A stretch of DNA of 64,000 nucleotides, taken from Alphaproteobacteria bacterium. Its GTDB lineage: Bacteria > Pseudomonadota > Alphaproteobacteria > UBA828. How positions within the stretch are numbered: position 1 is the stretch's first letter; every line of letters begins with the position of its first letter. The position numbers and the translations under genes are program-made. Positions 1 through 64,000 of this stretch are shown piece after piece. Location: the NCBI GenBank assembly GCA_022826345.1, contig JAJDVB010000147.1:1-64000 (forward strand). Reading direction: 5' to 3'. The notes under the pieces are model-generated. The model was not told the origin of the DNA. It saw only the letters and a list, made by a program, of their open reading frames with translations, and did not search any database.

Positions 1-930
1 CTCTGGAGATTTGGACTGTCACCGAGACAAAGCCCCCCGGCGAAATTCTTGCAAGTTCGCCGGGGGGCACCCTCCACAAAACATCGACTAATCCGAGCGG
101 ATCAGACCCCGATCCCCGCTGAAAGCCCGCGTCCTCTCAGCTGGTACCACACCCACTTCACGGGCCTTTTGCGCGGCAGCGGCGCGGAAGAGACCGCGGA
201 CGACCCGGGCATTGTCCGTACCCGCCAGCCGAACTGGCATCCCCGTTTGCCTGCTCCCCCGCCGGAGTTTCCCCATGAAGCTTCCTTCGACCTGACTCGA
301 GAGGAGGCGGCCTTTCTTCAGGGACGGCTGGAGGAGCGCTGTGCAGGCTCGCTGCTCGCGTGGATGGCTCGAGAGGGATCGGATGCGCCGTCGGACGGCT
401 GCTTCTGGGATGACAGCGCCGCGACGCATGCCCATGCCGATTTCACGGTCACGATAGAACTCGCCCGCCGTTTCTCTCTCCACGTTGAGGGCATGCCGCT
501 GCTCTACAATTTGTTACTGGCCGAGCGATTCCTTTCCGAACATGGCGGCGACGGCGAAGCGGTCGAACGGTACAGGCAGGAAATCGACGAATGGGCGGCT
601 CAGGAAGCCGATGAGGAGTCATTCGATCCGGCCAGGCTTTGGACCTTCGCCCGATCCCGCCACGTCCACGTTCCCCGTTTGCAGCGCCCATTCGTCGAGG
701 CCTGGTCGACGCGCCTTCCCGAAGTCGGGCCGACTGCGATCGCGGATGACCGCACGCTGCGTGACTTGATCGAGACTCGGGAACAGCAGCTCAAGGGGTC
801 GCGGGCGAGGCTTCACAACCCCGCTCGTCTCCTCGATTGGAGCGGACGGGTCGGAGTCGGGCGGATGAACTTCCGCTGGCATCGTGTCAGCCGGATGCTG
901 CTCGACCTGCACGGAGGGCTCGCGGCCTGA
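1..930 (+). CDS. DUF6361-like protein, C-terminal part (5' end outside window)
   Basis: The frame is open from base 1 to the TGA at 928-930, so the start lies upstream and about 309 residues are visible. The C-terminus, with NPARLLDWSGRVGVG followed by NFRWHRV, resembles the end of the uncharacterised DUF6361 family as I recall it; this was not searched. No catalytic motif is visible in this part. The stop overlaps the start of the next gene (TGATG), so the three genes at 1-5929 look like one translationally coupled operon with a PLD-type protein and an SF2 helicase. A TTG at 49 could be read as a start, but the upstream frame stays coding-like. By context it may be a subunit of a defence or DNA-processing system. 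The family name is moderately sure and the role is inferred. Confidence 0.6.
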   Translation, partial: LWRFGLSPRQSPPAKFLQVRRGAPSTKHRLIRADQTPIPAESPRPLSWYHTHFTGLLRGSGAEETADDPGIVRTRQPNWHPRLPAPPPEFPHEASFDLTREEAAFLQGRLEERCAGSLLAWMAREGSDAPSDGCFWDDSAATHAHADFTVTIELARRFSLHVEGMPLLYNLLLAERFLSEHGGDGEAVERYRQEIDEWAAQEADEESFDPARLWTFARSRHVHVPRLQRPFVEAWSTRLPEVGPTAIADDRTLRDLIETREQQLKGSRARLHNPARLLDWSGRVGVGRMNFRWHRVSRMLLDLHGGLAA

Positions 931-2741
931 TGCTCTCACCCGACTCCAGAACCGTCGCCTTCGATCTACTTCGCCCGCCGGCCGGCTACGACCTCGATTT
1001 CGCCTTACTGACGACCTACACCCTCGATCTGGACGCGTTGCTCGCGTTGCCTTTGGGTCTTGTCGCGCGGGCGGATAACGGGCTGGAGGAACTGCTCGCA
1101 GAGCCCCTTCTCCTCCTCGAGGCCTTGCGCCGGGCGGGCGAACGAATCCACGTCTTCGTGGATCGGGCCGGTATCGCCATTCCCCGCCAGAGGCGTGAGC
1201 TCTATACGATGCTGGAACCGAGCGTGCATCCCGTGCGCGCGCCAGGCCGCGGGGCGTTCCACCCCAAGGTCTGGGTGCTGCGCTTCATGTCTGAAGACGG
1301 AGCGATTCTGATACGTGTCGCCGTCCTGTCGCGGAACCTCACATTCGACCGTTCCTGGGACATCGCACTGGCGAGCGAAGGGTCACCCAAGCCCAGGCGG
1401 CAGACTCCAGGAAGCCGCCCACTTGCCGAGCTGATCAGGCACCTCCCCGCCCTGTGCGAGGAATCGCTGTCTCCTTCCGTCACCGACAAGGTCCAGGTCC
1501 TGGCCGAGGAGGTCGCGCGAACCGCCTTCGCGGCGCCCGACGGCTTCTTCGACAATCCCATCCAGTTCCATGTCCTTGGCATCAGCGGGCGAGAGGCAGC
1601 CGGTCGGCTGTGGCAGCCGATTTCCGACGGATACGACATGATCGCTGTTGCTCCCTTCGTCGGAAGTACGGCGCTGAATTCGGTCGCAGGGATGGGCGAG
1701 GGCCAGCGCATGCTGGTGAGCTCCCGGGAAGAGCTGGACAAGCTGCCCGACAGCGTGCTGGCGGGCTGGAGTCGCGTCTGCGTGATCGCGGATGCCGCTC
1801 TCGACGAAATGGAGGACGAGAACGGCAGCAGACCTTCCGGGCTGCATGCCAAGTTCATTGCGGTAGAGCACGGCTGGGACGTCACTTGGCTGGTGGGGTC
1901 CGCGAACCTAACCTTTGCCGCATTCTCCGGCAGGAACGTCGAGGTCACGGCCGCCCTGAGCGCCCGCAAAGGTCGCCGCAACGGCAACAGCGGATATGGC
2001 ATCGGACGTTTCCTCGACTCCGGATTCGAGACACTCTGCAAGCCATACCGGCGCGGCGAGCCCGAGATCGAGTCTGCCGAGATGGCAGAGGCGCTGGAGC
2101 GCATCGAGGCTGCCCGGGATGCGCTTCTCGACGCCGACCTCAATGTCGTCTGCTCTCCGTCAGGCCCCAACTGGAATTGGAGCCTCGAAGGTTCTCTCCC
2201 CCACTCACCGCCCGATGTGGACGTCAAGGCGTGGCCGATCTCGTTGGCCGAGGAACAGGCCCTCCCGCTCGAACTCCCCCTGGTCTGGACCCTGCCGATT
2301 GAGCGTCTCACCCGGCTCGTAGCCTTCCGTCTGCATGTTTCCGTGCCGGGGGTCGACGACATCGCCCTCACGCTCAGCCTCCCCGTCGAGGGCATGCCCG
2401 AAGACCGCCTGCACCATGTCCTCAGAAGCCTGATCGGCGATGCAGAGCGCTTCATGGCCTTTCTCCGCGCGCTGCTGGGCGGCCTCGACGGAATGATCGA
2501 CTGGGTGCACGGCCGGGATGCAAACGGCGATGGAGCACCTTGGTCCGACGTGCCGGGTGACGAGACCCTTCTTGAGGGCCTCGTTCGCGCCGCCTCACGC
2601 GATCCCCAGCGCCTGGAGCCGGTTCGCCGGCTGATCGAGGATTTCCGCAGCACCGAGGAAGGCCGCCGCATCGTCCCCGACGCCTTCCTCAACCTCTGGA
2701 GCGCTGTGGAAGAGGCGTTGCGCGAGGACGGCCGCACATGA
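930..2741 (+). CDS. Phospholipase D-like nuclease-family protein
   Basis: This is a 603-residue protein with two PLD-type half-sites. The first is FHPKVWVLRF (H111, K113) followed by SRNLTFD (N136). The second is LHAKFIAVEH (H306, K308) followed by GSANLTFAAF (N326) and NVE (E338). The HxK...N...E layout is that of PLD-fold nucleases, where the usual Asp is replaced, rather than of lipases. I chose the ATG at 930 because it overlaps the upstream stop (TGATG); 31 further in-frame codons upstream lie inside the DUF6361-like gene. The 3' end overlaps the helicase start (ATGA, 2738-2741). A PLD protein next to a helicase recalls DISARM (DrmC with DrmA) or Mokosh, but the third partner differs. 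It is probably the nuclease of the module; neither substrate nor activity is shown by the sequence. Confidence 0.8.
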   Translation: MLSPDSRTVAFDLLRPPAGYDLDFALLTTYTLDLDALLALPLGLVARADNGLEELLAEPLLLLEALRRAGERIHVFVDRAGIAIPRQRRELYTMLEPSVHPVRAPGRGAFHPKVWVLRFMSEDGAILIRVAVLSRNLTFDRSWDIALASEGSPKPRRQTPGSRPLAELIRHLPALCEESLSPSVTDKVQVLAEEVARTAFAAPDGFFDNPIQFHVLGISGREAAGRLWQPISDGYDMIAVAPFVGSTALNSVAGMGEGQRMLVSSREELDKLPDSVLAGWSRVCVIADAALDEMEDENGSRPSGLHAKFIAVEHGWDVTWLVGSANLTFAAFSGRNVEVTAALSARKGRRNGNSGYGIGRFLDSGFETLCKPYRRGEPEIESAEMAEALERIEAARDALLDADLNVVCSPSGPNWNWSLEGSLPHSPPDVDVKAWPISLAEEQALPLELPLVWTLPIERLTRLVAFRLHVSVPGVDDIALTLSLPVEGMPEDRLHHVLRSLIGDAERFMAFLRALLGGLDGMIDWVHGRDANGDGAPWSDVPGDETLLEGLVRAASRDPQRLEPVRRLIEDFRSTEEGRRIVPDAFLNLWSAVEEALREDGRT

Positions 2742-5700
2742 TCCGGCCCCGTATCGAGGAGATCCTGAAACCGCTGAAGCCGTTCCAGCGCCGCACCGTC
2801 GACCATGCCTTCCGGCGGTTGTACTTGGACGCAGACAGCACGTCGCGTTTCCTCGTCGCCGACGAGGTCGGCCTGGGGAAGACTCTGGTCGCGCGCGGCA
2901 TCATCGCTAGGGCGATCGACCATCTCTGGGACGACGTGGATCGCATCGATATCGTCTACATCTGCAGCAACGCCAGCATCGCCCGTGCCAACCTTCCGAA
3001 ACTCCAGATCGGGGGCGCCAGCGAACGCTCCTTCGCGCTGGCGACGCGTCTCACCATGCTGGCCGCCGAGCTCGCGCCCGGCGACGGCGGATCCGGCTTC
3101 ATGGACAACAAGCTGAACTTCGTGAGCTTCACGCCGCGCACGTCGTTCGAAATGGGGCATTCCGGCGGCCAACGCCGGGAACGGGAACTTCTGTTTCATC
3201 TTTTGTCCCCGCATGTCGAGCGGCGAACGCCATTGATGAATCTCTTGCAGGGCTGGGTGACCAAGCGGGAAGGCTGGCGTCGGGGGCTCGACACAGAGTT
3301 GCCGATCGAGCCCCGAATTCGGCGGGACTTCGACGAGGAACTCAAGCAGCGGGCGGACCTGCGGCTCAAGCTGCACGAGCTCCTCGACACCTGGTTCCAG
3401 CGCTATCGGAAGGCTTGGCCGGACGAGGCCCGATGGGGACGCGACGAGTTGATCGGCGAATTGCGGCAAATCCTCGCCGCCGTTTGCATCCAGGCCCTCG
3501 AGCCGGACCTGGTCATCCTCGACGAGTTCCAGCGGTTCAAGCCACTGATCGACACCCGGGAAGAACAGCGCAGCCCGGCCGCCGAGCTTGCGCAATCCCT
3601 GTTCGAGACCGAGGCGCATGACGGCCGGCCCGTCCCGACCCTGCTCCTCTCGGCGACGCCCTACAAGCTCTACACGACCGACGCCGAGATTGAGCAGGAG
3701 GATCACTACGAGGACTTCCTGGCCACCACACGGTTCCTTTTCGGCGGCCGGGAATCCAATGTCGAAAGACTGGCCTGGGATCTTACCCGGTTTGCCAACG
3801 CCCTGAAACGGGCGAGGCCCAGCGACAGGGATTCGCTCCAGGCCGCCGCCGATACAAAGACGGACGTCGAGAATGCGCTTCGAGCCGTGATGGCCAGGAC
3901 CGAGAGGGTCGCCGCCAGCGACGAGCGGGACGCCATGCTGAGCGAGCCCGGAGCAACGATCTCGCTCAAGCCGGTGGACGTGCGCCAGTACCTCGCGTCC
4001 GACGCCCTGTTCAAGGCCGTCGGCGACCGGGATCCGATGCCGTACTGGAAGTCGGCCCCTTACCTCGTTCATTTCATGCGCGGCTACAGGTTCAACGACC
4101 GGCTCGAGGAGGCGCGCGAACGGTCTGCTTCCACGGTTGCCGCGGTGCTGCGATCCCACAGTCAATCCTTCCTGTCTGCCAAGGATTTGCACCGGTGGTC
4201 CGAACTCGATCCCGCGCATCCGAAGATGCGCGAGATGGTAAACGATCAACTCGACTCGGGCGTCTGGCGTCTTCTTTGGGTACCGCCGACTCTGCCCTAT
4301 TGGCCGCTCGAAGGCCCTTTCCACGATAAGGCAGGCGTCACCAAGTCACTGTTGTTTTCGGCGTGGAATGTCGTCCCGGACGTTGTCAGCGCCGTCCTCA
4401 GCTACGAGGCCGAGAGACGCATGACGGGAGGTCGGATCCGTAACTACGAGAATCCGGCAAGGCAGCAGGTTTCCTTGCTGCGTCTCACCCAGTCCGCTGC
4501 GAGAGTCAGGTCTCGCCATCGTCTTCTGCTTCTTCTCCTGCCATGCCTGCCGCTTGCCGACCGGGCGCATCCGCTGAACGCCCCTCCCGGGCACGACCGT
4601 CGCAAGTGGGTCCGCCACGCCGTGGAGCACCTGCTGTCGGCCCCGGACATCCCGGACCCGCAGGACCGTCCCGTCGACGACCGCTGGGAATGGGTAGCGC
4701 CGCTGCTCCTCGACCCGGAATTGCGGACCTTCCTGGAGGCATGGCGGGACGGAAACGTTGCGGCGTTCAACGACGACAAGTCCCTGCCGAGACCGAATCC
4801 CGAGCTGTTCGGCGCCTATGTCGACGACCTCCTCAACCTGCCACTTGAGCAGCTAGGCCGCCGTCCGCCTGGCCTCGCCGATCTTCTGACCGAGGTCGCC
4901 CTTGGCGCACCCGCGATCCTGGCACTGCGCAGCCTCGATGCCGCGCCCGGCCTGACACTCGATACCCGCCGCAGGCTCGCCGTCACGATCGCCGACGCCT
5001 TCTGGAGCCTGTTCAACCAGCCCGCGGTCATTTCTTTGATGCGCCAGCTCTCCGCCGGAAAGAAGGCTTCGCGCAACGATACATATTACTGGCGGCTGGT
5101 CCTGGAGTATTGCTGCCAAGGCAATCTCCAGGCCGTGCTCGACGAACAATGGCACCTGCTGTGGGAGCAAAACGCCTGGTCGGACACCGCAGACGCCACT
5201 GCGGTCGCATGCGAATGCGTCAAGACGCTTGTCAACGCGGTGCACCCCGTCAGATCACGCGTTCATGGCCGCTTTCTTGAAGTCCTGGCCTCGGACGACC
5301 TCGATCCGAAGGAAATCCGGATCCGAACGGTGTTCGCTCTTCGCTTCGGTCATCTGCGCGCGGAGAACGACGAGAACATCAGCGAGGACATGGTTCGCGC
5401 CGCCTTCAACAGCCCGTTCCGCCCCTTGGTGCTAACCAGCACCTCGATCGGCCAGGAGGGGCTGGACTTTCATCCCTGGTGCCATCGCCTGGTCCACTGG
5501 AACCTGCCGGGCAATCCGGTCGACCTTGAACAGCGTGAGGGTCGTGTCCACCGGTACAAGGGCCATGCCGTCCGGCGCAACGTGGCGGCCGCCCACGGCA
5601 AGGCTGCACTTGAGTCGTGGCGACCCGGCAACGATCTCTGGACTTTGATTTTCGATCGCGCCAATCAAGCAGCACGGGAAGCCGGTGACTCTGACCTCGT

Positions 5701-5929
5701 TCCCCACTGGATCGCTTCTGGCAATTGTCGCGTCGAGCGCCATGTCCCACTGCTGCCGTATACGAGGGAAGTCAAGGCCTTTCATCGCTTGAAGCGGCAG
5801 CTCGCAGCTTATCGCGTCGTCTTCGGCCAGCCGCGGCAGGAAGAACTGATCGCTCTCTTTGAACGGGCCGATTTCTCCGTCGATCAACTCCAGCAACTTA
5901 CCATCGATCTATCCCCGCCGGATTTATGA
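2738..5929 (+). CDS. SF2 helicase (DEAD/DEAH, Snf2-like C-terminal motifs)
   Basis: This is a 1063-residue protein. The N-terminus has the Q-like segment PFQRRTV and Walker A ADEVGLGKT (residues 41-49). Walker B is VILDEFQRF (D262, E263) and motif III is LLLSATPYKLYT (SAT at 305-307). Roughly 550 residues of insertion and linker follow. The second RecA-like domain carries VLTSTSIGQEGLDFH (about 897-911) and the arginine-finger motif QREGRVHRYKG (about 931-941). Motifs are intact, so ATPase/translocase activity is expected. Start ATG 2738 overlaps the PLD gene stop by 4 bp. It is the last gene of the module; about 450 bp of degraded mobile DNA follow. Its size and large insertion distinguish it from an ordinary DEAD-box RNA helicase. 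It could be the sensor or motor of a defence system with the two upstream proteins (inference). Confidence 0.85.
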   Translation: MIRPRIEEILKPLKPFQRRTVDHAFRRLYLDADSTSRFLVADEVGLGKTLVARGIIARAIDHLWDDVDRIDIVYICSNASIARANLPKLQIGGASERSFALATRLTMLAAELAPGDGGSGFMDNKLNFVSFTPRTSFEMGHSGGQRRERELLFHLLSPHVERRTPLMNLLQGWVTKREGWRRGLDTELPIEPRIRRDFDEELKQRADLRLKLHELLDTWFQRYRKAWPDEARWGRDELIGELRQILAAVCIQALEPDLVILDEFQRFKPLIDTREEQRSPAAELAQSLFETEAHDGRPVPTLLLSATPYKLYTTDAEIEQEDHYEDFLATTRFLFGGRESNVERLAWDLTRFANALKRARPSDRDSLQAAADTKTDVENALRAVMARTERVAASDERDAMLSEPGATISLKPVDVRQYLASDALFKAVGDRDPMPYWKSAPYLVHFMRGYRFNDRLEEARERSASTVAAVLRSHSQSFLSAKDLHRWSELDPAHPKMREMVNDQLDSGVWRLLWVPPTLPYWPLEGPFHDKAGVTKSLLFSAWNVVPDVVSAVLSYEAERRMTGGRIRNYENPARQQVSLLRLTQSAARVRSRHRLLLLLLPCLPLADRAHPLNAPPGHDRRKWVRHAVEHLLSAPDIPDPQDRPVDDRWEWVAPLLLDPELRTFLEAWRDGNVAAFNDDKSLPRPNPELFGAYVDDLLNLPLEQLGRRPPGLADLLTEVALGAPAILALRSLDAAPGLTLDTRRRLAVTIADAFWSLFNQPAVISLMRQLSAGKKASRNDTYYWRLVLEYCCQGNLQAVLDEQWHLLWEQNAWSDTADATAVACECVKTLVNAVHPVRSRVHGRFLEVLASDDLDPKEIRIRTVFALRFGHLRAENDENISEDMVRAAFNSPFRPLVLTSTSIGQEGLDFHPWCHRLVHWNLPGNPVDLEQREGRVHRYKGHAVRRNVAAAHGKAALESWRPGNDLWTLIFDRANQAAREAGDSDLVPHWIASGNCRVERHVPLLPYTREVKAFHRLKRQLAAYRVVFGQPRQEELIALFERADFSVDQLQQLTIDLSPPDL

Positions 5930-6018
5930 TCCGGCCCTTCAATTCGGTGCTGACCAACACTCAGCGCTCGACTCCGTCGACGACCGGTACTTTTTGATCA
6001 GCGCATAGATTGGACGCC

Positions 6019-6063
6019 GATCGGCGTGCTAAGTCGTTGATATAGCTTGACCCCATAGGGTCA
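6019..6063 (+). repeat. Inverted-repeat end, left copy (IS21-like terminal sequence?)
   Basis: The sequence from GATCGGCGTGC to TAGGGTCA is matched, on the opposite strand, by 12076-12119 with only scattered mismatches and two one-base indels. Further GCCGATC-type repeats lie just beside it (around 6012-6028 and 6070-6086). Multiple short repeats plus a TGACCC...GGGTCA palindrome remind me of IS21-family ends, but no istA or istB gene is present. It could instead be the end of a composite or non-autonomous element. Confidence 0.55.
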
Positions 6064-6111
6064 ACATTGGGTGCCGATCAACATCGAAACCCTGGCCCGT
6101 GCAGCGTGCAT

Positions 6112-6216
6112 TTAGGACGGTGCTGCTGCTGGCGACTCGCCTGTCCCCATCGCCGCCTCGATGGTCTTTCCGATGCGCTCGGCGGCGTCCTGCAGGTCGC
6201 GGTCGCCGACATGGCA
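6112..6216 (-). pseudogene. Degenerate 3' end of a tyrosine recombinase
   Basis: The minus strand encodes HVGDRDLQDAAERIGKTIEA and a few more residues, nearly identical to the C-terminus of the intact integrase ending at 13122 (HVGDRDLQAAAERIGKTIEV). DNA similarity runs from 6091 to 6214 against 13101 to 13224, so it includes a short stretch past the stop codon. Nothing upstream of 6216 on the minus strand matches the integrase. This is a leftover of an earlier integrase copy at the edge of an older island, pointing to tandem accretion or recombination. Confidence 0.85.
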
Positions 6217-6380
6217 CTGGAAGGCCGAACGGGAGCCGGCACTCGCCGCGTAGCCACTGGAAGGGCAGGTTCGACACGATCGCTTCGACAGCCGCTTGAC
6301 AGGCTGCAGGATTGACCGAAGTGAGCAACCGGCGCGATGCCCTGGCGGTGGCAACCAGCCCTTCGACGAGATGCGGAAGC

Positions 6381-6905
6381 TCAGCTGCCCGGCTTCGCCA
6401 TCTCTGAACGCACCCTCTCTGCCAACGCTTCGTTGGCGGCCGCATAGGCGGGCTCGAGCCAGTCCGAGCTCCAGAACCAGAGGCCGATGCCACGGTCCAC
6501 TTCGTGCTGAACGACCTTCGTTCCGCCATCTGCAGGCTCCAGAAGCCAACGATGGTCGAAGGTCAAGATGCCGGGGATGCCCCCGGACTGGCGCAGCTCC
6601 GCACTCGGGAGAAGGGTTTCCACCGTCGCGGTCATTTCCAGGATGGCGCCGCTTGGCTCGCGGACCCTGTTCAGCACCGTCTCTCCCTCCGCATAGGCGC
6701 CGTCGACCTCGACGAAGACCGGGTTCCACTGCGGGTAGGCCCGCGTGTCGATCAGAACCTCCCACACCGCCTCGGGCGGGGCGGGGATCCAGATCTCCAC
6801 GAGGAAGGTCTTGCGGGTGGCGAGCGCGCCCGCCACCGCGACGATCAGGACGATCAGGACGGCGGCCGGGACACCCCATTTGACGAGGGACCGGGACTTC
6901 GACAT
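6381..6905 (-). CDS. SRPBCC-family protein with N-terminal membrane anchor
   Basis: This is a 174-residue protein. Residues about 8-28 form a single hydrophobic segment (WGVPAAVLIVLIVAVAGALA), followed by a START/SRPBCC-like domain beginning IWIPAPPEAVWEVL with YPQWNPVF, typical of polyketide-cyclase or activator-of-Hsp90-like folds. Ligand is unknown. I chose the ATG at 6905; an in-frame ATG at 6932 is possible. It lies about 50 bp downstream of the SDR gene on the same strand, so the two are probably co-transcribed and may share control by the divergent TetR regulator. Confidence 0.7.
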   Translation of the reverse strand: MSKSRSLVKWGVPAAVLIVLIVAVAGALATRKTFLVEIWIPAPPEAVWEVLIDTRAYPQWNPVFVEVDGAYAEGETVLNRVREPSGAILEMTATVETLLPSAELRQSGGIPGILTFDHRWLLEPADGGTKVVQHEVDRGIGLWFWSSDWLEPAYAAANEALAERVRSEMAKPGS

Positions 6906-6955
6906 CTCACATAGCCTCGCGAACCGGCCCATCAGGTCGTCAGGAGCACGGCCGG

Positions 6956-7801
6956 TCAGGCGGCAGACGGGGGCACGAGCATGGCGCCGAGCTGGTCCAG
7001 GAAAACCTGGCGCTTGTCCTGCCCCATCATCGCAATCAGCATCGCCGCGTCGGCGCCGGTCGGATTGTTGATCGGCGCATCGCCCGTGACGCACTGGAAG
7101 ATCCGGTCGGCGACCTCTTGCGGATCGGCGAGATTCCCGCCCTGGTTCGCCATTTGCTCGCCTACCGCAGTCATCTGCGCCCGCAGGCGCTTGGAGAACG
7201 CGACGAGCTGGGCGTCGCCCACCTCCAGCCGATCGTCGGTATTGACGCCGAACGCGGTGGTCGGATAGGCGCCCGGCGCGACCGAATGGATGCGCACGCC
7301 CAAGGGCTTGTATTCCAGCGCCATGCTCTCGGTCAGCCCGATCATGGCGTGCTTCGAGGCGGCGTAGACCGCGTGCCCCGGCAGGCCCAGGTGACCGGCC
7401 ATCGAGGTCACGTTGACGATGGCGCCATCCCCCGCCGCCCTCATCTCCGGCAGCGCCTCGCGCATGACGTTCATCGGGCCGAACACGTTGGTCTCGAACA
7501 TCGCGCGGATATCCGCGTCGCTGGCCTGCTCGAACAGGCCGTCGCCTCCATAGCCGGCGTTGTTAACGACGGCATCGATGCGACCGAAACGTGCGCGCGC
7601 GGCGGCGAAGGCGGCGGAGATGCTGTCCGGGTCGGTGACGTCCAGCTTGAGGACCAGCATCCGGTCATGGTCGGCAAGCTCAGGTACCCTTTCGGGTGCG
7701 CGCATGGTGGCGACGACGTTCCAGCCCGCGTCTTGAAAGGTCCGGGCGGTCAGCCTGCCGAACCCGCTGGAGCATCCGGTGATGAGAACGGTTTGGGTCA
7801 T
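6956..7801 (-). CDS. Short-chain dehydrogenase/reductase
   Basis: This is a 281-residue classical SDR. The cofactor loop is TGCSSGFG near residue 8, the NNAGYGG motif follows, Ser is in VNVTSMAG, and the catalytic YAASK is present. The Asp/Glu versus Arg preference after the second strand (VVATMRAPER) suggests NADP(H). Substrate is unknown. It is divergent from the TetR gene at 7903, with a perfect 12-bp palindrome in the shared 101-bp intergenic region, and is followed by the SRPBCC gene. This is a standard TetR-regulated enzyme cassette; cargo status in the island is inferred from its position between mobile-element relics. Confidence 0.85.
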   Translation of the reverse strand: MTQTVLITGCSSGFGRLTARTFQDAGWNVVATMRAPERVPELADHDRMLVLKLDVTDPDSISAAFAAARARFGRIDAVVNNAGYGGDGLFEQASDADIRAMFETNVFGPMNVMREALPEMRAAGDGAIVNVTSMAGHLGLPGHAVYAASKHAMIGLTESMALEYKPLGVRIHSVAPGAYPTTAFGVNTDDRLEVGDAQLVAFSKRLRAQMTAVGEQMANQGGNLADPQEVADRIFQCVTGDAPINNPTGADAAMLIAMMGQDKRQVFLDQLGAMLVPPSAA

Positions 7802-7833
7802 GGCGCATCCTTACACATCGACAGATTATGACG

Positions 7834-7845
7834 TTCTGTACAGAA
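7834..7845. promoter_or_regulatory. Palindromic operator, probably for the adjacent TetR regulator
   Basis: TTCTGTACAGAA is a perfect 12-bp palindrome midway between the divergent SDR and TetR genes. The location and symmetry fit a TetR-dimer operator controlling both promoters. The assignment is by position only. Confidence 0.55.
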
Positions 7846-7902
7846 TATCTTACATATCACCACATCTTGTCAAGTCGTAAATCCTGAGATATCTCTCGTT
7901 GG

Positions 7903-8490
7903 ATGAGCAGCGCGCGTCGCACCCCCCTCTCCGAGACCGAAGCGCGGATCGTCGAGGCCGCGATCGGCGTCTTCGTTCGCTATGGCGCGAAGAAGACGAC
8001 CATGGCGGACATTGCCGAGGCGGCCGGGGTGTCGCGCCAGACCGTCTACGCGTCCTTCGGCGACAAGGACGGGATCATCGTGGCGTGCATCCGCCACGTC
8101 TCGGAGGCGTCGCTGGCGGCGATCCGGGCGCGGCTCGGTGGTTGCGGCACCTTGGGCGAAGGGCTCGACGTCTATTTCGAGGAGACGGTGGTGAAGTCCT
8201 TCGAGATGCTGCAGGAGGCAGGCGATCCGGAGGACCTGATCAGCGGTCACAACCGGGCGGGCAGGGCGGCGATCGAGGAGGCCCACGCCCGTCAGGCGGC
8301 GCTGATTGCCGAATTGCTGGAGCCCCACGCCGATGCCATTGCCCGCTCCGGCCAGACGCCCGCCCAGTTGGCACGATTCGTGGTCACCGTTGCGATGGGG
8401 CTGAAGTACGGGGCCGGGGATCGAAGCGCGCTCGATGAACTCCTGCATTCGCTCCAAAGCAGTGTGATCGCGTTGACGGAATCAGAGTAG
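7903..8490 (+). CDS. TetR/AcrR-family transcriptional regulator
   Basis: This is a 195-residue protein. The N-terminal helix-turn-helix reads TMADIAEAAGVSRQTVYASF (about residues 33-52) and is followed by a variable all-helical ligand domain. It is divergent from the SDR/SRPBCC pair and probably represses it through the 7834-7845 palindrome, and perhaps itself. Inducer unknown. The start ATG at 7903 gives the usual short leader before the first helix. Confidence 0.85.
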   Translation: MSSARRTPLSETEARIVEAAIGVFVRYGAKKTTMADIAEAAGVSRQTVYASFGDKDGIIVACIRHVSEASLAAIRARLGGCGTLGEGLDVYFEETVVKSFEMLQEAGDPEDLISGHNRAGRAAIEEAHARQAALIAELLEPHADAIARSGQTPAQLARFVVTVAMGLKYGAGDRSALDELLHSLQSSVIALTESE

Positions 8491-8672
8491 GCCGGCACAG
8501 ACCCGTCCGCCCGGATCGATCGGGCCGCCGGCTACGCTGAACTCCGATGAATCGTGTCGGGTCGCGCGCGTCCCGGAAGTTGCCGGGCCGGCAGCTCCGC
8601 TTTCGCCGCGCGTCCCGTCACCGCTACCATCCTCTCTCAACAGAGCCAAAGGGCCTTCGCCGGATGCTTAGA

Positions 8673-9060
8673 GTGCCAGGCGAACTGGTGAAAGGGTAGC
8701 GGGTGAAAGTCCCGCGAAACGAAAGGAGTAGCCAGCCACGTTTCTCCGCGAGCCGTGCATCGTCGGCCGTGAGGCCGGGGGTGAAGCGTCGGTAGCGGTG
8801 CATGCGGGCAGGGACATTGAGCGCCGAAAACGAGGAGTCCGAAGTGCCGAGACGTTTAAGCACGTCGAAGGCAACATCGCCCCCACCGCGATCTGGCGAG
8901 GTGAGGGGGGAGCTTCGCGGCGTCGAAGACCCCATGCACGCATGTAAGCCCGGCGCGCCGGGTGATGGCGGAGACTATGGAGGACGGCCCGGCGTGAACA
9001 ACTCCGTCGCCGGAAGTCTCCATTTCTGCGTCAGGGATTGCCCAAAACCAGGACGAAGAA
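8673..9060 (+). mobile_element. Group II intron 5' part (domain I region), reverse transcriptase missing
   Basis: From GTGCCAGGCG at 8673 the sequence has the look of a proteobacterial group II intron 5' half. It has GGTAGCGGGTGAAAGTCCCG at about 8694, then AGTAGCCAGCCACGTTTCT, the GTGAAGCGTCGGTAGCGG block and the GACGTTTAAGCACGTCGAAG stem. An intron-encoded reverse transcriptase would be expected from roughly 9050 onward, but none is there; a different gene begins at 9100. I could not see a domain V. The exact 3' boundary is uncertain. I therefore call a truncated, non-mobile intron relic. The rest of 8491-8672 shows nothing recognisable. Confidence 0.6.
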
Positions 9061-9099
9061 GATATACGTACCGGAACCGCATCGGATCGGACGCATCAA

Positions 9100-10392
9100 G
9101 TGAGACGGGCCATACGCAATCTGGAGCAGCTTTCCGACATCGATCTCTTTCAGACTTTGTCCGAGGGCATGCCGCTTATCGTCGACAACGCCACGAGCCT
9201 CGATGAAACCGCCCGGCGCCTATGCCGGAACGGGGAGTTCCGCGCCTCGGAAGTCATGCGCGGCTTTGCGGAGGAGGAGGCGGCAAAGATGCTGATCCTC
9301 ATCGACTATGTTCGATGCCCGAGCAAATCGGGGCGAAGGGCGCAGGTGCTGAGCCGCTTCTACGGGCATGTTGCGAAGCGCATCCATGCCATGGCATCCG
9401 AATATCCGAGGATCGCATCGTTCGGTGAACTCTCGGACTTGGTCGAGCGCGAGTGCCGTCCCTGGTATCTCGACGGACCGAACCACATCGACTGGATTTT
9501 TCCGAACTCGATTTCGGCAAAGCGCGAACGCGATCTCTATGTCGATTATGTACAGGACGTGACTGACGCCGCTGGCGCGTGCCTCTGGATTGCTCCCGCC
9601 CCTTCGGACGATTCCCAGTCGCAATATCCGACATCAGATTGCGTCACGCTCGTCCAATCTCTGTCCCAAGCGGGCGCCGTTTCGGCCGAAGGCCTCGCCG
9701 AGGTCGCCGATGTCTGGAGAGGCTTCGCGCCCGAGCCGTACACCGATCGCGAAGAATTGCACTGTCTGATTCTCGAAACGCTGGACCGTCTCGCACGGCT
9801 TTGCGGCGCCTTCGATGAAGCGGTGGCACGGTTCATAGTACAGCACTGGCCGTTTCCGTTGTGGCCGCTAACGATAAGGGAGCCGCGCCCTGACGAGGGC
9901 GACCTCGACGGCTTGCGCGAAGAACGGGAGCTCACAATCGACTGGATTATGGAGACTGAAGCGAAACGCGACCCGGCTCCCGCGATTTCCCGGTCGAAAG
10001 TCGAGAAATTGCACGACGCCTATGCGGCTTGGCAAAGTGAAAGCGACGCACGCGAGCCACGCCACGCCGAGAGCCAGCACATAACGTTTCGGTTCCGGTC
10101 GTCTGCCGACTTCGCGGAGTGTTTCAGATTGCCGTCCTACGTGGCCCTTCAGGACATGTTCCGCGAATTGACCGGGGATGAGCGTGCGGCGCTTCTCGCA
10201 CTGGGCTGGTTCGCTCGGGAACAGGTGGCTGACTGGCCCCGCATCTACGAACGCGCCGTGAACCTAGAACCGACGACTGACGAGAGCTACCAGATCGGTT
10301 GCGCCTGCTACTGGCTGGCTGGCTTGGAGCGCTGGGAAGAGAAACCCCGGCCCTTCCAAGCAGGACGGATGCGGCGGCGCATGCACCTGTGA
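9100..10392 (+). CDS. AbiV-like HEPN-domain protein with long C-terminal region
   Basis: This is a 430-residue protein starting at GTG 9100 with a weak ribosome site. Residues about 20-72 carry the pattern of AbiV-family HEPN proteins: SEG, then DNATSLDETARRL, then FAEEEAAKMLILIDY (EEExxK at 58-63). FYGHVAKRIHAM (88-99) fits the second H-x-x-K helix. The usual AbiV is about half this length; the C-terminal ~300 residues (rich in Trp, with TIREPRPDE and LLALGWFAREQ) are unknown to me. No clear R-x4-6-H ribonuclease motif is visible. AbiV blocks phage translation in Lactococcus, so a defence role is plausible but inferred. It follows the group II intron relic directly. Confidence 0.6.
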   Translation: MRRAIRNLEQLSDIDLFQTLSEGMPLIVDNATSLDETARRLCRNGEFRASEVMRGFAEEEAAKMLILIDYVRCPSKSGRRAQVLSRFYGHVAKRIHAMASEYPRIASFGELSDLVERECRPWYLDGPNHIDWIFPNSISAKRERDLYVDYVQDVTDAAGACLWIAPAPSDDSQSQYPTSDCVTLVQSLSQAGAVSAEGLAEVADVWRGFAPEPYTDREELHCLILETLDRLARLCGAFDEAVARFIVQHWPFPLWPLTIREPRPDEGDLDGLREERELTIDWIMETEAKRDPAPAISRSKVEKLHDAYAAWQSESDAREPRHAESQHITFRFRSSADFAECFRLPSYVALQDMFRELTGDERAALLALGWFAREQVADWPRIYERAVNLEPTTDESYQIGCACYWLAGLERWEEKPRPFQAGRMRRRMHL

Positions 10393-10946
10393 ACCCACGG
10401 ACCCCCATAGCGACTTATTCTTGTTGCGCGCGTCCTGTTAGCCCCTCGTAATCTTGCAAGATCAGAGGCTTATCGCGCCGATCGGCACCGAACCCGTGCG
10501 TCGATCAACAGCCGCTCTTTCGACTATCTTTGACTACGCACCGTACAATCCCATAATCTCTCCACCCACATTGCATCCCACGATTCGATCAAGAAAATGC
10601 AAGAACGAGCTAGTGTGGTGTCCCGGAGATATATGCATAAAGTCGTTGGAGTTTGGCGAGTATCGATTCAGCGGTTGCGGTCCACATGAAGGCTACCTCC
10701 CTTCTTCGGATGGCGACAGCGTGGATGGCGACTGCGTACACGCCTCACGGCTGGCAGATCAAAGGTACGTATGCTATCGTCGGTTACTATGGACGTAGAA
10801 TTCTCGATGCGCGGGAAGAAGATCGCCCTGACAACGAGTTCCAATCCAAGACAAATTGATTGCGCCATTTCCGTCAGCCCTCGTTTACACCTGATATCAG
10901 AAATGTCGGATAACTTTCGCCACGCCAACAGTGATTGAGAGAAGAC
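10393..10946. other. Non-coding stretch with a third, weak copy of the GATCGGCG repeat
   Basis: No convincing gene is seen. At about 10453-10483 the minus strand reads GATCGGCGCGATAAGCCTCT, similar to the left part of the inverted repeats at 6019 and 12119. From about 10500 onward the base composition becomes noticeably AT-richer than the surrounding ~65-70% GC chromosome. Confidence 0.4.
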
Positions 10947-11558
10947 ATGCCCTATCCTATGGACAAGATTATCGACAACACGCTTACTGGCATTGCTAAG
11001 GCACAAAAAGATTATGAGAGCTGGACAGGCGGATATTGGCTTTGGCAAGCTCCCGAATACCTTATAACTACCTACATCGCAAGACAGATTGCAACCTATC
11101 GCGATCACAATTACTATGTAACTCTTGAACACAACACCCGAGCGGCCATCGATGCTGCGGGCGGCATGCGTCAAGGAAGACCACGACGCGACTTACGCCT
11201 GCGAGGAAAATTTGATATTTTGTTGTGGTGGGCCAATGATACCCCCAGAGCCATCATTGAAGTTAAGAGGCACATCAGTGCCTTCGAGCACGTTGAGAAG
11301 GATGTAGCCAGAATATGCAGTACCTTAAAGCAGGAAAACCACATTCGCGCCGGCTTAGTTGCCTATTACACATCACATGCTAGTGAGCCCGACGAGGTGG
11401 CGCAGTTCATTTCCGAAAGGCTGGAGATCATTGAAACGGGAACGCGAGAGTACGTAGAAAACAAACGCCGCATGAAATTCCGTCATTGTCCGGGCAAAGT
11501 TCGGATTGTGGAAGATTCAGCCTGGGTACCGGGCGTATTGAGAATATCCCGCTCCTGA
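10947..11558 (+). CDS. PD-(D/E)XK-type nuclease-like protein
   Basis: This is a 203-residue protein. GKFDILLWW (D90) followed by RAIIEVKRH (E105, K107) is the D-x(n)-E-x-K core of the PD-(D/E)XK nuclease fold, and E37 in PEYLITTYIA may be the fourth acidic residue. I chose the ATG at 10947, preceded by GAGAGAAG, over a TTG 12 bp upstream. The gene is AT-richer than the host and stands alone between the AbiV-like gene and transposase debris. It could be a lone restriction-type nuclease, a defence effector or a repair nuclease. No methylase or specificity subunit is nearby. Confidence 0.65.
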   Translation: MPYPMDKIIDNTLTGIAKAQKDYESWTGGYWLWQAPEYLITTYIARQIATYRDHNYYVTLEHNTRAAIDAAGGMRQGRPRRDLRLRGKFDILLWWANDTPRAIIEVKRHISAFEHVEKDVARICSTLKQENHIRAGLVAYYTSHASEPDEVAQFISERLEIIETGTREYVENKRRMKFRHCPGKVRIVEDSAWVPGVLRISRS

Positions 11559-11788
11559 CACGCCAGCGTTCTCTGCTCAATAGTGCAGAACCGCTTTTGT
11601 CCGCGGCTGAGGGGCGTAATGACGGAGGTCGGGCAGACTCGGGCTGATCCAGGTCCTCCCTTCGCTTGCCTGGACGGCTACATGGGGTCCCCGAGGATCG
11701 GTGGGATGTCGCCGGTTTCGGGTTCCGTCGAGTGCAGCTGTCCGGCCTCGCCGCTGGACGAGGTTACCCAGCGAACTCTGCTATCCGG

Positions 11789-12052
11789 TTACGCCCGCGG
11801 GATCATGCGGCGGGCGCGCTCAGTGATCGCGTGGAGAGCCTCCTTGGCGCGGGCGGCATAGTGGCGGTTGGCCTCGGGCAGGTTTCGCAACTGCCCGTTG
11901 CAGCGCACGATGGCGATGGTGGCGCTGGTCAGGCGGGAGAGATTACGCGGCATGTGAAGTACATGGAACCGGCAGCGGTCTTCGTCGTGGTTAGAGTTGC
12001 GCACGTAGTGGAGTTGCTTCGCGATGTTCCGGTGGTTGCGCGAGAGAGCCAA
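11789..12052 (-). pseudogene. Transposase C-terminal relic (ISAs1/IS4-like DDE)
   Basis: The 87-codon minus-strand frame contains SRNHRNIAKQLHYVRNSNHD then EDRCRF and MPRNLSRLTSATIAIVRCNG. This matches the C-terminal layout of ISAs1-type transposases (H-W-x-I-E-N-x-LH-x-VRD...EDR...P-x-N-x-x-x-L). The catalytic Glu expected in the first block is not in its usual context, and the rest of the gene is absent. The 5' side abuts the inverted repeat at 12076-12119, so it looks truncated by another element. The flanking 11559-11788 holds nothing recognisable. Confidence 0.5.
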
Positions 12053-12075
12053 GAGTGTTGTTTACCACCCGGTTC

Positions 12076-12119
12076 TGACCCTAGTGGGTCATGCTAAATT
12101 AACGAGTTGCACGCCGATC
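12076..12119 (-). repeat. Inverted-repeat end, right copy
   Basis: On the minus strand it reads GATCGGCGTGCAACTCGTTA through TAGCATGACCCACTAGGGTC, the partner of 6019-6063. A second GCACGCCGATC copy follows at 12121-12131, giving the multiple-repeat look of some IS ends. The two copies face each other across about 6.1 kb holding regulator, enzyme, intron and defence-like genes. Confidence 0.55.
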
Positions 12120-12230
12120 AGCACGCCGATCGACGTTTGAGGTTGCCCGCAGCCTTGCGCCTGTAGGACTTCCAGTGTGGTTCGCAGCAGCAGTGCAGAC
12201 GCCACTGTTCAAGACGACGCGATTACCGTT

Positions 12231-12737
12231 CTAATGGTGATGCCACCTTCTAAATTCTATCGGAGATCCATTATCATTACATCTGGTCAGGTCTTGGTCA
12301 ATTAGCTCCCAAAGCACGTCATCCATCTCACTTCTGGGTCTTTTGTAGGCGTTACGTATGGAAGATCGGAGATCTGCAATAGCATTGTTTACAGCTAATG
12401 CTCCGTCATTCTTTGCGTTTACTAACAAAGGGTCATTATTCAAGTTCTGTCGCGCTTCTTCTAATTCTCTACTGAAAAGACTATTGGTCTCTCGCCATGA
12501 TTTAGCATTCGTCGTTTCTTGCTCATAGCGCTTTCTGTATATCTCCTGTTCTCTCTTTTTAAAGACTTCATGGGCTTGCTGATAAGCGACATTTACAAGT
12601 CTAATGTGACGATCTAAAATAGCATTATACTTGGCAGTTGCCTCCATATACTCAACACAAGTCTGCTGCGTTTGAGCCGATGCGGTGGACATTGAAATAT
12701 TGAGAGCTAAAACGGTCGTGAAGAGGAATTTCCACAC
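12231..12737 (-). CDS. Small secreted coiled-coil protein of unknown function
   Basis: This is a 168-residue protein. Residues 1-22 are a Sec signal peptide (MWKFLFTTVLALNISMSTAS then AQ) with a probable cleavage site after ASA. The mature part is highly charged and helical (EVFKKREQEIYRKRYEQE, ELEEARQNLN), suggesting a coiled coil, with two Cys (CVEYMEA near the N-terminus, LTRCND near the C-terminus) that could form a disulfide. Base composition is clearly AT-rich against the chromosome. I do not recognise a family. Location is probably periplasmic. The gene sits upstream of the integrase pair's 3' end, inside the island. Confidence 0.6.
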   Translation of the reverse strand: MWKFLFTTVLALNISMSTASAQTQQTCVEYMEATAKYNAILDRHIRLVNVAYQQAHEVFKKREQEIYRKRYEQETTNAKSWRETNSLFSRELEEARQNLNNDPLLVNAKNDGALAVNNAIADLRSSIRNAYKRPRSEMDDVLWELIDQDLTRCNDNGSPIEFRRWHHH

Positions 12738-13121
12738 TTGTCTTCTCCTCTCTACCGATTAGGACGAACATCAGCAATGGCCGAAAATGCCGAGCAACTG
12801 CCCACAACTCACGGTAGGTCATGGATTTTGTTGTGTCAATCTGCTGGAATTCCTCAACATTTTCGTGCATGACTACACCGTACTGGAACACGCGGCGATA
12901 CCCTGCTGCGATCGTCGAGAGAAATGCAGGATAGCACCGGGAGTGATCCAAGAAGTATCGGTGATCACTTGGCGATGTCCCCCTGTTGCCGGGGCGCGGT
13001 GAAACCAGTTGCAAAGGAAGGCGCCCGACTGTCGAGGCGGACGCGCAACAGGTTTTTCGTACTCTGGTACACGCTGATTTCAGGGTCGTGGACGACAAGA
13101 CCTGGCCCGCGCAGCGTGCCT
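12738..13121. other. Gap without a recognisable gene
   Basis: A minus-strand frame crosses it (for example MTYRELWAVARHFRPLLMFV, about 12755-12820) but has no start context, overlaps the signal-peptide gene and matches nothing I know. The end nearest 13101-13121 is the integrase 3' flank that is repeated at 6091-6111. Confidence 0.4.
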
Positions 13122-14294
13122 TCACGACGATGCTGCTGCAGGCGACTCGCCGGTCTCCATTGCGACCTCGATGGTCTTTCCGATGCGCTCGGCGGCGGCC
13201 TGCAGGTCGCGGTCGCCGACATGGGCGTATCGCAGGGTCATCCTGGGGTCAGCGTGCCCGAGCATCCGCGCGACGGTGGACAGGGAAACGCCCCGGGCGA
13301 CGGCCTGGCTGGCAACGGTATGCCTGAGATCGTGCAGACGGACGTCGTCGAGACCGGCTTCCTTCCGCACCTGGCGCCAGAGGCACAGTGTGTCTGAAAG
13401 CGGTTTGTCAGGATGCCTCGGAGACGGGAACACGTAAGGACCTGCGACACGCGGCTGGCGGGCGAGGATGGCCTGCGCGGCCTGGCTCAACCATACCCTT
13501 CGCGGCCCGGTCTTGGTGTGGGCGAGGTTGAGCAGGTCGCCGTCGACCTCCGACCATTGAAGCTTCAGAATCTCGCCCACCCGGCAGCCGGTGAGCAGGA
13601 GGAGCCGGATGACGTCGGCCTGTTGCCGGCGGGAAGGCCGCTCCCCGGCCAGCCGGTCGAGGACGCGGTGAAGCCTTTCGATCTCTTCGACGGAGAGGAA
13701 CCGGGTGAGTTTCGGGCGGGGGTTCTTGGCGATGCCCTTGACGGGAGCGGTTCCGGCATGGCCGGCGGCGAGGGCGGCGTTCATGATCTGGCTGAGAATC
13801 TCAAGCGCCTTGTTGGCTCCTCCCGGAGCGGTGCGGCTGTAGGTGTCGAACCAGCGTTCGACGTCGATCCGCCGGATGGCGTCCAGCGGGAGGGGGCCGA
13901 AGGCGGGGATCAACTGCCGCCTAAGTACAAGGTCGGCGGATCGGCAGGACGACGGGGCACAGCGGCGGCGGTACGCCGGCCACCACTCGTTCTGGACGAA
14001 GTCGCGGAACAAGGGAGCGCCGGAACCTCCTTCCGCCTTGCGCGGGGCGGTTCCCAGGCGGAGCGCCAGGGCTCCCTTCCGGGCATCCTCAACAGTCATG
14101 AGCGCAGCCGGGCCGACGGTCGTCCTGACCGGCTCTCCCTGGACGCGGCCGTGCCAGACGAAGCTGCGATGGCCGGACGGGCGCACCCTAACGCCGAGGC
14201 CGGGCACCTCGCTGTCCCAGACCGCGTATTCCGTCGTGTGCGGCTTCAACCTGCTGACGCCCGCGTCGGTCAGCCGGACCCTCCGCCCCTTCAC
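13122..14294 (-). CDS. Tyrosine recombinase (integrase), second of a coupled pair
   Basis: This is a 390-residue integrase. The N-terminus (VRLTDAGVSRLKPHTTEYAV, GLGVRVRPSG) is the arm-type DUF4102-like domain, followed by a core-binding SAM-like domain. The catalytic set is complete: R in LLTGCRVGEIL, K in HTKTG, HDLRHT (HxxR), LGHADP and the nucleophile Y in LRYAHVGD. I chose the GTG at 14294 because it overlaps the stop of the upstream integrase by 4 bp (GTGA); the frame is open further upstream but there it is antisense to that gene's coding frame. Its 3' end is duplicated as a relic at 6112-6216. It probably drives integration or excision of this island. Confidence 0.9.
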   Translation of the reverse strand: MKGRRVRLTDAGVSRLKPHTTEYAVWDSEVPGLGVRVRPSGHRSFVWHGRVQGEPVRTTVGPAALMTVEDARKGALALRLGTAPRKAEGGSGAPLFRDFVQNEWWPAYRRRCAPSSCRSADLVLRRQLIPAFGPLPLDAIRRIDVERWFDTYSRTAPGGANKALEILSQIMNAALAAGHAGTAPVKGIAKNPRPKLTRFLSVEEIERLHRVLDRLAGERPSRRQQADVIRLLLLTGCRVGEILKLQWSEVDGDLLNLAHTKTGPRRVWLSQAAQAILARQPRVAGPYVFPSPRHPDKPLSDTLCLWRQVRKEAGLDDVRLHDLRHTVASQAVARGVSLSTVARMLGHADPRMTLRYAHVGDRDLQAAAERIGKTIEVAMETGESPAAASS

Positions 14295-15418
14295 GCCTGC
14301 CTCCCCGACAGGACAGGAGACAGGGTCTCGACCGCCTCGCGGACCGTGGCGTCGGACAGGTGGGCGTATTTCAAGGTGGTCGACGCGCTCTCGTGACCGA
14401 GCAGGCGGCCGACGGTGCGCACGCTCTCGCCGCAGAGCAGCGCCATGCTGGCGTAGGAGTGCCTGGTGTCGTGCAGGCGGACATCCCGAAGCCCGGCTTC
14501 CTCCCTCACGCAGCGCCAGAAGTAATCCAGCCACAGCCACGGGGTGCGCAGACCGGCAACCGGGAAGACCCACCCGGACGACCTGGGCAGTCGGTCGAGG
14601 ACATCGCGCGCCGCCGCACATAGCCAGATCGTGCGCGGGCCGACTTTGCTGTCCGGCAGATAGAGCCGCCCCTCCCGGTAGGAGCGCCACTGGAGGGTCA
14701 GGATCTCCGACTTGCGGCACCCGGTGAGCAGCAGCAGGCGCAGGGCGGCCACGTGCAGGGGGCGGGCGGCCTCGTGCCGGCCCAGCACTGCGGCGAGGCG
14801 GCGGTATTCCTCGGGGGTGAGGAAGCGCTCGGACCGCCCCTGCCGGTAGCGGTGGATGCCGGCGCAGGGGTTGCTGTCCTCGGGGCGGTATCCCCAGACC
14901 TCGGCCTGCTGCATGACGACCGAGAGGATCGGCGCAGAGCGGTTCGCGGCGGCGGGCGTCGCGTGCAGAGAGCGGAACCAGGCCCGCACATCCTCCCGAG
15001 TTATCTCTCCGATGGGCCTGCCCGCGAAGAAGGGCAGTATCTGCCGGCGGAGATAGGCCCGGTTCACGTCCAGGGTGCGGGGCTTCCAGCGACGCCCGTA
15101 GCGCTCGAAGACCTCCTCGGCGACGGTCTCGAAGAGAGTGCCGCCGGGGTCGGCCGCCGCGGGCTCCCGGCCGTCGCGCAACGCGGCGAGCATCGCCCTG
15201 GCCCTGGCCCGCGCCTCGGGCTCGGCGAGCGCCCCCGCGTCGCCTATTATCTTCCAGACCCGTTTGCCCCTGTGCTGGCTGTGGATGAAGTAGCGTCTGG
15301 CGCCGGAGGGCATAACCCGGACGCCGTATCCCTTAAGTTCGGCGTCTCGGATATCGCGCACCTTGCGGCGGGGCCGAAGGGCGTCGACCCGGCGCTGGGT
15401 GAGACGGATGGGTGGCAT
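14291..15418 (-). CDS. Tyrosine recombinase (integrase), first of a coupled pair
   Basis: This is a 375-residue integrase paralogous to the one just downstream. It has an N-terminal arm domain (IRLTQRRVDALRPRRKVRDI, GYGVRVMPSG), a core-binding domain, and catalytic residues R (LLTGCRKSEIL), K (DSKVGPR), HDTRHS, LGHESAS and Y (LKYAHLSD). I chose the ATG at 15418, preceded by GGAGA at a good distance; 22 extra in-frame codons upstream are less likely. It lies at the island/chromosome boundary, about 120 bp beyond the 3' end of the urease operon. The 4-bp overlap with the second integrase implies coupled synthesis and perhaps heteromeric action, as in multi-recombinase elements (RIT), but only two recombinases are present. 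Confidence 0.9.
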   Translation of the reverse strand: MPPIRLTQRRVDALRPRRKVRDIRDAELKGYGVRVMPSGARRYFIHSQHRGKRVWKIIGDAGALAEPEARARARAMLAALRDGREPAAADPGGTLFETVAEEVFERYGRRWKPRTLDVNRAYLRRQILPFFAGRPIGEITREDVRAWFRSLHATPAAANRSAPILSVVMQQAEVWGYRPEDSNPCAGIHRYRQGRSERFLTPEEYRRLAAVLGRHEAARPLHVAALRLLLLTGCRKSEILTLQWRSYREGRLYLPDSKVGPRTIWLCAAARDVLDRLPRSSGWVFPVAGLRTPWLWLDYFWRCVREEAGLRDVRLHDTRHSYASMALLCGESVRTVGRLLGHESASTTLKYAHLSDATVREAVETLSPVLSGRQA

Positions 15419-15616
15419 GATTGCGCGTCTCCGATCTGTTGCAGCGGGGTGCGGAATCGGCTTGAATTCCGTACCCGGTGGCAATAGAAACGGATGACTA
15501 TCGCAATCGAATCAGTTGTTTAGCACCGGAGGTGCGTGACGATGTGTAAGAAAACCGAGGTCAACGGGATCGCTCGCAGGTCCGACTGCATGGGAATTAA
15601 CTTCAGAAACAGGACA

Positions 15617-16495
15617 CTAGCACTTGAGGATGGGGCGGGCGGGCTTGCCGGCGATGGCGGGGCGGAGCGCGGTCCAGGCGTTGAAGAGCGCCTCGTGGGC
15701 CTGCCAGGTCTCGTGGCTCAGGATGCGGACGATCACCAGGTTGCCGATGCGGGTGACGCCGGCCTCGGTGCCGTCGACGCCTTCGATGGCCTCGTGCACG
15801 TCGTCCTCCACGGCCGCTGGCAGGTCCGGTGCGTAGGCGAACGCCGTCGCCATGTGCAGCCGCTCCTGCCAGAGCCGCTGCAGCGCGGCGATGGTCTCCG
15901 GCGCGGTCGCGACCAGGCGGTCGAGGGCGACCAACCGGCCGCCGAGGGCGATGCGGAACTCGGAAACCAGGTGGTGGAAGCGGAAGACCTCACCGTCGCC
16001 AAAGTGGACGCGGCCGGCCGAGACCATGTCGGTGGCGAAGAGCCGCGACGAGGGCTCCAGCGCGATCCGGTTGATCCGGTGCACCCGGCTGCGGGCGAAG
16101 GGGATCGCCTCGTCCGGGCAGAACTCAAGCAGCGCGTCTGCACCCACGTGGAGGTCCACGATCTCACGCGAGACGGCGCCCCCCGGGCACTTGTAGAACT
16201 TGCTCGACGCGGTGGTGGTGAAGAGGGAACGGGTGCCCGGCTCCAGCACGCCGTGGAAGTGCGAGACGTCGCCTTCGACGAACCCGCCGCCGCTGTTGAC
16301 CAGCAGCATGAACGGCTGGTCGTCGTGATCCTGGTAGTGGTAGCCCTGCCACTGGAAGGGGATGCGCCAGCAGAGCGGGTCGATCTCCGTCCGCCCGAGC
16401 CGGCTCGACGCGCGGACGTTCATCAGCGCGTACTTGCCGACGATCCATTCGGGATCAGGCTGAATGGGCGCGCTGCTCGGCTCCGTCATGCCCAC
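15617..16495 (-). CDS. ureD: Urease accessory protein UreD (UreH)
   Basis: This is a 292-residue protein of the UreD/UreH family, the scaffold that binds apo-urease and recruits UreF and UreG for nickel insertion. Recognisable features are [13 protein letters not shown] near residue 65, [13 protein letters not shown] and the [14 protein letters not shown] stretch. It is the last gene of the urease operon, as in Helicobacter, rather than first as in Klebsiella. Its start lies inside ureG (about 40 bp overlap); a second Met two codons in is an alternative start. Confidence 0.93.
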
Positions 16496-17099
16496 CCATC
16501 AGGAGAACGTCGCGCTCGATCCAGGCGATCACCTCGGCAAGGCCCTCGCCGGCGCGCAGGTTGGTGAAGAGGAAGGGCCGCGCGCCCCGCATCTTCTTCG
16601 AATCGCGCTCCATGACGCCAAGGTCGGCGCCCACCATCGGCGCGAGGTCGATCTTGTTGATGACCAGCAGCGGCGACTTGGTGATGCCGGGCCCGCCCTT
16701 GCGCGGGATCTTGTCGCCCTCCGCCACGTCGATGACGTAGATGTAGCTGTCCACCAGCTCGGGGCTGAAGGTCGCCGCGAGATTGTCGCCGCCGCTCTCG
16801 ACGAAGACGATGTCGAGGTCGGGATGCAGCGCCGCCATCTCTTCGATGGCGTGGGCGTTCATCGAGACGTCCTCGCGGATCGCGGTGTGCGGGCAGCCGC
16901 CGGTCTCGACCCCGGCCACGCGCTCGGGCGCGATGGCGCCGGACTTGACGACGAACTCGGCGTCTTCCTTGGTGTAGATGTCGTTGGTGATGGCGGCCAG
17001 CGAATGGCGGCCGCCCATGCTGCGGCAGAGCGATACCAGCAGCGCCGTCTTGCCCGAGCCCACCGGCCCGCCGATGCCGATCCTGACCGGCTTGCGCAT
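16455..17099 (-). CDS. ureG: Urease accessory GTPase UreG
   Basis: This is a 214-residue SIMIBI-class GTPase that powers nickel delivery to urease. The P-loop is GGPVGSGKT near the N-terminus, the nickel-binding CPH motif is in [30 protein letters not shown] follows, and the guanine-specificity NKID is in [10 protein letters not shown]. Length is normal. It lies between ureF and ureD on the minus strand. Confidence 0.97.
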
Positions 17100-17132
17100 T
17101 CGTGAAGCCTCCCCGATTTCCTCGCATCTACC

Positions 17133-17831
17133 TTATGACATGCAAAGCCGCGTGTGCAGGCGCTCGTGCCGCATGCTGGCGACGTCGAGGCCGGCGGTTG
17201 CGCTGCCGAGCGCGTCGATTTCCATGGTGCAGGCCCGGTCGGCACCTTGGGTCAGCAGCGGCCAGGCCTCCCGCACGATGCGCTGGCTCTCGATCTGGCC
17301 GAGGGGGATCAGTCGCGCGCCGACGCTGACGAGGTTGGAGAGCGCGGCGTGAAGGAAGGCGAGCACCGCGTCCTCTACACCGATCCCCTGCGCCTCCGCC
17401 GCCGCACCGAAGATCACCGCCTGATGCCCTTCGCAGCGGCCGTCGCGCGCCGCCTCGGCGAAGGGAGCGAGGGAATCGGCCGAGAAGATGTCGCGGTAGG
17501 CGCCGAGCAGGGCACGGCCTGTCTTGAACGAGGCCTCGCGGACCTCACGGCTGAGCTTGAGCGCGCCGACGATGCGGTCGAGGTCCACGAGCCCGTCGAG
17601 GTCGCCGGCAGCGGCGCGCCGGTGGGCATGGACGACCGCGGCGCCGTCCGTCGGCACGGCGGCGTAGCGGAGCCAGTCGCAGCAGGCGCTCTCGAAGCTC
17701 GCGGCATCGTCCAGCGCACCCGAGTCGATCCAGGTCTCGAAGCCGTAGGAATGGTTGAACGCGCCGGTCGGGAACGAGGCGTTCGCCACCTGCAGCAGGT
17801 AGAGGAGCTGGGCCGGCACTTCAGTGGTCAT
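17133..17831 (-). CDS. ureF: Urease accessory protein UreF
   Basis: This is a 232-residue all-helical UreF. Family marks are the N-terminal LLQVANASFPTGAFNHSYGF (SFP-x-G-x-(F/Y)-x-HS-x-G) and the C-terminal IPLGQIESQRIV. UreF bridges UreD and UreG and gates GTP-dependent nickel transfer. Its start overlaps the end of ureE by 11 bp. Confidence 0.95.
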   Translation of the reverse strand: MTTEVPAQLLYLLQVANASFPTGAFNHSYGFETWIDSGALDDAASFESACCDWLRYAAVPTDGAAVVHAHRRAAAGDLDGLVDLDRIVGALKLSREVREASFKTGRALLGAYRDIFSADSLAPFAEAARDGRCEGHQAVIFGAAAEAQGIGVEDAVLAFLHAALSNLVSVGARLIPLGQIESQRIVREAWPLLTQGADRACTMEIDALGSATAGLDVASMRHERLHTRLCMS

Positions 17832-18303
17832 GGTGATGGTCGTGGTGATCGTGATGGTGGTGGGCGCCGTGGGCGCCGTAGCGGCGGCCGACGAAGGGCA
17901 TGGTGCGTTCCTCGAAGGCGATGCCGAGGCGCGAAAGCAGGTCGGCCACCATGGGATCGGCGGGCGTCAGCATGCCGTCATCGGTGAAGCGCACGGGCCG
18001 GTGCAGGTTGCCGAGCTGGTAACCCGCGACGCCCCAGGTGTAGGCATCGTCCGGGCTGACCACGTAGAGCGCCTCCGGCGCAGCTCGCGCTACCACTGCC
18101 GTGGTGCCGTCCAGCGCCAGCACGTCGCCGTCGTTGATCTCGGTGCCCCGCGGCAGCGAGATGCGCACGTCGCGCCCGCCTTCCGAGCGGCCAACGAGAT
18201 GGGCGCTCGCGCGCTCCTCGGAGTTGAGCAGGACCGGGTCCTCGCTCTCGAATTGGCCGCGCAAGGACTCGACCGTGCCGAGGACCGCGGTGACCACCGC
18301 CAT
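17821..18303 (-). CDS. ureE: Urease accessory metallochaperone UreE
   Basis: This is a 160-residue UreE with N-terminal peptide-binding and central metal domains and a C-terminal His-rich tail (GAHHHHDHHDHHHDH) for nickel storage. In the central motif the sequence reads YQLGNLH, where most UreE have Y-H-x-G-N-R-H, so one conserved His is Gln while the interface His is kept. It lies between ureC and ureF. Confidence 0.93.
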   Translation of the reverse strand: MAVVTAVLGTVESLRGQFESEDPVLLNSEERASAHLVGRSEGGRDVRISLPRGTEINDGDVLALDGTTAVVARAAPEALYVVSPDDAYTWGVAGYQLGNLHRPVRFTDDGMLTPADPMVADLLSRLGIAFEERTMPFVGRRYGAHGAHHHHDHHDHHHDH

Positions 18304-18328
18304 GCGCGTCGCGGCCTAGGCCGATCCT

Positions 18329-20035
18329 CTAGCGGAAGTAGAAGAGCTGGGTCAGCGGCAGGGTCTTCGCCGGCTTCACCGTGATGCGCTCGCCATCGAC
18401 GTAGACGTTGTAGGTCTCCGGGTCGATCTCGATATCCGGCAGCGCGTCGTTGTGGATCATGTCGCGCTTCGAGATCGTGCGGCAGCGCTTCACCGGCACC
18501 AGCGTCTGGGTCTCGATCTGGTCCGCAAGGCCGTTGTCGAGCGCGGCCTTGGTCACGAAGGAGTAGCTGGTCCGCTTCGGGTTGACGCCGAGGGAGCCGT
18601 ACTGCGGGCGGTACTTGAGCGGCTGGCCCGTCATCAGCGAGCCTGCCGGATCGCCCATCACCGCGTGCGAGATGAAGCCGCCCTTGAGCGTCACCTCGGG
18701 CTTGGCGATGAAGAACTCGGGCCGCCAGAAGACCAGGTCCGCGAGCTTGCCCGGCGTGATCGAGCCCACGTAGGAATCGACGCCGAAGCAGATCGAGGGG
18801 TTGATCGTGACCTTGGCGAGATAACGCTTGATCCGGAAGTTGTCGTTGCCGGAGCCGTCCTCGGAAAGCCGGCCGAAGCGCACCTTGTTCACCGCCGCGA
18901 GCTGGAAGGAGCGCTGCGCGCTCTCCGCCGCGCGGCCGACGCCCTGGCTGTCGGAGCCGATCATGCTGATCGCGCCCATGTCGTGCAGCACGTCCTCGGC
19001 CCGCATGGTCTCCGCCCTGGCGCGGCCCTGGATGAAGGCGATGTCGGTCGGCACGCTCTTGTTCAGGTTGTGGCAGGTGATCAACATGTCGATCTCTTCG
19101 TCGTACGTGTTGATCGAGAACGGGTTGGTCGGATTGGTGGAGCTCGGCAGGAGGTTGGGCTCGCCGCAGACCCGCATCATGTCAGGCGCGTTGCCGCCGC
19201 CCGCGCCCTCGCAGTGGTAGATGTGCATGACGCGGCCGTTGATGGCGGCGATGGTGTCCTCGTAATAGCCGGTCTCGTTCAGCGTGTCAGCGTGGATCTG
19301 GACCTGGAAGTCGTACTCGTCGGCAAGCTCCATCGTGGTCTCGATGGCAGCAGGGGATGACGACCAGTCCTCGTGAATCTTGAGCCCCGTGGCGCCGGCC
19401 AGGATCTGCTCCACCAGCGAGCCCGGCGTCGCCGCGTTGCCCTTGCCGAAGTTGCCGAAGTTGAGCGGGATGTCCGCCATCGCCTCCAGCATGCGCTGGA
19501 TGTTGAAGACGCCGGGGCACTCGATGCCCACCGTCTTCGGCCCCGAGCCGCCGCCGATCACCGTGGTGAAGCCCGCGTTCTGGTACTCGTAGAGCTGCTG
19601 CACGGAATCGAAGTGGGGGTGGATGTCGACGAAGCCCGGCGTGCAGATCATCCCCTCCACAGAGAGGATGTCGGTGTTGGGCGAGACGATGAGCCCCGGC
19701 GTGATGTTCATGGTGTCCGGGTTGCCCGACTTGCCGACGCCCACGATCTCACCGTCCAGCACGCCGATGTCGCCCTTCACGACGCCGAGGATGGGATCGA
19801 TGATCACGGCGTTGGTGATCACCATGTCGAGCCCGCCGTCGCTCTGCTTCCACTTCGACGCCTGGCCCATACCGTCGCGGATGGTCTTGCCGCCGCCGAA
19901 GACGAGCTCGTCGCCGTAGGTGGTGTAGTCGTGCTCGATCTCGGCCACGAGGCCGGTGTCGGCGAGGTGGATCTTGTCTCCGGTGGTCGGCCCGTACTGC
20001 GCGGCGTAGTCCGGGCGGGCGATCTTCATGCTCAT
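18329..20035 (-). CDS. ureC: Urease subunit alpha (catalytic), divergent
   Basis: This is a 568-residue amidohydrolase carrying the bi-nickel site that hydrolyses urea to ammonia and carbamate. Nickel ligands are present: H139 and H141 (VDIHPHFD), carbamylated K219 with H221 (LKIHEDW), H248 (VQIHADTLNE), H274 (IYHCEGAGGG) and D362 (GSDSQGVGR). The general-base His H322 is kept in CHNLN. Several near-universal positions differ: GGGHAPD is GGGNAPD (N282), CHHLD is CHNLN, THIH is IHPH and SSDSQAMGR is GSDSQGVGR. It is therefore a divergent clade, but probably active given the complete accessory set. It lies between ureB and ureE. Confidence 0.95.
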   Translation of the reverse strand: MSMKIARPDYAAQYGPTTGDKIHLADTGLVAEIEHDYTTYGDELVFGGGKTIRDGMGQASKWKQSDGGLDMVITNAVIIDPILGVVKGDIGVLDGEIVGVGKSGNPDTMNITPGLIVSPNTDILSVEGMICTPGFVDIHPHFDSVQQLYEYQNAGFTTVIGGGSGPKTVGIECPGVFNIQRMLEAMADIPLNFGNFGKGNAATPGSLVEQILAGATGLKIHEDWSSSPAAIETTMELADEYDFQVQIHADTLNETGYYEDTIAAINGRVMHIYHCEGAGGGNAPDMMRVCGEPNLLPSSTNPTNPFSINTYDEEIDMLITCHNLNKSVPTDIAFIQGRARAETMRAEDVLHDMGAISMIGSDSQGVGRAAESAQRSFQLAAVNKVRFGRLSEDGSGNDNFRIKRYLAKVTINPSICFGVDSYVGSITPGKLADLVFWRPEFFIAKPEVTLKGGFISHAVMGDPAGSLMTGQPLKYRPQYGSLGVNPKRTSYSFVTKAALDNGLADQIETQTLVPVKRCRTISKRDMIHNDALPDIEIDPETYNVYVDGERITVKPAKTLPLTQLFYFR

Positions 20036-20093
20036 GTCTTACTTCCCCACTCCTGGCGCGGCCGGCGCCTGCCTGGCGCCGGCGCTGCCAACC

Positions 20094-20600
20094 TCAGTCG
20101 CCGTCCTTGCCGCCGAACTTCTCATCGGGCGGCGTTTGCACCGGATAGCGCTCGCCTTCGAAGCAGTAGCCCTCGGCCCTGAGGCGGCGCATGGTCTGCT
20201 CCTTGATGATGCCGGAGCGGACCGAGCCGTTGGTCATGTTGTTCATGCCGTAGGCGACCTGGCGGCCGACGTAGCCAGTGATCTGCACCTTGCGGCTCTG
20301 GCCGGGCTCGAAGCGCACGGCACTGCCGCTCGGCACGTCCAAGCGCATGCCGAAGGCAGCCTCCCGGTCGAAGGCCATGGCCCTGTTGCACTCGGCGAGG
20401 TGATAGTGGGCGCCGATCTGGATCGGCCGGTCGCCGGTATTGACCATGACGATCTCGATCGCTGGGCGATCGGCGTTGATCTCGATGTCGCCGTCGGCGA
20501 AGTCGATGGCGCCGCACTTCTCCGGCTCGCCCACCTCGAACGCCTCGTCCGGCACGATCGATTCCGGCAGCGGCGGCGGGCTCCATTTTCTCTTGGCCAT
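20094..20600 (-). CDS. ureB: Urease subunit beta
   Basis: This is a 168-residue UreB, longer than the usual ~100 residues. The core has VMVNTGDRPIQIGAHYHLAE and AVRFEPGQSRKV, both characteristic. The extra length is an N-terminal ~35 residues (KRKWSPPPLPESIVPDE) and a C-terminal tail with EQTMRRLRAEGY. It forms the alpha-beta-gamma trimer of trimers with UreA and UreC. Confidence 0.95.
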   Translation of the reverse strand: MAKRKWSPPPLPESIVPDEAFEVGEPEKCGAIDFADGDIEINADRPAIEIVMVNTGDRPIQIGAHYHLAECNRAMAFDREAAFGMRLDVPSGSAVRFEPGQSRKVQITGYVGRQVAYGMNNMTNGSVRSGIIKEQTMRRLRAEGYCFEGERYPVQTPPDEKFGGKDGD

Positions 20601-20625
20601 GGGTCTTCTCCACGCTTGGCCCGCG

Positions 20626-20937
20626 CTACTCGCGGATCGGGTTCATCACCGTGACGAGCTTGGTCCCGTCGGGGAACATGGCCTCGACCTGGACGATCTT
20701 CATCATCTCGGGCACGCCGGTCATCACGTCGTCCCGCTTCAGGATGGTGGCGCCGTACTCCATCATGTCGGTCAGCATAGGGATGCTGCCCTCGCGCGCG
20801 CGCTCGAGGATCTCGTCGCAGATCAGCGCGATCGCCTCGGGGTAGTTGAGCTTGACGCCGCGATCCAGCCGCCGCCGGGCCATCTCCGCCGCGGCCCAAA
20901 TCTGGATCCTCTCCTCTTCACGTACAGTGAGATGCAT
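20626..20937 (-). CDS. ureA: Urease subunit gamma
   Basis: This is a 103-residue UreA starting MHLTVREEERIQIWAAAEMA with KLNYPEAIALICDEILERAR and VQVEAMFPDGTKLV, all family hallmarks. It is the first gene of the operon; the promoter must be in 20938-21171, shared with the divergent FAD monooxygenase. The ribosome site is a G-rich run (GGGAGTGGGGG) just upstream. I saw no clear regulator site in that intergenic stretch. Confidence 0.97.
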   Translation of the reverse strand: MHLTVREEERIQIWAAAEMARRRLDRGVKLNYPEAIALICDEILERAREGSIPMLTDMMEYGATILKRDDVMTGVPEMMKIVQVEAMFPDGTKLVTVMNPIRE

Positions 20938-21171
20938 AAGCCCCCACTCCCTCTCGCTCGCGACACGCTTCAGGGCCAGGCCAGCGCCCGGCCCCTTGTG
21001 ATCGACGCCCCGATGGGCAGCCGCCGAAAGGGTATACCGCGAGGCGTGCGAAGGGAAAGCGTGTCACCAAAGTGCCGGCCCGCGCGCGGCCGAATGGCGA
21101 GCGGCGCGCGCTTGGCGTAGGCTGCGGGAGCGCGCGCCCGCGCACCGACACACGAACGGAGTTTCGCTTCA

Positions 21172-22461
21172 ATGACAGATGGTTCAACCGGCAACGGCGC
21201 CCGAGGCCCGCGCGTGGTCGTCGTCGGCGGGTCCATGGGTGGTCTGCTCGCCGGCAGCATGCTGCACCGCGCCGGCTGCGACGTGACGGTGCACGAGCGC
21301 ATCGCCACCGAGCTTGCCGAGCGGGGCGTCGGCATCGCGACCCACCCAGAGCTTCATGCCGCGCTCGAGACCCTGGGGCTTTCCATCGACGGGGCGTATG
21401 GCGCGCGGCTCGAGGAGCGCATCACCCTGGGCGCCGACGGCAGCATCCTCGCGCGCTATCACTGTCCCCAGATCCAGGCATCCTGGGGGCACCTCTACGG
21501 CCTGCTGCGCAGCAACTTCCCCGACGAGCGCTACATCGCCGGCGCCAACTTCACGGGCTTCGAGCCCCACGGCGACGGCGTGCACGCACACTTCGAGGAC
21601 GGCACGAGCATCAAGGCCGATCTCCTGATCGGCGCCGACGGCGTGCGCTCAACCGTTCGCCCCCAGCTCTGGTCGGATGCGGTGCCTAAGTACGCAGGCT
21701 ATGTGGCCTGGCGCGGCATCGTCGATGAGGACCGGCTCTCGGCGGAGTGGCGCGACATGCTGATGGCGCATTTTATCGTCTACCTGCCGCCGGGCGAGCA
21801 CGTGGTCGCCTACCCGGTGGCGGGCGCGAACGGCGACCTCAGCCCCGGCAAGCGCCGCTTCAACATCGTCTGGTACACGCTGACCCCGGCCGAGAAGCTG
21901 CGGCGAATGCAGACCGACGCCACTGGCCACTATTACGAGGCGGGGATCGCGCCGCACCTCATCCTCCCGTCATTCATCGACGAGGTCCATCAAGCAGCGG
22001 CCGAGCGCCTGCCGCCCTGCCTCGCCGAGCCGATGACCCTCGCGCAAGGGCTCTTCTTCCAGACCATCGTGGACCTGGAAGTGCCCCGGATGGTGCAGGG
22101 CCGCGTGGCCATGCTGGGCGATTCGGCGTTCTCCGCCAGGCCGCACACCGGCATGGGCGTGGTCAAGGCGACCGGCGATGCGAACTCTCTCGCCCGGGCC
22201 ATCGAGGCCCATCCCGGCGACCTTGCAGGCGCGCTCTCGGCCTATGACGAGGAGCGGACCCTCTACGGCCGCTCTCTGGTCCGCTTCGGCCGCCGCCTGG
22301 GCACGCATATCGAGACCCCGGAGCGGAGCGACGAGGACTGCGCGTTCGGCGACTACCTGCGTGAGCCCTTGACGGTGATCCAGGCCATCTCGATCCCGCC
22401 GCCCTGCTCGCCGCTCGCGGTGTTCCGGGAGGACCCGGAGATCGTCTGCGAACGGCGCTAG
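21172..22461 (+). CDS. FAD-dependent aromatic-ring monooxygenase (2,6-dihydroxypyridine hydroxylase-like)
   Basis: This is a 429-residue flavoprotein. The dinucleotide fold is RVVVVGGSMGGLLAG near residue 14, the DG motif is LLIGADGVRSTVRP, and the FAD ribityl GD motif is MLGDSAFSARPHTGMGV near 315. The N-terminal motif and the HTGMGVVKA segment are typical of the 2,6-dihydroxypyridine 3-monooxygenase group, which hydroxylates small N-heterocycles. It is divergent from ureA and upstream of an ABC importer, with a hydantoinase at the far end, so a substrate such as a hydroxypyridine or pyrimidine is plausible (inference). Confidence 0.8.
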   Translation: MTDGSTGNGARGPRVVVVGGSMGGLLAGSMLHRAGCDVTVHERIATELAERGVGIATHPELHAALETLGLSIDGAYGARLEERITLGADGSILARYHCPQIQASWGHLYGLLRSNFPDERYIAGANFTGFEPHGDGVHAHFEDGTSIKADLLIGADGVRSTVRPQLWSDAVPKYAGYVAWRGIVDEDRLSAEWRDMLMAHFIVYLPPGEHVVAYPVAGANGDLSPGKRRFNIVWYTLTPAEKLRRMQTDATGHYYEAGIAPHLILPSFIDEVHQAAAERLPPCLAEPMTLAQGLFFQTIVDLEVPRMVQGRVAMLGDSAFSARPHTGMGVVKATGDANSLARAIEAHPGDLAGALSAYDEERTLYGRSLVRFGRRLGTHIETPERSDEDCAFGDYLREPLTVIQAISIPPPCSPLAVFREDPEIVCERR

Positions 22462-22616
22462 TACGCGCCCATCTTTGACGGGCGTGCGACGGGCCGCAGC
22501 CCCGGTGAGAAATGCGGGCCAGTCCCGGATAACCCTTCACGTCTGGTCGGGCATTCGCCTATAAAGTCGCGGCAGCGGCGGCCGAGGCCCCGCACGGTGA
22601 AACAAGGGAGAACGAC

Positions 22617-24284
22617 ATGACGACTTCGACGGGCAAGCGCTGGTCATTGGACCGGCGTACCTTCCTCAAGGGCACGACCGCAGCCGCCGCGGCGGCAACG
22701 GTGCCGGGCGTGGTCGCGGGCCGCGACGCCATGGCGCAGGACCGGGCATCGACGTTGGTGCTGGCTTCGCCCGCGACACCACAGAGCCTGGACAGCGAAT
22801 ACGACGTGAGCCTCGGGACCTTCGAGACCGTGGCCGCCTGCTACGATTCGCTCGTCGAATTCGAGAAGATCACCGACCCTGGCGATCCGGATGCGCTGCG
22901 CGAGGACATCAAGGATTACCCGGATCGTCCCGGCCGCGTGAACATGAAGGGCAAGCTCGCGGAAAGCTGGGAGGTCGACCCCAACAGCCAGTGGGTCCGC
23001 TTCAAGCTTCGCGAAGGCGTCAAGAGCAACTGGGGCAACGAGCTCACCGCCGAGGACGTGGTCTGGACCTGGCACCGCAAGCTGGAGCTGGGCGCCATCG
23101 GTGGGTTCTTCGCCAACACCATCAGCCTCAAGCGGAAGGAGCAGATCAAGGCGGAGGGTTCGCACGTCGTCTCCTTCAACCTCGATCACCCGAACCCGCT
23201 GCTGCTGAAGCTGCAGCCGAACCTCTACAATCCGATCTACGATTCCACGCAGTGCAAGGCAGCCGGCGGCTCCGACGACCCCTGGGCCAAGGAGTTCCTG
23301 AAGAACGAGACGGCGGGCTTCGGGCCCTACGTGGTCGAGCAGCTCACGCGCGGCGCCCAGGCGGTCTACAAGGCGCGCGACGACTATTACGGCGGCAAGC
23401 CGGCGATGGAGACGGTGATCCTGCGCGAGGTGCCGACGTCTGCGAACCGGGCCCAGCTTCTGCAGGGCGGCGCGGTGGACATCGCGCAGTACCTGCAGCC
23501 GCTGGAGCTGGTGCAGCTCGCCAACGCGCCCGGTGTGAGCGTCGATACGATCCCGGCGACCTTCATGCTCTGGATCGAGCTCAACGCCAAGATCCCGCCC
23601 TTCGACAGCATCGACGTGCGGCGCGCGATGAACTTCGCCTTCCCGCAGGAGCAGGTGATCTCCACCGTGTTCCAGAACCTGGCGAGCCCGCTGACCGGCT
23701 GCATGCCCGACATCTATCCGGGCTTCAACTCGGCCTACTGGGAATACGGCACCCAGGACCTCGACCAAGCGCGTGAGCTGCTCAAGGGTGCGGGCTACGG
23801 CGACGGCTTCGAGACCACCCTCGGCTACAACGCCGCGGACGCCACACAGGAGACCACCGCGATCCTCTTCCAGAGCGCGCTCAAGGAGATCGGGGTCAGC
23901 CTCCAGCTCAAGAAGATCCCGGCGGCGACGTTCTACAACAACGTCTCCGAGCGGAAGCAGCCGATGATCTTCTACTACGACTCACCGTGGTGCCCGGATC
24001 CCGGCTACTCGATGAACCTCTACTTCCACTCCAAGTCGTTCATCAACTACTCGAACTACGTGAACCTGCGCGTGGATGAGTTGATCGACGGTGCGGCGCA
24101 GACCGGCGACATGGACGCCCGGCTCGCGGCGATGGACGAGGTGCAGCAGATCGTGATGCGCGAGGCACCTTGGGTGTTCGGCGTCTTCACCAACTATTCG
24201 ATGGCGCGCCGCTCCGACGTCAAGGGGTGGACCTACTACACGTCCAACAACATCCGCTTCCAGGACTTCCGCCGGGAAGCGTAA
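22617..24284 (+). CDS. ABC transporter substrate-binding protein (family 5, DppA/OppA-like), Tat-exported
   Basis: This is a 555-residue periplasmic binding protein. A twin-arginine signal is visible: DRRTFLKG at residues 12-19, then an Ala-rich hydrophobic stretch ending near AMAQD. Family-5 features include KGKLAESWEVDPNSQWVRFK, LTAEDVVWTW and GPYVVEQL. Tat export means it is secreted folded. Ligand unknown; neighbours suggest a peptide-like or ureide compound. The ribosome site AGGGAGA is good. It is followed by a strong hairpin at 24301-24324, then the permease and ATPase genes. Confidence 0.93.
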   Translation: MTTSTGKRWSLDRRTFLKGTTAAAAAATVPGVVAGRDAMAQDRASTLVLASPATPQSLDSEYDVSLGTFETVAACYDSLVEFEKITDPGDPDALREDIKDYPDRPGRVNMKGKLAESWEVDPNSQWVRFKLREGVKSNWGNELTAEDVVWTWHRKLELGAIGGFFANTISLKRKEQIKAEGSHVVSFNLDHPNPLLLKLQPNLYNPIYDSTQCKAAGGSDDPWAKEFLKNETAGFGPYVVEQLTRGAQAVYKARDDYYGGKPAMETVILREVPTSANRAQLLQGGAVDIAQYLQPLELVQLANAPGVSVDTIPATFMLWIELNAKIPPFDSIDVRRAMNFAFPQEQVISTVFQNLASPLTGCMPDIYPGFNSAYWEYGTQDLDQARELLKGAGYGDGFETTLGYNAADATQETTAILFQSALKEIGVSLQLKKIPAATFYNNVSERKQPMIFYYDSPWCPDPGYSMNLYFHSKSFINYSNYVNLRVDELIDGAAQTGDMDARLAAMDEVQQIVMREAPWVFGVFTNYSMARRSDVKGWTYYTSNNIRFQDFRREA

Positions 24285-24300
24285 GGGATGTTCTCCGGAC

Positions 24301-24324
24301 CGCGCCGCTCCAGGGAGCGGCGCG
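24301..24324 (+). terminator. Strong hairpin between binding-protein and permease genes
   Basis: CGCGCCGCTCC pairs perfectly with GGAGCGGCGCG around a two-base centre. No T-run follows. It probably protects the binding-protein mRNA or attenuates read-through, so the binding protein is made in excess over the membrane parts, a common arrangement in ABC importers. Confidence 0.55.
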
Positions 24325-24389
24325 GCCCGCCCTCATCCCGAAATTTCTGAGCGAAACCTTACCCACGCCATGAGCGTGTCGCGCCAGCG

Positions 24390-25340
24390 ATGACGGACAT
24401 CACCGCCGGGCATTCCGAGCGCAGCCGTTGGGAAGCCTTCCTCCACGCGCTCCGCTTCCTGCTTGCGGTGCTGCGGGCGCGGCCTCTCTTTGCGCTCGGC
24501 TATTTCATCGTTCTTCTCGTCATCGTTCTCGCCATCTTCGCGCCGTTGATCGCGCCCTACGAGCCCGAGGTCGCGAACCCGGCCGACTTCCTGCAGGGGC
24601 CGAGCTGGCGGCATCTCTTCGGCACCGATGCGACCGGCATGGATATCTTCAGCCGCATCGTCTACGCGCCGCGCATCGATCTCACGATCGCGCTCGCGGG
24701 CACGATGATCTCGGCCGTGGTCGGCTCCTTCATCGGCGCGGTGGTGGGCTACTACCAGGAGGGCGGCGGCTTCGGCTCCTTCGGCGCGGGCTTCGTGATG
24801 CGCGCCGCCGACGTTCTCCAGGCCTTCCCCGTCTTCGTCTTCGCCATCGCGCTGGTCGCGATCTTCGGCCAGAGCCTGGAGAGCATCATCGCCGCCATCG
24901 CCTTCGTGAACGCGCCGATCTACCTGCGCCTCATGCGGAGCCAGGTGCTGGCGATCCGCAACATGCGCTACGTCGAGGCCTCCTACGTCTCGGGCGCCTC
25001 CGACCTGATGATCATGCTGCGCCACATCATTCCCAACTCGATGGCGCCGATCCTGGCCCAGCTCTCGGTCAACATCGGCTGGTCGATCCTGCTGACGGCG
25101 GCCTTGAGCTTCGTCGGCGCCGGCGTGGTCGCGCCCACGCCCGAGTGGGGCAGCATGATCGCCATGGGCTTCCAGAACATCATTACCGGCCAGTGGTGGC
25201 CGTCGGTCTTCCCCGGCATCGCGCTCGCCGTCACCGTTTTCGGCTTCGCGCTGGTCGGTGCGAGCGTCGAGGTGCTGGCGGACCCGGCGCGCAGGCGTGC
25301 ACTCGCCGGCACGCTGCGCGAGAGCAAGAAGCCCGCGTAG
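24390..25340 (+). CDS. ABC transporter permease, DppC/OppC type
   Basis: This is a 316-residue inner-membrane permease with an N-terminal OppC_N-like segment (LFGTDATGMDIFSRIVYAPR), six hydrophobic segments and the EAA loop in YVEASYVSGASDLMIMLRH. It pairs with the DppB-type permease starting 10 bp downstream. Here the C-type permease precedes the B-type, the reverse of the usual dppBC order. Confidence 0.93.
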   Translation: MTDITAGHSERSRWEAFLHALRFLLAVLRARPLFALGYFIVLLVIVLAIFAPLIAPYEPEVANPADFLQGPSWRHLFGTDATGMDIFSRIVYAPRIDLTIALAGTMISAVVGSFIGAVVGYYQEGGGFGSFGAGFVMRAADVLQAFPVFVFAIALVAIFGQSLESIIAAIAFVNAPIYLRLMRSQVLAIRNMRYVEASYVSGASDLMIMLRHIIPNSMAPILAQLSVNIGWSILLTAALSFVGAGVVAPTPEWGSMIAMGFQNIITGQWWPSVFPGIALAVTVFGFALVGASVEVLADPARRRALAGTLRESKKPA

Positions 25341-25349
25341 GCCCGGACG

Positions 25350-26360
25350 ATGCGCATCCTCCGCTACATCGGCCGCCGCAGCCTCTTCATCGGCCCGCAG
25401 CTCTTCGGCATCATCCTGGTGAGCTTCCTGCTGGTGAAGCTGATTCCGGGCGATCCCGCGGTGATGATGCTGGGTCCCTTCGCGACCGAAGAACAGATCG
25501 CCATGCTCAACGAGGAGATGGGGCTCGACGGCACCATCATCGACCAGTTCTGGATCTACCTGCAGAACCTGGTGCAGGGCGACCTCGGCACCTCTTGGCA
25601 GACCACGAAGCCGGTCTTCGACGACCTCGCCATCCGCTTCCCCGCGACGCTGGAGCTGATCACGCTCTCGCTCCTGCTGGCGCTGTTGATCGGTATCCCG
25701 CTCGGCGTCGCCGCCGCCTACTTCAAGCGCTCGATCGTCAAGAAATTCTCCGACTACTACGGCCTGCTCGCCGGCTCGCTGCCGGACTTCTGGCTGGGGC
25801 TGATCCTGATTTACCTGTTCTACACGATCATGCAGGTGGCGCCGGCGCCGCTGGGGCGCATCGACTTCGCCGTGCTGCCGCCGGCGCCGGTCACCAACTT
25901 CCTGATTATCGACAGTCTGATCGCGGGCAACTGGCAGGCGCTCTGGTCGACGCTGGGCCACCTGGTGCTGCCGGTGGTCACGCTCGCCGTGATCAACGCC
26001 GGGCCGATCCTCAAGATGACCCAGGCGACCATGGAGCGGATGCTGGAATCCGACTTGATCCGCTATGCCGAGATGTGCGGGCTGCCGAAGCGGGTCGTGA
26101 TCCGCAAGGCGTTCCGCAACTCGCTGCCCTCCGTGGTCACCATCGTGAGCGTGCTCTACGGCTTCCTCATCGGCGGCGCAGTGCTGGTGGAGATCGTGTT
26201 CAGCTGGGGCGGCGCCGGCCAGTATGCGGTGCAGGGCGTACTCAACGCCGACATCAACCCGGTGCTGGGCTTCGTGCTCTTCTCGGCGATCCTCTCGCTC
26301 ATCATCTACCTGCTGGTGGACCTGATCTATTTCGCCATCGATCCGCGCATCAGGGGCTGA
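25350..26360 (+). CDS. ABC transporter permease, DppB/OppB type
   Basis: This is a 336-residue permease starting RYIGRRSLFIGPQLFGIILV, with LIPGDPAVMM, GLDGTIIDQFWIYLQNLVQG and the EAA-type YAEMCGLPKRVVIRKAFRNS. It forms the channel with the preceding DppC-type protein. It is followed after 2 bp by the first ATPase gene. Confidence 0.93.
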   Translation: MRILRYIGRRSLFIGPQLFGIILVSFLLVKLIPGDPAVMMLGPFATEEQIAMLNEEMGLDGTIIDQFWIYLQNLVQGDLGTSWQTTKPVFDDLAIRFPATLELITLSLLLALLIGIPLGVAAAYFKRSIVKKFSDYYGLLAGSLPDFWLGLILIYLFYTIMQVAPAPLGRIDFAVLPPAPVTNFLIIDSLIAGNWQALWSTLGHLVLPVVTLAVINAGPILKMTQATMERMLESDLIRYAEMCGLPKRVVIRKAFRNSLPSVVTIVSVLYGFLIGGAVLVEIVFSWGGAGQYAVQGVLNADINPVLGFVLFSAILSLIIYLLVDLIYFAIDPRIRG

Positions 26361-26362
26361 CG

Positions 26363-27381
26363 ATGGCCGCTGCCGCAACCGACACGACCATGGCCCCGCA
26401 GGCGAGCGCGCCCGTAGCCGCGATGCTCGACATTGCGGGGCTCAACGTCTCCTATCCGATCTATGAAGAGGAGCCGGTGCGCGCGGTGCGGGACCTCGAC
26501 CTCAGCGTGCGTAGCGGCGAGATCGTGGGGCTAGTGGGCGAGTCCGGCTCGGGCAAGACCACGCTCGCCCGCGCGGTGATGGGGCTGCTCACCCAGCCTG
26601 GGCGCATCGACAGCGGCACGATCCAGTTCGACGGCAAGGACATGCGGGCGCTCTCGGAGAACCAACTCAGGGCAGTGCGCGGCAGGGACATCGCCATGGT
26701 GATCCCGAACCCGCGCAGCGAGCTCGACCCGCTGATCCCGGTCGGCAAGCAAATCGCCGCCGTCGCCCGTGCTCATCTCGACATCGGCCGCGCCGAGGCT
26801 GACGAGATGGCGCTCGACATGTTGAAGGCGGTGCACATCCCCGATCCGACGCGCCGCTTCCGCGCCTTCCCTCATGAGCTCAGCGGCGGCATGGCGCAGC
26901 GGGTGGTGATGGCGATCTCGTTGGTCTGCTCGCCCAAGTTCGTGATTTCGGACGACGCCACCAGCGGCCTCGACGTGACGGTGCAGGCGCAGGTGCTCGA
27001 CCTGTTGCGGACTCTCGTGCGCGAACACGACACCTCCATGCTCTTCATCACCCGCGACATCGGTATCACCGCGCACTTCTGCGACCGGGTCGCCGTGATC
27101 TATCGCGGCGAGATCGTCGAGTTCGCGGAGACCGCAAGCTTCTTCGACAATCCGCAGCATCCCTACAGCGTGATGCTGCTCGCTGCCTTTGCCCACAATC
27201 CCGCGCTCCGCAACAAGTGGCACAAGCCGCTCGCGTCGACCGAAGCCGAGGCGGGCCGGGCCTGCCTGTACGCGCCCCGCTGCGTCCACCGCGAGGACGA
27301 GTGTGACGTTCGCCACCCCGACCTGCGCGAGCTTGGCGCCCGCCACCTCGTGCGCTGCCACTTCCCGGTGGAGCGGGTCGC

Positions 27382-27385
<4 letters not shown>
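26363..27385 (+). CDS. ABC transporter ATP-binding protein, DppD-like, with degenerate catalytic residues
   Basis: This is a 340-residue NBD. Walker A GESGSGKTT (59-67) and signature LSGGMAQRV (173-181) are intact. Other positions are not: the Q-loop reads AMVIPNP (P115 where Gln is expected), Walker B reads FVISDDAT (D198 in place of the catalytic Glu) and the H-loop reads LFITRDIG (R231 in place of His). So this half probably binds but hydrolyses ATP poorly. The C-terminal Cys set (C301, C307, C314, C332) of the oligopeptide NBD tail is kept. I chose the ATG at 26363 right after the permease stop; the frame is open further upstream but there it is antisense-like. The gene overlaps the next ATPase by 4 bp (27382-27385). 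Confidence 0.93.
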
Positions 27386-28416
<1,031 letters not shown>

Positions 28417-28434
28417 GGGCTGCCGAACCGTTGC

Positions 28435-29883
28435 TCAGCCCTCCGGCCGCTCGACCGAACGGAACGGGTGGCGGGCACGGAGCGTGTTCACCGCCTCGAA
28501 CACTGCCGGGAAGGTCGGCCGCTCGACGTAGGCGCCATCGCCCTGGTCGGCGCGGATCTCCGAGCCGTCCCACACATGGCGGCCCCGGCTCACGGTGGCG
28601 CGGGCGACGCCGGTCACGGTCATCCCCTCGTAGATGTTGAAGTCGTTGTTCTGCAAGTGCGTCTTGGCCGAGATCGTGCGCGTGGCCTTGGGGTCCCAGA
28701 CCACGATGTCCGCGTCCGAGCCCACCTTGATCGCCCCCTTGCGCGGATAGATGTTGAATATCTTCGCGGCGTTGGTGGACGTGATCGCGACGTACTCGTT
28801 GGCCGTGATCCGGCCGGGCTCGACGCCCTGGTCCCAGAGCACCGACATGCGGTCCTCGATGCCGCTGGTACCGTTGGGGATCTTCGAGAAATCGTCCTTG
28901 CCCATCTCCTTCTGCCAGTTGCAGTAGGCGCAGTGGTCGGTCCCCGTGGTTTGCAGGTTGCCGGACTGCAGGCCGCGCCAGAGCGCCTCCTGATGGTCCT
29001 TGGGCCGGAACGGCGGGCTCATCACGTAGCCGCGGGCGACCTCCGGGTCGGGGTCGTAGTAGACGCTCTCGTCGATCACCAGGTGCTGCGCCAGGCACTC
29101 GCCGTAGACCCGCTGCCCTTCGAGCCGTGCGCGCGTGATCGCCTCCAGCGACTCCCGGCAGGTCACGTGAACGATGTAGATCGGCGCCTTGAGCAGCTGG
29201 GCGATGCGGATCGCGCGGTTGGTCGCCTCGCCCTCGACCTCGGGCGGGCGCGACTGCGGGTGGCCCTCCGGCCCGGTGACGCCTGCCTTGAGTAGCTCCT
29301 GCTGCATCATCCAGACCAGATGGCCGTCCTCGCAATGGACGGTGCAGAGCGCGCCGAGGTCCCGCGCCCGCGCGAAGCTGTGCATCATCTTCTCCGCGTC
29401 AAGCATGACCTCGCCCTTGTAGGCCATGAAGTGCTTGAAGCTGTTGACGCCGTGATCGCGGGTCAGCGTCTCCATGTCCTCGTGAATCTCGTCGTTCCAG
29501 TTGGTAATCGTGACGTGGAAGGAATAATCGGACGGCGCCTTCGCCGCGCGTTGCTGCCAGATGCGGTAGGCGTCCATGGGCCGCTGGTCGGGTGCGGGGA
29601 TGACGAAGTCGATGATCATGGTGGTGCCGCCCGAGAGGCCCGCGGCGGGGCCGGTGTAGAAGTCGTCGCCGGTCACGGTGTCCATGAACGGCGTTTCCAT
29701 GTGGGTGTGGGGGTCGATGCCGCCTGGCATGACCAGCGCCTCTCCGGCATCCACCGTCGCCGTGCCCGCGGGCACGTCGAGGCCGGTCCCGATCTCCTGA
29801 ATCTTGCCGTCCGCGCAATAGATGTCGGCGACGTAGCGCTCGTCTGCGGTCACCACCGTGCCGCCCCTGATCAACGTCGACAT
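28435..29883 (-). CDS. hydA: Dihydropyrimidinase / D-hydantoinase
   Basis: This is a 482-residue amidohydrolase that opens cyclic ureides (dihydrouracil, hydantoins) to N-carbamoyl amino acids. Binuclear-metal ligands are visible: H59 and H61 (DPHTHMETP), carbamylated K150 (SFKHFMAYKG), H183 (TVHCEDG), a His in YIVHVTC and an Asp in TGTDHCAY. I chose the ATG at 29883; the open frame continues upstream but loses family similarity. It converges on the ABC importer and lies 7.5 kb from urease. No N-carbamoylase or beta-ureidopropionase is seen in the window. Confidence 0.92.
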   Translation of the reverse strand: MSTLIRGGTVVTADERYVADIYCADGKIQEIGTGLDVPAGTATVDAGEALVMPGGIDPHTHMETPFMDTVTGDDFYTGPAAGLSGGTTMIIDFVIPAPDQRPMDAYRIWQQRAAKAPSDYSFHVTITNWNDEIHEDMETLTRDHGVNSFKHFMAYKGEVMLDAEKMMHSFARARDLGALCTVHCEDGHLVWMMQQELLKAGVTGPEGHPQSRPPEVEGEATNRAIRIAQLLKAPIYIVHVTCRESLEAITRARLEGQRVYGECLAQHLVIDESVYYDPDPEVARGYVMSPPFRPKDHQEALWRGLQSGNLQTTGTDHCAYCNWQKEMGKDDFSKIPNGTSGIEDRMSVLWDQGVEPGRITANEYVAITSTNAAKIFNIYPRKGAIKVGSDADIVVWDPKATRTISAKTHLQNNDFNIYEGMTVTGVARATVSRGRHVWDGSEIRADQGDGAYVERPTFPAVFEAVNTLRARHPFRSVERPEG

Positions 29884-30031
29884 GGCTGCCTCCCTTCCTG
29901 GCGCGGTCGGTTCCAGCCACCGGCACCACCTGGGCCGGCCGTGCCGAACCGTTGCCGCGCGATATCCGCTGCCCCACACTACCCCATCTGCGACGCAGAA
30001 TTGCGAACTTCGCAGAACTGGAGGGCCGGAG

Positions 30032-30490
30032 ATGGAAGTGCAATGCCAGCGGGAGGTGCGGGAGTTCCACACCTTCCTGCGCGACTGGCTGGCCGGTGCC
30101 GTGCCGCGCACGGCCGAGAGCTTCGCCCGGTTCTCCGGTGTGATGGGCGAGGGGCTCGAGGTGATCGGCCCGCGCGGCACGGTGACCGGGCGCGAAGCGC
30201 TGGTGAGTGAGTTCGAAGGGCTGCACGGCGAGCTTGTCGCCGATGCCGACGCCGACGCATTCGAGATCTGGATCGAGAATTTTCGCTGCCGCTGGGCCGT
30301 GGGCGATCATGCGCTGGTGACTTACGAGGAGTGGCACCGGCGGCAGGGCGCGGAATCGGCGCGTCTCTCGACTGCCCTCTTCAGCCGCGCGGAGGCGACG
30401 CCCTGCGGAGTCATGTGGCTCCACGTTCACGAGACCTGGCTGCCGGGCCGCGCGCCGGGGGGCGGCGAGCGCTTCCCCGAAACCGACTGA
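30032..30490 (+). CDS. NTF2/SnoaL-like protein
   Basis: This is a 152-residue protein with the size and pattern of the cone-shaped NTF2-like fold (DUF4440/SnoaL type). It begins REVREFHTFLRDWLAGAVPR and includes GPRGTVTGREALVSEFEGLH and VTYEEWHRRQ. No catalytic set is evident. I chose the ATG at 30032, preceded by GGAGGGCCGGAG. It is divergent from the hydantoinase and just upstream of a quinone-oxidoreductase gene. Function unknown. Confidence 0.6.
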   Translation: MEVQCQREVREFHTFLRDWLAGAVPRTAESFARFSGVMGEGLEVIGPRGTVTGREALVSEFEGLHGELVADADADAFEIWIENFRCRWAVGDHALVTYEEWHRRQGAESARLSTALFSRAEATPCGVMWLHVHETWLPGRAPGGGERFPETD

Positions 30491-30516
30491 GCAGGCCGGA
30501 GCGACCGGGACGCGCC

Positions 30517-31647
30517 ATGACCGGACCCGCGACCATCGAGCCTTCGAGCCCTGCGGCACCGGCCGGCGCCGTGCCCCTCGAAGCAGTCCACACCCGCGAG
30601 CGCCAATTCACCCGCATCTTCACGACGATGTACGGCCAGAAACACCGCGCCAGAACCCGGCTGCCGGTCAAGACGCAGGCCGTGCGGATGCACGCGGCCG
30701 GCGGGCCGGAGGTGCTGCAGGTCGAGGACCTCTGGGTGCCGGACCCCGGCGCCACCGAGGTGCGCGTCGCGCAGAAGGCGATCGGCCTCAACTTCCTCGA
30801 CACTTATCAACGCAGTGGCGCCTTCCCCTCGCCGGGGCTGCCCTGGGTCATCGGCTTCGAGGGCGCGGGTGTTATCGAGGCTGTCGGCGGCGCGGTGACG
30901 GCGTTCAAGGAGGGCGACCGCGTGGCTTACGCGAGCGCGCCGCCCGGCGCCTACGCGGGGCTCCGCACCATCGCGGCGGACGCGTTGGTCAGGCTGCCCG
31001 ACGCCATCGACTTCGAGCAGGCCGCTGCCGCCATGCTGAAGGGCATGACGGCGGAATACCTGGTCCACAAGAGCGGCGCGGTGCAGCCGGGCGACACCGT
31101 GCTGGTTCATGCGGCGGCGGGCGGCACCGGCCTGCTGCTCTGCCAATGGCTCGCGCATGTTGGTGCTACCGTCATCGGCTGCACCGGTGGTGACGAGAAG
31201 CGCGGGCTCGCCCAGGTCCACGGCTGCCACCACGCCATCGACTATCGAAGGGAGGACGTTGCCGCCCGCGTCGCCGCGCTCACCGGCGGCGAGGGACTTG
31301 CCGTCGCATACGATTCCGTCGGCCGGGATACCGCCGAGGCCTCTGTCGCCTGCCTTCGCCCCGGCGGCACGCTGGTGCTCTACGGTAGCTCGTCGGGCGC
31401 TCCGCCGCAGAGCGCTCTCGCCGCGGCGGCGGCGAAGTCCATCAGGATCGTGCGCCCCGGTCTCTTCCAAGAGAACGACACGCCGGCGGCGCTCCAGGCG
31501 CGTGCCAGCGCGCTCTTCGAGATGCTGGAGAGCGGCGCGGTCGCCCCCCTTATCGACCGGCGCTATCCGCTCGCCGATGCGGCGGACGCCCATCGCGACC
31601 TCGAAGCGCGGCGCACCACCGGCCAGAGCGTGCTGATCCCCTCGTAA
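30517..31647 (+). CDS. Quinone oxidoreductase / zeta-crystallin family (MDR)
   Basis: This is a 376-residue NADPH-dependent medium-chain reductase without the zinc ligands. The core starts near residue 55 (VRMHAAGGPEVLQVEDLWVP), with IGLNFLDTYQRSG, GFEGAGVIEAVG, LVHAAAGGTGLLLCQW (Rossmann) and AYDSVGRDT. About 50 extra residues precede the family's usual start, so a start further downstream (for example near 30628) is possible. It probably reduces quinones or enones in the cytosol. Confidence 0.85.
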   Translation: MTGPATIEPSSPAAPAGAVPLEAVHTRERQFTRIFTTMYGQKHRARTRLPVKTQAVRMHAAGGPEVLQVEDLWVPDPGATEVRVAQKAIGLNFLDTYQRSGAFPSPGLPWVIGFEGAGVIEAVGGAVTAFKEGDRVAYASAPPGAYAGLRTIAADALVRLPDAIDFEQAAAAMLKGMTAEYLVHKSGAVQPGDTVLVHAAAGGTGLLLCQWLAHVGATVIGCTGGDEKRGLAQVHGCHHAIDYRREDVAARVAALTGGEGLAVAYDSVGRDTAEASVACLRPGGTLVLYGSSSGAPPQSALAAAAAKSIRIVRPGLFQENDTPAALQARASALFEMLESGAVAPLIDRRYPLADAADAHRDLEARRTTGQSVLIPS

Positions 31648-31737
31648 CTTTCGGCAATTTCGGCGCGTTGAGAGTGCCGGGGATATGCACTATCACGGGG
31701 CCGCACTCACACCACCCTGCGGGCACGGGAGTCATCG

Positions 31738-32496
31738 ATGAGCAGGCCGACAGTCATGATCACGGGCGCCGGAATCGGCATCGGGCACGCCACCGCCTTG
31801 GCCTTCGGCCGGGCCGGCTATCACGTCTACGTCACCGACGTGCTCGACGAGGAGGGGCAGGGCACCGTCGCCGCGATCGAGGCGGAAGGCGGCAGCGCGA
31901 GCTTCAGCCATGTGGACGTGACCGACAGCGCCAACGTGAACGACGCGGTCGCGGCTGCGGAGGCCGCCACCGGCCCGCTCGACGCCGCCATCGCCAACGC
32001 CGGCATCGCCCACAAGGTGCCGCTCACCGAGATGAGTGACGAGAAGTGGGACCACACCCTCGACGTCGACCTCTCGGGCGTGTTCCGGCTGCTGCGCGCG
32101 GCAGCGCCGGGAATGCGCGAGGCGAAGCGGGGCGCGATGGTGGCCGTCTCCTCGGTCATGGGCACGACGTGGGGCTGGCACGATCACGTGCAGTACAACG
32201 CGGCCAAGTCCGGCGTGGTGGGGCTGGTGCGCGGCATGGCCTGCGACCTGGGCGGCGACGGCATCCGCGTCAACGGCATCGCCCCCGGCTTCATCAAGAC
32301 CGCGCAGGCGCTCTCGACCGTGCACTCGCTCGGGCTCGCGGGGCTGGAGGCGGCCGCCGAATACATCCCCCTCGGCCGCTACGGCGAAGCGGACGACATC
32401 GCCGACGTGATCCTCTTCCTCTGCTCCGACGGCGCGCGCTACGTGAGCGGCCAGACCATCATCGTCGATGGCGGGGTCACGGTGGGGCGGTATTGA
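31738..32496 (+). CDS. Short-chain dehydrogenase (FabG-like)
   Basis: This is a 252-residue classical SDR with cofactor loop TGAGIGIGHA, Asp in VTDVLDEEG (suggesting NAD(H)), NAGIAHKV, Ser in VAVSSVMG, catalytic YNAAKSG and the C-terminal GQTIIVDGGVTVG. Substrate unknown. It stands alone between the oxidoreductase and the convergent lipoprotein gene. Confidence 0.9.
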   Translation: MSRPTVMITGAGIGIGHATALAFGRAGYHVYVTDVLDEEGQGTVAAIEAEGGSASFSHVDVTDSANVNDAVAAAEAATGPLDAAIANAGIAHKVPLTEMSDEKWDHTLDVDLSGVFRLLRAAAPGMREAKRGAMVAVSSVMGTTWGWHDHVQYNAAKSGVVGLVRGMACDLGGDGIRVNGIAPGFIKTAQALSTVHSLGLAGLEAAAEYIPLGRYGEADDIADVILFLCSDGARYVSGQTIIVDGGVTVGRY

Positions 32497-32520
32497 GGGG
32501 AGGTGCGAGGGGCGTCCGCG

Positions 32521-33765
32521 CTACTCGTCTTTCGCCGCGCCGAAGGAGCCGATGACGGCGCCGTTCGTGAACGCGGCGTCGAAGGTGCCGGCCACGGCGC
32601 TCGAGAGCGTGGACTGGTTGCCCGGCGTCGCACCGTCGTCGTCGACGGCGACGGGTCCGAAGAACTGGCCGCTCCAGGTGCCCACCATGCCTTGGTCGCC
32701 CTCGGTCGCGCCGCGGAACGTGCCGTCTTGCTGACTGCCAAACCGCGCCGCCTCCAGCTCGACGCTCCAGCTTGAGTCGATGGGGCTGCCGCGCTGGTCC
32801 CCGAAATCCTCGATCGTGCCGACAATCGAGTAGTGCTTGTTGACGGCCACGTCGTCGCCGCCGAAATAGGCCGTCAACGTCGCGTCGGCGGTGAATTGGC
32901 CGCCCGCCCGGTTCAGGATTTCACCGTCCAGCGTGAAGGTCCTGATCACGTAGAGACCTGTTGCCGCCCCTGTGTAGGTGGCGCTGCCTTCGAGACTTTG
33001 AACGGTGCCGATTGGAGACTCGGCGGTGCCGCCGGCGATGGCGGCCGCCATGATCACGGGCTGGTCGTTCTCTTCCGACTCATTCATCCAGTAGCCGAAA
33101 TGGACGTAATCGGAGTCCGGGACCGACACGAGGAACTCGTCGTCGTCGGGTACGAAGGTCCAGTCGCCGCCGACGGTGTTTAATTTGGCGTCCAAACCGG
33201 TCGAGAGTGTGCACGTCGTGACACATGTGTAAGTACCTGGCGCGCCGTCGAACATGCCCGTGAACGTAGCGCCGTCCGTGAACGGCACGCCCACCTGATT
33301 GACCGCAGACGGGAACTCGGCCACGCCGCTGACCAGTCCTGCGTTCGAGGTGTCCAGCACCAAGGCCCCATTGCCGTCGAGCGCGTGGACCATGTGAAAC
33401 GCCGTGGGCGTCGGCTCGCCCTTGTTGTTGTATACGACAAACGTATCAGTTGAATCCGACTCATTCGTTCGCTCGTACACTGTGTCGGCCCAGCCGTCGA
33501 TTGTGGCTCTGGCCGCGTCCGTCGTCTCCTCGAGCATGGCGCTGTCGGCGGGCGTTCCCGAGCCGTCCGCGTTCAGCAGGTCCGGTGCCGTTGACGGGGG
33601 ATCCGCGGTGATCGCCGTGTCGAGCGCCTCACCGCTGGCTATGGGCATCGGTGGAGGGGACGACCCGCCACCACCCCCGCCGCCGCAAGCAGACAGGCCT
33701 CCGGCCAAGCCGCCAGCCATCAGGAGAACTGTTACCGAGCGAAGGGAGGTGGCTTTGCATCTCAT
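32521..33765 (-). CDS. TbpB-like surface lipoprotein
   Basis: This is a 414-residue protein with a lipoprotein signal ending LSAC (C27), then a Gly-rich tether and Pro linker. The C-terminal half has the beta-barrel signature of transferrin-binding-protein-B-like domains: TADATLTAYFGG, GTIEDFG, WSVELEAARF, GTFRGATEGDQGMVGTWSGQ and the ending AFTNGAVIGSFGA. Such proteins are anchored in the outer membrane, often displayed on the surface by Slam (DUF560). No Slam or TonB receptor gene is in the window. Ligand unknown. The 240 bp upstream (33766-34005) shows nothing definite. Confidence 0.75.
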   Translation of the reverse strand: MRCKATSLRSVTVLLMAGGLAGGLSACGGGGGGGSSPPPMPIASGEALDTAITADPPSTAPDLLNADGSGTPADSAMLEETTDAARATIDGWADTVYERTNESDSTDTFVVYNNKGEPTPTAFHMVHALDGNGALVLDTSNAGLVSGVAEFPSAVNQVGVPFTDGATFTGMFDGAPGTYTCVTTCTLSTGLDAKLNTVGGDWTFVPDDDEFLVSVPDSDYVHFGYWMNESEENDQPVIMAAAIAGGTAESPIGTVQSLEGSATYTGAATGLYVIRTFTLDGEILNRAGGQFTADATLTAYFGGDDVAVNKHYSIVGTIEDFGDQRGSPIDSSWSVELEAARFGSQQDGTFRGATEGDQGMVGTWSGQFFGPVAVDDDGATPGNQSTLSSAVAGTFDAAFTNGAVIGSFGAAKDE

Positions 33766-34005
33766 GGTGTGGCGTTCCTCAGCAGCAAGAGTCGGTCGGC
33801 GCTGGGTGGCAATGCGGGCGAGCCCTGCGCGCGTTGGCCGTCTAGGGAGTGACCTCTCGAAGCATCCCGTCAGCGTCGCGACTCGAGAAAGAACATGGCG
33901 GAAACGGTGGGACGCTCGGTCAGGCGAGTCAACACGGCGAAAGGAGAGGATGAGGGAAGTCCCGGCCGCCGGCTTTCCGCCGAGACGGATGATGCGGTGC
34001 CGAAC

Positions 34006-34611
34006 CTAGAGGACGGCGTCGGGCCCCAATAGCGCGGCGCGGAATCGGTCCTTGAGGTAGGTTCCGTCGCGGGGTGGGAGGACGCGGGGGAGGGGCTCGG
34101 CGTGCACCTTCACCGTGAGGAAGGTGGGTCCCGGCGTCTCGTGAACTAGCGGGAGCGCGGCGCGGAGGCCGGCTTCGTCCGCAACCTGCCGCGCCTCGGC
34201 GAAGCCGCAAGCGGCGGCTGCGCCGGCGAGGTCGGTGCGGTGCGCCGTGTGCGTGGGCTGCATCCCGGTCTCGCCGTGACGCTCGTTGTCGAGCACGACG
34301 AGGGCGAGATTGGGCGGCGCCTGGGTCGCGATGGTGGCGAGGCTCGCGAGCCCCATCAGCATGTCGCCGTCGCCCGTCAGCACCAGCACGCGGCGCGCGG
34401 GCTGCGCCAGCGCGAGGCCGAGGCCGATCATCGATGCGTTGCCCATCGCACCCCAGAGCGAGAAGTGGAGCGGGTTGTCGCCGAGCGCGGCGCAGTCCCA
34501 GGTCGCGGAGCCGAGGCCCGGGATCACCAGCACGTCGTCGCGGCCTTCGAGCAGCACCGCCGTCGCCGTGCGCCGGTCCAGGGTCGTCTCGGGCTGCGCG
34601 CGGCGCGTCAT
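34006..34611 (-). CDS. TPP-dependent decarboxylase, beta subunit (sulfopyruvate/phosphonopyruvate decarboxylase-like)
   Basis: This is a 201-residue C-terminal TPP-enzyme domain. The TPP/Mg motif GDGDMLMGLASLATIA continues to LVVLDNERHGETGMQPTHT (GDG...N). That sequence is close to ComE, the beta subunit of sulfopyruvate decarboxylase, and to phosphonopyruvate decarboxylase. It overlaps the alpha subunit gene by 4 bp. The heterodimer probably decarboxylates a 3-substituted pyruvate; the exact substrate is not shown. Confidence 0.8.
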   Translation of the reverse strand: MTRRAQPETTLDRRTATAVLLEGRDDVLVIPGLGSATWDCAALGDNPLHFSLWGAMGNASMIGLGLALAQPARRVLVLTGDGDMLMGLASLATIATQAPPNLALVVLDNERHGETGMQPTHTAHRTDLAGAAAACGFAEARQVADEAGLRAALPLVHETPGPTFLTVKVHAEPLPRVLPPRDGTYLKDRFRAALLGPDAVL

Positions 34612-35120
34612 CCGTCGAAGCTCTTGGCGCCGATCACGCGCTGGCCGATGAGGACCGCGGCCGCCGCCTGGCTCTCGAAGGCGATGGCGGCGGCGGCCTC
34701 GATGGTCTCGAACGCGTCATCCGGGTCGTCCACGCGGGAGACGATCACGCCGCATTGCTCGAGATGCGCGGCAGTCCCCTGGCCCATGGGGAGCTGCCAC
34801 GGATTGGTCTCGCCCCACTCGCCCCGCATGGTGACCAGCGAAAGGAAGGGGAAGCGGCAGGTGCGGATCAGCGAGAGCGCGGCGACGCAGTTGCCGGCTC
34901 CGCTCGATTGCATCAGCAGCGCCGCTCGCTCCCCACCGAGCCAGGCACCGGCGATGAGCGCCGGGCCCTCCTGCTCATGGGCGAGCAGCACCGTGCGCAT
35001 GGTCTCGTCGGCTTCGCAAAGGCCGAGCAGCGCTGAGAGGCCCGCATCCGGCACGTAGGCAACCTGGCGCACGCCGGCGGCGCACAGCGCCCGATGGGCG
35101 TGGCCGCCCCAGCCGCTCAC
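34608..35120 (-). CDS. TPP-dependent decarboxylase, alpha subunit (sulfopyruvate decarboxylase-like)
   Basis: This is a 170-residue N-terminal (PYR) TPP-enzyme domain with AYVPDAGLSALL, HEQEGPALIAGAWLGGERAA (the Glu activating TPP) and LLMQSSGAGNCVAAL with SLVTMRGEWGE. It pairs with the overlapping beta gene. Homologues act in coenzyme M synthesis in archaea and in sulfonate or phosphonate metabolism in bacteria. No other such genes are adjacent. Confidence 0.8.
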   Translation of the reverse strand: MSGWGGHAHRALCAAGVRQVAYVPDAGLSALLGLCEADETMRTVLLAHEQEGPALIAGAWLGGERAALLMQSSGAGNCVAALSLIRTCRFPFLSLVTMRGEWGETNPWQLPMGQGTAAHLEQCGVIVSRVDDPDDAFETIEAAAAIAFESQAAAAVLIGQRVIGAKSFDG

Positions 35121-35163
35121 CGGCGGTCCCGAACGTCGAGAAATGGAGGGGAAGGCGCGCGGG

Positions 35164-35484
35164 CTATTCGGCGCTGACCTGGCCCTTCGCCTCGTCCAGC
35201 AGGCGCTCCATCTGGGTGCGGATCAGATGATCGTCCGCCTCGATGCCCTTCTGGGTCAGGTCGCCGACCACCTTGCGCACCACGTCGTCGTCGCCCGGCT
35301 CCTCGAAGTCGGCCATGACCACCTGCTTGGCGTAGGCCTCGGCATCGTCGCCCGCGATCCCCATCTTCTCCGCCGCCCACAGGCCGAGAAGCTTGTTGCG
35401 CCGGGCGATGACCTTGAACTGAAACTCCTGATCGTGCTTGAACTTCGCCTCGGCGGCTTTCTTGCGGTCATCGAACGTGTTCAT
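35164..35484 (-). CDS. DUF1476 protein (F1-ATPase zeta inhibitor type)
   Basis: This is a 106-residue protein starting MNTFDDRKKAAEAKFKHDQE with NKLLGLWAAEKMG, matching the alphaproteobacteria-specific DUF1476 family, whose Paracoccus member inhibits F1-ATPase by blocking rotation. I chose the ATG at 35484, although the frame is open much further upstream over the antisense of the NRDE gene. The family supports the taxonomic placement. Confidence 0.9.
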   Translation of the reverse strand: MNTFDDRKKAAEAKFKHDQEFQFKVIARRNKLLGLWAAEKMGIAGDDAEAYAKQVVMADFEEPGDDDVVRKVVGDLTQKGIEADDHLIRTQMERLLDEAKGQVSAE

Positions 35485-35583
35485 ACCCCAGGCTCCCAGC
35501 CGATGATTGGACGCGCGCGCATTGTGCCAGAGCGGCCCGCGCCGGTCCACGGCGGGCGCGGCCCGTTCGGCAGGTAAGACGGC

Positions 35584-36333
35584 ATGTGTACCCTCGTGAT
35601 CCTGCGGCGCCCCGGCCACGACTGGCCGGTCGTGATCGCCGCCAACCGCGACGAGATGATCGGCCGCCCCTGGCTGACGCCGGCCCGCCACTGGCCCGAC
35701 CGGGCGCACGTGACTGCGGGCCAGGATGAGCTCGCCGGCGGAAGCTGGCTCGGCGTCAACGACGACGGCCTCTGCGCCGGCATCCTGAACCGCACCGGCG
35801 CGCTCGGGCCGGCGGCCGGCAAGCGCTCGCGGGGCGAGCTGGTGCTGGATGCGCTGGATCATGCCGACGCCGCGGCTGCGGCCATGGCGCTCGCCGATAT
35901 CGACGGTGCGGCCTATCGCCCCTTCAACCTCGTGGTCGCCGATTCGGAGGAGGCGTTCTGGCTGCGCCACGACGGCGGCACGGCGCCGGTCTTCCATGCG
36001 TTGCCCGAGGGGCTTTCCATGTTCACTGCGCGCGAGCGCAACGACTTCGAATCGGCGCGAATTCGCACGCATCTCGCGGCCTTCGAGGCGGCGGCGCCGC
36101 CCGATCCGGAGCGCGGCGCCTGGGACGACTGGGCCGCGCTGCTCGCGCGCGGGGCGCGCGACTCGGGCGGCGATCCGGAGGCCGCCATGTGCATCGAACC
36201 TGTCGGCGGATTCGGCACGGTCAACGCCTCGCTGATTGCGCTGCCGCGCCCTGGCCGGCCCGACACCGCTCCGGCCTGGCTTTTCGCGGCGGGGCCACCG
36301 AATCGTCATCTATTTGAAAACATTGAAATTTAG
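35584..36333 (+). CDS. NRDE-family protein (TANGO2-like)
   Basis: This is a 249-residue protein starting MCTLVILRRPGHDWPVVIAA with the eponymous AANRDE motif, then GGSWLGVNDDGLCAGILNR, all typical. The N-terminal Cys2 suggests an Ntn-hydrolase-like fold. Biochemical role unsettled; TANGO2 homologues have been tied to heme or lipid handling. It is monocistronic, just before the purine cluster. Confidence 0.9.
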   Translation: MCTLVILRRPGHDWPVVIAANRDEMIGRPWLTPARHWPDRAHVTAGQDELAGGSWLGVNDDGLCAGILNRTGALGPAAGKRSRGELVLDALDHADAAAAAMALADIDGAAYRPFNLVVADSEEAFWLRHDGGTAPVFHALPEGLSMFTARERNDFESARIRTHLAAFEAAAPPDPERGAWDDWAALLARGARDSGGDPEAAMCIEPVGGFGTVNASLIALPRPGRPDTAPAWLFAAGPPNRHLFENIEI

Positions 36334-36484
36334 AATGCCGCGTCCGCGCTCTCGGCAGCCGGCTCACCAAGGACGACCGACGACAGGCAATTGTACTGCC
36401 CCCTTGTTCTGACTATGTTGGCAAGGTAACGGGCGGGCACGGTGCCGACCCGGCGCAACGCCCCCCACATCGAGGATCCCCACC

Positions 36485-37258
36485 ATGTCCCGTCGCAGGC
36501 GGATCTACGAAGGCAAGGCGAAGGTCCTTTACGAAGGGCCCGAGCCCGGCACCCTGGTGCAATACTTCAAGGACGACGCCACCGCCTTCAACAACAAGAA
36601 GCAGGGGGTGATAACCGGCAAGGGCGTGCTCAACAACCGCATCTCCGAGCACCTGATGGCGCGCCTCAACGAGATCGGCGTGCCCACCCATTTCATGCGC
36701 CGGCTCAACATGCGCGAGCAGCTGATTCGCGAGGTGGAGATCATCCCGGTCGAGGTGATCATCCGCAACTACGCCGCCGGCACACTGGTCAAGCGGCTCG
36801 GCCTCAAGGAGGGCGTGCAGCTGCCGCGCTCCATCGTCGAGTACTGCTACAAGAACGACGAGCTTGACGACCCGCTGGTCTCGGAGGAGCACATCACCGC
36901 CTTCGGCTGGGCGACGCCGCAGGAGCTCGACGACATCCTGTCGATGTCGCTCCGCATCAACGACTTCCTCAGCGGGCTGTTCCACGGCATCGGCATCCGG
37001 CTGGTGGACTTCAAGCTGGAGTTCGGCCGGCTCTGGCACGGCGAGGACATGCGCATCGTGCTCGCCGACGAGATCACGCCCGACAGCTGCCGGCTCTGGG
37101 ATATCGAGACCAACGAGAAGCTGGACAAGGACCGCTTTCGCCGCGATCTCGGGCGGGTCTCGGAGGCCTATCAGGAGGTCGCCCGGCGGCTCGGCCTGAT
37201 GCCCCAGGCGGTGGTCCAGGAGGTGAACGGCGCCGGCAACGACGACGAGCGCGCGTGA
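36485..37258 (+). CDS. purC: SAICAR synthetase
   Basis: This is a 257-residue enzyme that ligates aspartate to CAIR in purine synthesis. Marks: [49 protein letters not shown] and LVDFKLEFG. First gene of the purC-purS-purQ-purL cluster; purS follows after 6 bp. Confidence 0.97.
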
Positions 37259-37264
37259 GACCGC

Positions 37265-37507
37265 GTGCGAGCCCGAGTCCACATCACCCTCAAGCCCGGC
37301 GTTCTCGACCCCCAAGGCAAGGCGATCGCGAGCACGCTCGCGCGCATGGGGTTCGCGGGCGTGGAAGACGTGCGCCAGGGCAAATACCTGGAGCTCGATC
37401 TTGCCGAGACCGACCCGGACGCGGCCCGCGAGCAGCTCGACGCCATGTGCGCGCGCCTGCTCGCCAACACCGTGATCGAGGACTACACCATCGACCTCGC
37501 CGAATGA
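37265..37507 (+). CDS. purS: FGAM synthetase small subunit PurS
   Basis: This is an 80-residue PurS starting at GTG 37265, with VHITLKPGVLDPQGKAIAST, GVEDVRQGKYLELD and NTVIEDYTIDL. It bridges PurQ and PurL in the small-type FGAM synthetase. Unusually, purQ follows only after 462 bp containing a repeat array, so coupling to purQ is looser than in related clusters. Confidence 0.96.
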   Translation: MRARVHITLKPGVLDPQGKAIASTLARMGFAGVEDVRQGKYLELDLAETDPDAAREQLDAMCARLLANTVIEDYTIDLAE

Positions 37508-37697
37508 GCCGGCACGCCGCGTCAGACTCCCCGGACCATGGTCCGGTGCACGGGGCGCGGCGCCCGCGCCATGATCGCGCCAGGCAATGCGAGAGGGAGA
37601 GGGCCGCGGCGGTCGGAGGGAGGATGAGCAGGCGTACGTCGGCCGAGATGACGAAGCCCGACGTTCGTCCCGACTACGGGCCTTGCGACCGGGCTGC

Positions 37698-37892
37698 CTG
37701 TCCCACGGAATCCCACTTGTCCCACCGAATCCCACTTATCCCACCGAATCCCGCTTATCCCACCGAATCCCACTTATCCCGCTTAGTCCCACTTAATCCC
37801 GCTTATCCCACGGGGTTCCACTTTGTCCCGCTCATCCCACGGAATCCCACCTATCCCACAGAATCCCGCCCAATCCCGGCGGATCCCGCATG
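37698..37892. repeat. Array of ~20 degenerate 9-10 bp units (TCCCACCGAA / TCCCACTTA type)
   Basis: Alternating units of the kind TCCCACCGA and ATCCCACTTA (also TCCCGCTTA) run without spacers through the purS-purQ gap. Because units vary between 9 and 10 bases there is no stable reading frame; on the minus strand fragments such as GISGIRWDKWDSVG appear. It is a slippage-type tandem repeat of unknown effect. The remaining parts of 37508-37969 show no gene. Confidence 0.85.
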
Positions 37893-37969
37893 AAATCGTC
37901 GCTCCGCATCCCACATCTCGCCTTTCCGAAGTGCGGAGAGGGCGCGCCATGCCGGGCGGTGGGTGCGCG

Positions 37970-38655
37970 ATGAAGGCCGCCGTCATCGTCTTTCCCGGCT
38001 CGAACTGCGACCGGGACGTCATGGTGGCGCTGGAGGCCAGCACGGGCCAGGCGCCGGCGATGGTCTGGCACGACGAGACCACGCTGCCCGCCTGCGACCT
38101 GATCGTGCTGCCGGGCGGCTTCGCCCACGGCGACTACCTGCGCGTGGGCGCCATGGCGGCGCGCTCGCCGGTGATGGCGGACGTGGTGAAGCGGGCGAAG
38201 GCGGGCGTGCATGTCCTCGCCATTTGCAACGGCTTCCAGGTGGCGACCGAGGCCGGGCTGCTGCCCGGCGCGCTGATGCGCAACGCGGGGCTCCGCTTCG
38301 TCTGCCGCTGGGTCAGCCTGCGCGTGGAGGAGGCCGCGAGCCCGTTCACCGCCGGCTACGAGGCCGGCCAGGTGGTGCGGATGCCGGTCGCCCATCACGA
38401 GGGCAACTACTGCGCCGACGACGAGACGCTGGCCCGGCTGGAGGGCGAGGGGCTGGTTGCCTTCCGCTACGTGGGGGGCGACGGCGCGGCCGATGGCGAG
38501 GCCAACCCCAACGGCTCCGCCGCCGATATCGCGGGCATCCTCAATCCGGCGCGCACGGTGCTGGGCCTCATGCCGCATCCCGAGCGCGCCGCGGAGCCCG
38601 CGCTGGGCGGCGCGGACGGACGCGCCATGTTCGATCACCTGGTGGAGGCGCTCTC

Positions 38656-38659
<4 letters not shown>
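37970..38659 (+). CDS. purQ: FGAM synthetase glutaminase subunit PurQ
   Basis: This is a 229-residue class I glutamine amidotransferase starting [16 protein letters not shown]. The catalytic Cys is in LAICNGFQV, with His and Glu in MPHPERA near the C-terminus. It delivers ammonia to PurL. I chose the ATG at 37970; the frame is open upstream into the repeat region. Overlaps purL by 4 bp. Confidence 0.97.
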
Positions 38660-40917
<2,258 letters not shown>

Positions 40918-40941
40918 GCGCACCACCGGAGCGAACCGCCG

Positions 40942-41181
40942 ATGCCCATGGACGTTCAGGAGATCGAGCAGCTCATTCGAGAGGCGCTCCCTGACGCCCA
41001 GATTCACATCGACGACTTGCGCGGCGACGGCGACCACTACGCGGCGCGCGTGGTTTCGGCCGCGTTCGCCGGCAAGTCGCGGGTGGAGCAGCACCAGATG
41101 GTCTACCGCGCGCTGCGCGGGCGGATGGGCGATCAGCTGCATGCGCTCGCGCTCCAGACCAGCGTCCCCGCGGACGCCTAA
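40942..41181 (+). CDS. bolA: BolA-family protein
   Basis: This is a 79-residue BolA/YrbA-type protein with EIEQLIREALPDAQIHIDDL, HYAARVVSAAFAGKSRVEQH and MVYRAL. BolA proteins pair with monothiol glutaredoxins to handle [2Fe-2S] clusters; the partner grxD is 27 bp downstream. A second Met two codons in is an alternative start. Confidence 0.93.
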   Translation: MPMDVQEIEQLIREALPDAQIHIDDLRGDGDHYAARVVSAAFAGKSRVEQHQMVYRALRGRMGDQLHALALQTSVPADA

Positions 41182-41208
41182 CTTGTTGAAAATGAAAGGG
41201 GATTTCGC

Positions 41209-41562
41209 ATGATCGAGGCCACGACCAGTGCGCCGGTCGAGAACCGAATCCGGGGCCTCATCGACGAGCACGATGTCGTCCTGTTCATGAAGGGGACGCC
41301 GGTGTTCCCGCAGTGCGGCTTCTCCGCCACGGTGGTGCAGATGCTCTCGCTGCTCGGCGTGCGCTTCAAGGGCTTCGACGTGCTCGAGGACCCGGAGGTG
41401 CGCCAGGGCATCAAGAGCTTCAGCGACTGGCCGACGATCCCGCAGCTCTACGTCAAGGGCGAGTTCGTGGGCGGCTGCGATATCGTCCGCGAGATGTACG
41501 AGACCGGCGAGCTCTCGGAGTTCCTGAGCACCAGGGGCGTCAGCGTCGAGCCCCGCGCTTGA
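41209..41562 (+). CDS. grxD: Monothiol glutaredoxin, Grx4 type
   Basis: This is a 117-residue protein. CGFS (C36) in [13 protein letters not shown] is the monothiol active site that binds a glutathione-ligated [2Fe-2S] cluster; [28 protein letters not shown] and the GGCDI tail complete the pattern. With BolA just upstream it forms the usual Fe-S trafficking pair. Confidence 0.97.
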
Positions 41563-41903
41563 CCCCACGGCCGCCGGCGGCGATCGCCAGCTACCACGCC
41601 CACGTCTATTACGATTCAGCGACGCGGCAAAGCGCTGCGGCGGTCAGGACCGGCCTGATCGCGCGCTTCCCAGTGCGGCTCGGGCGCTGGCGCGACAAGC
41701 TGGTGGGGCCGCATCCCATGCACATGTTCCAGGTGGCCTTCGAGCCGGACCTGTTCGCGGAGCTCGTGCCTTGGCTGATGCTCAACCGCCGAGGCCATTC
41801 GGTGCTGGTGCATCCCAACACCGGCGACGACCTCGCAGACCACCGCGACCACCCGCTCTGGCTCGGCGAGCGGCTCGCCCTTGACTACAGCGTGTTCGAT
41901 TGA
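41559..41903 (+). CDS. DOPA 4,5-dioxygenase-family protein
   Basis: This is a 114-residue protein. [43 protein letters not shown] and [10 protein letters not shown] match the small DOPA-dioxygenase family (ferredoxin-like fold, His-rich metal site). I read the start as TTG 41559, overlapping the grxD stop by 4 bp; no better start exists before the conserved region. Physiological substrate in bacteria is generally unknown. Confidence 0.85.
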
Positions 41904-41914
41904 CGGCACAGGGA

Positions 41915-41943
41915 GATTGGCATATGTTTGGCATATGTCAATC
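41915..41943. promoter_or_regulatory. Operator palindrome upstream of vapBC
   Basis: GATTGGCATATG, five bases, then CATATGTCAATC: a 12-bp inverted repeat with one mismatch, 17 bp before the vapB start. The position and symmetry fit autoregulatory binding by a VapB or VapBC complex. It begins 12 bp after the preceding stop codon. Confidence 0.65.
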
Positions 41944-41959
41944 TCGTGGGGAGGGTGAG

Positions 41960-42208
41960 TTGGACACGTCGGTACCCGCACGTCACGCCCGCCTGTTCCG
42001 CAATGGTCGTAATCAGGCCGTGCGAATTCCGCGCGAATTCGAGTTGGCGGCAGACGAGGTCGTCATCTATCGAGAGGATCATCGGCTGGTCATCGAGCCT
42101 GTCGAGCGGCGTCCCTCGTTGGCGGAAGTCCTGGCGGGTTGGGGCCCTCTCGATGAGGAGATCCCGGAGATCGACGATCCGCCTACGACGCCGGAAGACA
42201 TTTTCTAG
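41960..42208 (+). CDS. vapB: VapB-type antitoxin
   Basis: This is an 82-residue protein with an AbrB/MazE-like swapped-hairpin DNA-binding domain (RLFRNGRNQAVRIPREFEL, DEVVIYRE) and an acidic C-terminal tail that would fill the toxin's active site. The start is read as TTG 41960, preceded by GGGGAGGGTGAG; an in-frame upstream extension through the operator is unlikely. The toxin ATG is at 42210, one base past the stop. Confidence 0.9.
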   Translation: MDTSVPARHARLFRNGRNQAVRIPREFELAADEVVIYREDHRLVIEPVERRPSLAEVLAGWGPLDEEIPEIDDPPTTPEDIF

Positions 42209-42209
42209 T

Positions 42210-42614
42210 ATGGCGGCGCTTCGTTACCTATTGGACACGAACGCTGTATCGCAGTTGGTTAGTCGACCGGGCGGCGAGCTGGCCCAGCGAATAGCCGCTC
42301 TCGAACCGGGTAGCGTTGCGATCAGTGTGATCGTCGCAGCAGAGCTTCGCTACGGAATCTATCGCCGCGGTTCAGCACGCCTAACGGAAAGGTTGGAAGC
42401 AGTACTTTCTTCGATCGACGTGCTTCCTCTGGAGGAGCCCGCAGATCAACACTATGGCGCCATCCGAAACGATCTTGAGCGGATCGGCCGGCCGATCAGC
42501 CACAACGATCTTTTCATCGCTGCCCACGCACGAGCACTGGATGTGACTCTCGTCACCAACAACGTCCGCGAATTCGCCCGCGTGCCCGATCTCGCAGTTG
42601 AGGACTGGCAATAA
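42210..42614 (+). CDS. vapC: VapC-type PIN-domain ribonuclease toxin
   Basis: This is a 134-residue PIN domain. Acidic residues D9 (YLLDTNAVSQ), E45 (VAAELRYGI) and D100 (SHNDLFIAAHA) plus TLVTNNVREF form the metal site. VapC toxins cleave tRNA or rRNA and are neutralised by VapB. All catalytic positions are intact, so the pair is probably functional. Confidence 0.93.
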   Translation: MAALRYLLDTNAVSQLVSRPGGELAQRIAALEPGSVAISVIVAAELRYGIYRRGSARLTERLEAVLSSIDVLPLEEPADQHYGAIRNDLERIGRPISHNDLFIAAHARALDVTLVTNNVREFARVPDLAVEDWQ

Positions 42615-42641
42615 AGAAGCGTGCGGGGCTGTGGCCGGCGC

Positions 42642-43226
42642 TTAGCCTTCCAGCCACAAATCGGCCACGGGGCCGGTGCCGCCCGCCAGCGGGTCGGTCG
42701 CAGGAAGCGGGACCGCGGCGATGGAGGCCCTGATTGCGGGCATCTCCGCGTCGCTCACGACCTTCAGCTCCAGGCCCTCGGTATCGTCCCTGGCGTTCGA
42801 GACCTCGGCATCTTGGTTCGACAACACGCAGAGGTCCGGCTGCTGACCGGGCGGGTAGGCGCCGACGCTGACGTAACCGGGCTTGTCGTCGAGCCGGCAG
42901 TGCACCACACCCGCCGGGATCAGCACGGCGTCACCGGCCTTCACGTCGACCACCGGCCCCTCCGGCCCGCCGAACTGGAGCTGCGCCGCGCCGCGCGCGC
43001 AACCCACGACCTCGTGGGCGATGGAGTGGTAGTGGTGAAAGGGAAAGGTATCGCCGCGAAAGCCGTCGCCCCAGCCGTTGGAATCGAAGTGGCGCTCGAC
43101 CGCCGCCTCCGGCTCGCCGCCGCCGACATCGATGGCGCTCCGATAGACGATGAGCGGCAGCGCCCCGTTGTTGGGGCTGGTGCCGGCTTCCTTCAGCAGA
43201 TGATGCTCGAATGCCAACGTGCCCAT
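42642..43226 (-). CDS. Cupin-domain protein, YjlB-like
   Basis: This is a 194-residue cupin. FPFHHYHSIAHEVVGCARG and KAGDAVLIPAGVVHCRLDD are the two metal-binding cupin motifs; NNGALPLIVYR, SNGWGDGF and GAYPPGQQPDL match the YjlB family. I chose the ATG at 43226, preceded by GGGAGGAG, over an in-frame start 13 codons upstream. Function unknown. Confidence 0.85.
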   Translation of the reverse strand: MGTLAFEHHLLKEAGTSPNNGALPLIVYRSAIDVGGGEPEAAVERHFDSNGWGDGFRGDTFPFHHYHSIAHEVVGCARGAAQLQFGGPEGPVVDVKAGDAVLIPAGVVHCRLDDKPGYVSVGAYPPGQQPDLCVLSNQDAEVSNARDDTEGLELKVVSDAEMPAIRASIAAVPLPATDPLAGGTGPVADLWLEG

Positions 43227-43322
43227 CACGCTCCTCCCTGAGCCTTGGTTCCCCTGAGGAGACAAAAGCCGGGATGGGGCGCCCTGTCAATCGGCAGGGC
43301 AGGGGGCCTTAACGAGTGAGGT

Positions 43323-43937
43323 CTACCGCGAGTAGTACTCGATGACGAGATTGGGCTCCATCGTCACCGGGTAGGGCACGTCGGCGAACTTGGGCGCGCG
43401 GATGAAGCGGCCCTCCATCCGGTCGTGGTCGACCTCAAGATAGTCGGGCACGTCGCGCTCGGGCGAATCGATCGCCTCCAGCACCAGCGGCAGCTGCCTC
43501 GAACGCTCGCGCACCGTGATGCGGTCCTCGTCCTTCACCAGGTAGCTCGGGATCGTGACCCGGCGGCCGTTGACCAGGATGTGGCCGTGGTTCACGAACT
43601 GCCGCGCCGCGAACACGGTCGGCACGAACTTCATGCGGTAGACGACGGCGTCGAGGCGCCGCTCCAGCAGCCCGACCAGGTTCTCGCCCGTGTCGCCCTT
43701 GCGGTCGCCGGCGATGTGGTAGTAGCGGCGGAACTGCTTTTCGGTGATGTTGCCGTAGTAGCCGCGCAGGCGCTGCTTGGCCGCGAGCTGCACGCCGAAG
43801 TCGGACGGCTTGCGCCGCCGCTGGCCGTGCTGCCCCGGCCCGTAGTCGCGCCGATTGGTCGGGCTCTTGGGGCGGCCCCAGAGATTGACGCCGAGGCGCC
43901 GGCAAATCTTGTACTTCGACTGCTGTCGCTTGCTCAT
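43323..43937 (-). CDS. rpsD: 30S ribosomal protein S4
   Basis: This is a 204-residue S4: [58 protein letters not shown], and the S4 RNA-binding domain with [14 protein letters not shown] and [19 protein letters not shown]. It nucleates 16S assembly. Monocistronic here, as in many alphaproteobacteria. Confidence 0.98.
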
Positions 43938-44021
43938 CGTGCCCGTGCCGGTGGGAGAATCGCGTGCGCCCGCGGCCTCCGGCGGCGAGCCGGGCGCACT
44001 ATAGCCGCAGGCGGTGGGGTG

Positions 44022-44837
44022 TCAATCGGCCGAGCCCGGCGGTTGGCGCCGACGGGTCCGCTCGCCGGTGAGCGTGCGCACGACGCCGCGCAGGGTCTGC
44101 ACGTCCTGGCGGGTCATCGAAATGCGCTCGAACATGGTCCGCATGTTCTGCACCATCTTGGGCCGCATCTCGGGCGTCGGGAAGAAGTCGCGGTCGTCGA
44201 GCGCGCCTTCCAGGTGCCGGAAGAAGTGCAGGATCTCGTCCTTGGTGGCGGGTCGGGCGCTCTCCGTAGGAGGCGGCGCCGGTTCCTGCTCTTCCTCCGG
44301 CGGGGTGCTCGCGAGGCGCCATTCGTAGGCCATGATCAGGACCGCCTGCGCCAGATTGAGCGAGGCGAAAGCGGGGTTGAGCGGAATCCGGACAATGGCG
44401 TCGGCCAGCACCAGCTCCTCGTTCTTGAGGCCGGCTTTCTCGGGCCCGAAGAGGAGGCCGAGGCGGGCGCCCCGGTGCCCCGCATCGCGCAGCGCCGTGA
44501 CCGCTTCGCGCGGCGCGAGCTCCGGCTTCAGCAACTCGCGCGGCCTGGCCGTGGTGGCGTGGACCAGGTTGAGGTCGGCCACGGCTTCCTCCACGGTGGC
44601 GCACAGGCGGACGCCGTTCAGCACCGCATCCGCGCCGGAGGCCGCACCCAGCGCCTTCACGTTGGGCCAGCCGTCGCGGGGCTGGACCAGGCGCAGGTCG
44701 GAGAGGCCGCAATTCAACATGGCGCGGGCGGCGGCGCCGATGTTCTCGCCGAGCTGGGTGCGCACGAGGATGACCGCCGGCGCCCCCGCATCGACATGAG
44801 CCGCCGCGCAGGCCTTGCGCCGGTCGGTCCCTGCCAC
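44022..44837 (-). CDS. trmJ: tRNA 2'-O-methyltransferase TrmJ-like (SPOUT, TrmH group)
   Basis: This is a 271-residue SPOUT methylase. VILVRTQLGENIGAAARAML (motif 1), GLLFGPEKAGLKNEELVLAD (motif 2) and IPLNPAFASLNLAQAVLIMA (motif 3, knot) are complete. The C-terminal ~90 residues are the TrmJ extension (DEILHFFRHLEGAL). It would methylate position 32 of several tRNAs. Confidence 0.92.
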   Translation of the reverse strand: MAGTDRRKACAAAHVDAGAPAVILVRTQLGENIGAAARAMLNCGLSDLRLVQPRDGWPNVKALGAASGADAVLNGVRLCATVEEAVADLNLVHATTARPRELLKPELAPREAVTALRDAGHRGARLGLLFGPEKAGLKNEELVLADAIVRIPLNPAFASLNLAQAVLIMAYEWRLASTPPEEEQEPAPPPTESARPATKDEILHFFRHLEGALDDRDFFPTPEMRPKMVQNMRTMFERISMTRQDVQTLRGVVRTLTGERTRRRQPPGSAD

Positions 44838-44976
44838 GGCTCAGCCTAGGATGGGGAGGAGGGGCCCCCGGCCATTGACTAGCGCACTAGCCGACCAGAC
44901 GGGGTCCAATCCGGTTGGCGCGCGGTGCCCCCCTCTCACATGCAGTGCGGCCCGGAAAACCCCCACCTCACCCCGG

Positions 44977-45002
44977 CCCTCTCCTCCCCAGGGAGGAGAG
45001 GG
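44977..45002. terminator. 12-bp hairpin in the trmJ-cysS gap
   Basis: CCCTCTCCTCCC and GGGAGGAGAGGG pair perfectly around CA. A second stem, GTCCCCCT with AGGGGGAC, is at 45026-45057. The pair lies downstream of cysS, so it may end its transcript, though no T-run follows. Such C/G-rich palindromes are also common as dispersed intergenic repeats in GC-rich alphaproteobacteria. Confidence 0.45.
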
Positions 45003-45112
45003 AGAGTAAGGTTCGTGCCGTCTACGTCCCCCTTCCGCCCTCCGGGGGGAGGGGGACAGGGGGAGGTGGGGAGCGTTCGGGTCGCCGTGATCCGGTGTGG
45101 TCGGATCGTGCT

Positions 45113-46492
<1,380 letters not shown>

Positions 46493-46495
46493 GGC

Positions 46496-48157
46496 TTAAC
46501 CGGTCCCGCGGTAGCGGTTGGTGATGGGGTAGCGGCGGTCCTTGCCGAAGGAGCGCAGCGTGAGCTTGATGCCGGGCGGCGCCTGGCGCCGCTTATACTC
46601 CGCGATGTCGAGCATCCGCCAGATGCGCGTCGCGGTCTCCGCCGCGTGGCCGCGGGCCACGATCTCCTCGGTGGAGCGCTCCTCCTCCACCAGGCCGCGC
46701 AGCACGTCGTCCAGCACCTCGTAAGGCGGCAGCGTGTCCTGGTCCGTCTGGTCGGGGCGAAGCTCGGCGCTCGGCGGCTTGTCGATGATCGCCTCAGGAA
46801 TCACCGGTCCCTGCGGCCCTTGAAATCCCTCCATCCAGTTACCGTTGCGCCAGCGCGCCATCGCGAACACGTCGGTCTTGTAGACGTCCTTCAGCACCGA
46901 ATAGCCGCCGCACATGTCGCCGTAGAGCGTGGCGTAGCCCACCGACATCTCCGACTTGTTGCCGGTGGTGAGCACCATGTGGCCGAGCTTGTTGCTGATC
47001 GCCATCAGGATGACGCCGCGCACCCGTGCCTGGATGTTCTCCTCGGTCTCGTCCGCGTCGCGGCCGGCGAAGATCGGCGCCAGCGTTTCGCCGAGCGCGT
47101 CCACCGCCGGCTCGATCCCCACCTCCTCGTGACGGACCTCGAGCAGGCGCGTGCATTCCGCCGCGTCGTCGAGGGAGGACTGCGCCGTGTAGCGCGACGG
47201 CATGGCGACGCAGAACACCCGCTCGGCGCCAAGCGCATCGACGGCGACAGCGGCCGTCAGCGCGGAGTCGATGCCGCCAGAGAGCCCGATCAGCACGCCG
47301 GGAAAGCCGTTCTTCTCGACGTAGTCGCGCAGCCCCAACGTCATGGCGCGGTAAGTCGCCGCGTGGCCGTCGGGCAGCGTGGCGCGGGAGCTCGGCGCGC
47401 AGCGCCAACCCTCATCTTCACGCGACCAGTGGGTGAGCAACAGCGACTCCTCGAAGGCGGGGGCCTGGGCGGAGAGGCCGTTGTCTGCGTTGAGCACGAA
47501 CGAGGCGCCGTCGAAAACCAATTCGTCCTGGCCGCCCACCTGGTTCACGTAGATCAACGGCAGCTCGGTTTCACCGATCCGCGCGACGGCGAGGTTGAGG
47601 CGGGTATCGCCCTTGTCGCTCTCGAAGGGCGAGCCGTTGATCGCGATCATGATCTCGGCGCCCGACTCCACAAGGCACTCGGCGACCTCGGGGAACCACA
47701 TGTCCTCGCAGATCATGGCGCCGAGCCGAACGCCGTGAAACGGGATCGGCCCCGGCAGGCCGGCGCGGGCGAACACCCGCACCTCGTCGAAGACGCCGTA
47801 GTTGGGCAGCTCGTACTTGTAGCGCTGCGCCGCGACGCGGCCCTCGTCGAGCAGTAGGACGGCGTTGTAGAGCTTGCCGTCGTCGACCCAGGGGGCGCCG
47901 ATGAGAAGCGCCGGCCCGCCGTCTCCAGTCGCCGCCGCGAGCGCTTCCACGACCGCCCGCGACTGCTCCTGGAACATCGGCTTGAGCACGAGGTCTTCGG
48001 GTGGATAGCCGGTCACCACGAGCTCGGTGCAGACAACGAGGGCGGCGCCCTGGGCCGCGGCCTCGGCGCGAGCGCGCAGGATCAGCGCCTTGTTGCCCTC
48101 CAGGTCCCCCACGGTGGGGTTGAGCTGGGCGAGCGCGATGGCGAGCGTGTCGGTCAT
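46496..48157 (-). CDS. nadE: NAD+ synthase, glutamine-dependent
   Basis: This is a 553-residue two-domain enzyme. The N-terminal nitrilase domain (LAQLNPTVGDLEGN, Glu in VCTELVVTGYPPEDL, catalytic Cys in GAMICEDMWFPE) makes ammonia from glutamine. The C-terminal synthetase domain carries the ATP-pyrophosphatase loop GLSGGIDSALTAAVAV. I chose the ATG at 48157; a further in-frame Met lies six codons upstream. It follows the nicotinate phosphoribosyltransferase gene, forming an NAD-synthesis pair. Confidence 0.97.
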   Translation of the reverse strand: MTDTLAIALAQLNPTVGDLEGNKALILRARAEAAAQGAALVVCTELVVTGYPPEDLVLKPMFQEQSRAVVEALAAATGDGGPALLIGAPWVDDGKLYNAVLLLDEGRVAAQRYKYELPNYGVFDEVRVFARAGLPGPIPFHGVRLGAMICEDMWFPEVAECLVESGAEIMIAINGSPFESDKGDTRLNLAVARIGETELPLIYVNQVGGQDELVFDGASFVLNADNGLSAQAPAFEESLLLTHWSREDEGWRCAPSSRATLPDGHAATYRAMTLGLRDYVEKNGFPGVLIGLSGGIDSALTAAVAVDALGAERVFCVAMPSRYTAQSSLDDAAECTRLLEVRHEEVGIEPAVDALGETLAPIFAGRDADETEENIQARVRGVILMAISNKLGHMVLTTGNKSEMSVGYATLYGDMCGGYSVLKDVYKTDVFAMARWRNGNWMEGFQGPQGPVIPEAIIDKPPSAELRPDQTDQDTLPPYEVLDDVLRGLVEEERSTEEIVARGHAAETATRIWRMLDIAEYKRRQAPPGIKLTLRSFGKDRRYPITNRYRGTG

Positions 48158-48245
48158 GGTCGGCCGGTTATACACAAAGGAGCCGGCGGTTGCCGGCCCC
48201 GATTGTCAACGTCCGCCCGACTCGCGTGGGCTCGGCGGGCGCGTC

Positions 48246-49403
48246 CTAGCGCGAGCGGGGCGATCCGTCCGCGCCGTTGCGCAGCAAGAACTCGCGGCCG
48301 AGCTTGACCCGCGCAGTGCCGTTGTAGTCGACAACGTCCGCCGTCGCGAAGGTCTCGGACCAGTTCTCGGGCAGAAACGAGCCCGTGCCGATCACGTCGA
48401 TGGGCGCGTTCACGCTGGCCATGACCCTGCACTTGGCCGGGCCGAAGCCGGAGCTTGCGACGATCTTCACCTTCGAGAAGCCGGCCTCGTCGAGCGCCGC
48501 GCGCAGGTGGAACAGCGCCGCGGCGCTGACGCCGGTGCCATGCAGCCAGCGCAGCTCCGCCTCGGTGCGGTACTCGCGCACGGCATTCGGGCAGTAGCGC
48601 TCCAGCACGGCGTAGGACTTTGCCATGTCCAGGCCCTCGACATAGCGGCTGCCGTGGGTATCGAGGCGGAAACTCAGCTCGCCGCGCGCTACAAGGTCGG
48701 GGAAGCGCCGGCACACGGCGAGCGCGTCGGTAATCTCCTGCCCGTAGTAGTCGACGAGCACGGTCATCGGCTCGCCCGCGAAAATCTCGTGATACATCTC
48801 AGCAGCGCGGACCGTGGAGCCCGCGTAGCCGATGAAGGCGTGGGGCATGGTGCCGTAGCCCCGCTGATTGCCGAAGTAGTGAGCGGTCGCATCGGTGGCG
48901 TTGCCGATGAAGCCGACGGCACCGCACTCCTGCTTCGCCGCCTCCGAGCCCACGCTCGCCGCGTAGGCCATCATCTCGGCCATCTCGATGCCCGCGCAAT
49001 GGCGCGCGTCCATCGCCAGGAACGCAACCTTCGGGAGCGAGCGCGACATGGCGTAGGCGTTGTAGGCGGCGACGCAGACGGCGCCCAGCCGCTGCAGGTA
49101 AAGCGTCTCCAAATCGACGAGGTGATGGAAGGAGCCTGAGAGGTACATCAGCGGCTCGCCGGCGCCGACCCACTCGCCTTCCTCGAACTGGCACTCGATG
49201 GTGAACTCGGTGCCGCGCTCGGCCGCGACCGCGTTCAGCCACTCGATCATCAGGCGGGGCGCGAAACAGACCGGCCGCCGCATGAACAGCGCGTAAGTGA
49301 CCTGGGCGTCGCCGAAGCGGCCGATCGCCTTGCGCGTGCGCGTGAAATAGTGGTCGGTGTAGCGGGTGACCTCGCTGTCGCGGGGTCCGTCGTGGGGCAA
49401 CAT
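48246..49403 (-). CDS. pncB: Nicotinate phosphoribosyltransferase
   Basis: This is a 385-residue NAPRTase-family enzyme: VTRYTDHYFTRTRKAI at the N-terminus, GSFHHLVDLETLYLQRLG, GYGTMPHAFIGYAGS, VLVDYYGQEITDAL and FRLDTHGSRYVEG, and the phosphoribosyl-binding end IVASSGFGPAKCRVM. It salvages nicotinate to NaMN. The next gene on the strand, nadE, completes NAD formation after adenylylation by a NadD encoded elsewhere. Confidence 0.9.
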   Translation of the reverse strand: MLPHDGPRDSEVTRYTDHYFTRTRKAIGRFGDAQVTYALFMRRPVCFAPRLMIEWLNAVAAERGTEFTIECQFEEGEWVGAGEPLMYLSGSFHHLVDLETLYLQRLGAVCVAAYNAYAMSRSLPKVAFLAMDARHCAGIEMAEMMAYAASVGSEAAKQECGAVGFIGNATDATAHYFGNQRGYGTMPHAFIGYAGSTVRAAEMYHEIFAGEPMTVLVDYYGQEITDALAVCRRFPDLVARGELSFRLDTHGSRYVEGLDMAKSYAVLERYCPNAVREYRTEAELRWLHGTGVSAAALFHLRAALDEAGFSKVKIVASSGFGPAKCRVMASVNAPIDVIGTGSFLPENWSETFATADVVDYNGTARVKLGREFLLRNGADGSPRSR

Positions 49404-49423
49404 CGCGACCCCCTTCCGCGCGC

Positions 49424-50806
49424 CTAGCCGTGCAGCGCCCTTGGCTGGGCGGTGGCCGCTCGCTCCTCCCTCAGGTGCTCAGCGATGAGGAAAGCGAGCT
49501 CCAGCGCCTGCGAGGCGTTGAGCCGCGGGTCGCAGTGGGTGTGGTAGCGGCTGGAGAGGTCCTCCTCGGTGATCGCCTGGGCGCCGCCGAGGCACTCGGT
49601 CACGTCCTGGCCGGTCATCTCGAAATGGACGCCGCCAGGGTACGTGCCCTCGGCCCGGTGCACCGCGAAGAAGCCGCGCACCTCCGCCAGAACCTGGTCG
49701 AAGACGCGGGTCTTGTAGCCGTTGGACGACTTGATCGTATTCCCGTGCATGGGATCGCAGGCCCAGACCACGTGCCGGCCTTCTCCCCGGACGGCACGCA
49801 CGAGGGGCGGCAGCTTGGCTTCGACCGCCTCGTGCCCCATGCGCGCTATCACCGTGAGCTTGCCGGGCTCGTTCAGCGGGTTGAGCCGGTCGATGAGGGC
49901 GAGCAGGTCGTCCGGTTCGAGGCTGGGGCCTGCCTTGAGCCCGATCGGGTTGCCGACCCCGCTCAGAAAATCGACATGGGCGCCGTCCACCTGACGCGTG
50001 CGGTCGCCGATCCAGAGCATGTGCGCGCTACAGTCGTACCAGCCACCCGTGGTCGAATCGACGCGGGTCAGCGCCTGCTCGTATTCCAGGATCAGGGCCT
50101 CGTGGGAGGTGTAGAACTCGGTCTCGCGGATCTGCGGCGAGGTCTCCTCGGTGAGCCCGCAGGCCGCCATGAAGTCGAGTGTGTCGCCGATCTGATTGGC
50201 CAGCGCCTCGTAGCGCGCACCTTGCGTGCTCTCGGCGACGAAACCGAGATTCCAGCGATGCACCGCGTGGAGATCGGCGTAGCCGCCCTGGGCCAACGCG
50301 CGCAAGAGGTTGAGGGTCGACGCAGACTGGCTATAGGCCCGGAGCATCCGCGCCGGCTCGGGCGAACGCTCTTCCTCGCTGAAGGCCATGCCGTTGACCA
50401 TGTCGCCGCGGTAGGCTGGCAACGTCGTGTCGCCCACGGTCTCGGTGTCCGACGAGCGCGGCTTGGCGAATTGGCCCGCGAGGCGCCCGACCTTGACCAC
50501 CGGCAGCTTGGCGCCATAGGTCAGCACCACCGCCATCTGCAGCAGGACGCGGAAGGTATCGCGCACCGTGTCGGGGTGGAACTCCGCGAAGCTCTCGGCG
50601 CAATCCCCGCCCTGCAGCAGGAAGGCGCGGCCCTCGCAGACCCGCGCCAGACGATCCTGCAACCTGCGCGCCTCACCGGCGAAGACCAGCGGCGGCGAGG
50701 TCTTCAGGCGTTCCTCGGCCGAGGCGAGCGCGGCCGCGTCGGGCCAAGTCGGCTGCTGCTTGATCGGCAGCCCTTGCCAGCGGCCGGGGTTCCACGTGCC
50801 GGGCAT
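49424..50806 (-). CDS. aroG: 3-deoxy-7-phosphoheptulonate synthase, class II
   Basis: This is a 460-residue plant/actinobacterial-type DAHP synthase, first step of the shikimate pathway. Marks: [34 protein letters not shown] (metal Cys), [32 protein letters not shown] and CDPMHGNT. The Cys, His, Glu and Asp metal ligands look intact. Monocistronic. Confidence 0.97.
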
Positions 50807-50922
50807 GTCGTTCTCCCGCGGAATTTATGTCGTTATGGCCGTGCTATACGCCCGAACCGCCCGGCGTGCCAGCATTTTCCTGTTTGGCTGCGGCATCTGA
50901 CGGTGCCGCGCGCTCCGATGGA

Positions 50923-52293
50923 CTATAGGGCGGCGTCGGCAACGGTCTCGGGAACCGGCTCGTACATGGTGACGAACTCCTCCGCCGCGGTCGGGTGGAC
51001 CGCCATGGTCGCGTCGAACTGGGCCTTGGTCGCGCCCGCCTTGACCGCGATACCCAGAAGCTGCACGGCCTCGCCTGCGCCGTCGCCCACCATGTGGCAG
51101 CCCACCATCCGGTCGGATGCGCGGTCGACCACGAGCTTCATGAAGACGGTCTCTTCTCTCGTCGTGAGCGTGTGCTTGAGCGGGCGGAAGCGGGTCTTGT
51201 AGATGTCCACGGCGGGGAAGGCCTGCCGGGCCTCCCCTTCGGTGAGCCCCACCGTGCCGAGCTCGGGCGTGGTGAAGACCGCCGTTGCGACATCGCGGTG
51301 GTCCGGGTTCTGCGGGTTGTCGTTGTAGAGGGTCTCGGCGATGCAGCGGCCCTCGTGGATCGCCACCGGCGTCAGGTTGATGCGGTCGGTGACGTCGCCG
51401 ATGGCATAGATGTTGCTGGCACCCGTGTGCGAGGCCTCATCCACCGGGATGGCGCCGCCCTCGGCAGCCTCGATGCCCGCGGTCTCAAGCCCGAGACCGG
51501 CGACGTTGGGCTTCCGCCCGGTGGCGAACAGCACCTGGTCCGCCTCGATGGTCTCGCCGGCCGTGGTCGTAACCGCGATCGCCGACCCGTTGCGCGTGAG
51601 GGAGATTGCGTTGGTGTTGAGCCGGAGGTCGACCCCGCCCTTGCGCATTTCCTCGCAGAGCACGGCGCGCACGTCGTGGTCGAAGCCGCGCAGCGGCAGG
51701 TCGCGGCGGTAGAGCTGGGTCACCTTCGAGCCGAGGCCCTGCATGATGCAGGCAAACTCGCAGGCGATGTAGCCGCCGCCCACGATCACCAAGCGCTCGG
51801 GCAGCGCCGGCAGGTCGAACATCTCGTCCGAGCCGATGGCGAGCTCGATGCCGGGGATACCGGGCATGGTCGGCCGGCCGCCGGTGGCGATCACGATGGT
51901 CTCGGCGCGGTGCGTCTCGTCCCTCACAGCAACGGTGTGGGCATCGAGCAGGCGGCCGGTGCCATGGATGTGCGTGGCACCCGCGTTGCGCAGCAGGCGC
52001 TCGTAGATGCCCTCAAGCCGGTCGAGCTCAGTGGACTTGGCCTGCACCATCGCCGGCCAGTCGAAGGCGCGCTCGCCCACGGTCCAGCCGTAGCCTGTGG
52101 CGTCCTCGAAGTCGTGGCTGAAGTGCGAGGCGTAGACCAGGAGCTTCTTGGGGATGCAGCCGCGATGCACGCACGTGCCGCCGAGCCGGTCGTTCTCGAT
52201 CACCGCAGCCTTGGCGCCGTAGCCCGCCGCACGCCTGGCGCAGGCCACACCGCCCGAGCCGCCGCCGATCACCAGGAGGTCGAAGTCCGCCAT
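50923..52293 (-). CDS. gor: Glutathione-disulfide reductase
   Basis: This is a 456-residue pyridine-nucleotide disulfide oxidoreductase: LLVIGGGSGGVACARRAAGY (FAD), the redox pair C41/C46 in GGTCVHRGCIPKK, the NADPH-binding LVIVGGGYIACEFACIMQGL, and the C-terminal MVGCHMVGDGAGE with VHPTAAEEFV (His-Glu pair). RGCIPKK fits glutathione reductase rather than dihydrolipoamide dehydrogenase. Confidence 0.94.
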   Translation of the reverse strand: MADFDLLVIGGGSGGVACARRAAGYGAKAAVIENDRLGGTCVHRGCIPKKLLVYASHFSHDFEDATGYGWTVGERAFDWPAMVQAKSTELDRLEGIYERLLRNAGATHIHGTGRLLDAHTVAVRDETHRAETIVIATGGRPTMPGIPGIELAIGSDEMFDLPALPERLVIVGGGYIACEFACIMQGLGSKVTQLYRRDLPLRGFDHDVRAVLCEEMRKGGVDLRLNTNAISLTRNGSAIAVTTTAGETIEADQVLFATGRKPNVAGLGLETAGIEAAEGGAIPVDEASHTGASNIYAIGDVTDRINLTPVAIHEGRCIAETLYNDNPQNPDHRDVATAVFTTPELGTVGLTEGEARQAFPAVDIYKTRFRPLKHTLTTREETVFMKLVVDRASDRMVGCHMVGDGAGEAVQLLGIAVKAGATKAQFDATMAVHPTAAEEFVTMYEPVPETVADAAL

Positions 52294-52369
52294 AATTCAC
52301 TCTCGCTCATTCTTGTCAGGGCTGGTGCATATATGGTTTCGCGGCGGATTGCACCGGCTGGACGGGAGT

Positions 52370-52446
52370 TGGTGGGCCCGGCAGGACTCGAACCTGCAAC
52401 AACGCCGTTATGAGCGGCGGGTTCTAACCAGTTGAACTACGGGCCC
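52370..52446 (-). tRNA. tRNA with CAU anticodon, probably tRNA-Ile2 (lysidine-modified)
   Basis: The 77-nt gene folds as a full cloverleaf: acceptor GGGCCCG/CGGGCCC, D arm GTTC...GAAC, anticodon stem CGCCG/CGGCG with loop CTCATAA, T arm GCAGG-TTCGAGT-CCTGC, discriminator A and an encoded CCA. The CAU anticodon could be Met or Ile2; the variable loop TTGTT (similar to TTGGT of Ile2) favours Ile2. It sits between gor and recA on the minus strand. Confidence 0.9.
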
Positions 52447-52519
52447 GGAGGGCGGAAAGCCGCGCCCATCATAGCGCGCCCGCGCCCGAACGGCGATGAA
52501 ATGAGGGGTTGTGATACAA

Positions 52520-52534
52520 GAACAAATAAAGTAC
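52520..52534. promoter_or_regulatory. Possible LexA/SOS box of recA
   Basis: GAAC-AAATAAA-GTAC is one base from the alphaproteobacterial direct-repeat SOS consensus GAAC-N7-GAAC (GTTC-N7-GTTC on the other strand). It lies 60 bp before the recA start. The site is imperfect, so confidence is moderate. Confidence 0.45.
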
Positions 52535-52593
52535 ATTGGCCAAATCGGAGTCGCATTGCATCGGTTTTGCCCGTGTGGAATAAGGAGGCGGTG

Positions 52594-53676
52594 ATGGCCA
52601 ATACGGCGCTTCGCGTGGTGTCAGAGGGTTCCATGGATAAGCAGAAAGCATTAGACGCGGCGCTCGGCCAGATCGAGCGGGCGTTCGGCAAGGGCTCGAT
52701 CATGAAGCTCGGCGATGGCGCCACGGTCGAGGTCGAGGCGATCCCGACCGGCTCCATCGGGCTCGACGTGGCGCTCGGCATCGGCGGGCTGCCGCGCGGC
52801 CGAATCGTCGAGATCTACGGACCGGAGAGCTCGGGTAAGACCACGCTGGCACTTTCTTGCGTCGCCGAGGCCCAGAAGCTCGGCGGCACCTGCGCCTTCA
52901 TCGACGCCGAGCACGCGCTGGATCCGATCTATGCCGGCAAGCTCCACGTCAATGTGGATGATCTCTTGATCGCGCAGCCGGATGCCGGCGAGCAGGCGCT
53001 GGAGATCGCGGACACGCTGGTCCGTTCCGGCGCCATCGATCTGGTGGTGATCGACAGTGTTGCCGCGCTCGTGCCCCGCGCCGAGCTCGAAGGCGAGATG
53101 GGCGACTCCCACGTCGGCCTCCAGGCGCGGCTGATGAGCCAGGCGCTGCGAAAGCTCACCGCCTCGATCGCGCGCTCGCGCTGTTGCGTCATCTTCATCA
53201 ACCAGATCCGCATGAAGATCGGCGTGATGTACGGCAGCCCCGAGACCACCACCGGGGGCAACGCCCTGAAATTCTACGCCTCGGTGCGGCTCGACATCCG
53301 CCGCATCGGCGCCGTCAAGGACCGGGACGAGGTCGTCGGCAACCAGACGCGGGTGAAGGTGGTCAAGAACAAGCTCGCGCCGCCCTTCCGCTTGGTCGAG
53401 TTCGACATCATGTACGGCGAGGGCATCTCGCGGACCGGCGAGCTCATCGATCACGGGCTCAAGGCCGGCGTCATCGAGAAGTCGGGCTCCTGGTATTCCC
53501 ACGATAGCGAGCGCATCGGCCAGGGCCGCGAGAACGCGAAGCGCTTCCTCACCGAGAACGCCGAGGCGGCAGACGCGATCAACCGCGCTATCCGCCGGCA
53601 CGCCGGTCTAGACGGCGAGGACGAGGCGCCGCCCGTCGCCGAGGTCTACGCCGCGCCGGTCGGACAGGAGCAATAG
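52594..53676 (+). CDS. recA: Recombinase RecA
   Basis: This is a 360-residue RecA. Walker [28 protein letters not shown] (Walker B), loop L2 with [14 protein letters not shown] and [14 protein letters not shown], and the C-terminal acidic tail DGEDEAPP are typical. I chose the ATG at 52594, preceded by AAGGAGGCG. It loads on ssDNA for repair and activates LexA cleavage. Upstream alaS synteny is typical of alphaproteobacteria. Confidence 0.98.
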
Positions 53677-53733
53677 CGCGCCAATCTGGACAGCCCGACC
53701 AAGGCGCACTAAGTAGCACGGCACGCATCCAAG

Positions 53734-53757
53734 CCCCGGGCCGCCTGCGGTCCGGGG
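53734..53757 (+). terminator. Stem-loop between recA and alaS
   Basis: CCCCGGGCCGC pairs with GCGGTCCGGGG (one G-T pair) around a two-base centre. No T-run follows. Its 3' arm includes the GGGG just before the ATG at 53762, so if alaS starts there the stem would mask its ribosome site; if alaS starts at 53777 it may simply end the recA transcript. Confidence 0.5.
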
Positions 53758-53761
53758 AACC

Positions 53762-56431
53762 ATGCAGGGCCGCCCCATGCCGAGCGTCAACGAAATTCGC
53801 GCGCAGTTTCTCGACTATTTTGCCGCCAGCGAGCACGAGGTCGTGGACTCGAGCCCGCTCGTGCCGCGCAACGACCCGACGTTGATGTTCACCAACGCGG
53901 GCATGGTGCAGTTCAAGAACGTCTTCACCGGCGCCGAGTCCCGGCCTTACCGGCGCGCCGCCACCTCCCAGAAATGCGTGCGCGCGGGCGGCAAGCACAA
54001 CGACCTCGACAACGTCGGCTACACCGCGCGCCACCACACTTTCTTCGAGATGCTGGGCAACTTCTCGTTCGGCGACTACTTCAAGGAACGTGCCATCGAG
54101 CTCGCCTGGCGGCTGGTGACGAAGGACTACGGCCTGCCGGAAGAGCGCCTGATAGTCACGGTCTTCGCTGAGGACGACGAGGCCCACGGGCTCTGGCGCA
54201 GGATCGCGGGGCTGCCCGAAGAGCGCGTCATACGCATCCCCACCTCGGACAATTTCTGGGCCATGGGGGAGACCGGCCCCTGCGGCCCCTGCTCGGAGAT
54301 CTTCTACGACCACGGGCCGCACGTGGCGGGCGGCCCGCCCGGCAGCGCCGATCAGGACGGCGACCGCTTCGTCGAGATCTGGAACCTGGTGTTCATGCAG
54401 TTCGAGCAGGTCACGCCCGACGAGCGGATCGACCTGCCCAGGCCCTCCATCGACACCGGCATGGGGCTGGAGCGGATCGCCGCCATCCTGCAGGGCACCC
54501 ACGACAACTACGAAACCGACCTGTTCCGGAACCTGATCGCCGCGAGCGTCGAGCTGAGCGGCGCGCCGGTCGACGGCCCGCACCGCGCCTCCCATCGCGT
54601 GGTGGCCGATCACCTGCGTGCGAGCGCCTTTCTGATCGCCGACGGCGTGATGCCGTCGAACGAGGGGCGGGGCTACGTGCTCAGGCGCATCATGCGGCGC
54701 GCCATGCGGCACGCTCACCTGATGGGCTGCACCGAGCCGCTGATGTGGCGTCTGGTGCCGACCCTAGTGCGCGAGATGGGCCAGGCCTTCGGCGAGCTTG
54801 TGCGTGCCGAGGCGCTCATCGCCGAGACGCTGAAGCTGGAGGAGACCCGCTTCAAGGAAACCCTCGCCAGGGGCCTGCGCCTACTCGACGACGCGACCTC
54901 GGGTCTCGCGTCCGGCGCGCCGCTGCCGGGCGAGACCGCGTTCAAGCTCTATGACACCTACGGTTTTCCCCTCGATCTCACCGAGGATGCGCTCCGCGCC
55001 CAAGGGCGAACGGTCGAGCGCGAGGGCTTCGAGACCTGTATGGAACGCCAGCGTGAGGCGGCCCGCCGCGCCTGGGCGGGCTCGGGCGATGCGGCGAGTG
55101 ATGCAGTCTGGTTCGGGATTCGCGAACGCGTCGGTGCCACCGAGTTCCTCGGCTACGGCACGGAGAGCGCGGAGGGCGTGGTCCAGGCGTTGGTGACGGG
55201 CGGCGAAGAGGCCGCTCGCGCCGAGGCCGGCGAGTCGGTGGCGCTGGTCGTCAATCAGACGCCCTTCTACGCCGAGGCCGGCGGGCAGGTCGGCGACACG
55301 GGCACCATCGTTTCGGCCGAGGGCGGCCGGGCGCGCGTCACCGACACGCGCCGCGAGGCCGACGGCCTCCACGTTCACCACGCCGTTGTCGAAGAGGGCA
55401 CGATCGACGTGGATGATGCGGTGGTGCTCGCCGTGGACGGCGCGCGGCGCACCATGCTCCGTGCCAACCACTCGGCCACCCACCTGCTGCACGCGGCGCT
55501 CCGCCGCGCCCTCGGCGATCACGTGACTCAAAAAGGTTCGCTGGTCGCGCCCGATCGCCTGCGTTTCGACATCAGCCACCCCGGCGCGGTCTCCGACGAC
55601 GCGCTCGACGACATCGAGGCGGAGGTCAATCGGCTGATCCGCCAGAACGCGCCGCTGGTCACCCGCCTGATGAGCCCGGAGGAGGCCACCTCTGCCGGTG
55701 CGCTCGCGCTCTTCGGCGAGAAATACGGCGAGGAGGTGCGCGTCGTTTCCATGGGCGACGGCGAGAATGGCGCGGACGAGCCCTACTCGGTCGAGCTCTG
55801 CGGCGGCACCCACGTGGAGCGCACCGGGGACATCGGGCTGTTTCGCATCGTGAGTGAATCGGCGACCGCCGCCGGCGTCCGGCGCATCGAGGCGCTGACC
55901 GGCGAGGCCGCGCGCCGTCATGGTGTCGAGCTCGAAGCCGCTCTCAAGGAGGCCGCGTCGGTGCTCAAGGTGCCGCCGGCCGAGCTTACCGGGCGCATCG
56001 GCACGCTGATGGACGAGCACAAGAAGCTCGAACGCACGCTCGAGGAGACCCGCCACGCGCTCGCCACCGGCGGCGGCAGCGCCACGGAGGATGCCCGCGA
56101 GATTGCCGGGGTCTCCTTCGTCGGCCGCTCGCTCGACGGGGCGCGACCGAAGGAGCTGCGCGCCATGGTGGACGACTTGAAGCAGCGCATGGGCTCCGGC
56201 GTCTACGCCGTGGTGAGCCGGACCGATGGCAAGGCCGCGCTCACGGTCGGCGTGAGCGACGATCTCATCGCCCGCGTAAGCGCCGTCGATCTCGCGCGCG
56301 CGGGCGCTGCGGCGGTCGGCGGCAAGGGCGGGGGCGGCCGGGCTGACATGGCGCAAGCCGGCGGCCCCGACGGCGAGCGCCTGGACGACGCGCTCAAGGC
56401 CATTGAGAGGGCCCTCGCGGACGCCGCCTGA
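53762..56431 (+). CDS. alaS: Alanyl-tRNA synthetase
   Basis: This is an 889-residue class II synthetase. The catalytic domain has [50 protein letters not shown] and [15 protein letters not shown]. The editing domain has [14 protein letters not shown] and the zinc motif [11 protein letters not shown]. The C-Ala domain is Gly-rich near the end ([17 protein letters not shown]). The start may be 53762 or the ATG at 53777 ([10 protein letters not shown]), which fits family length better. Confidence 0.97.
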
Positions 56432-56490
56432 GCGCCCGCCTCCTGTGTCGTCAATTGGCGGGGCGGTGAGACCGGCTATTCTCGGGTCCC

Positions 56491-57216
56491 ATGAGTGACG
56501 AGCCCACGCCGCATTCGGACCTGCCGGTGGGTGCGCGATCCAGCGACCTGCGCCGCTATTGTTGCGAGTTCATCGGCACGTTCTCGCTCGTCTTCTTCGC
56601 CGCCGGCGCCGTTGTGGTCGACGCCAAGATGGGCGGCACGCTCGGCGCCATCGGCCCCGGCCTGATCTCGGGCCTGATCATCACGGTCGTCATCTACACC
56701 TTCGGTCACGTCTCCGGCGCCCACGTCAATCCGGCGCTCTCGATCGCGGCAGCGCTGATCGGCCACCTCGACTGGCGCCTGGTCCCTGGCTACGCGCTGG
56801 CGCAACTCGCAGGCTCGGTGCTGGCGGGGATGTGTCTGTTGTGGGCGCTCGGCGACTACGGTGCGATGGGCGCGAATCTGCCCAATGCGGCCATCGGCAT
56901 CGCGCCGGTGACCGCGTTCTTGATCGAGCTCTTCCTCTCGTTCCTGCTGATGTGGGTGGTGGCCGGCGTCGGCCTCGACAAGCGCGCACACGGCCCCTTC
57001 GCAGGCGTTGCGGTGGGCGCGGTGGTGGGCATCGAGGTGATGCTGATGGGCCCGGTCGCAGGCGCCGCGATGAACCCGGCGCGGGCTCTCGGCCCCTATG
57101 TCGCGATGGGCGACTTCACCCACTACTGGATCTATATCGTCGGCCCCTTGATCGGCATGGCGCTCGGTGCCTACGCTTGGCGCCTCACCCATGGTGGGCG
57201 AGAGCGCACCGGGTGA
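56491..57216 (+). CDS. Aquaporin (MIP family)
   Basis: This is a 241-residue six-helix channel. The two NPA boxes are GAHVNPALS and AGAAMNPARALGP, with the selectivity-filter Arg following the second. The start helix is EFIGTFSLVFFAAGAVVV. It may conduct water, glycerol or small uncharged solutes such as urea; the filter residues do not allow a sure call. It is followed by the KipI/KipA pair. Confidence 0.93.
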   Translation: MSDEPTPHSDLPVGARSSDLRRYCCEFIGTFSLVFFAAGAVVVDAKMGGTLGAIGPGLISGLIITVVIYTFGHVSGAHVNPALSIAAALIGHLDWRLVPGYALAQLAGSVLAGMCLLWALGDYGAMGANLPNAAIGIAPVTAFLIELFLSFLLMWVVAGVGLDKRAHGPFAGVAVGAVVGIEVMLMGPVAGAAMNPARALGPYVAMGDFTHYWIYIVGPLIGMALGAYAWRLTHGGRERTG

Positions 57217-57303
57217 CGCGCCTTTCGCCGGAACGCGGAGGGCGCGACGACCGTTCAAACCGCGCCAAAACCCGCCGGTGCGGGTAGGCGGGGAGGCGCG
57301 CCC

Positions 57304-58173
57304 ATGATCTTCGCGGAGCCGGTCTTCAGGCCCGGCGGCGACCGCTTCATCGAGATGGAGCTCGGCGACGAGATGAGCTTCGATCTCAACTTCCGCGTGC
57401 ACAGCGTCTCCAGGCTGATCCGCGAAAACGGCCCCGCCGGGATCATCGAGATCGTTCCCGAACTCACCTCGATCATGATCAGCTACGACTTCGAGCGTAT
57501 CTCCTGCGCCGATGTCGTGGCCGAGGTGACCGCGCTGTTCCACGCCGTGGGTTCGCTCGACGGGCTGGAGCTCGACAGCCGGATCTTCTACCTGCCGATC
57601 CGCTACTTCGACCCCTGGACGCGCGAGTGCTACGACGACTATTGCGCGAAGATCGCGCCCAAGGAGCGCGACCCGGAGCTGGTGGCGCGGCTCAACGGCC
57701 TCGCCGATCTCGCGCAGCTTGCGCGCGTTCATTCCGGCACCGACTACTGGGTGGCGGCACTCGGCTTCTATCCCGGCCTGGTCTCGTTGATGCCGCTTGA
57801 CCCGCGCTGCCGGCTGACGGCGCCCAAGTACGACCCGCCGCGCACCTGGACCTACAAGGGCACCATCGGCATCGGCGGCTCGCTCTGCTCGATCTATCCC
57901 GACAGGACGCCGGGCGGCTATCAGATGATCGCGCGAACGCCGGTGCCGATCTGGGATCCCGCGCAACGACTCGCTGCGTTCGCAGAGAGCCTCGCGCTCT
58001 TCCGGCCCGGCGATCGCGTGCGCTTCATCCCGGCGAGCGCCGAGGAGTACGACCACGTCGCCGCCCAGGTCGAAGCCGGCACCTACCTCCACAACGTGGC
58101 CGAGTATCAGCGTTTCTCCATCAGCAACTACCACCGCTGGCTCGCTACCATCGACGAGACGGTCAGGTTCTAG
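57304..58173 (+). CDS. KipI/PxpB-type carboxyltransferase-domain protein (allophanate hydrolase subunit 1-like)
   Basis: This is a 289-residue protein of the KipI/PxpB family, longer than the usual ~220-240. IIEIVPELTSIMISYDFERI, HSGTDYWVAALGFYPGLVSL (family GFxPGF-type core) and YKGTIGIGGSLCSIYPDRTP are visible. With KipA/PxpC it forms the two-chain equivalent of the carboxyltransferase domain of urea amidolyase or 5-oxoprolinase. A PxpA (YcsF) gene is not in the window, so oxoproline use is not established. Confidence 0.88.
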   Translation: MIFAEPVFRPGGDRFIEMELGDEMSFDLNFRVHSVSRLIRENGPAGIIEIVPELTSIMISYDFERISCADVVAEVTALFHAVGSLDGLELDSRIFYLPIRYFDPWTRECYDDYCAKIAPKERDPELVARLNGLADLAQLARVHSGTDYWVAALGFYPGLVSLMPLDPRCRLTAPKYDPPRTWTYKGTIGIGGSLCSIYPDRTPGGYQMIARTPVPIWDPAQRLAAFAESLALFRPGDRVRFIPASAEEYDHVAAQVEAGTYLHNVAEYQRFSISNYHRWLATIDETVRF

Positions 58174-58175
58174 CG

Positions 58176-59150
58176 ATGCTGGAGGTGATCAAGCCCGGTC
58201 TCGAGACCACGGTGCAGGACTGGCCGGGGCGGATCGGCTACTGGGAGCAGGGCTTCCCGTTCTCAGGGCCGATGGACGACTGGTCCTTCCGCCTCGCCAA
58301 CCTGCTGGTGGGCAACCCGCCGGACGCCGCCGGGCTCGAATGCCAGTTCACCGGCCCGACGCTCCGCATCGGTCGCGACGCCGTGGTCGCCGTTACCGGC
58401 GCCGACATGCAGCCCGCCCTCGACAACGCGCCGGCGCCTATGTGGGAGAGCTTCGCCGTCCGCGCCGGCCAGGTGCTGACACTGGGGTTCGCGCGCCTCG
58501 GCGCCCGCGCCTATCTGGCCGTCGCGGGCGGCATCGACACGACGCCGGTGCTTGGCTCGCGCGCGACCTTCCATCAGGCCGGGATCGGCGGGCTCGACGG
58601 CTACGCGCTCAAGGCGGAGCAGAGCCTTCCACTCGGCGACGGCGCCGGTAAACTCGGCCGGCGCGTGCGCCCCGAATGCCGGCCGCCGCTGATAGCTGAG
58701 CGGGTGTGGCAGATGGAGGCGGTGCCGGGCCCCAACGATGACTGGATCGACGAGGCCGGCCACCGCAGATTCCTGGAGAGCGACTGGACCGTGCAGACCC
58801 GGAGCAACCGCACGGGCTTCCGGCTCGACGGGCCGGACTGGAGTTTCACGGCGAGGGCTACCGACAAGCGCCCCGAGCACGGCGAGGACCCCTCCAACAT
58901 CCTCGACCACGGCTATCCGGTGGGCGCGGTCAATCTCTGCGGCCAGACGCCCATCATCCTGGTCAACGACGGGCCGAGCACCGGCGGCTTCATCAATCCC
59001 TATACGGTGCCGTCGGCGGCGTTCTGGAAGCTCGCCCAGTCGAAGCCGGGAGATGTCTACCGCTTCCGCGCCGTCTCCGTGGACGAGGCGCAGGACAAGC
59101 GCCGCGCGATCAACCGCCTCATCGCGAAGGCGAGCATCGAGGCGGTCTGA
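58176..59150 (+). CDS. KipA/PxpC-type protein (allophanate hydrolase subunit 2-like)
   Basis: This is a 324-residue protein starting MLEVIKPGLETTVQDWPGRI with FPFSGPMDDWSFRLANLLVG, AGLECQFTGPTL and a YLAVAGGIDTTPVLGSRATF core, all KipA hallmarks. Start is 2 bp after the KipI stop. The C-terminal QTPIILVNDGPSTGGFINPY is also typical. Acts with the upstream gene product. Confidence 0.92.
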   Translation: MLEVIKPGLETTVQDWPGRIGYWEQGFPFSGPMDDWSFRLANLLVGNPPDAAGLECQFTGPTLRIGRDAVVAVTGADMQPALDNAPAPMWESFAVRAGQVLTLGFARLGARAYLAVAGGIDTTPVLGSRATFHQAGIGGLDGYALKAEQSLPLGDGAGKLGRRVRPECRPPLIAERVWQMEAVPGPNDDWIDEAGHRRFLESDWTVQTRSNRTGFRLDGPDWSFTARATDKRPEHGEDPSNILDHGYPVGAVNLCGQTPIILVNDGPSTGGFINPYTVPSAAFWKLAQSKPGDVYRFRAVSVDEAQDKRRAINRLIAKASIEAV

Positions 59151-59178
59151 GCCCGGCCGGATTTGACCGGGCGCCGGA

Positions 59179-59763
59179 TCAGTTCATGCCGACGAAATCG
59201 TCCGCCGTGACCAGGTCGGCGTAGAGCGGCAGGATCTCCACCATGGCGTCGTAGTTCTGGTCGGTGAAGCCGCTGGTGCAGTCCTTCAAGACCGAGGCGC
59301 TGTAGCCCATGTTGACCGCGCGCTTCACCGTGGTCGCCACGACGTGCTCGATGCACTGGCCGACGACATAGACTCGCTTGATTCCCCGGTTTCTGAGGAT
59401 CAGGTCGAGATCGGTGCCCTCGAAGCTGTCCGAGCCAAAATTGATGACGATGATCTCGTTGCCCTCCGGCTTGAGTTCGTCGATCACGTCGGCGCCCCAC
59501 GAGCCCACCAGGCACTCGTTGTTGTCCTTGGCCTCCTTGAGCAGGCCGCAGGTGTCGTCCGGCAATTCGGGAAAACCCGGCCGCCACGCAATGTTCACGT
59601 AGATGACCAGCATGCCGCGCTGCCGGGCGGCGTCGAGCGCCCGCCTTGCATTGCCCACCGATCCGTTCTTCTCGACCTGGGGGAACAGGTACTTGCCCCA
59701 GACGCCCTCGGGGTGGGCGACGCCGTTCTGGAAGTGCAACACGAGGAATGCGGAGTCTGACAT
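59179..59763 (-). CDS. Isochorismatase-fold protein lacking the catalytic triad
   Basis: This is a 194-residue protein of the cysteine-hydrolase (isochorismatase-like) fold: LVLHFQNGV, GSDSFEGTDLDLILRNRGIK, YVVGQCIEHVVATTVKRAVN and GYSASVLKDCTSGFT. All three catalytic positions differ: the Asp of the first strand is H10, the Lys before S-x-F is N108, and the nucleophile Cys of C-V-x-x-T is V141. C137 is nearby but off position. It is therefore likely non-hydrolytic, or uses another mechanism. It lies between KipA and the alpha/beta hydrolase gene, convergent with the former. Confidence 0.8.
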   Translation of the reverse strand: MSDSAFLVLHFQNGVAHPEGVWGKYLFPQVEKNGSVGNARRALDAARQRGMLVIYVNIAWRPGFPELPDDTCGLLKEAKDNNECLVGSWGADVIDELKPEGNEIIVINFGSDSFEGTDLDLILRNRGIKRVYVVGQCIEHVVATTVKRAVNMGYSASVLKDCTSGFTDQNYDAMVEILPLYADLVTADDFVGMN

Positions 59764-59814
59764 GGCTGGTCTTCCTTTCGTCGTATGTCCGTTATCGCGT
59801 TCGATTGGCTCGTT

Positions 59815-60600
59815 TTATGACAGGTCGAGGCGGCCGAGAAAGCGCGCGATGGCCGCATTGACGACCGCGGGCTGCTCCAGGTTCACCGAGTGGCCGGCTT
59901 CTGCGATGCGCGCGAAGGTCGCGTCGGGGAGCGCATCCGCCATCACCGCCGCGCGTTCGATGGGGAGCGGCACGTCCTCCTCGCCATGGATCACGAGGGC
60001 CGGCACGCGCACGGCCGTGAGGCGCCCGGTGATGTCCGCCTTGTCGAGCCAGGAGCGGCCCTGGTAGAGCACCGCGCGCGCCGGCACCGTCGTCGACCAG
60101 CGGTTCACCCAGTGCTCTACGAGCGGCTTGTTGCTCGCGAACGTCGTCTCGCCGAAGCAGAAGGGCGCGACCCACTCGGCAAAGTCTCGCGGCACCGTGC
60201 CGTCGATGTCCAGCTTGTCGAACTGGCGGTGGTAGGCCTCCCGCTCCTCGGCCGTATAGTCCTTCGACGTGGCGGCGATGAGGATCAGCCCGTTCAACCG
60301 CTCCGGATGGGCGAGGGCGAATTCCAGGGCCATGAAGCCGCCGACCGACATGCCCGCGAGCACGCATTTTTCAATGCCGAGATCGCCCAGGAGCGCGCGG
60401 CAATCCTCTACCAGATCGCCCAGCGTATGCGCGGCAGGCGCTCCCATCAGCACGCGGCTGTTGTAGGCGATGGCCCGGTAGCCCCGCTCGGACAGATGGT
60501 CGAGCTGGGGGTCGAACATCGTCGCATCCATGAGCGTGCCGTGGCTTAAGACCACCGCTGGCCCCGCTCCGTTCTCGATATGGCGTTCGTGATAGCCCAC
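59815..60600 (-). CDS. Alpha/beta hydrolase
   Basis: This is a 261-residue hydrolase. The oxyanion strand is VVLSHGTLMDATMFDPQLD, the nucleophile elbow is LAGMSVGGFMALE (Ser), the acid is in VIHGEEDVPL (Glu/Asp) and the base is in IAEAGHSVNLEQP (His). I chose the GTG at 60600, after GGGAGAGC; the frame is open upstream but is low-complexity Ser/Arg/Pro, not coding-like. It shares its strand with the liv genes and may belong to the same transcript. Substrate unknown. Confidence 0.88.
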   Translation of the reverse strand: MGYHERHIENGAGPAVVLSHGTLMDATMFDPQLDHLSERGYRAIAYNSRVLMGAPAAHTLGDLVEDCRALLGDLGIEKCVLAGMSVGGFMALEFALAHPERLNGLILIAATSKDYTAEEREAYHRQFDKLDIDGTVPRDFAEWVAPFCFGETTFASNKPLVEHWVNRWSTTVPARAVLYQGRSWLDKADITGRLTAVRVPALVIHGEEDVPLPIERAAVMADALPDATFARIAEAGHSVNLEQPAVVNAAIARFLGRLDLS

Positions 60601-60643
60601 CCTGTGCTCTCCCGTCTGCGTTGCGTGCTGTTCGGCTGGATGT

Positions 60644-61384
60644 TCAGAAGCGCGAGCGGTGATCCGCCTCGGCTTCCGCCTCACCGAAGCCGAAGTAGGC
60701 TTGTTCCACGCGCTCGTCGGTGAGTTCGCTACACGCGCCTTCGAGCTCGATCTGGCCCGAGCGGATGATGTAGATGCGATCGCCATTCTCCAGCGCCCGG
60801 TGGGTGCTCTGCTCGACCACTAGCAGCGTGATGCCCTCGTCGCGCAGTCCCTTGAGAATCTCGTAGACGGTATCCACCACCATCGGCGCGAGGCCGAGGG
60901 AGGGCTCGTCGAGCAGGATCAGCCGGGGCCGTGTCATCAGCGCACGCGCGATCACCAGCTGCTGCTGCTCGCCGCCCGAGAGCTTGCCGCCGGGGGTGGC
61001 AAGCCGCCCGCGCAGGAACGGGAAGCTCTCCAGCATGCGCTCGAAGTCGGCCCTCACCTGCTTGCGGTCGCGCCGCATCTGGCTGCCCAGCAGGATGTTC
61101 TCCTCCACCGTGAGTTGGGTGAAGACGTGGCGCCCCTCCGGCACCATCGAGAGGCCCAGGCGCGCGATGGTCTCCGGCGCAAGCCCCGTGACCGAGCGGC
61201 CGGCGAGCCTGATGTCACCCTCGGACGGCGGGTGCAGGCCCGCGATGCTGCGCAGCGTGCTCGACTTGCCGGCGCCGTTGGGGCCCACCAGGCAGACGAT
61301 CTCGCCCTCGCCCACGGTGAGCGAGACGCCGCGCACCGCGCGCAGCCGCCGGTAGCGGACGTGCAGGTTCTCAACCTCGAGCAT
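60644..61384 (-). CDS. livF: Branched-chain amino acid-type ABC transporter ATPase, LivF type
   Basis: This is a 246-residue NBD: Walker A GPNGAGKSST, Q-loop MVPEGRHVFTQLTV, signature LSGGEQQQLV, Walker B LILLDEPSLGLAP and the family-typical VVEQS in place of His. It forms the hydrolytic heterodimer with LivG. Overlaps livG by 14 bp. Confidence 0.93.
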   Translation of the reverse strand: MLEVENLHVRYRRLRAVRGVSLTVGEGEIVCLVGPNGAGKSSTLRSIAGLHPPSEGDIRLAGRSVTGLAPETIARLGLSMVPEGRHVFTQLTVEENILLGSQMRRDRKQVRADFERMLESFPFLRGRLATPGGKLSGGEQQQLVIARALMTRPRLILLDEPSLGLAPMVVDTVYEILKGLRDEGITLLVVEQSTHRALENGDRIYIIRSGQIELEGACSELTDERVEQAYFGFGEAEAEADHRSRF

Positions 61385-62180
61385 CGGCCGACTTGGTCCC
61401 CAGGTAGGCGCGCAGCACGTCGGGGTTCACCTGGATCTCCTCCGGCGAACCCTCGGCCACGGTACGCCCGCTCTCGATCACGTGGATGCGGTGGCAGGCT
61501 CCCATGATGACCCGCATGTTGTGCTCGATCAGCAGCACGCCGCAGCCGAAGACACGGGGGATCTCGGCAATCAGCCCCATCAGTTCGTCGCACTCGGCAT
61601 CGCTCAGGCCCGCCGCCGGCTCGTCCAGCAGCACGAAGCGGGGCGCCATGGCGAGCGCACGGCCGATGCCGACCCGGCGCTCGTCGCCGTAGGGCAGCGT
61701 GTCCGCCCAGTCGTCCGCCCTGTGCGCGAACTTCATCCAGGCGAGGATGCGCGAGGCCCGGCGCGCGGCCTCGCGGCGGCCGAGCCCGGTGCCCACGGCC
61801 GCCGCCTCCAGGTTCTCGATCACCGGCATGTCGCGGAAGAGGCGCACCGCCTGGAAGGTGCGCGCAAGGCCCCGCCGCCCCAGCTCGTGGGCGCTGAGCC
61901 CGGTCACGTCCTCGCCGCCGAGGACGACCCGCCCCCGTGTCGGCCGCTGGAAGCCGGTCATCGCGTTGACGAGCGTGGTCTTGCCGGCGCCGTTGGGTCC
62001 GATCAGCCCAAAGACCTCGCCGTTCCGCATCGAGATCGAGACCCCGTCCACGGCCGCGAGCCCCTCGAAGTGGACCGTGACATCGTAGGCTTCCAGCGTG
62101 TCTTCAGGCGTGCCGGCAAGGGCCAGGGACGCCGCGCTGGGCCGCGCCGGCCTGAGTCTGCGGGCGAACCGGTCCATCAT
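61371..62180 (-). CDS. livG: Branched-chain amino acid-type ABC transporter ATPase, LivG type
   Basis: This is a 269-residue NBD: YDVTVHFEGLAAVDGVSISM, Walker A GPNGAGKTTL, Q-loop ARTFQAVRLF, Walker B FVLLDEPAAGLSD and H-loop VLLIEHNMRVIM. The signature region reads LPYGDERRVGIGRALA. I chose the ATG at 62180 (ATGATGG), which overlaps the livM stop by 4 bp; the longer upstream frame is antisense. Confidence 0.93.
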   Translation of the reverse strand: MMDRFARRLRPARPSAASLALAGTPEDTLEAYDVTVHFEGLAAVDGVSISMRNGEVFGLIGPNGAGKTTLVNAMTGFQRPTRGRVVLGGEDVTGLSAHELGRRGLARTFQAVRLFRDMPVIENLEAAAVGTGLGRREAARRASRILAWMKFAHRADDWADTLPYGDERRVGIGRALAMAPRFVLLDEPAAGLSDAECDELMGLIAEIPRVFGCGVLLIEHNMRVIMGACHRIHVIESGRTVAEGSPEEIQVNPDVLRAYLGTKSADARG

Positions 62181-63325
62181 GGTGCGCCGTCCCGAGGAGC
62201 GAGACCCCGCCGCAGGGGATCGCTCTCGCTTTCGACCGCGCCCGGATCCCTCACAATTCGTCCGGCTTTGCCGAAGGGCCACGGCACCTCCCGCCCGCCC
62301 ATGATCCCATCCGGCCGGAACACCAGGATGATGATCATGAGGCCCGCGATGGTGAGTTCCTGCGCGCCGATCGGCACCGAGAGCACGGCGACGCCCACGT
62401 TCATGCCGGCCTCGAGGGAGTTCAGGATCTCGATCAGGGTCGAGATCACCACCACGCCCACCAGTGCGCCGGTGAGGCTCCGCTGGCCGCCCACGATCAG
62501 CATGGCGAGCAGGATGAAGGTGATGGTGAGCCAGAAATTCTTGACTGCGATGGTGCCGAGATAGTGCGCCTCCAGCACGCCGCCGATGCCCATGAAGAAG
62601 GCGCTCAGCACGAAGGCGACGAGCCGTTGCCTGGGGATGTTGATGCCCGCCGCGCGGGCCGCGAACTCGTCCTCCCGCGAGGCGCGGAGCGCGAGGCCGT
62701 ACTTCGAGCGCTGGTAGATGTAGGCGGCGAAGAGCGCCACCACGACCCAGGCGAGCGCGATCCACATGTCAACGTAGATAGGGATGCCCGGCATGGTCGC
62801 GGCACCGAGCGTCCACTCGCTCCAGTTGGAATAGAAGGTCTTGAACATGCCGAGCACGGCAAGCGTCGCGATGGCTGCGGCGATGCCCGAGAGCCGCATG
62901 ATCGGGATGCCGACGATGAAAGCGACGATGGCGGCCAGCAGCGCCGCCGCAATCGCAGACGGCAGCATCGGATACTGGTGCGCCGCCAGGAATTCCGGCA
63001 GTTGCAATGCGAAGCTCTTGTTGAAGGGACGCAGCGTCAGCCACGCCACGCCGTAGGCGCCCACCATCATGAAGGTGGCGTGGCCGAAGGCCAGCACACC
63101 CGAGTTGCCGATGAAGATGTAGAGCCCGATCACCATGACGGCGCGGATCAGCGCGGCGGTGACCGCGAGCGCCAGCACCGTGTCGCCGCTCGCCCACACC
63201 GCAAGCACGATGACGAGCATGCCGAGGGAGAGCACGATGGGCGTCCAGAAGGCGCGCAGGCCCACCACGGGCAGGCGCAGGATCAGGTCGCGCCGTTCCA
63301 TGCCGCTGCCACCCGGCCCGGCCAT
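62177..63325 (-). CDS. livM: Branched-chain amino acid-type ABC transporter permease, LivM type
   Basis: This is a 382-residue permease of about ten helices with YIFIGNSGVLAFGHATFMMV, IMRLSGIAAAIATLAVL, GLALRASREDEFAARAAGI and FRPDGIMGGREVPWPFGK. Start follows one base after the livH stop. The substrate class (branched-chain amino acids, amides or urea) cannot be decided from the membrane part. Confidence 0.92.
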   Translation of the reverse strand: MAGPGGSGMERRDLILRLPVVGLRAFWTPIVLSLGMLVIVLAVWASGDTVLALAVTAALIRAVMVIGLYIFIGNSGVLAFGHATFMMVGAYGVAWLTLRPFNKSFALQLPEFLAAHQYPMLPSAIAAALLAAIVAFIVGIPIMRLSGIAAAIATLAVLGMFKTFYSNWSEWTLGAATMPGIPIYVDMWIALAWVVVALFAAYIYQRSKYGLALRASREDEFAARAAGINIPRQRLVAFVLSAFFMGIGGVLEAHYLGTIAVKNFWLTITFILLAMLIVGGQRSLTGALVGVVVISTLIEILNSLEAGMNVGVAVLSVPIGAQELTIAGLMIIILVFRPDGIMGGREVPWPFGKAGRIVRDPGAVESESDPLRRGLAPRDGAP

Positions 63326-63326
63326 C

Positions 63327-64000
63327 TCAGACCTTCTCCTCGATCGACTTCACCTTCACCAGGCCGGAGGGCCGCATCAGCAGAATCAGCAGAATCAGCC
63401 CATAGACGAAGACGTCGCGATCGGGCCGCATGGCCACGGGGAGTGCCACCTGAAGGACCACGCTCGCGATGCCGACGACGAAGCCGCCGAGCACCGCCCC
63501 CGTGAGGCTCCCCATGCCGCCCACCACGGTGGCGACGAAGGCGAAGAGCACCAGGGGAATCCCCATGCTGTAGGTGAGCGCGCCCACCTGCGAAACGTAA
63601 AGCAGCGAGACCACGGCGGCGAGCAGCCCGCTGATGGCGAAGGCCACGGCGATCACCCGGTTGGCGCGGACGCCGAGCAGCCGCGCCGTGGAGAAATCCT
63701 CTGACGCCGCCCGCATCTGGATGCCCATGGGGGTGCGCTTGAGGAAGACCACCAGCAGCACCAGAAGCCCGATCGTCACCCCGATGGTGACGATCTGCAG
63801 ATACGGGATGCGCACGCCGCTGATGGGCAGCACTTCCAACAGCTCAGGCCAGATGCTCACGGCCTTCACCCGGCCGCCGTAGATCATCACCACCAGGTGC
63901 TCGAGGAAGAAGCTGAGCGCGAAAGAAGTGATCAGCAGCACCGAGGCATCGGCGCGGCGAAGGGGGCGGAAGGCCAGGCGCTCGCAAGCCAAGGCGAACA
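63327..64000 (-). CDS. livH: Branched-chain amino acid-type ABC transporter permease, LivH type (5' end outside window)
   Basis: The frame is open to the last base, so about 224 C-terminal residues are visible: ERLAFRPLRRADASVLLITS, QMRAASEDFSTARLLGVRAN, FAFVATVVGGMGSLTGAVLG and the YGLILLILLMRPSGL end. The binding protein is expected further upstream on the minus strand, beyond the window. Confidence 0.92.
   Translation of the reverse strand, partial: FALACERLAFRPLRRADASVLLITSFALSFFLEHLVVMIYGGRVKAVSIWPELLEVLPISGVRIPYLQIVTIGVTIGLLVLLVVFLKRTPMGIQMRAASEDFSTARLLGVRANRVIAVAFAISGLLAAVVSLLYVSQVGALTYSMGIPLVLFAFVATVVGGMGSLTGAVLGGFVVGIASVVLQVALPVAMRPDRDVFVYGLILLILLMRPSGLVKVKSIEEKV

Follow-up and report, generated by a model that had tools for sequence, protein, structure and literature searches.

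The 64,000-nt stretch of DNA analysed in this study (the window) begins with a short sequence that is not recognisable as a gene of the system described below, followed by three genes on the plus strand. The features considered here, with the supporting evidence, are the following:

1..129, no strand assigned: sequence not recognisable as zacA in any frame in similarity comparison, abutting the remaining zacA
130..930, plus strand: zacA (DUF6361), partial (PADLOC ZacA 1.5e-59; PF19888 4.3e-23)
930..2741, plus strand: zacB, encoding a 603-residue two-half-site PLD-superfamily protein, complete (PADLOC ZacB 5.5e-162)
1260..1361, plus strand: ZacB PLD half-site 1 (H111, K113, N136, D144), invariant in 48/48 rows of alignment A2
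1845..1943, plus strand: ZacB PLD half-site 2 (H306, K308, G323-S324, N326, N336, E338), invariant in 48/48 rows of A2
2738..5929, plus strand: zacC, encoding a 1063-residue SF2 helicase-like ATPase, complete (PADLOC ZacC E=0, 1054.7 bits)
2870..2884, plus strand: ZacC Walker A (G45-L-G-K-T49), invariant in 45/45 rows of alignment A3
3521..3532, plus strand: ZacC motif II DEFQ (262-265), invariant in 45/45 rows of A3
3650..3658, plus strand: ZacC motif III SAT (305-307), invariant in 45/45 rows of A3
5531..5554, plus strand: ZacC motif VI QREGRVHR (932-939), with Q932, G935, R936 and R939 invariant in 45/45 rows of A3

The genes overlap stop-to-start exactly as the preliminary description had noted: the start of zacB falls within the stop of gene 1 (TGATG, 928-932) and that of zacC within the end of zacB (ATGA, 2738-2741); the stop codon of zacC occupies positions 5927-5929. 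Together with the motifs and the DUF6361 match, these overlaps agree with the earlier view of the trio as a coupled defence module composed of a DUF6361-like protein, a PLD protein and an SF2 helicase.

The original description of the anti-phage system Azaca (zacA-zacB-zacC) was reportedly that of Millman et al. 2022, and judging from the sequence comparisons the three genes are almost certainly a copy of this system. In Pfam, gene 1 belongs to DUF6361 (82.4 bits against a cut-off of 25), which bears out the suggestion of a DUF6361-like partner, while gene 2 shows a weak PLDc_2 match (0.0045, below its cut-off) and gene 3 a match to Helicase_C (PF00271, 5.2e-06). The dedicated PADLOC models decide the matter: ZacA (PDLC03828) matches gene 1 over profile positions 146-394 of 396 only, ZacB (PDLC03829) matches gene 2 over residues 1-599 and ZacC (PDLC03830) matches gene 3 over residues 6-1060, so that homologues of all three proteins stand in A-B-C order in one operon, with the overlaps and the lengths of ZacB and ZacC also as in Azaca; the difference is that zacA of the window is without residues 1-135. 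The portions of the literature consulted give a PLD-like domain for Azaca, with Millman et al. 2022 as the source (PMC10952713), count ZacC among the SF1/SF2 helicases of defence systems (PMC12278908) and, in a 2026 review, still enter the mechanism of Azaca as unknown (PMC12926258); they offer no mechanism for the system. The preliminary description had proposed an undescribed defence module, and had named assignment of the trio to a known system as what would speak against this; the gene combination fits neither DISARM nor Mokosh, and Pfam alone yields just DUF6361, a weak PLD domain and Helicase_C, but the three dedicated models and the naming of Azaca in PMC10952713 and PMC12278908 refute that proposal. 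The result is mostly a re-discovery, and one supposedly new defence system can be struck off.

Other systems that combine a PLD nuclease with an SF2 ATPase resemble the trio in part. SauUSI, where PLD, SF2 ATPase and SRA domains lie in one chain, likewise couples PLD nuclease chemistry to an SF2 ATPase, and ZacB resembles the SauUSI structure 7clg (profile 0.0012, fold 2.9e-06); according to the part of PMC7913695 consulted, the catalytic site of SauUSI is built from HxK motifs of two chains, whereas ZacB has both half-sites in one chain, and the motor and the nuclease are separate proteins. In CglI and NgoAVII, separate PLD nuclease and ATPase genes work together (excerpts of PMC5737866 and PMC4267653); these systems comprise an R-protein with PLD and B3 domains, a separate DEAD-family ATPase and a methylase, but in Pfam the trio is without a B3 domain or a methylase and has a DUF6361 protein instead. 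Pfam searches of the three proteins at E up to 1 revealed neither an SRA or B3 recognition domain, although a diverged domain is possible, nor DUF1998 (DrmB).

DISARM (DrmA/B/C, DrmD) shares with the trio a PLD protein and an SF2 helicase. Its NCBIfam models fall far below their cut-offs (DrmC 23.7 bits against 133, DrmD 51.3 against 610), as do the Dpd models, and the PADLOC matches on ZacC that follow its own model are confined to short stretches near the C-terminal helicase motifs: candidate PDC-M27C (7.5e-18, best stretch residues 885-944), DrmD (3.7e-14) and DrmA (1.5e-10, residues 871-941 only). Mokosh is represented only by MkoB (E 0.02 on ZacB), and no Mko model was found for ZacC among the 24 PADLOC families listed at E up to 1. 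The earlier exclusion of both systems is upheld by these comparisons.

A ZacC scan of genome contigs provided 50 loci, which by their record titles come from alpha-, gamma- and deltaproteobacteria, Gemmatimonadota, Acidobacteria, Vicinamibacteria, Myxococcota, Planctomycetota and Caldilineaceae. The A-B-C order on one strand was found in 47 of the 50 (46 by BLAST, locus L047 by profile), with a zacB-zacC gap of about 0.5-0.9 kb in three of these 47 (L014, L016, L038). In L032 and L037 the contig start falls inside ZacC, and in L033 the 485 bases ahead of ZacC contain no ZacB and about 106 profile positions are missing within ZacC. Among 398 sampled genomes from a single phylum, DUF6361 was present in five, and in none of 14 control genomes; in all five it stands only at the head of the trio, adjoining ZacB and ZacC (one of the five genomes is that of locus L001, leaving four independent). 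At E<=1e-30, ZacC relatives also occur on plasmids, in 46 of 72,556 records (37 covering at least 80 percent; 19 from Cronobacter), and in a single record, phage-labelled but unverified, among 50,697; the trio was complete in both records examined from this set. Neighbour clustering revealed no recurrent fourth gene, the largest groups being present in 3 of the 50 loci. Between phyla and on plasmids alike, the three genes hold together as a single unit.

The first gene of the window copy is probably damaged. ZacA in relatives has about 400 residues, and similarity in the window begins at about nt 130, corresponding to residue 136 of the 400-residue ZacA of L001; positions 130..930 correspond to residues 136-400, with 76 percent identity through to the end, and residues 1-135 are absent from the window. 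A relocated 5' end was not found anywhere in the window (best tblastn E 1.8), while the N-terminal third was found with the same query in 40 of the 44 loci of one file; nor does the window contain an uninterrupted full-length zacA. A gene simply running off the window edge was ruled out, since nt 1-129 have no similarity to ZacA. To continue the gene, these nucleotides would need to encode residues 93-135, a segment of 43 residues in L001 of which 40 are kept in L006 and 37 in L020, the closest relatives, and across which all 43 aligned relatives pass the breakpoint with at most one inserted and at most three missing residues. Compared in six frames and any register with ZacA residues 1-135, nt 1-129 agreed at no more than 8 of 43 positions, no better than shuffled sequence: 500 shuffles based on the first frame averaged 7.9 identities, with a maximum of 14.

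The ZacA alignment (A1) contains 44 rows from 44 of the 50 loci. It excludes the partial copy of the window, L019, which lies at a contig edge, L024, whose zacA has an internal stop, L047, which came to light later, by profile, and three loci without zacA. The N-terminal third carries 13 of the 23 invariant positions and is more alike than the remainder in all 43 relatives compared with L001 (identity 93 vs 77 percent for L006 and 89 vs 70 percent for L020). The missing piece being the most conserved part of ZacA, the copy in its present form probably does not work; this would not hold if the 5' part were situated outside the window, or if nt 1-129 were an assembly error. The case also shows that an operon can appear sound despite a break in its first gene. 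The breakpoint is seen in one copy, at the window edge. It is quite conceivable, though not the favoured reading, that faulty assembly at a contig end produced the interruption, the organism itself carrying an intact operon: the break falls within the first 129 bases, beside a perfect hairpin, where assemblies would tend to break. However, zac lesions occur elsewhere too, including the internal stop in L024 zacA and a ZacC split over two frames in L020 and L028, all in draft assemblies.

The hairpin is formed by a perfect 13-bp inverted repeat (32-44 and 56-68, loop 11), the sole perfect inverted repeat of at least 13 bp with a loop of 3-15 in the whole window, and in folding nt 1-140 surpass 199 of 200 shuffled versions (z -3.4). 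The first frame is open throughout nt 1-129, as 43 codons could be by chance. Searches with nt 1-129 revealed no match in plasmids, no match in viral contigs (24-base exact pattern) and no convincing match in either 199 or 24 genomes related to that of L001. With nt 1-400 as the query, the 199-genome comparison, in which 10 genomes had a match at E<=0.01, returned only the ZacA match of genome G001 and ten matches no longer than 58 bases. The strongest of the short matches, 27 bases of G001 in the 24-genome comparison (E 7.8e-4), falls within an unrelated ORF and is on the reverse strand. A group II intron as the cause of the interruption was rejected, Rfam giving no match in nt 1-1000 other than a sub-threshold riboswitch at 809-858 (E 0.21). 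Possible sources of the sequence are an inserted element that ends here, a deletion junction and an error of assembly.

ZacB and ZacC, by comparison, retain their motifs. The ZacB alignment (A2) comprises the window and 47 of the 50 loci (L032, L033 and L037 have no ZacB), and its invariant residues confirm that both HxK...N half-sites are kept. The ZacC alignment (A3) comprises the window and 44 of the 50 loci, leaving out L016, L020, L028, L032, L033 and L037, where ZacC is cut by the contig end, split between frames or internally deleted; the GxGKT, DEFQ, SAT and QxxGRxxR motifs are invariant in it, in agreement with the earlier reading of Walker A, Walker B, SAT and arginine-finger motifs. 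AlphaFold 2 modelling of ZacB (pLDDT 85.2, pTM 0.86) indicates Tdp1 as the closest fold, at 10-15 percent identity to Tdp1 and PLD3/PLD4; Pfam gave no Tdp1 family match, only PLDc_2. Relative to these enzymes, the model contains an additional strand-rich part (about 403-483) and a helical tail (493-599). For ZacA, the predicted fold has no confident relative among solved structures, and fold matches revealed none that suggested a function. The fold of ZacA and the Tdp1-like fold of ZacB are two structural leads that sharpen, without answering, the question of how Azaca works.

The nuclease and motor functions of ZacB and ZacC are predicted from family and motif. In the mechanism proposed here, ZacC would be a DNA-bound ATPase or translocase, ZacB would be the nuclease working with it and, as in other PLD nucleases, would cleave DNA through covalent His-phosphate chemistry, and ZacA would be a helical protein by which the ZacB-ZacC complex is licensed or targeted, a role suggested because searches of the unit revealed no further recognition domain or methylase. 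The odds on this division of labour are about even; for the whole reading, namely Azaca identity, a damaged copy and the proposed mechanism, a probability of roughly 60 percent is given. It counts against the proposal that Tdp1 is an end-processing enzyme and not an endonuclease.

Two other arrangements were considered. ZacA might restrain the complex in the manner of Hachiman, a nuclease-helicase pair that follows the same logic in the portion of PMC12278908 consulted, and a unit with neither methylase nor known recognition domain needs some other means of sparing self DNA. In this rather unlikely reading, the likeness of ZacA to HamA and of ZacC to HamB is assumed, as is cell death. Improbable, and more so than restraint, is that ZacB processes DNA ends or protein-DNA adducts in the manner of Tdp1 or PLD3, and that ZacC would deliver it to phage DNA ends or covalently capped ends. 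Extended to the whole system, Azaca would be a helicase-driven, Tdp1-like two-half-site PLD enzyme acting on phage DNA ends or protein-capped ends and gated by an all-helical ZacA; this is a long shot, and if true, it would make Azaca a machine of three parts without parallel among the defence systems solved to date.

Regarding the genomic surroundings, the preliminary description had placed the module in an island with integrases and an AbiV-like gene. One phage-family integrase gene is indeed present about 7 kb from the operon (13122-14720, minus strand; PF00589, 1.2e-22) and is followed by urease genes, but the AbiV match (PF18728, 9100-10392) reaches only 21.8 bits, under the cut-off of 27.1; the claim is confirmed for one integrase. 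Ten ORFs scanned between 9100 and 24284 gave no strong PADLOC match (best Tin, 1.5e-4). In the order to which the genome of L001 belongs, the one order compared, 286 of 297 genomes match a stretch of the purL-like gene, with 77 percent identity at best. At the other loci, 168 near-flanking ORFs of 100-900 residues were listed and 119 of them scanned, representing 47 of the 50 loci; the 49 ORFs dropped were mostly shorter than 170 residues, and two of them were ZacA itself or its piece. In these flanks 225 PADLOC models matched at E<=1e-10, a count given here as consistent with defence islands and not as an enrichment. In Pfam the same flanks also include transporters, alkaline phosphatase and urease proteins. 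Among the matches listed (25 of 225) are Gabija, BREX BrxA/BrxB, a type I restriction enzyme, AbiE, IetA and several reverse-transcriptase defence families.

The front of zacA in the window operon is replaced at positions 1-129 by sequence bearing a perfect 13-bp hairpin, and three other features of the window were recorded:

8706-8932, + strand: strong match to group II intron D1-D4 (RF02005; 160.8 bits vs 49)
10935-11558, + strand: Tin model of PADLOC, matched weakly (1.5e-4)
13122-20035, - strand: urease genes (UreD, UreF, UreC) directly adjoining a phage-integrase-family gene

Positions 8400-12500, searched at E-values up to 1, gave no separate match to group II intron domain V/VI. The ORFs scanned near the intron match include no reverse transcriptase; the next ORF after this match (9100-10392) is weakly AbiV-like. 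The match may represent either a remnant of an intron or unusual ORF content. As to the urease genes, UreD was also seen in two of 119 scanned proteins flanking other Azaca loci.

All three Azaca genes are also found at positions 1879-8198 of locus L072, which lies on MT835621, a 24-kb record from human faeces whose phage label is unverified. Additional ORFs separate zacB and zacC in two relative loci, namely a single ORF of 277 residues in the diverged locus L038 (8090-8923) and two small ORFs in L014 (5468-6144), which, judged by eye, look like a candidate toxin-antitoxin pair. The trio of locus L064 (6134-12572) is very diverged, scoring 143 bits for ZacA, 140 for ZacB and 447 for ZacC, whereas the other four DUF6361 loci reach at least 383, 463 and 989 bits, respectively; the L064 trio is possibly an Azaca subtype.
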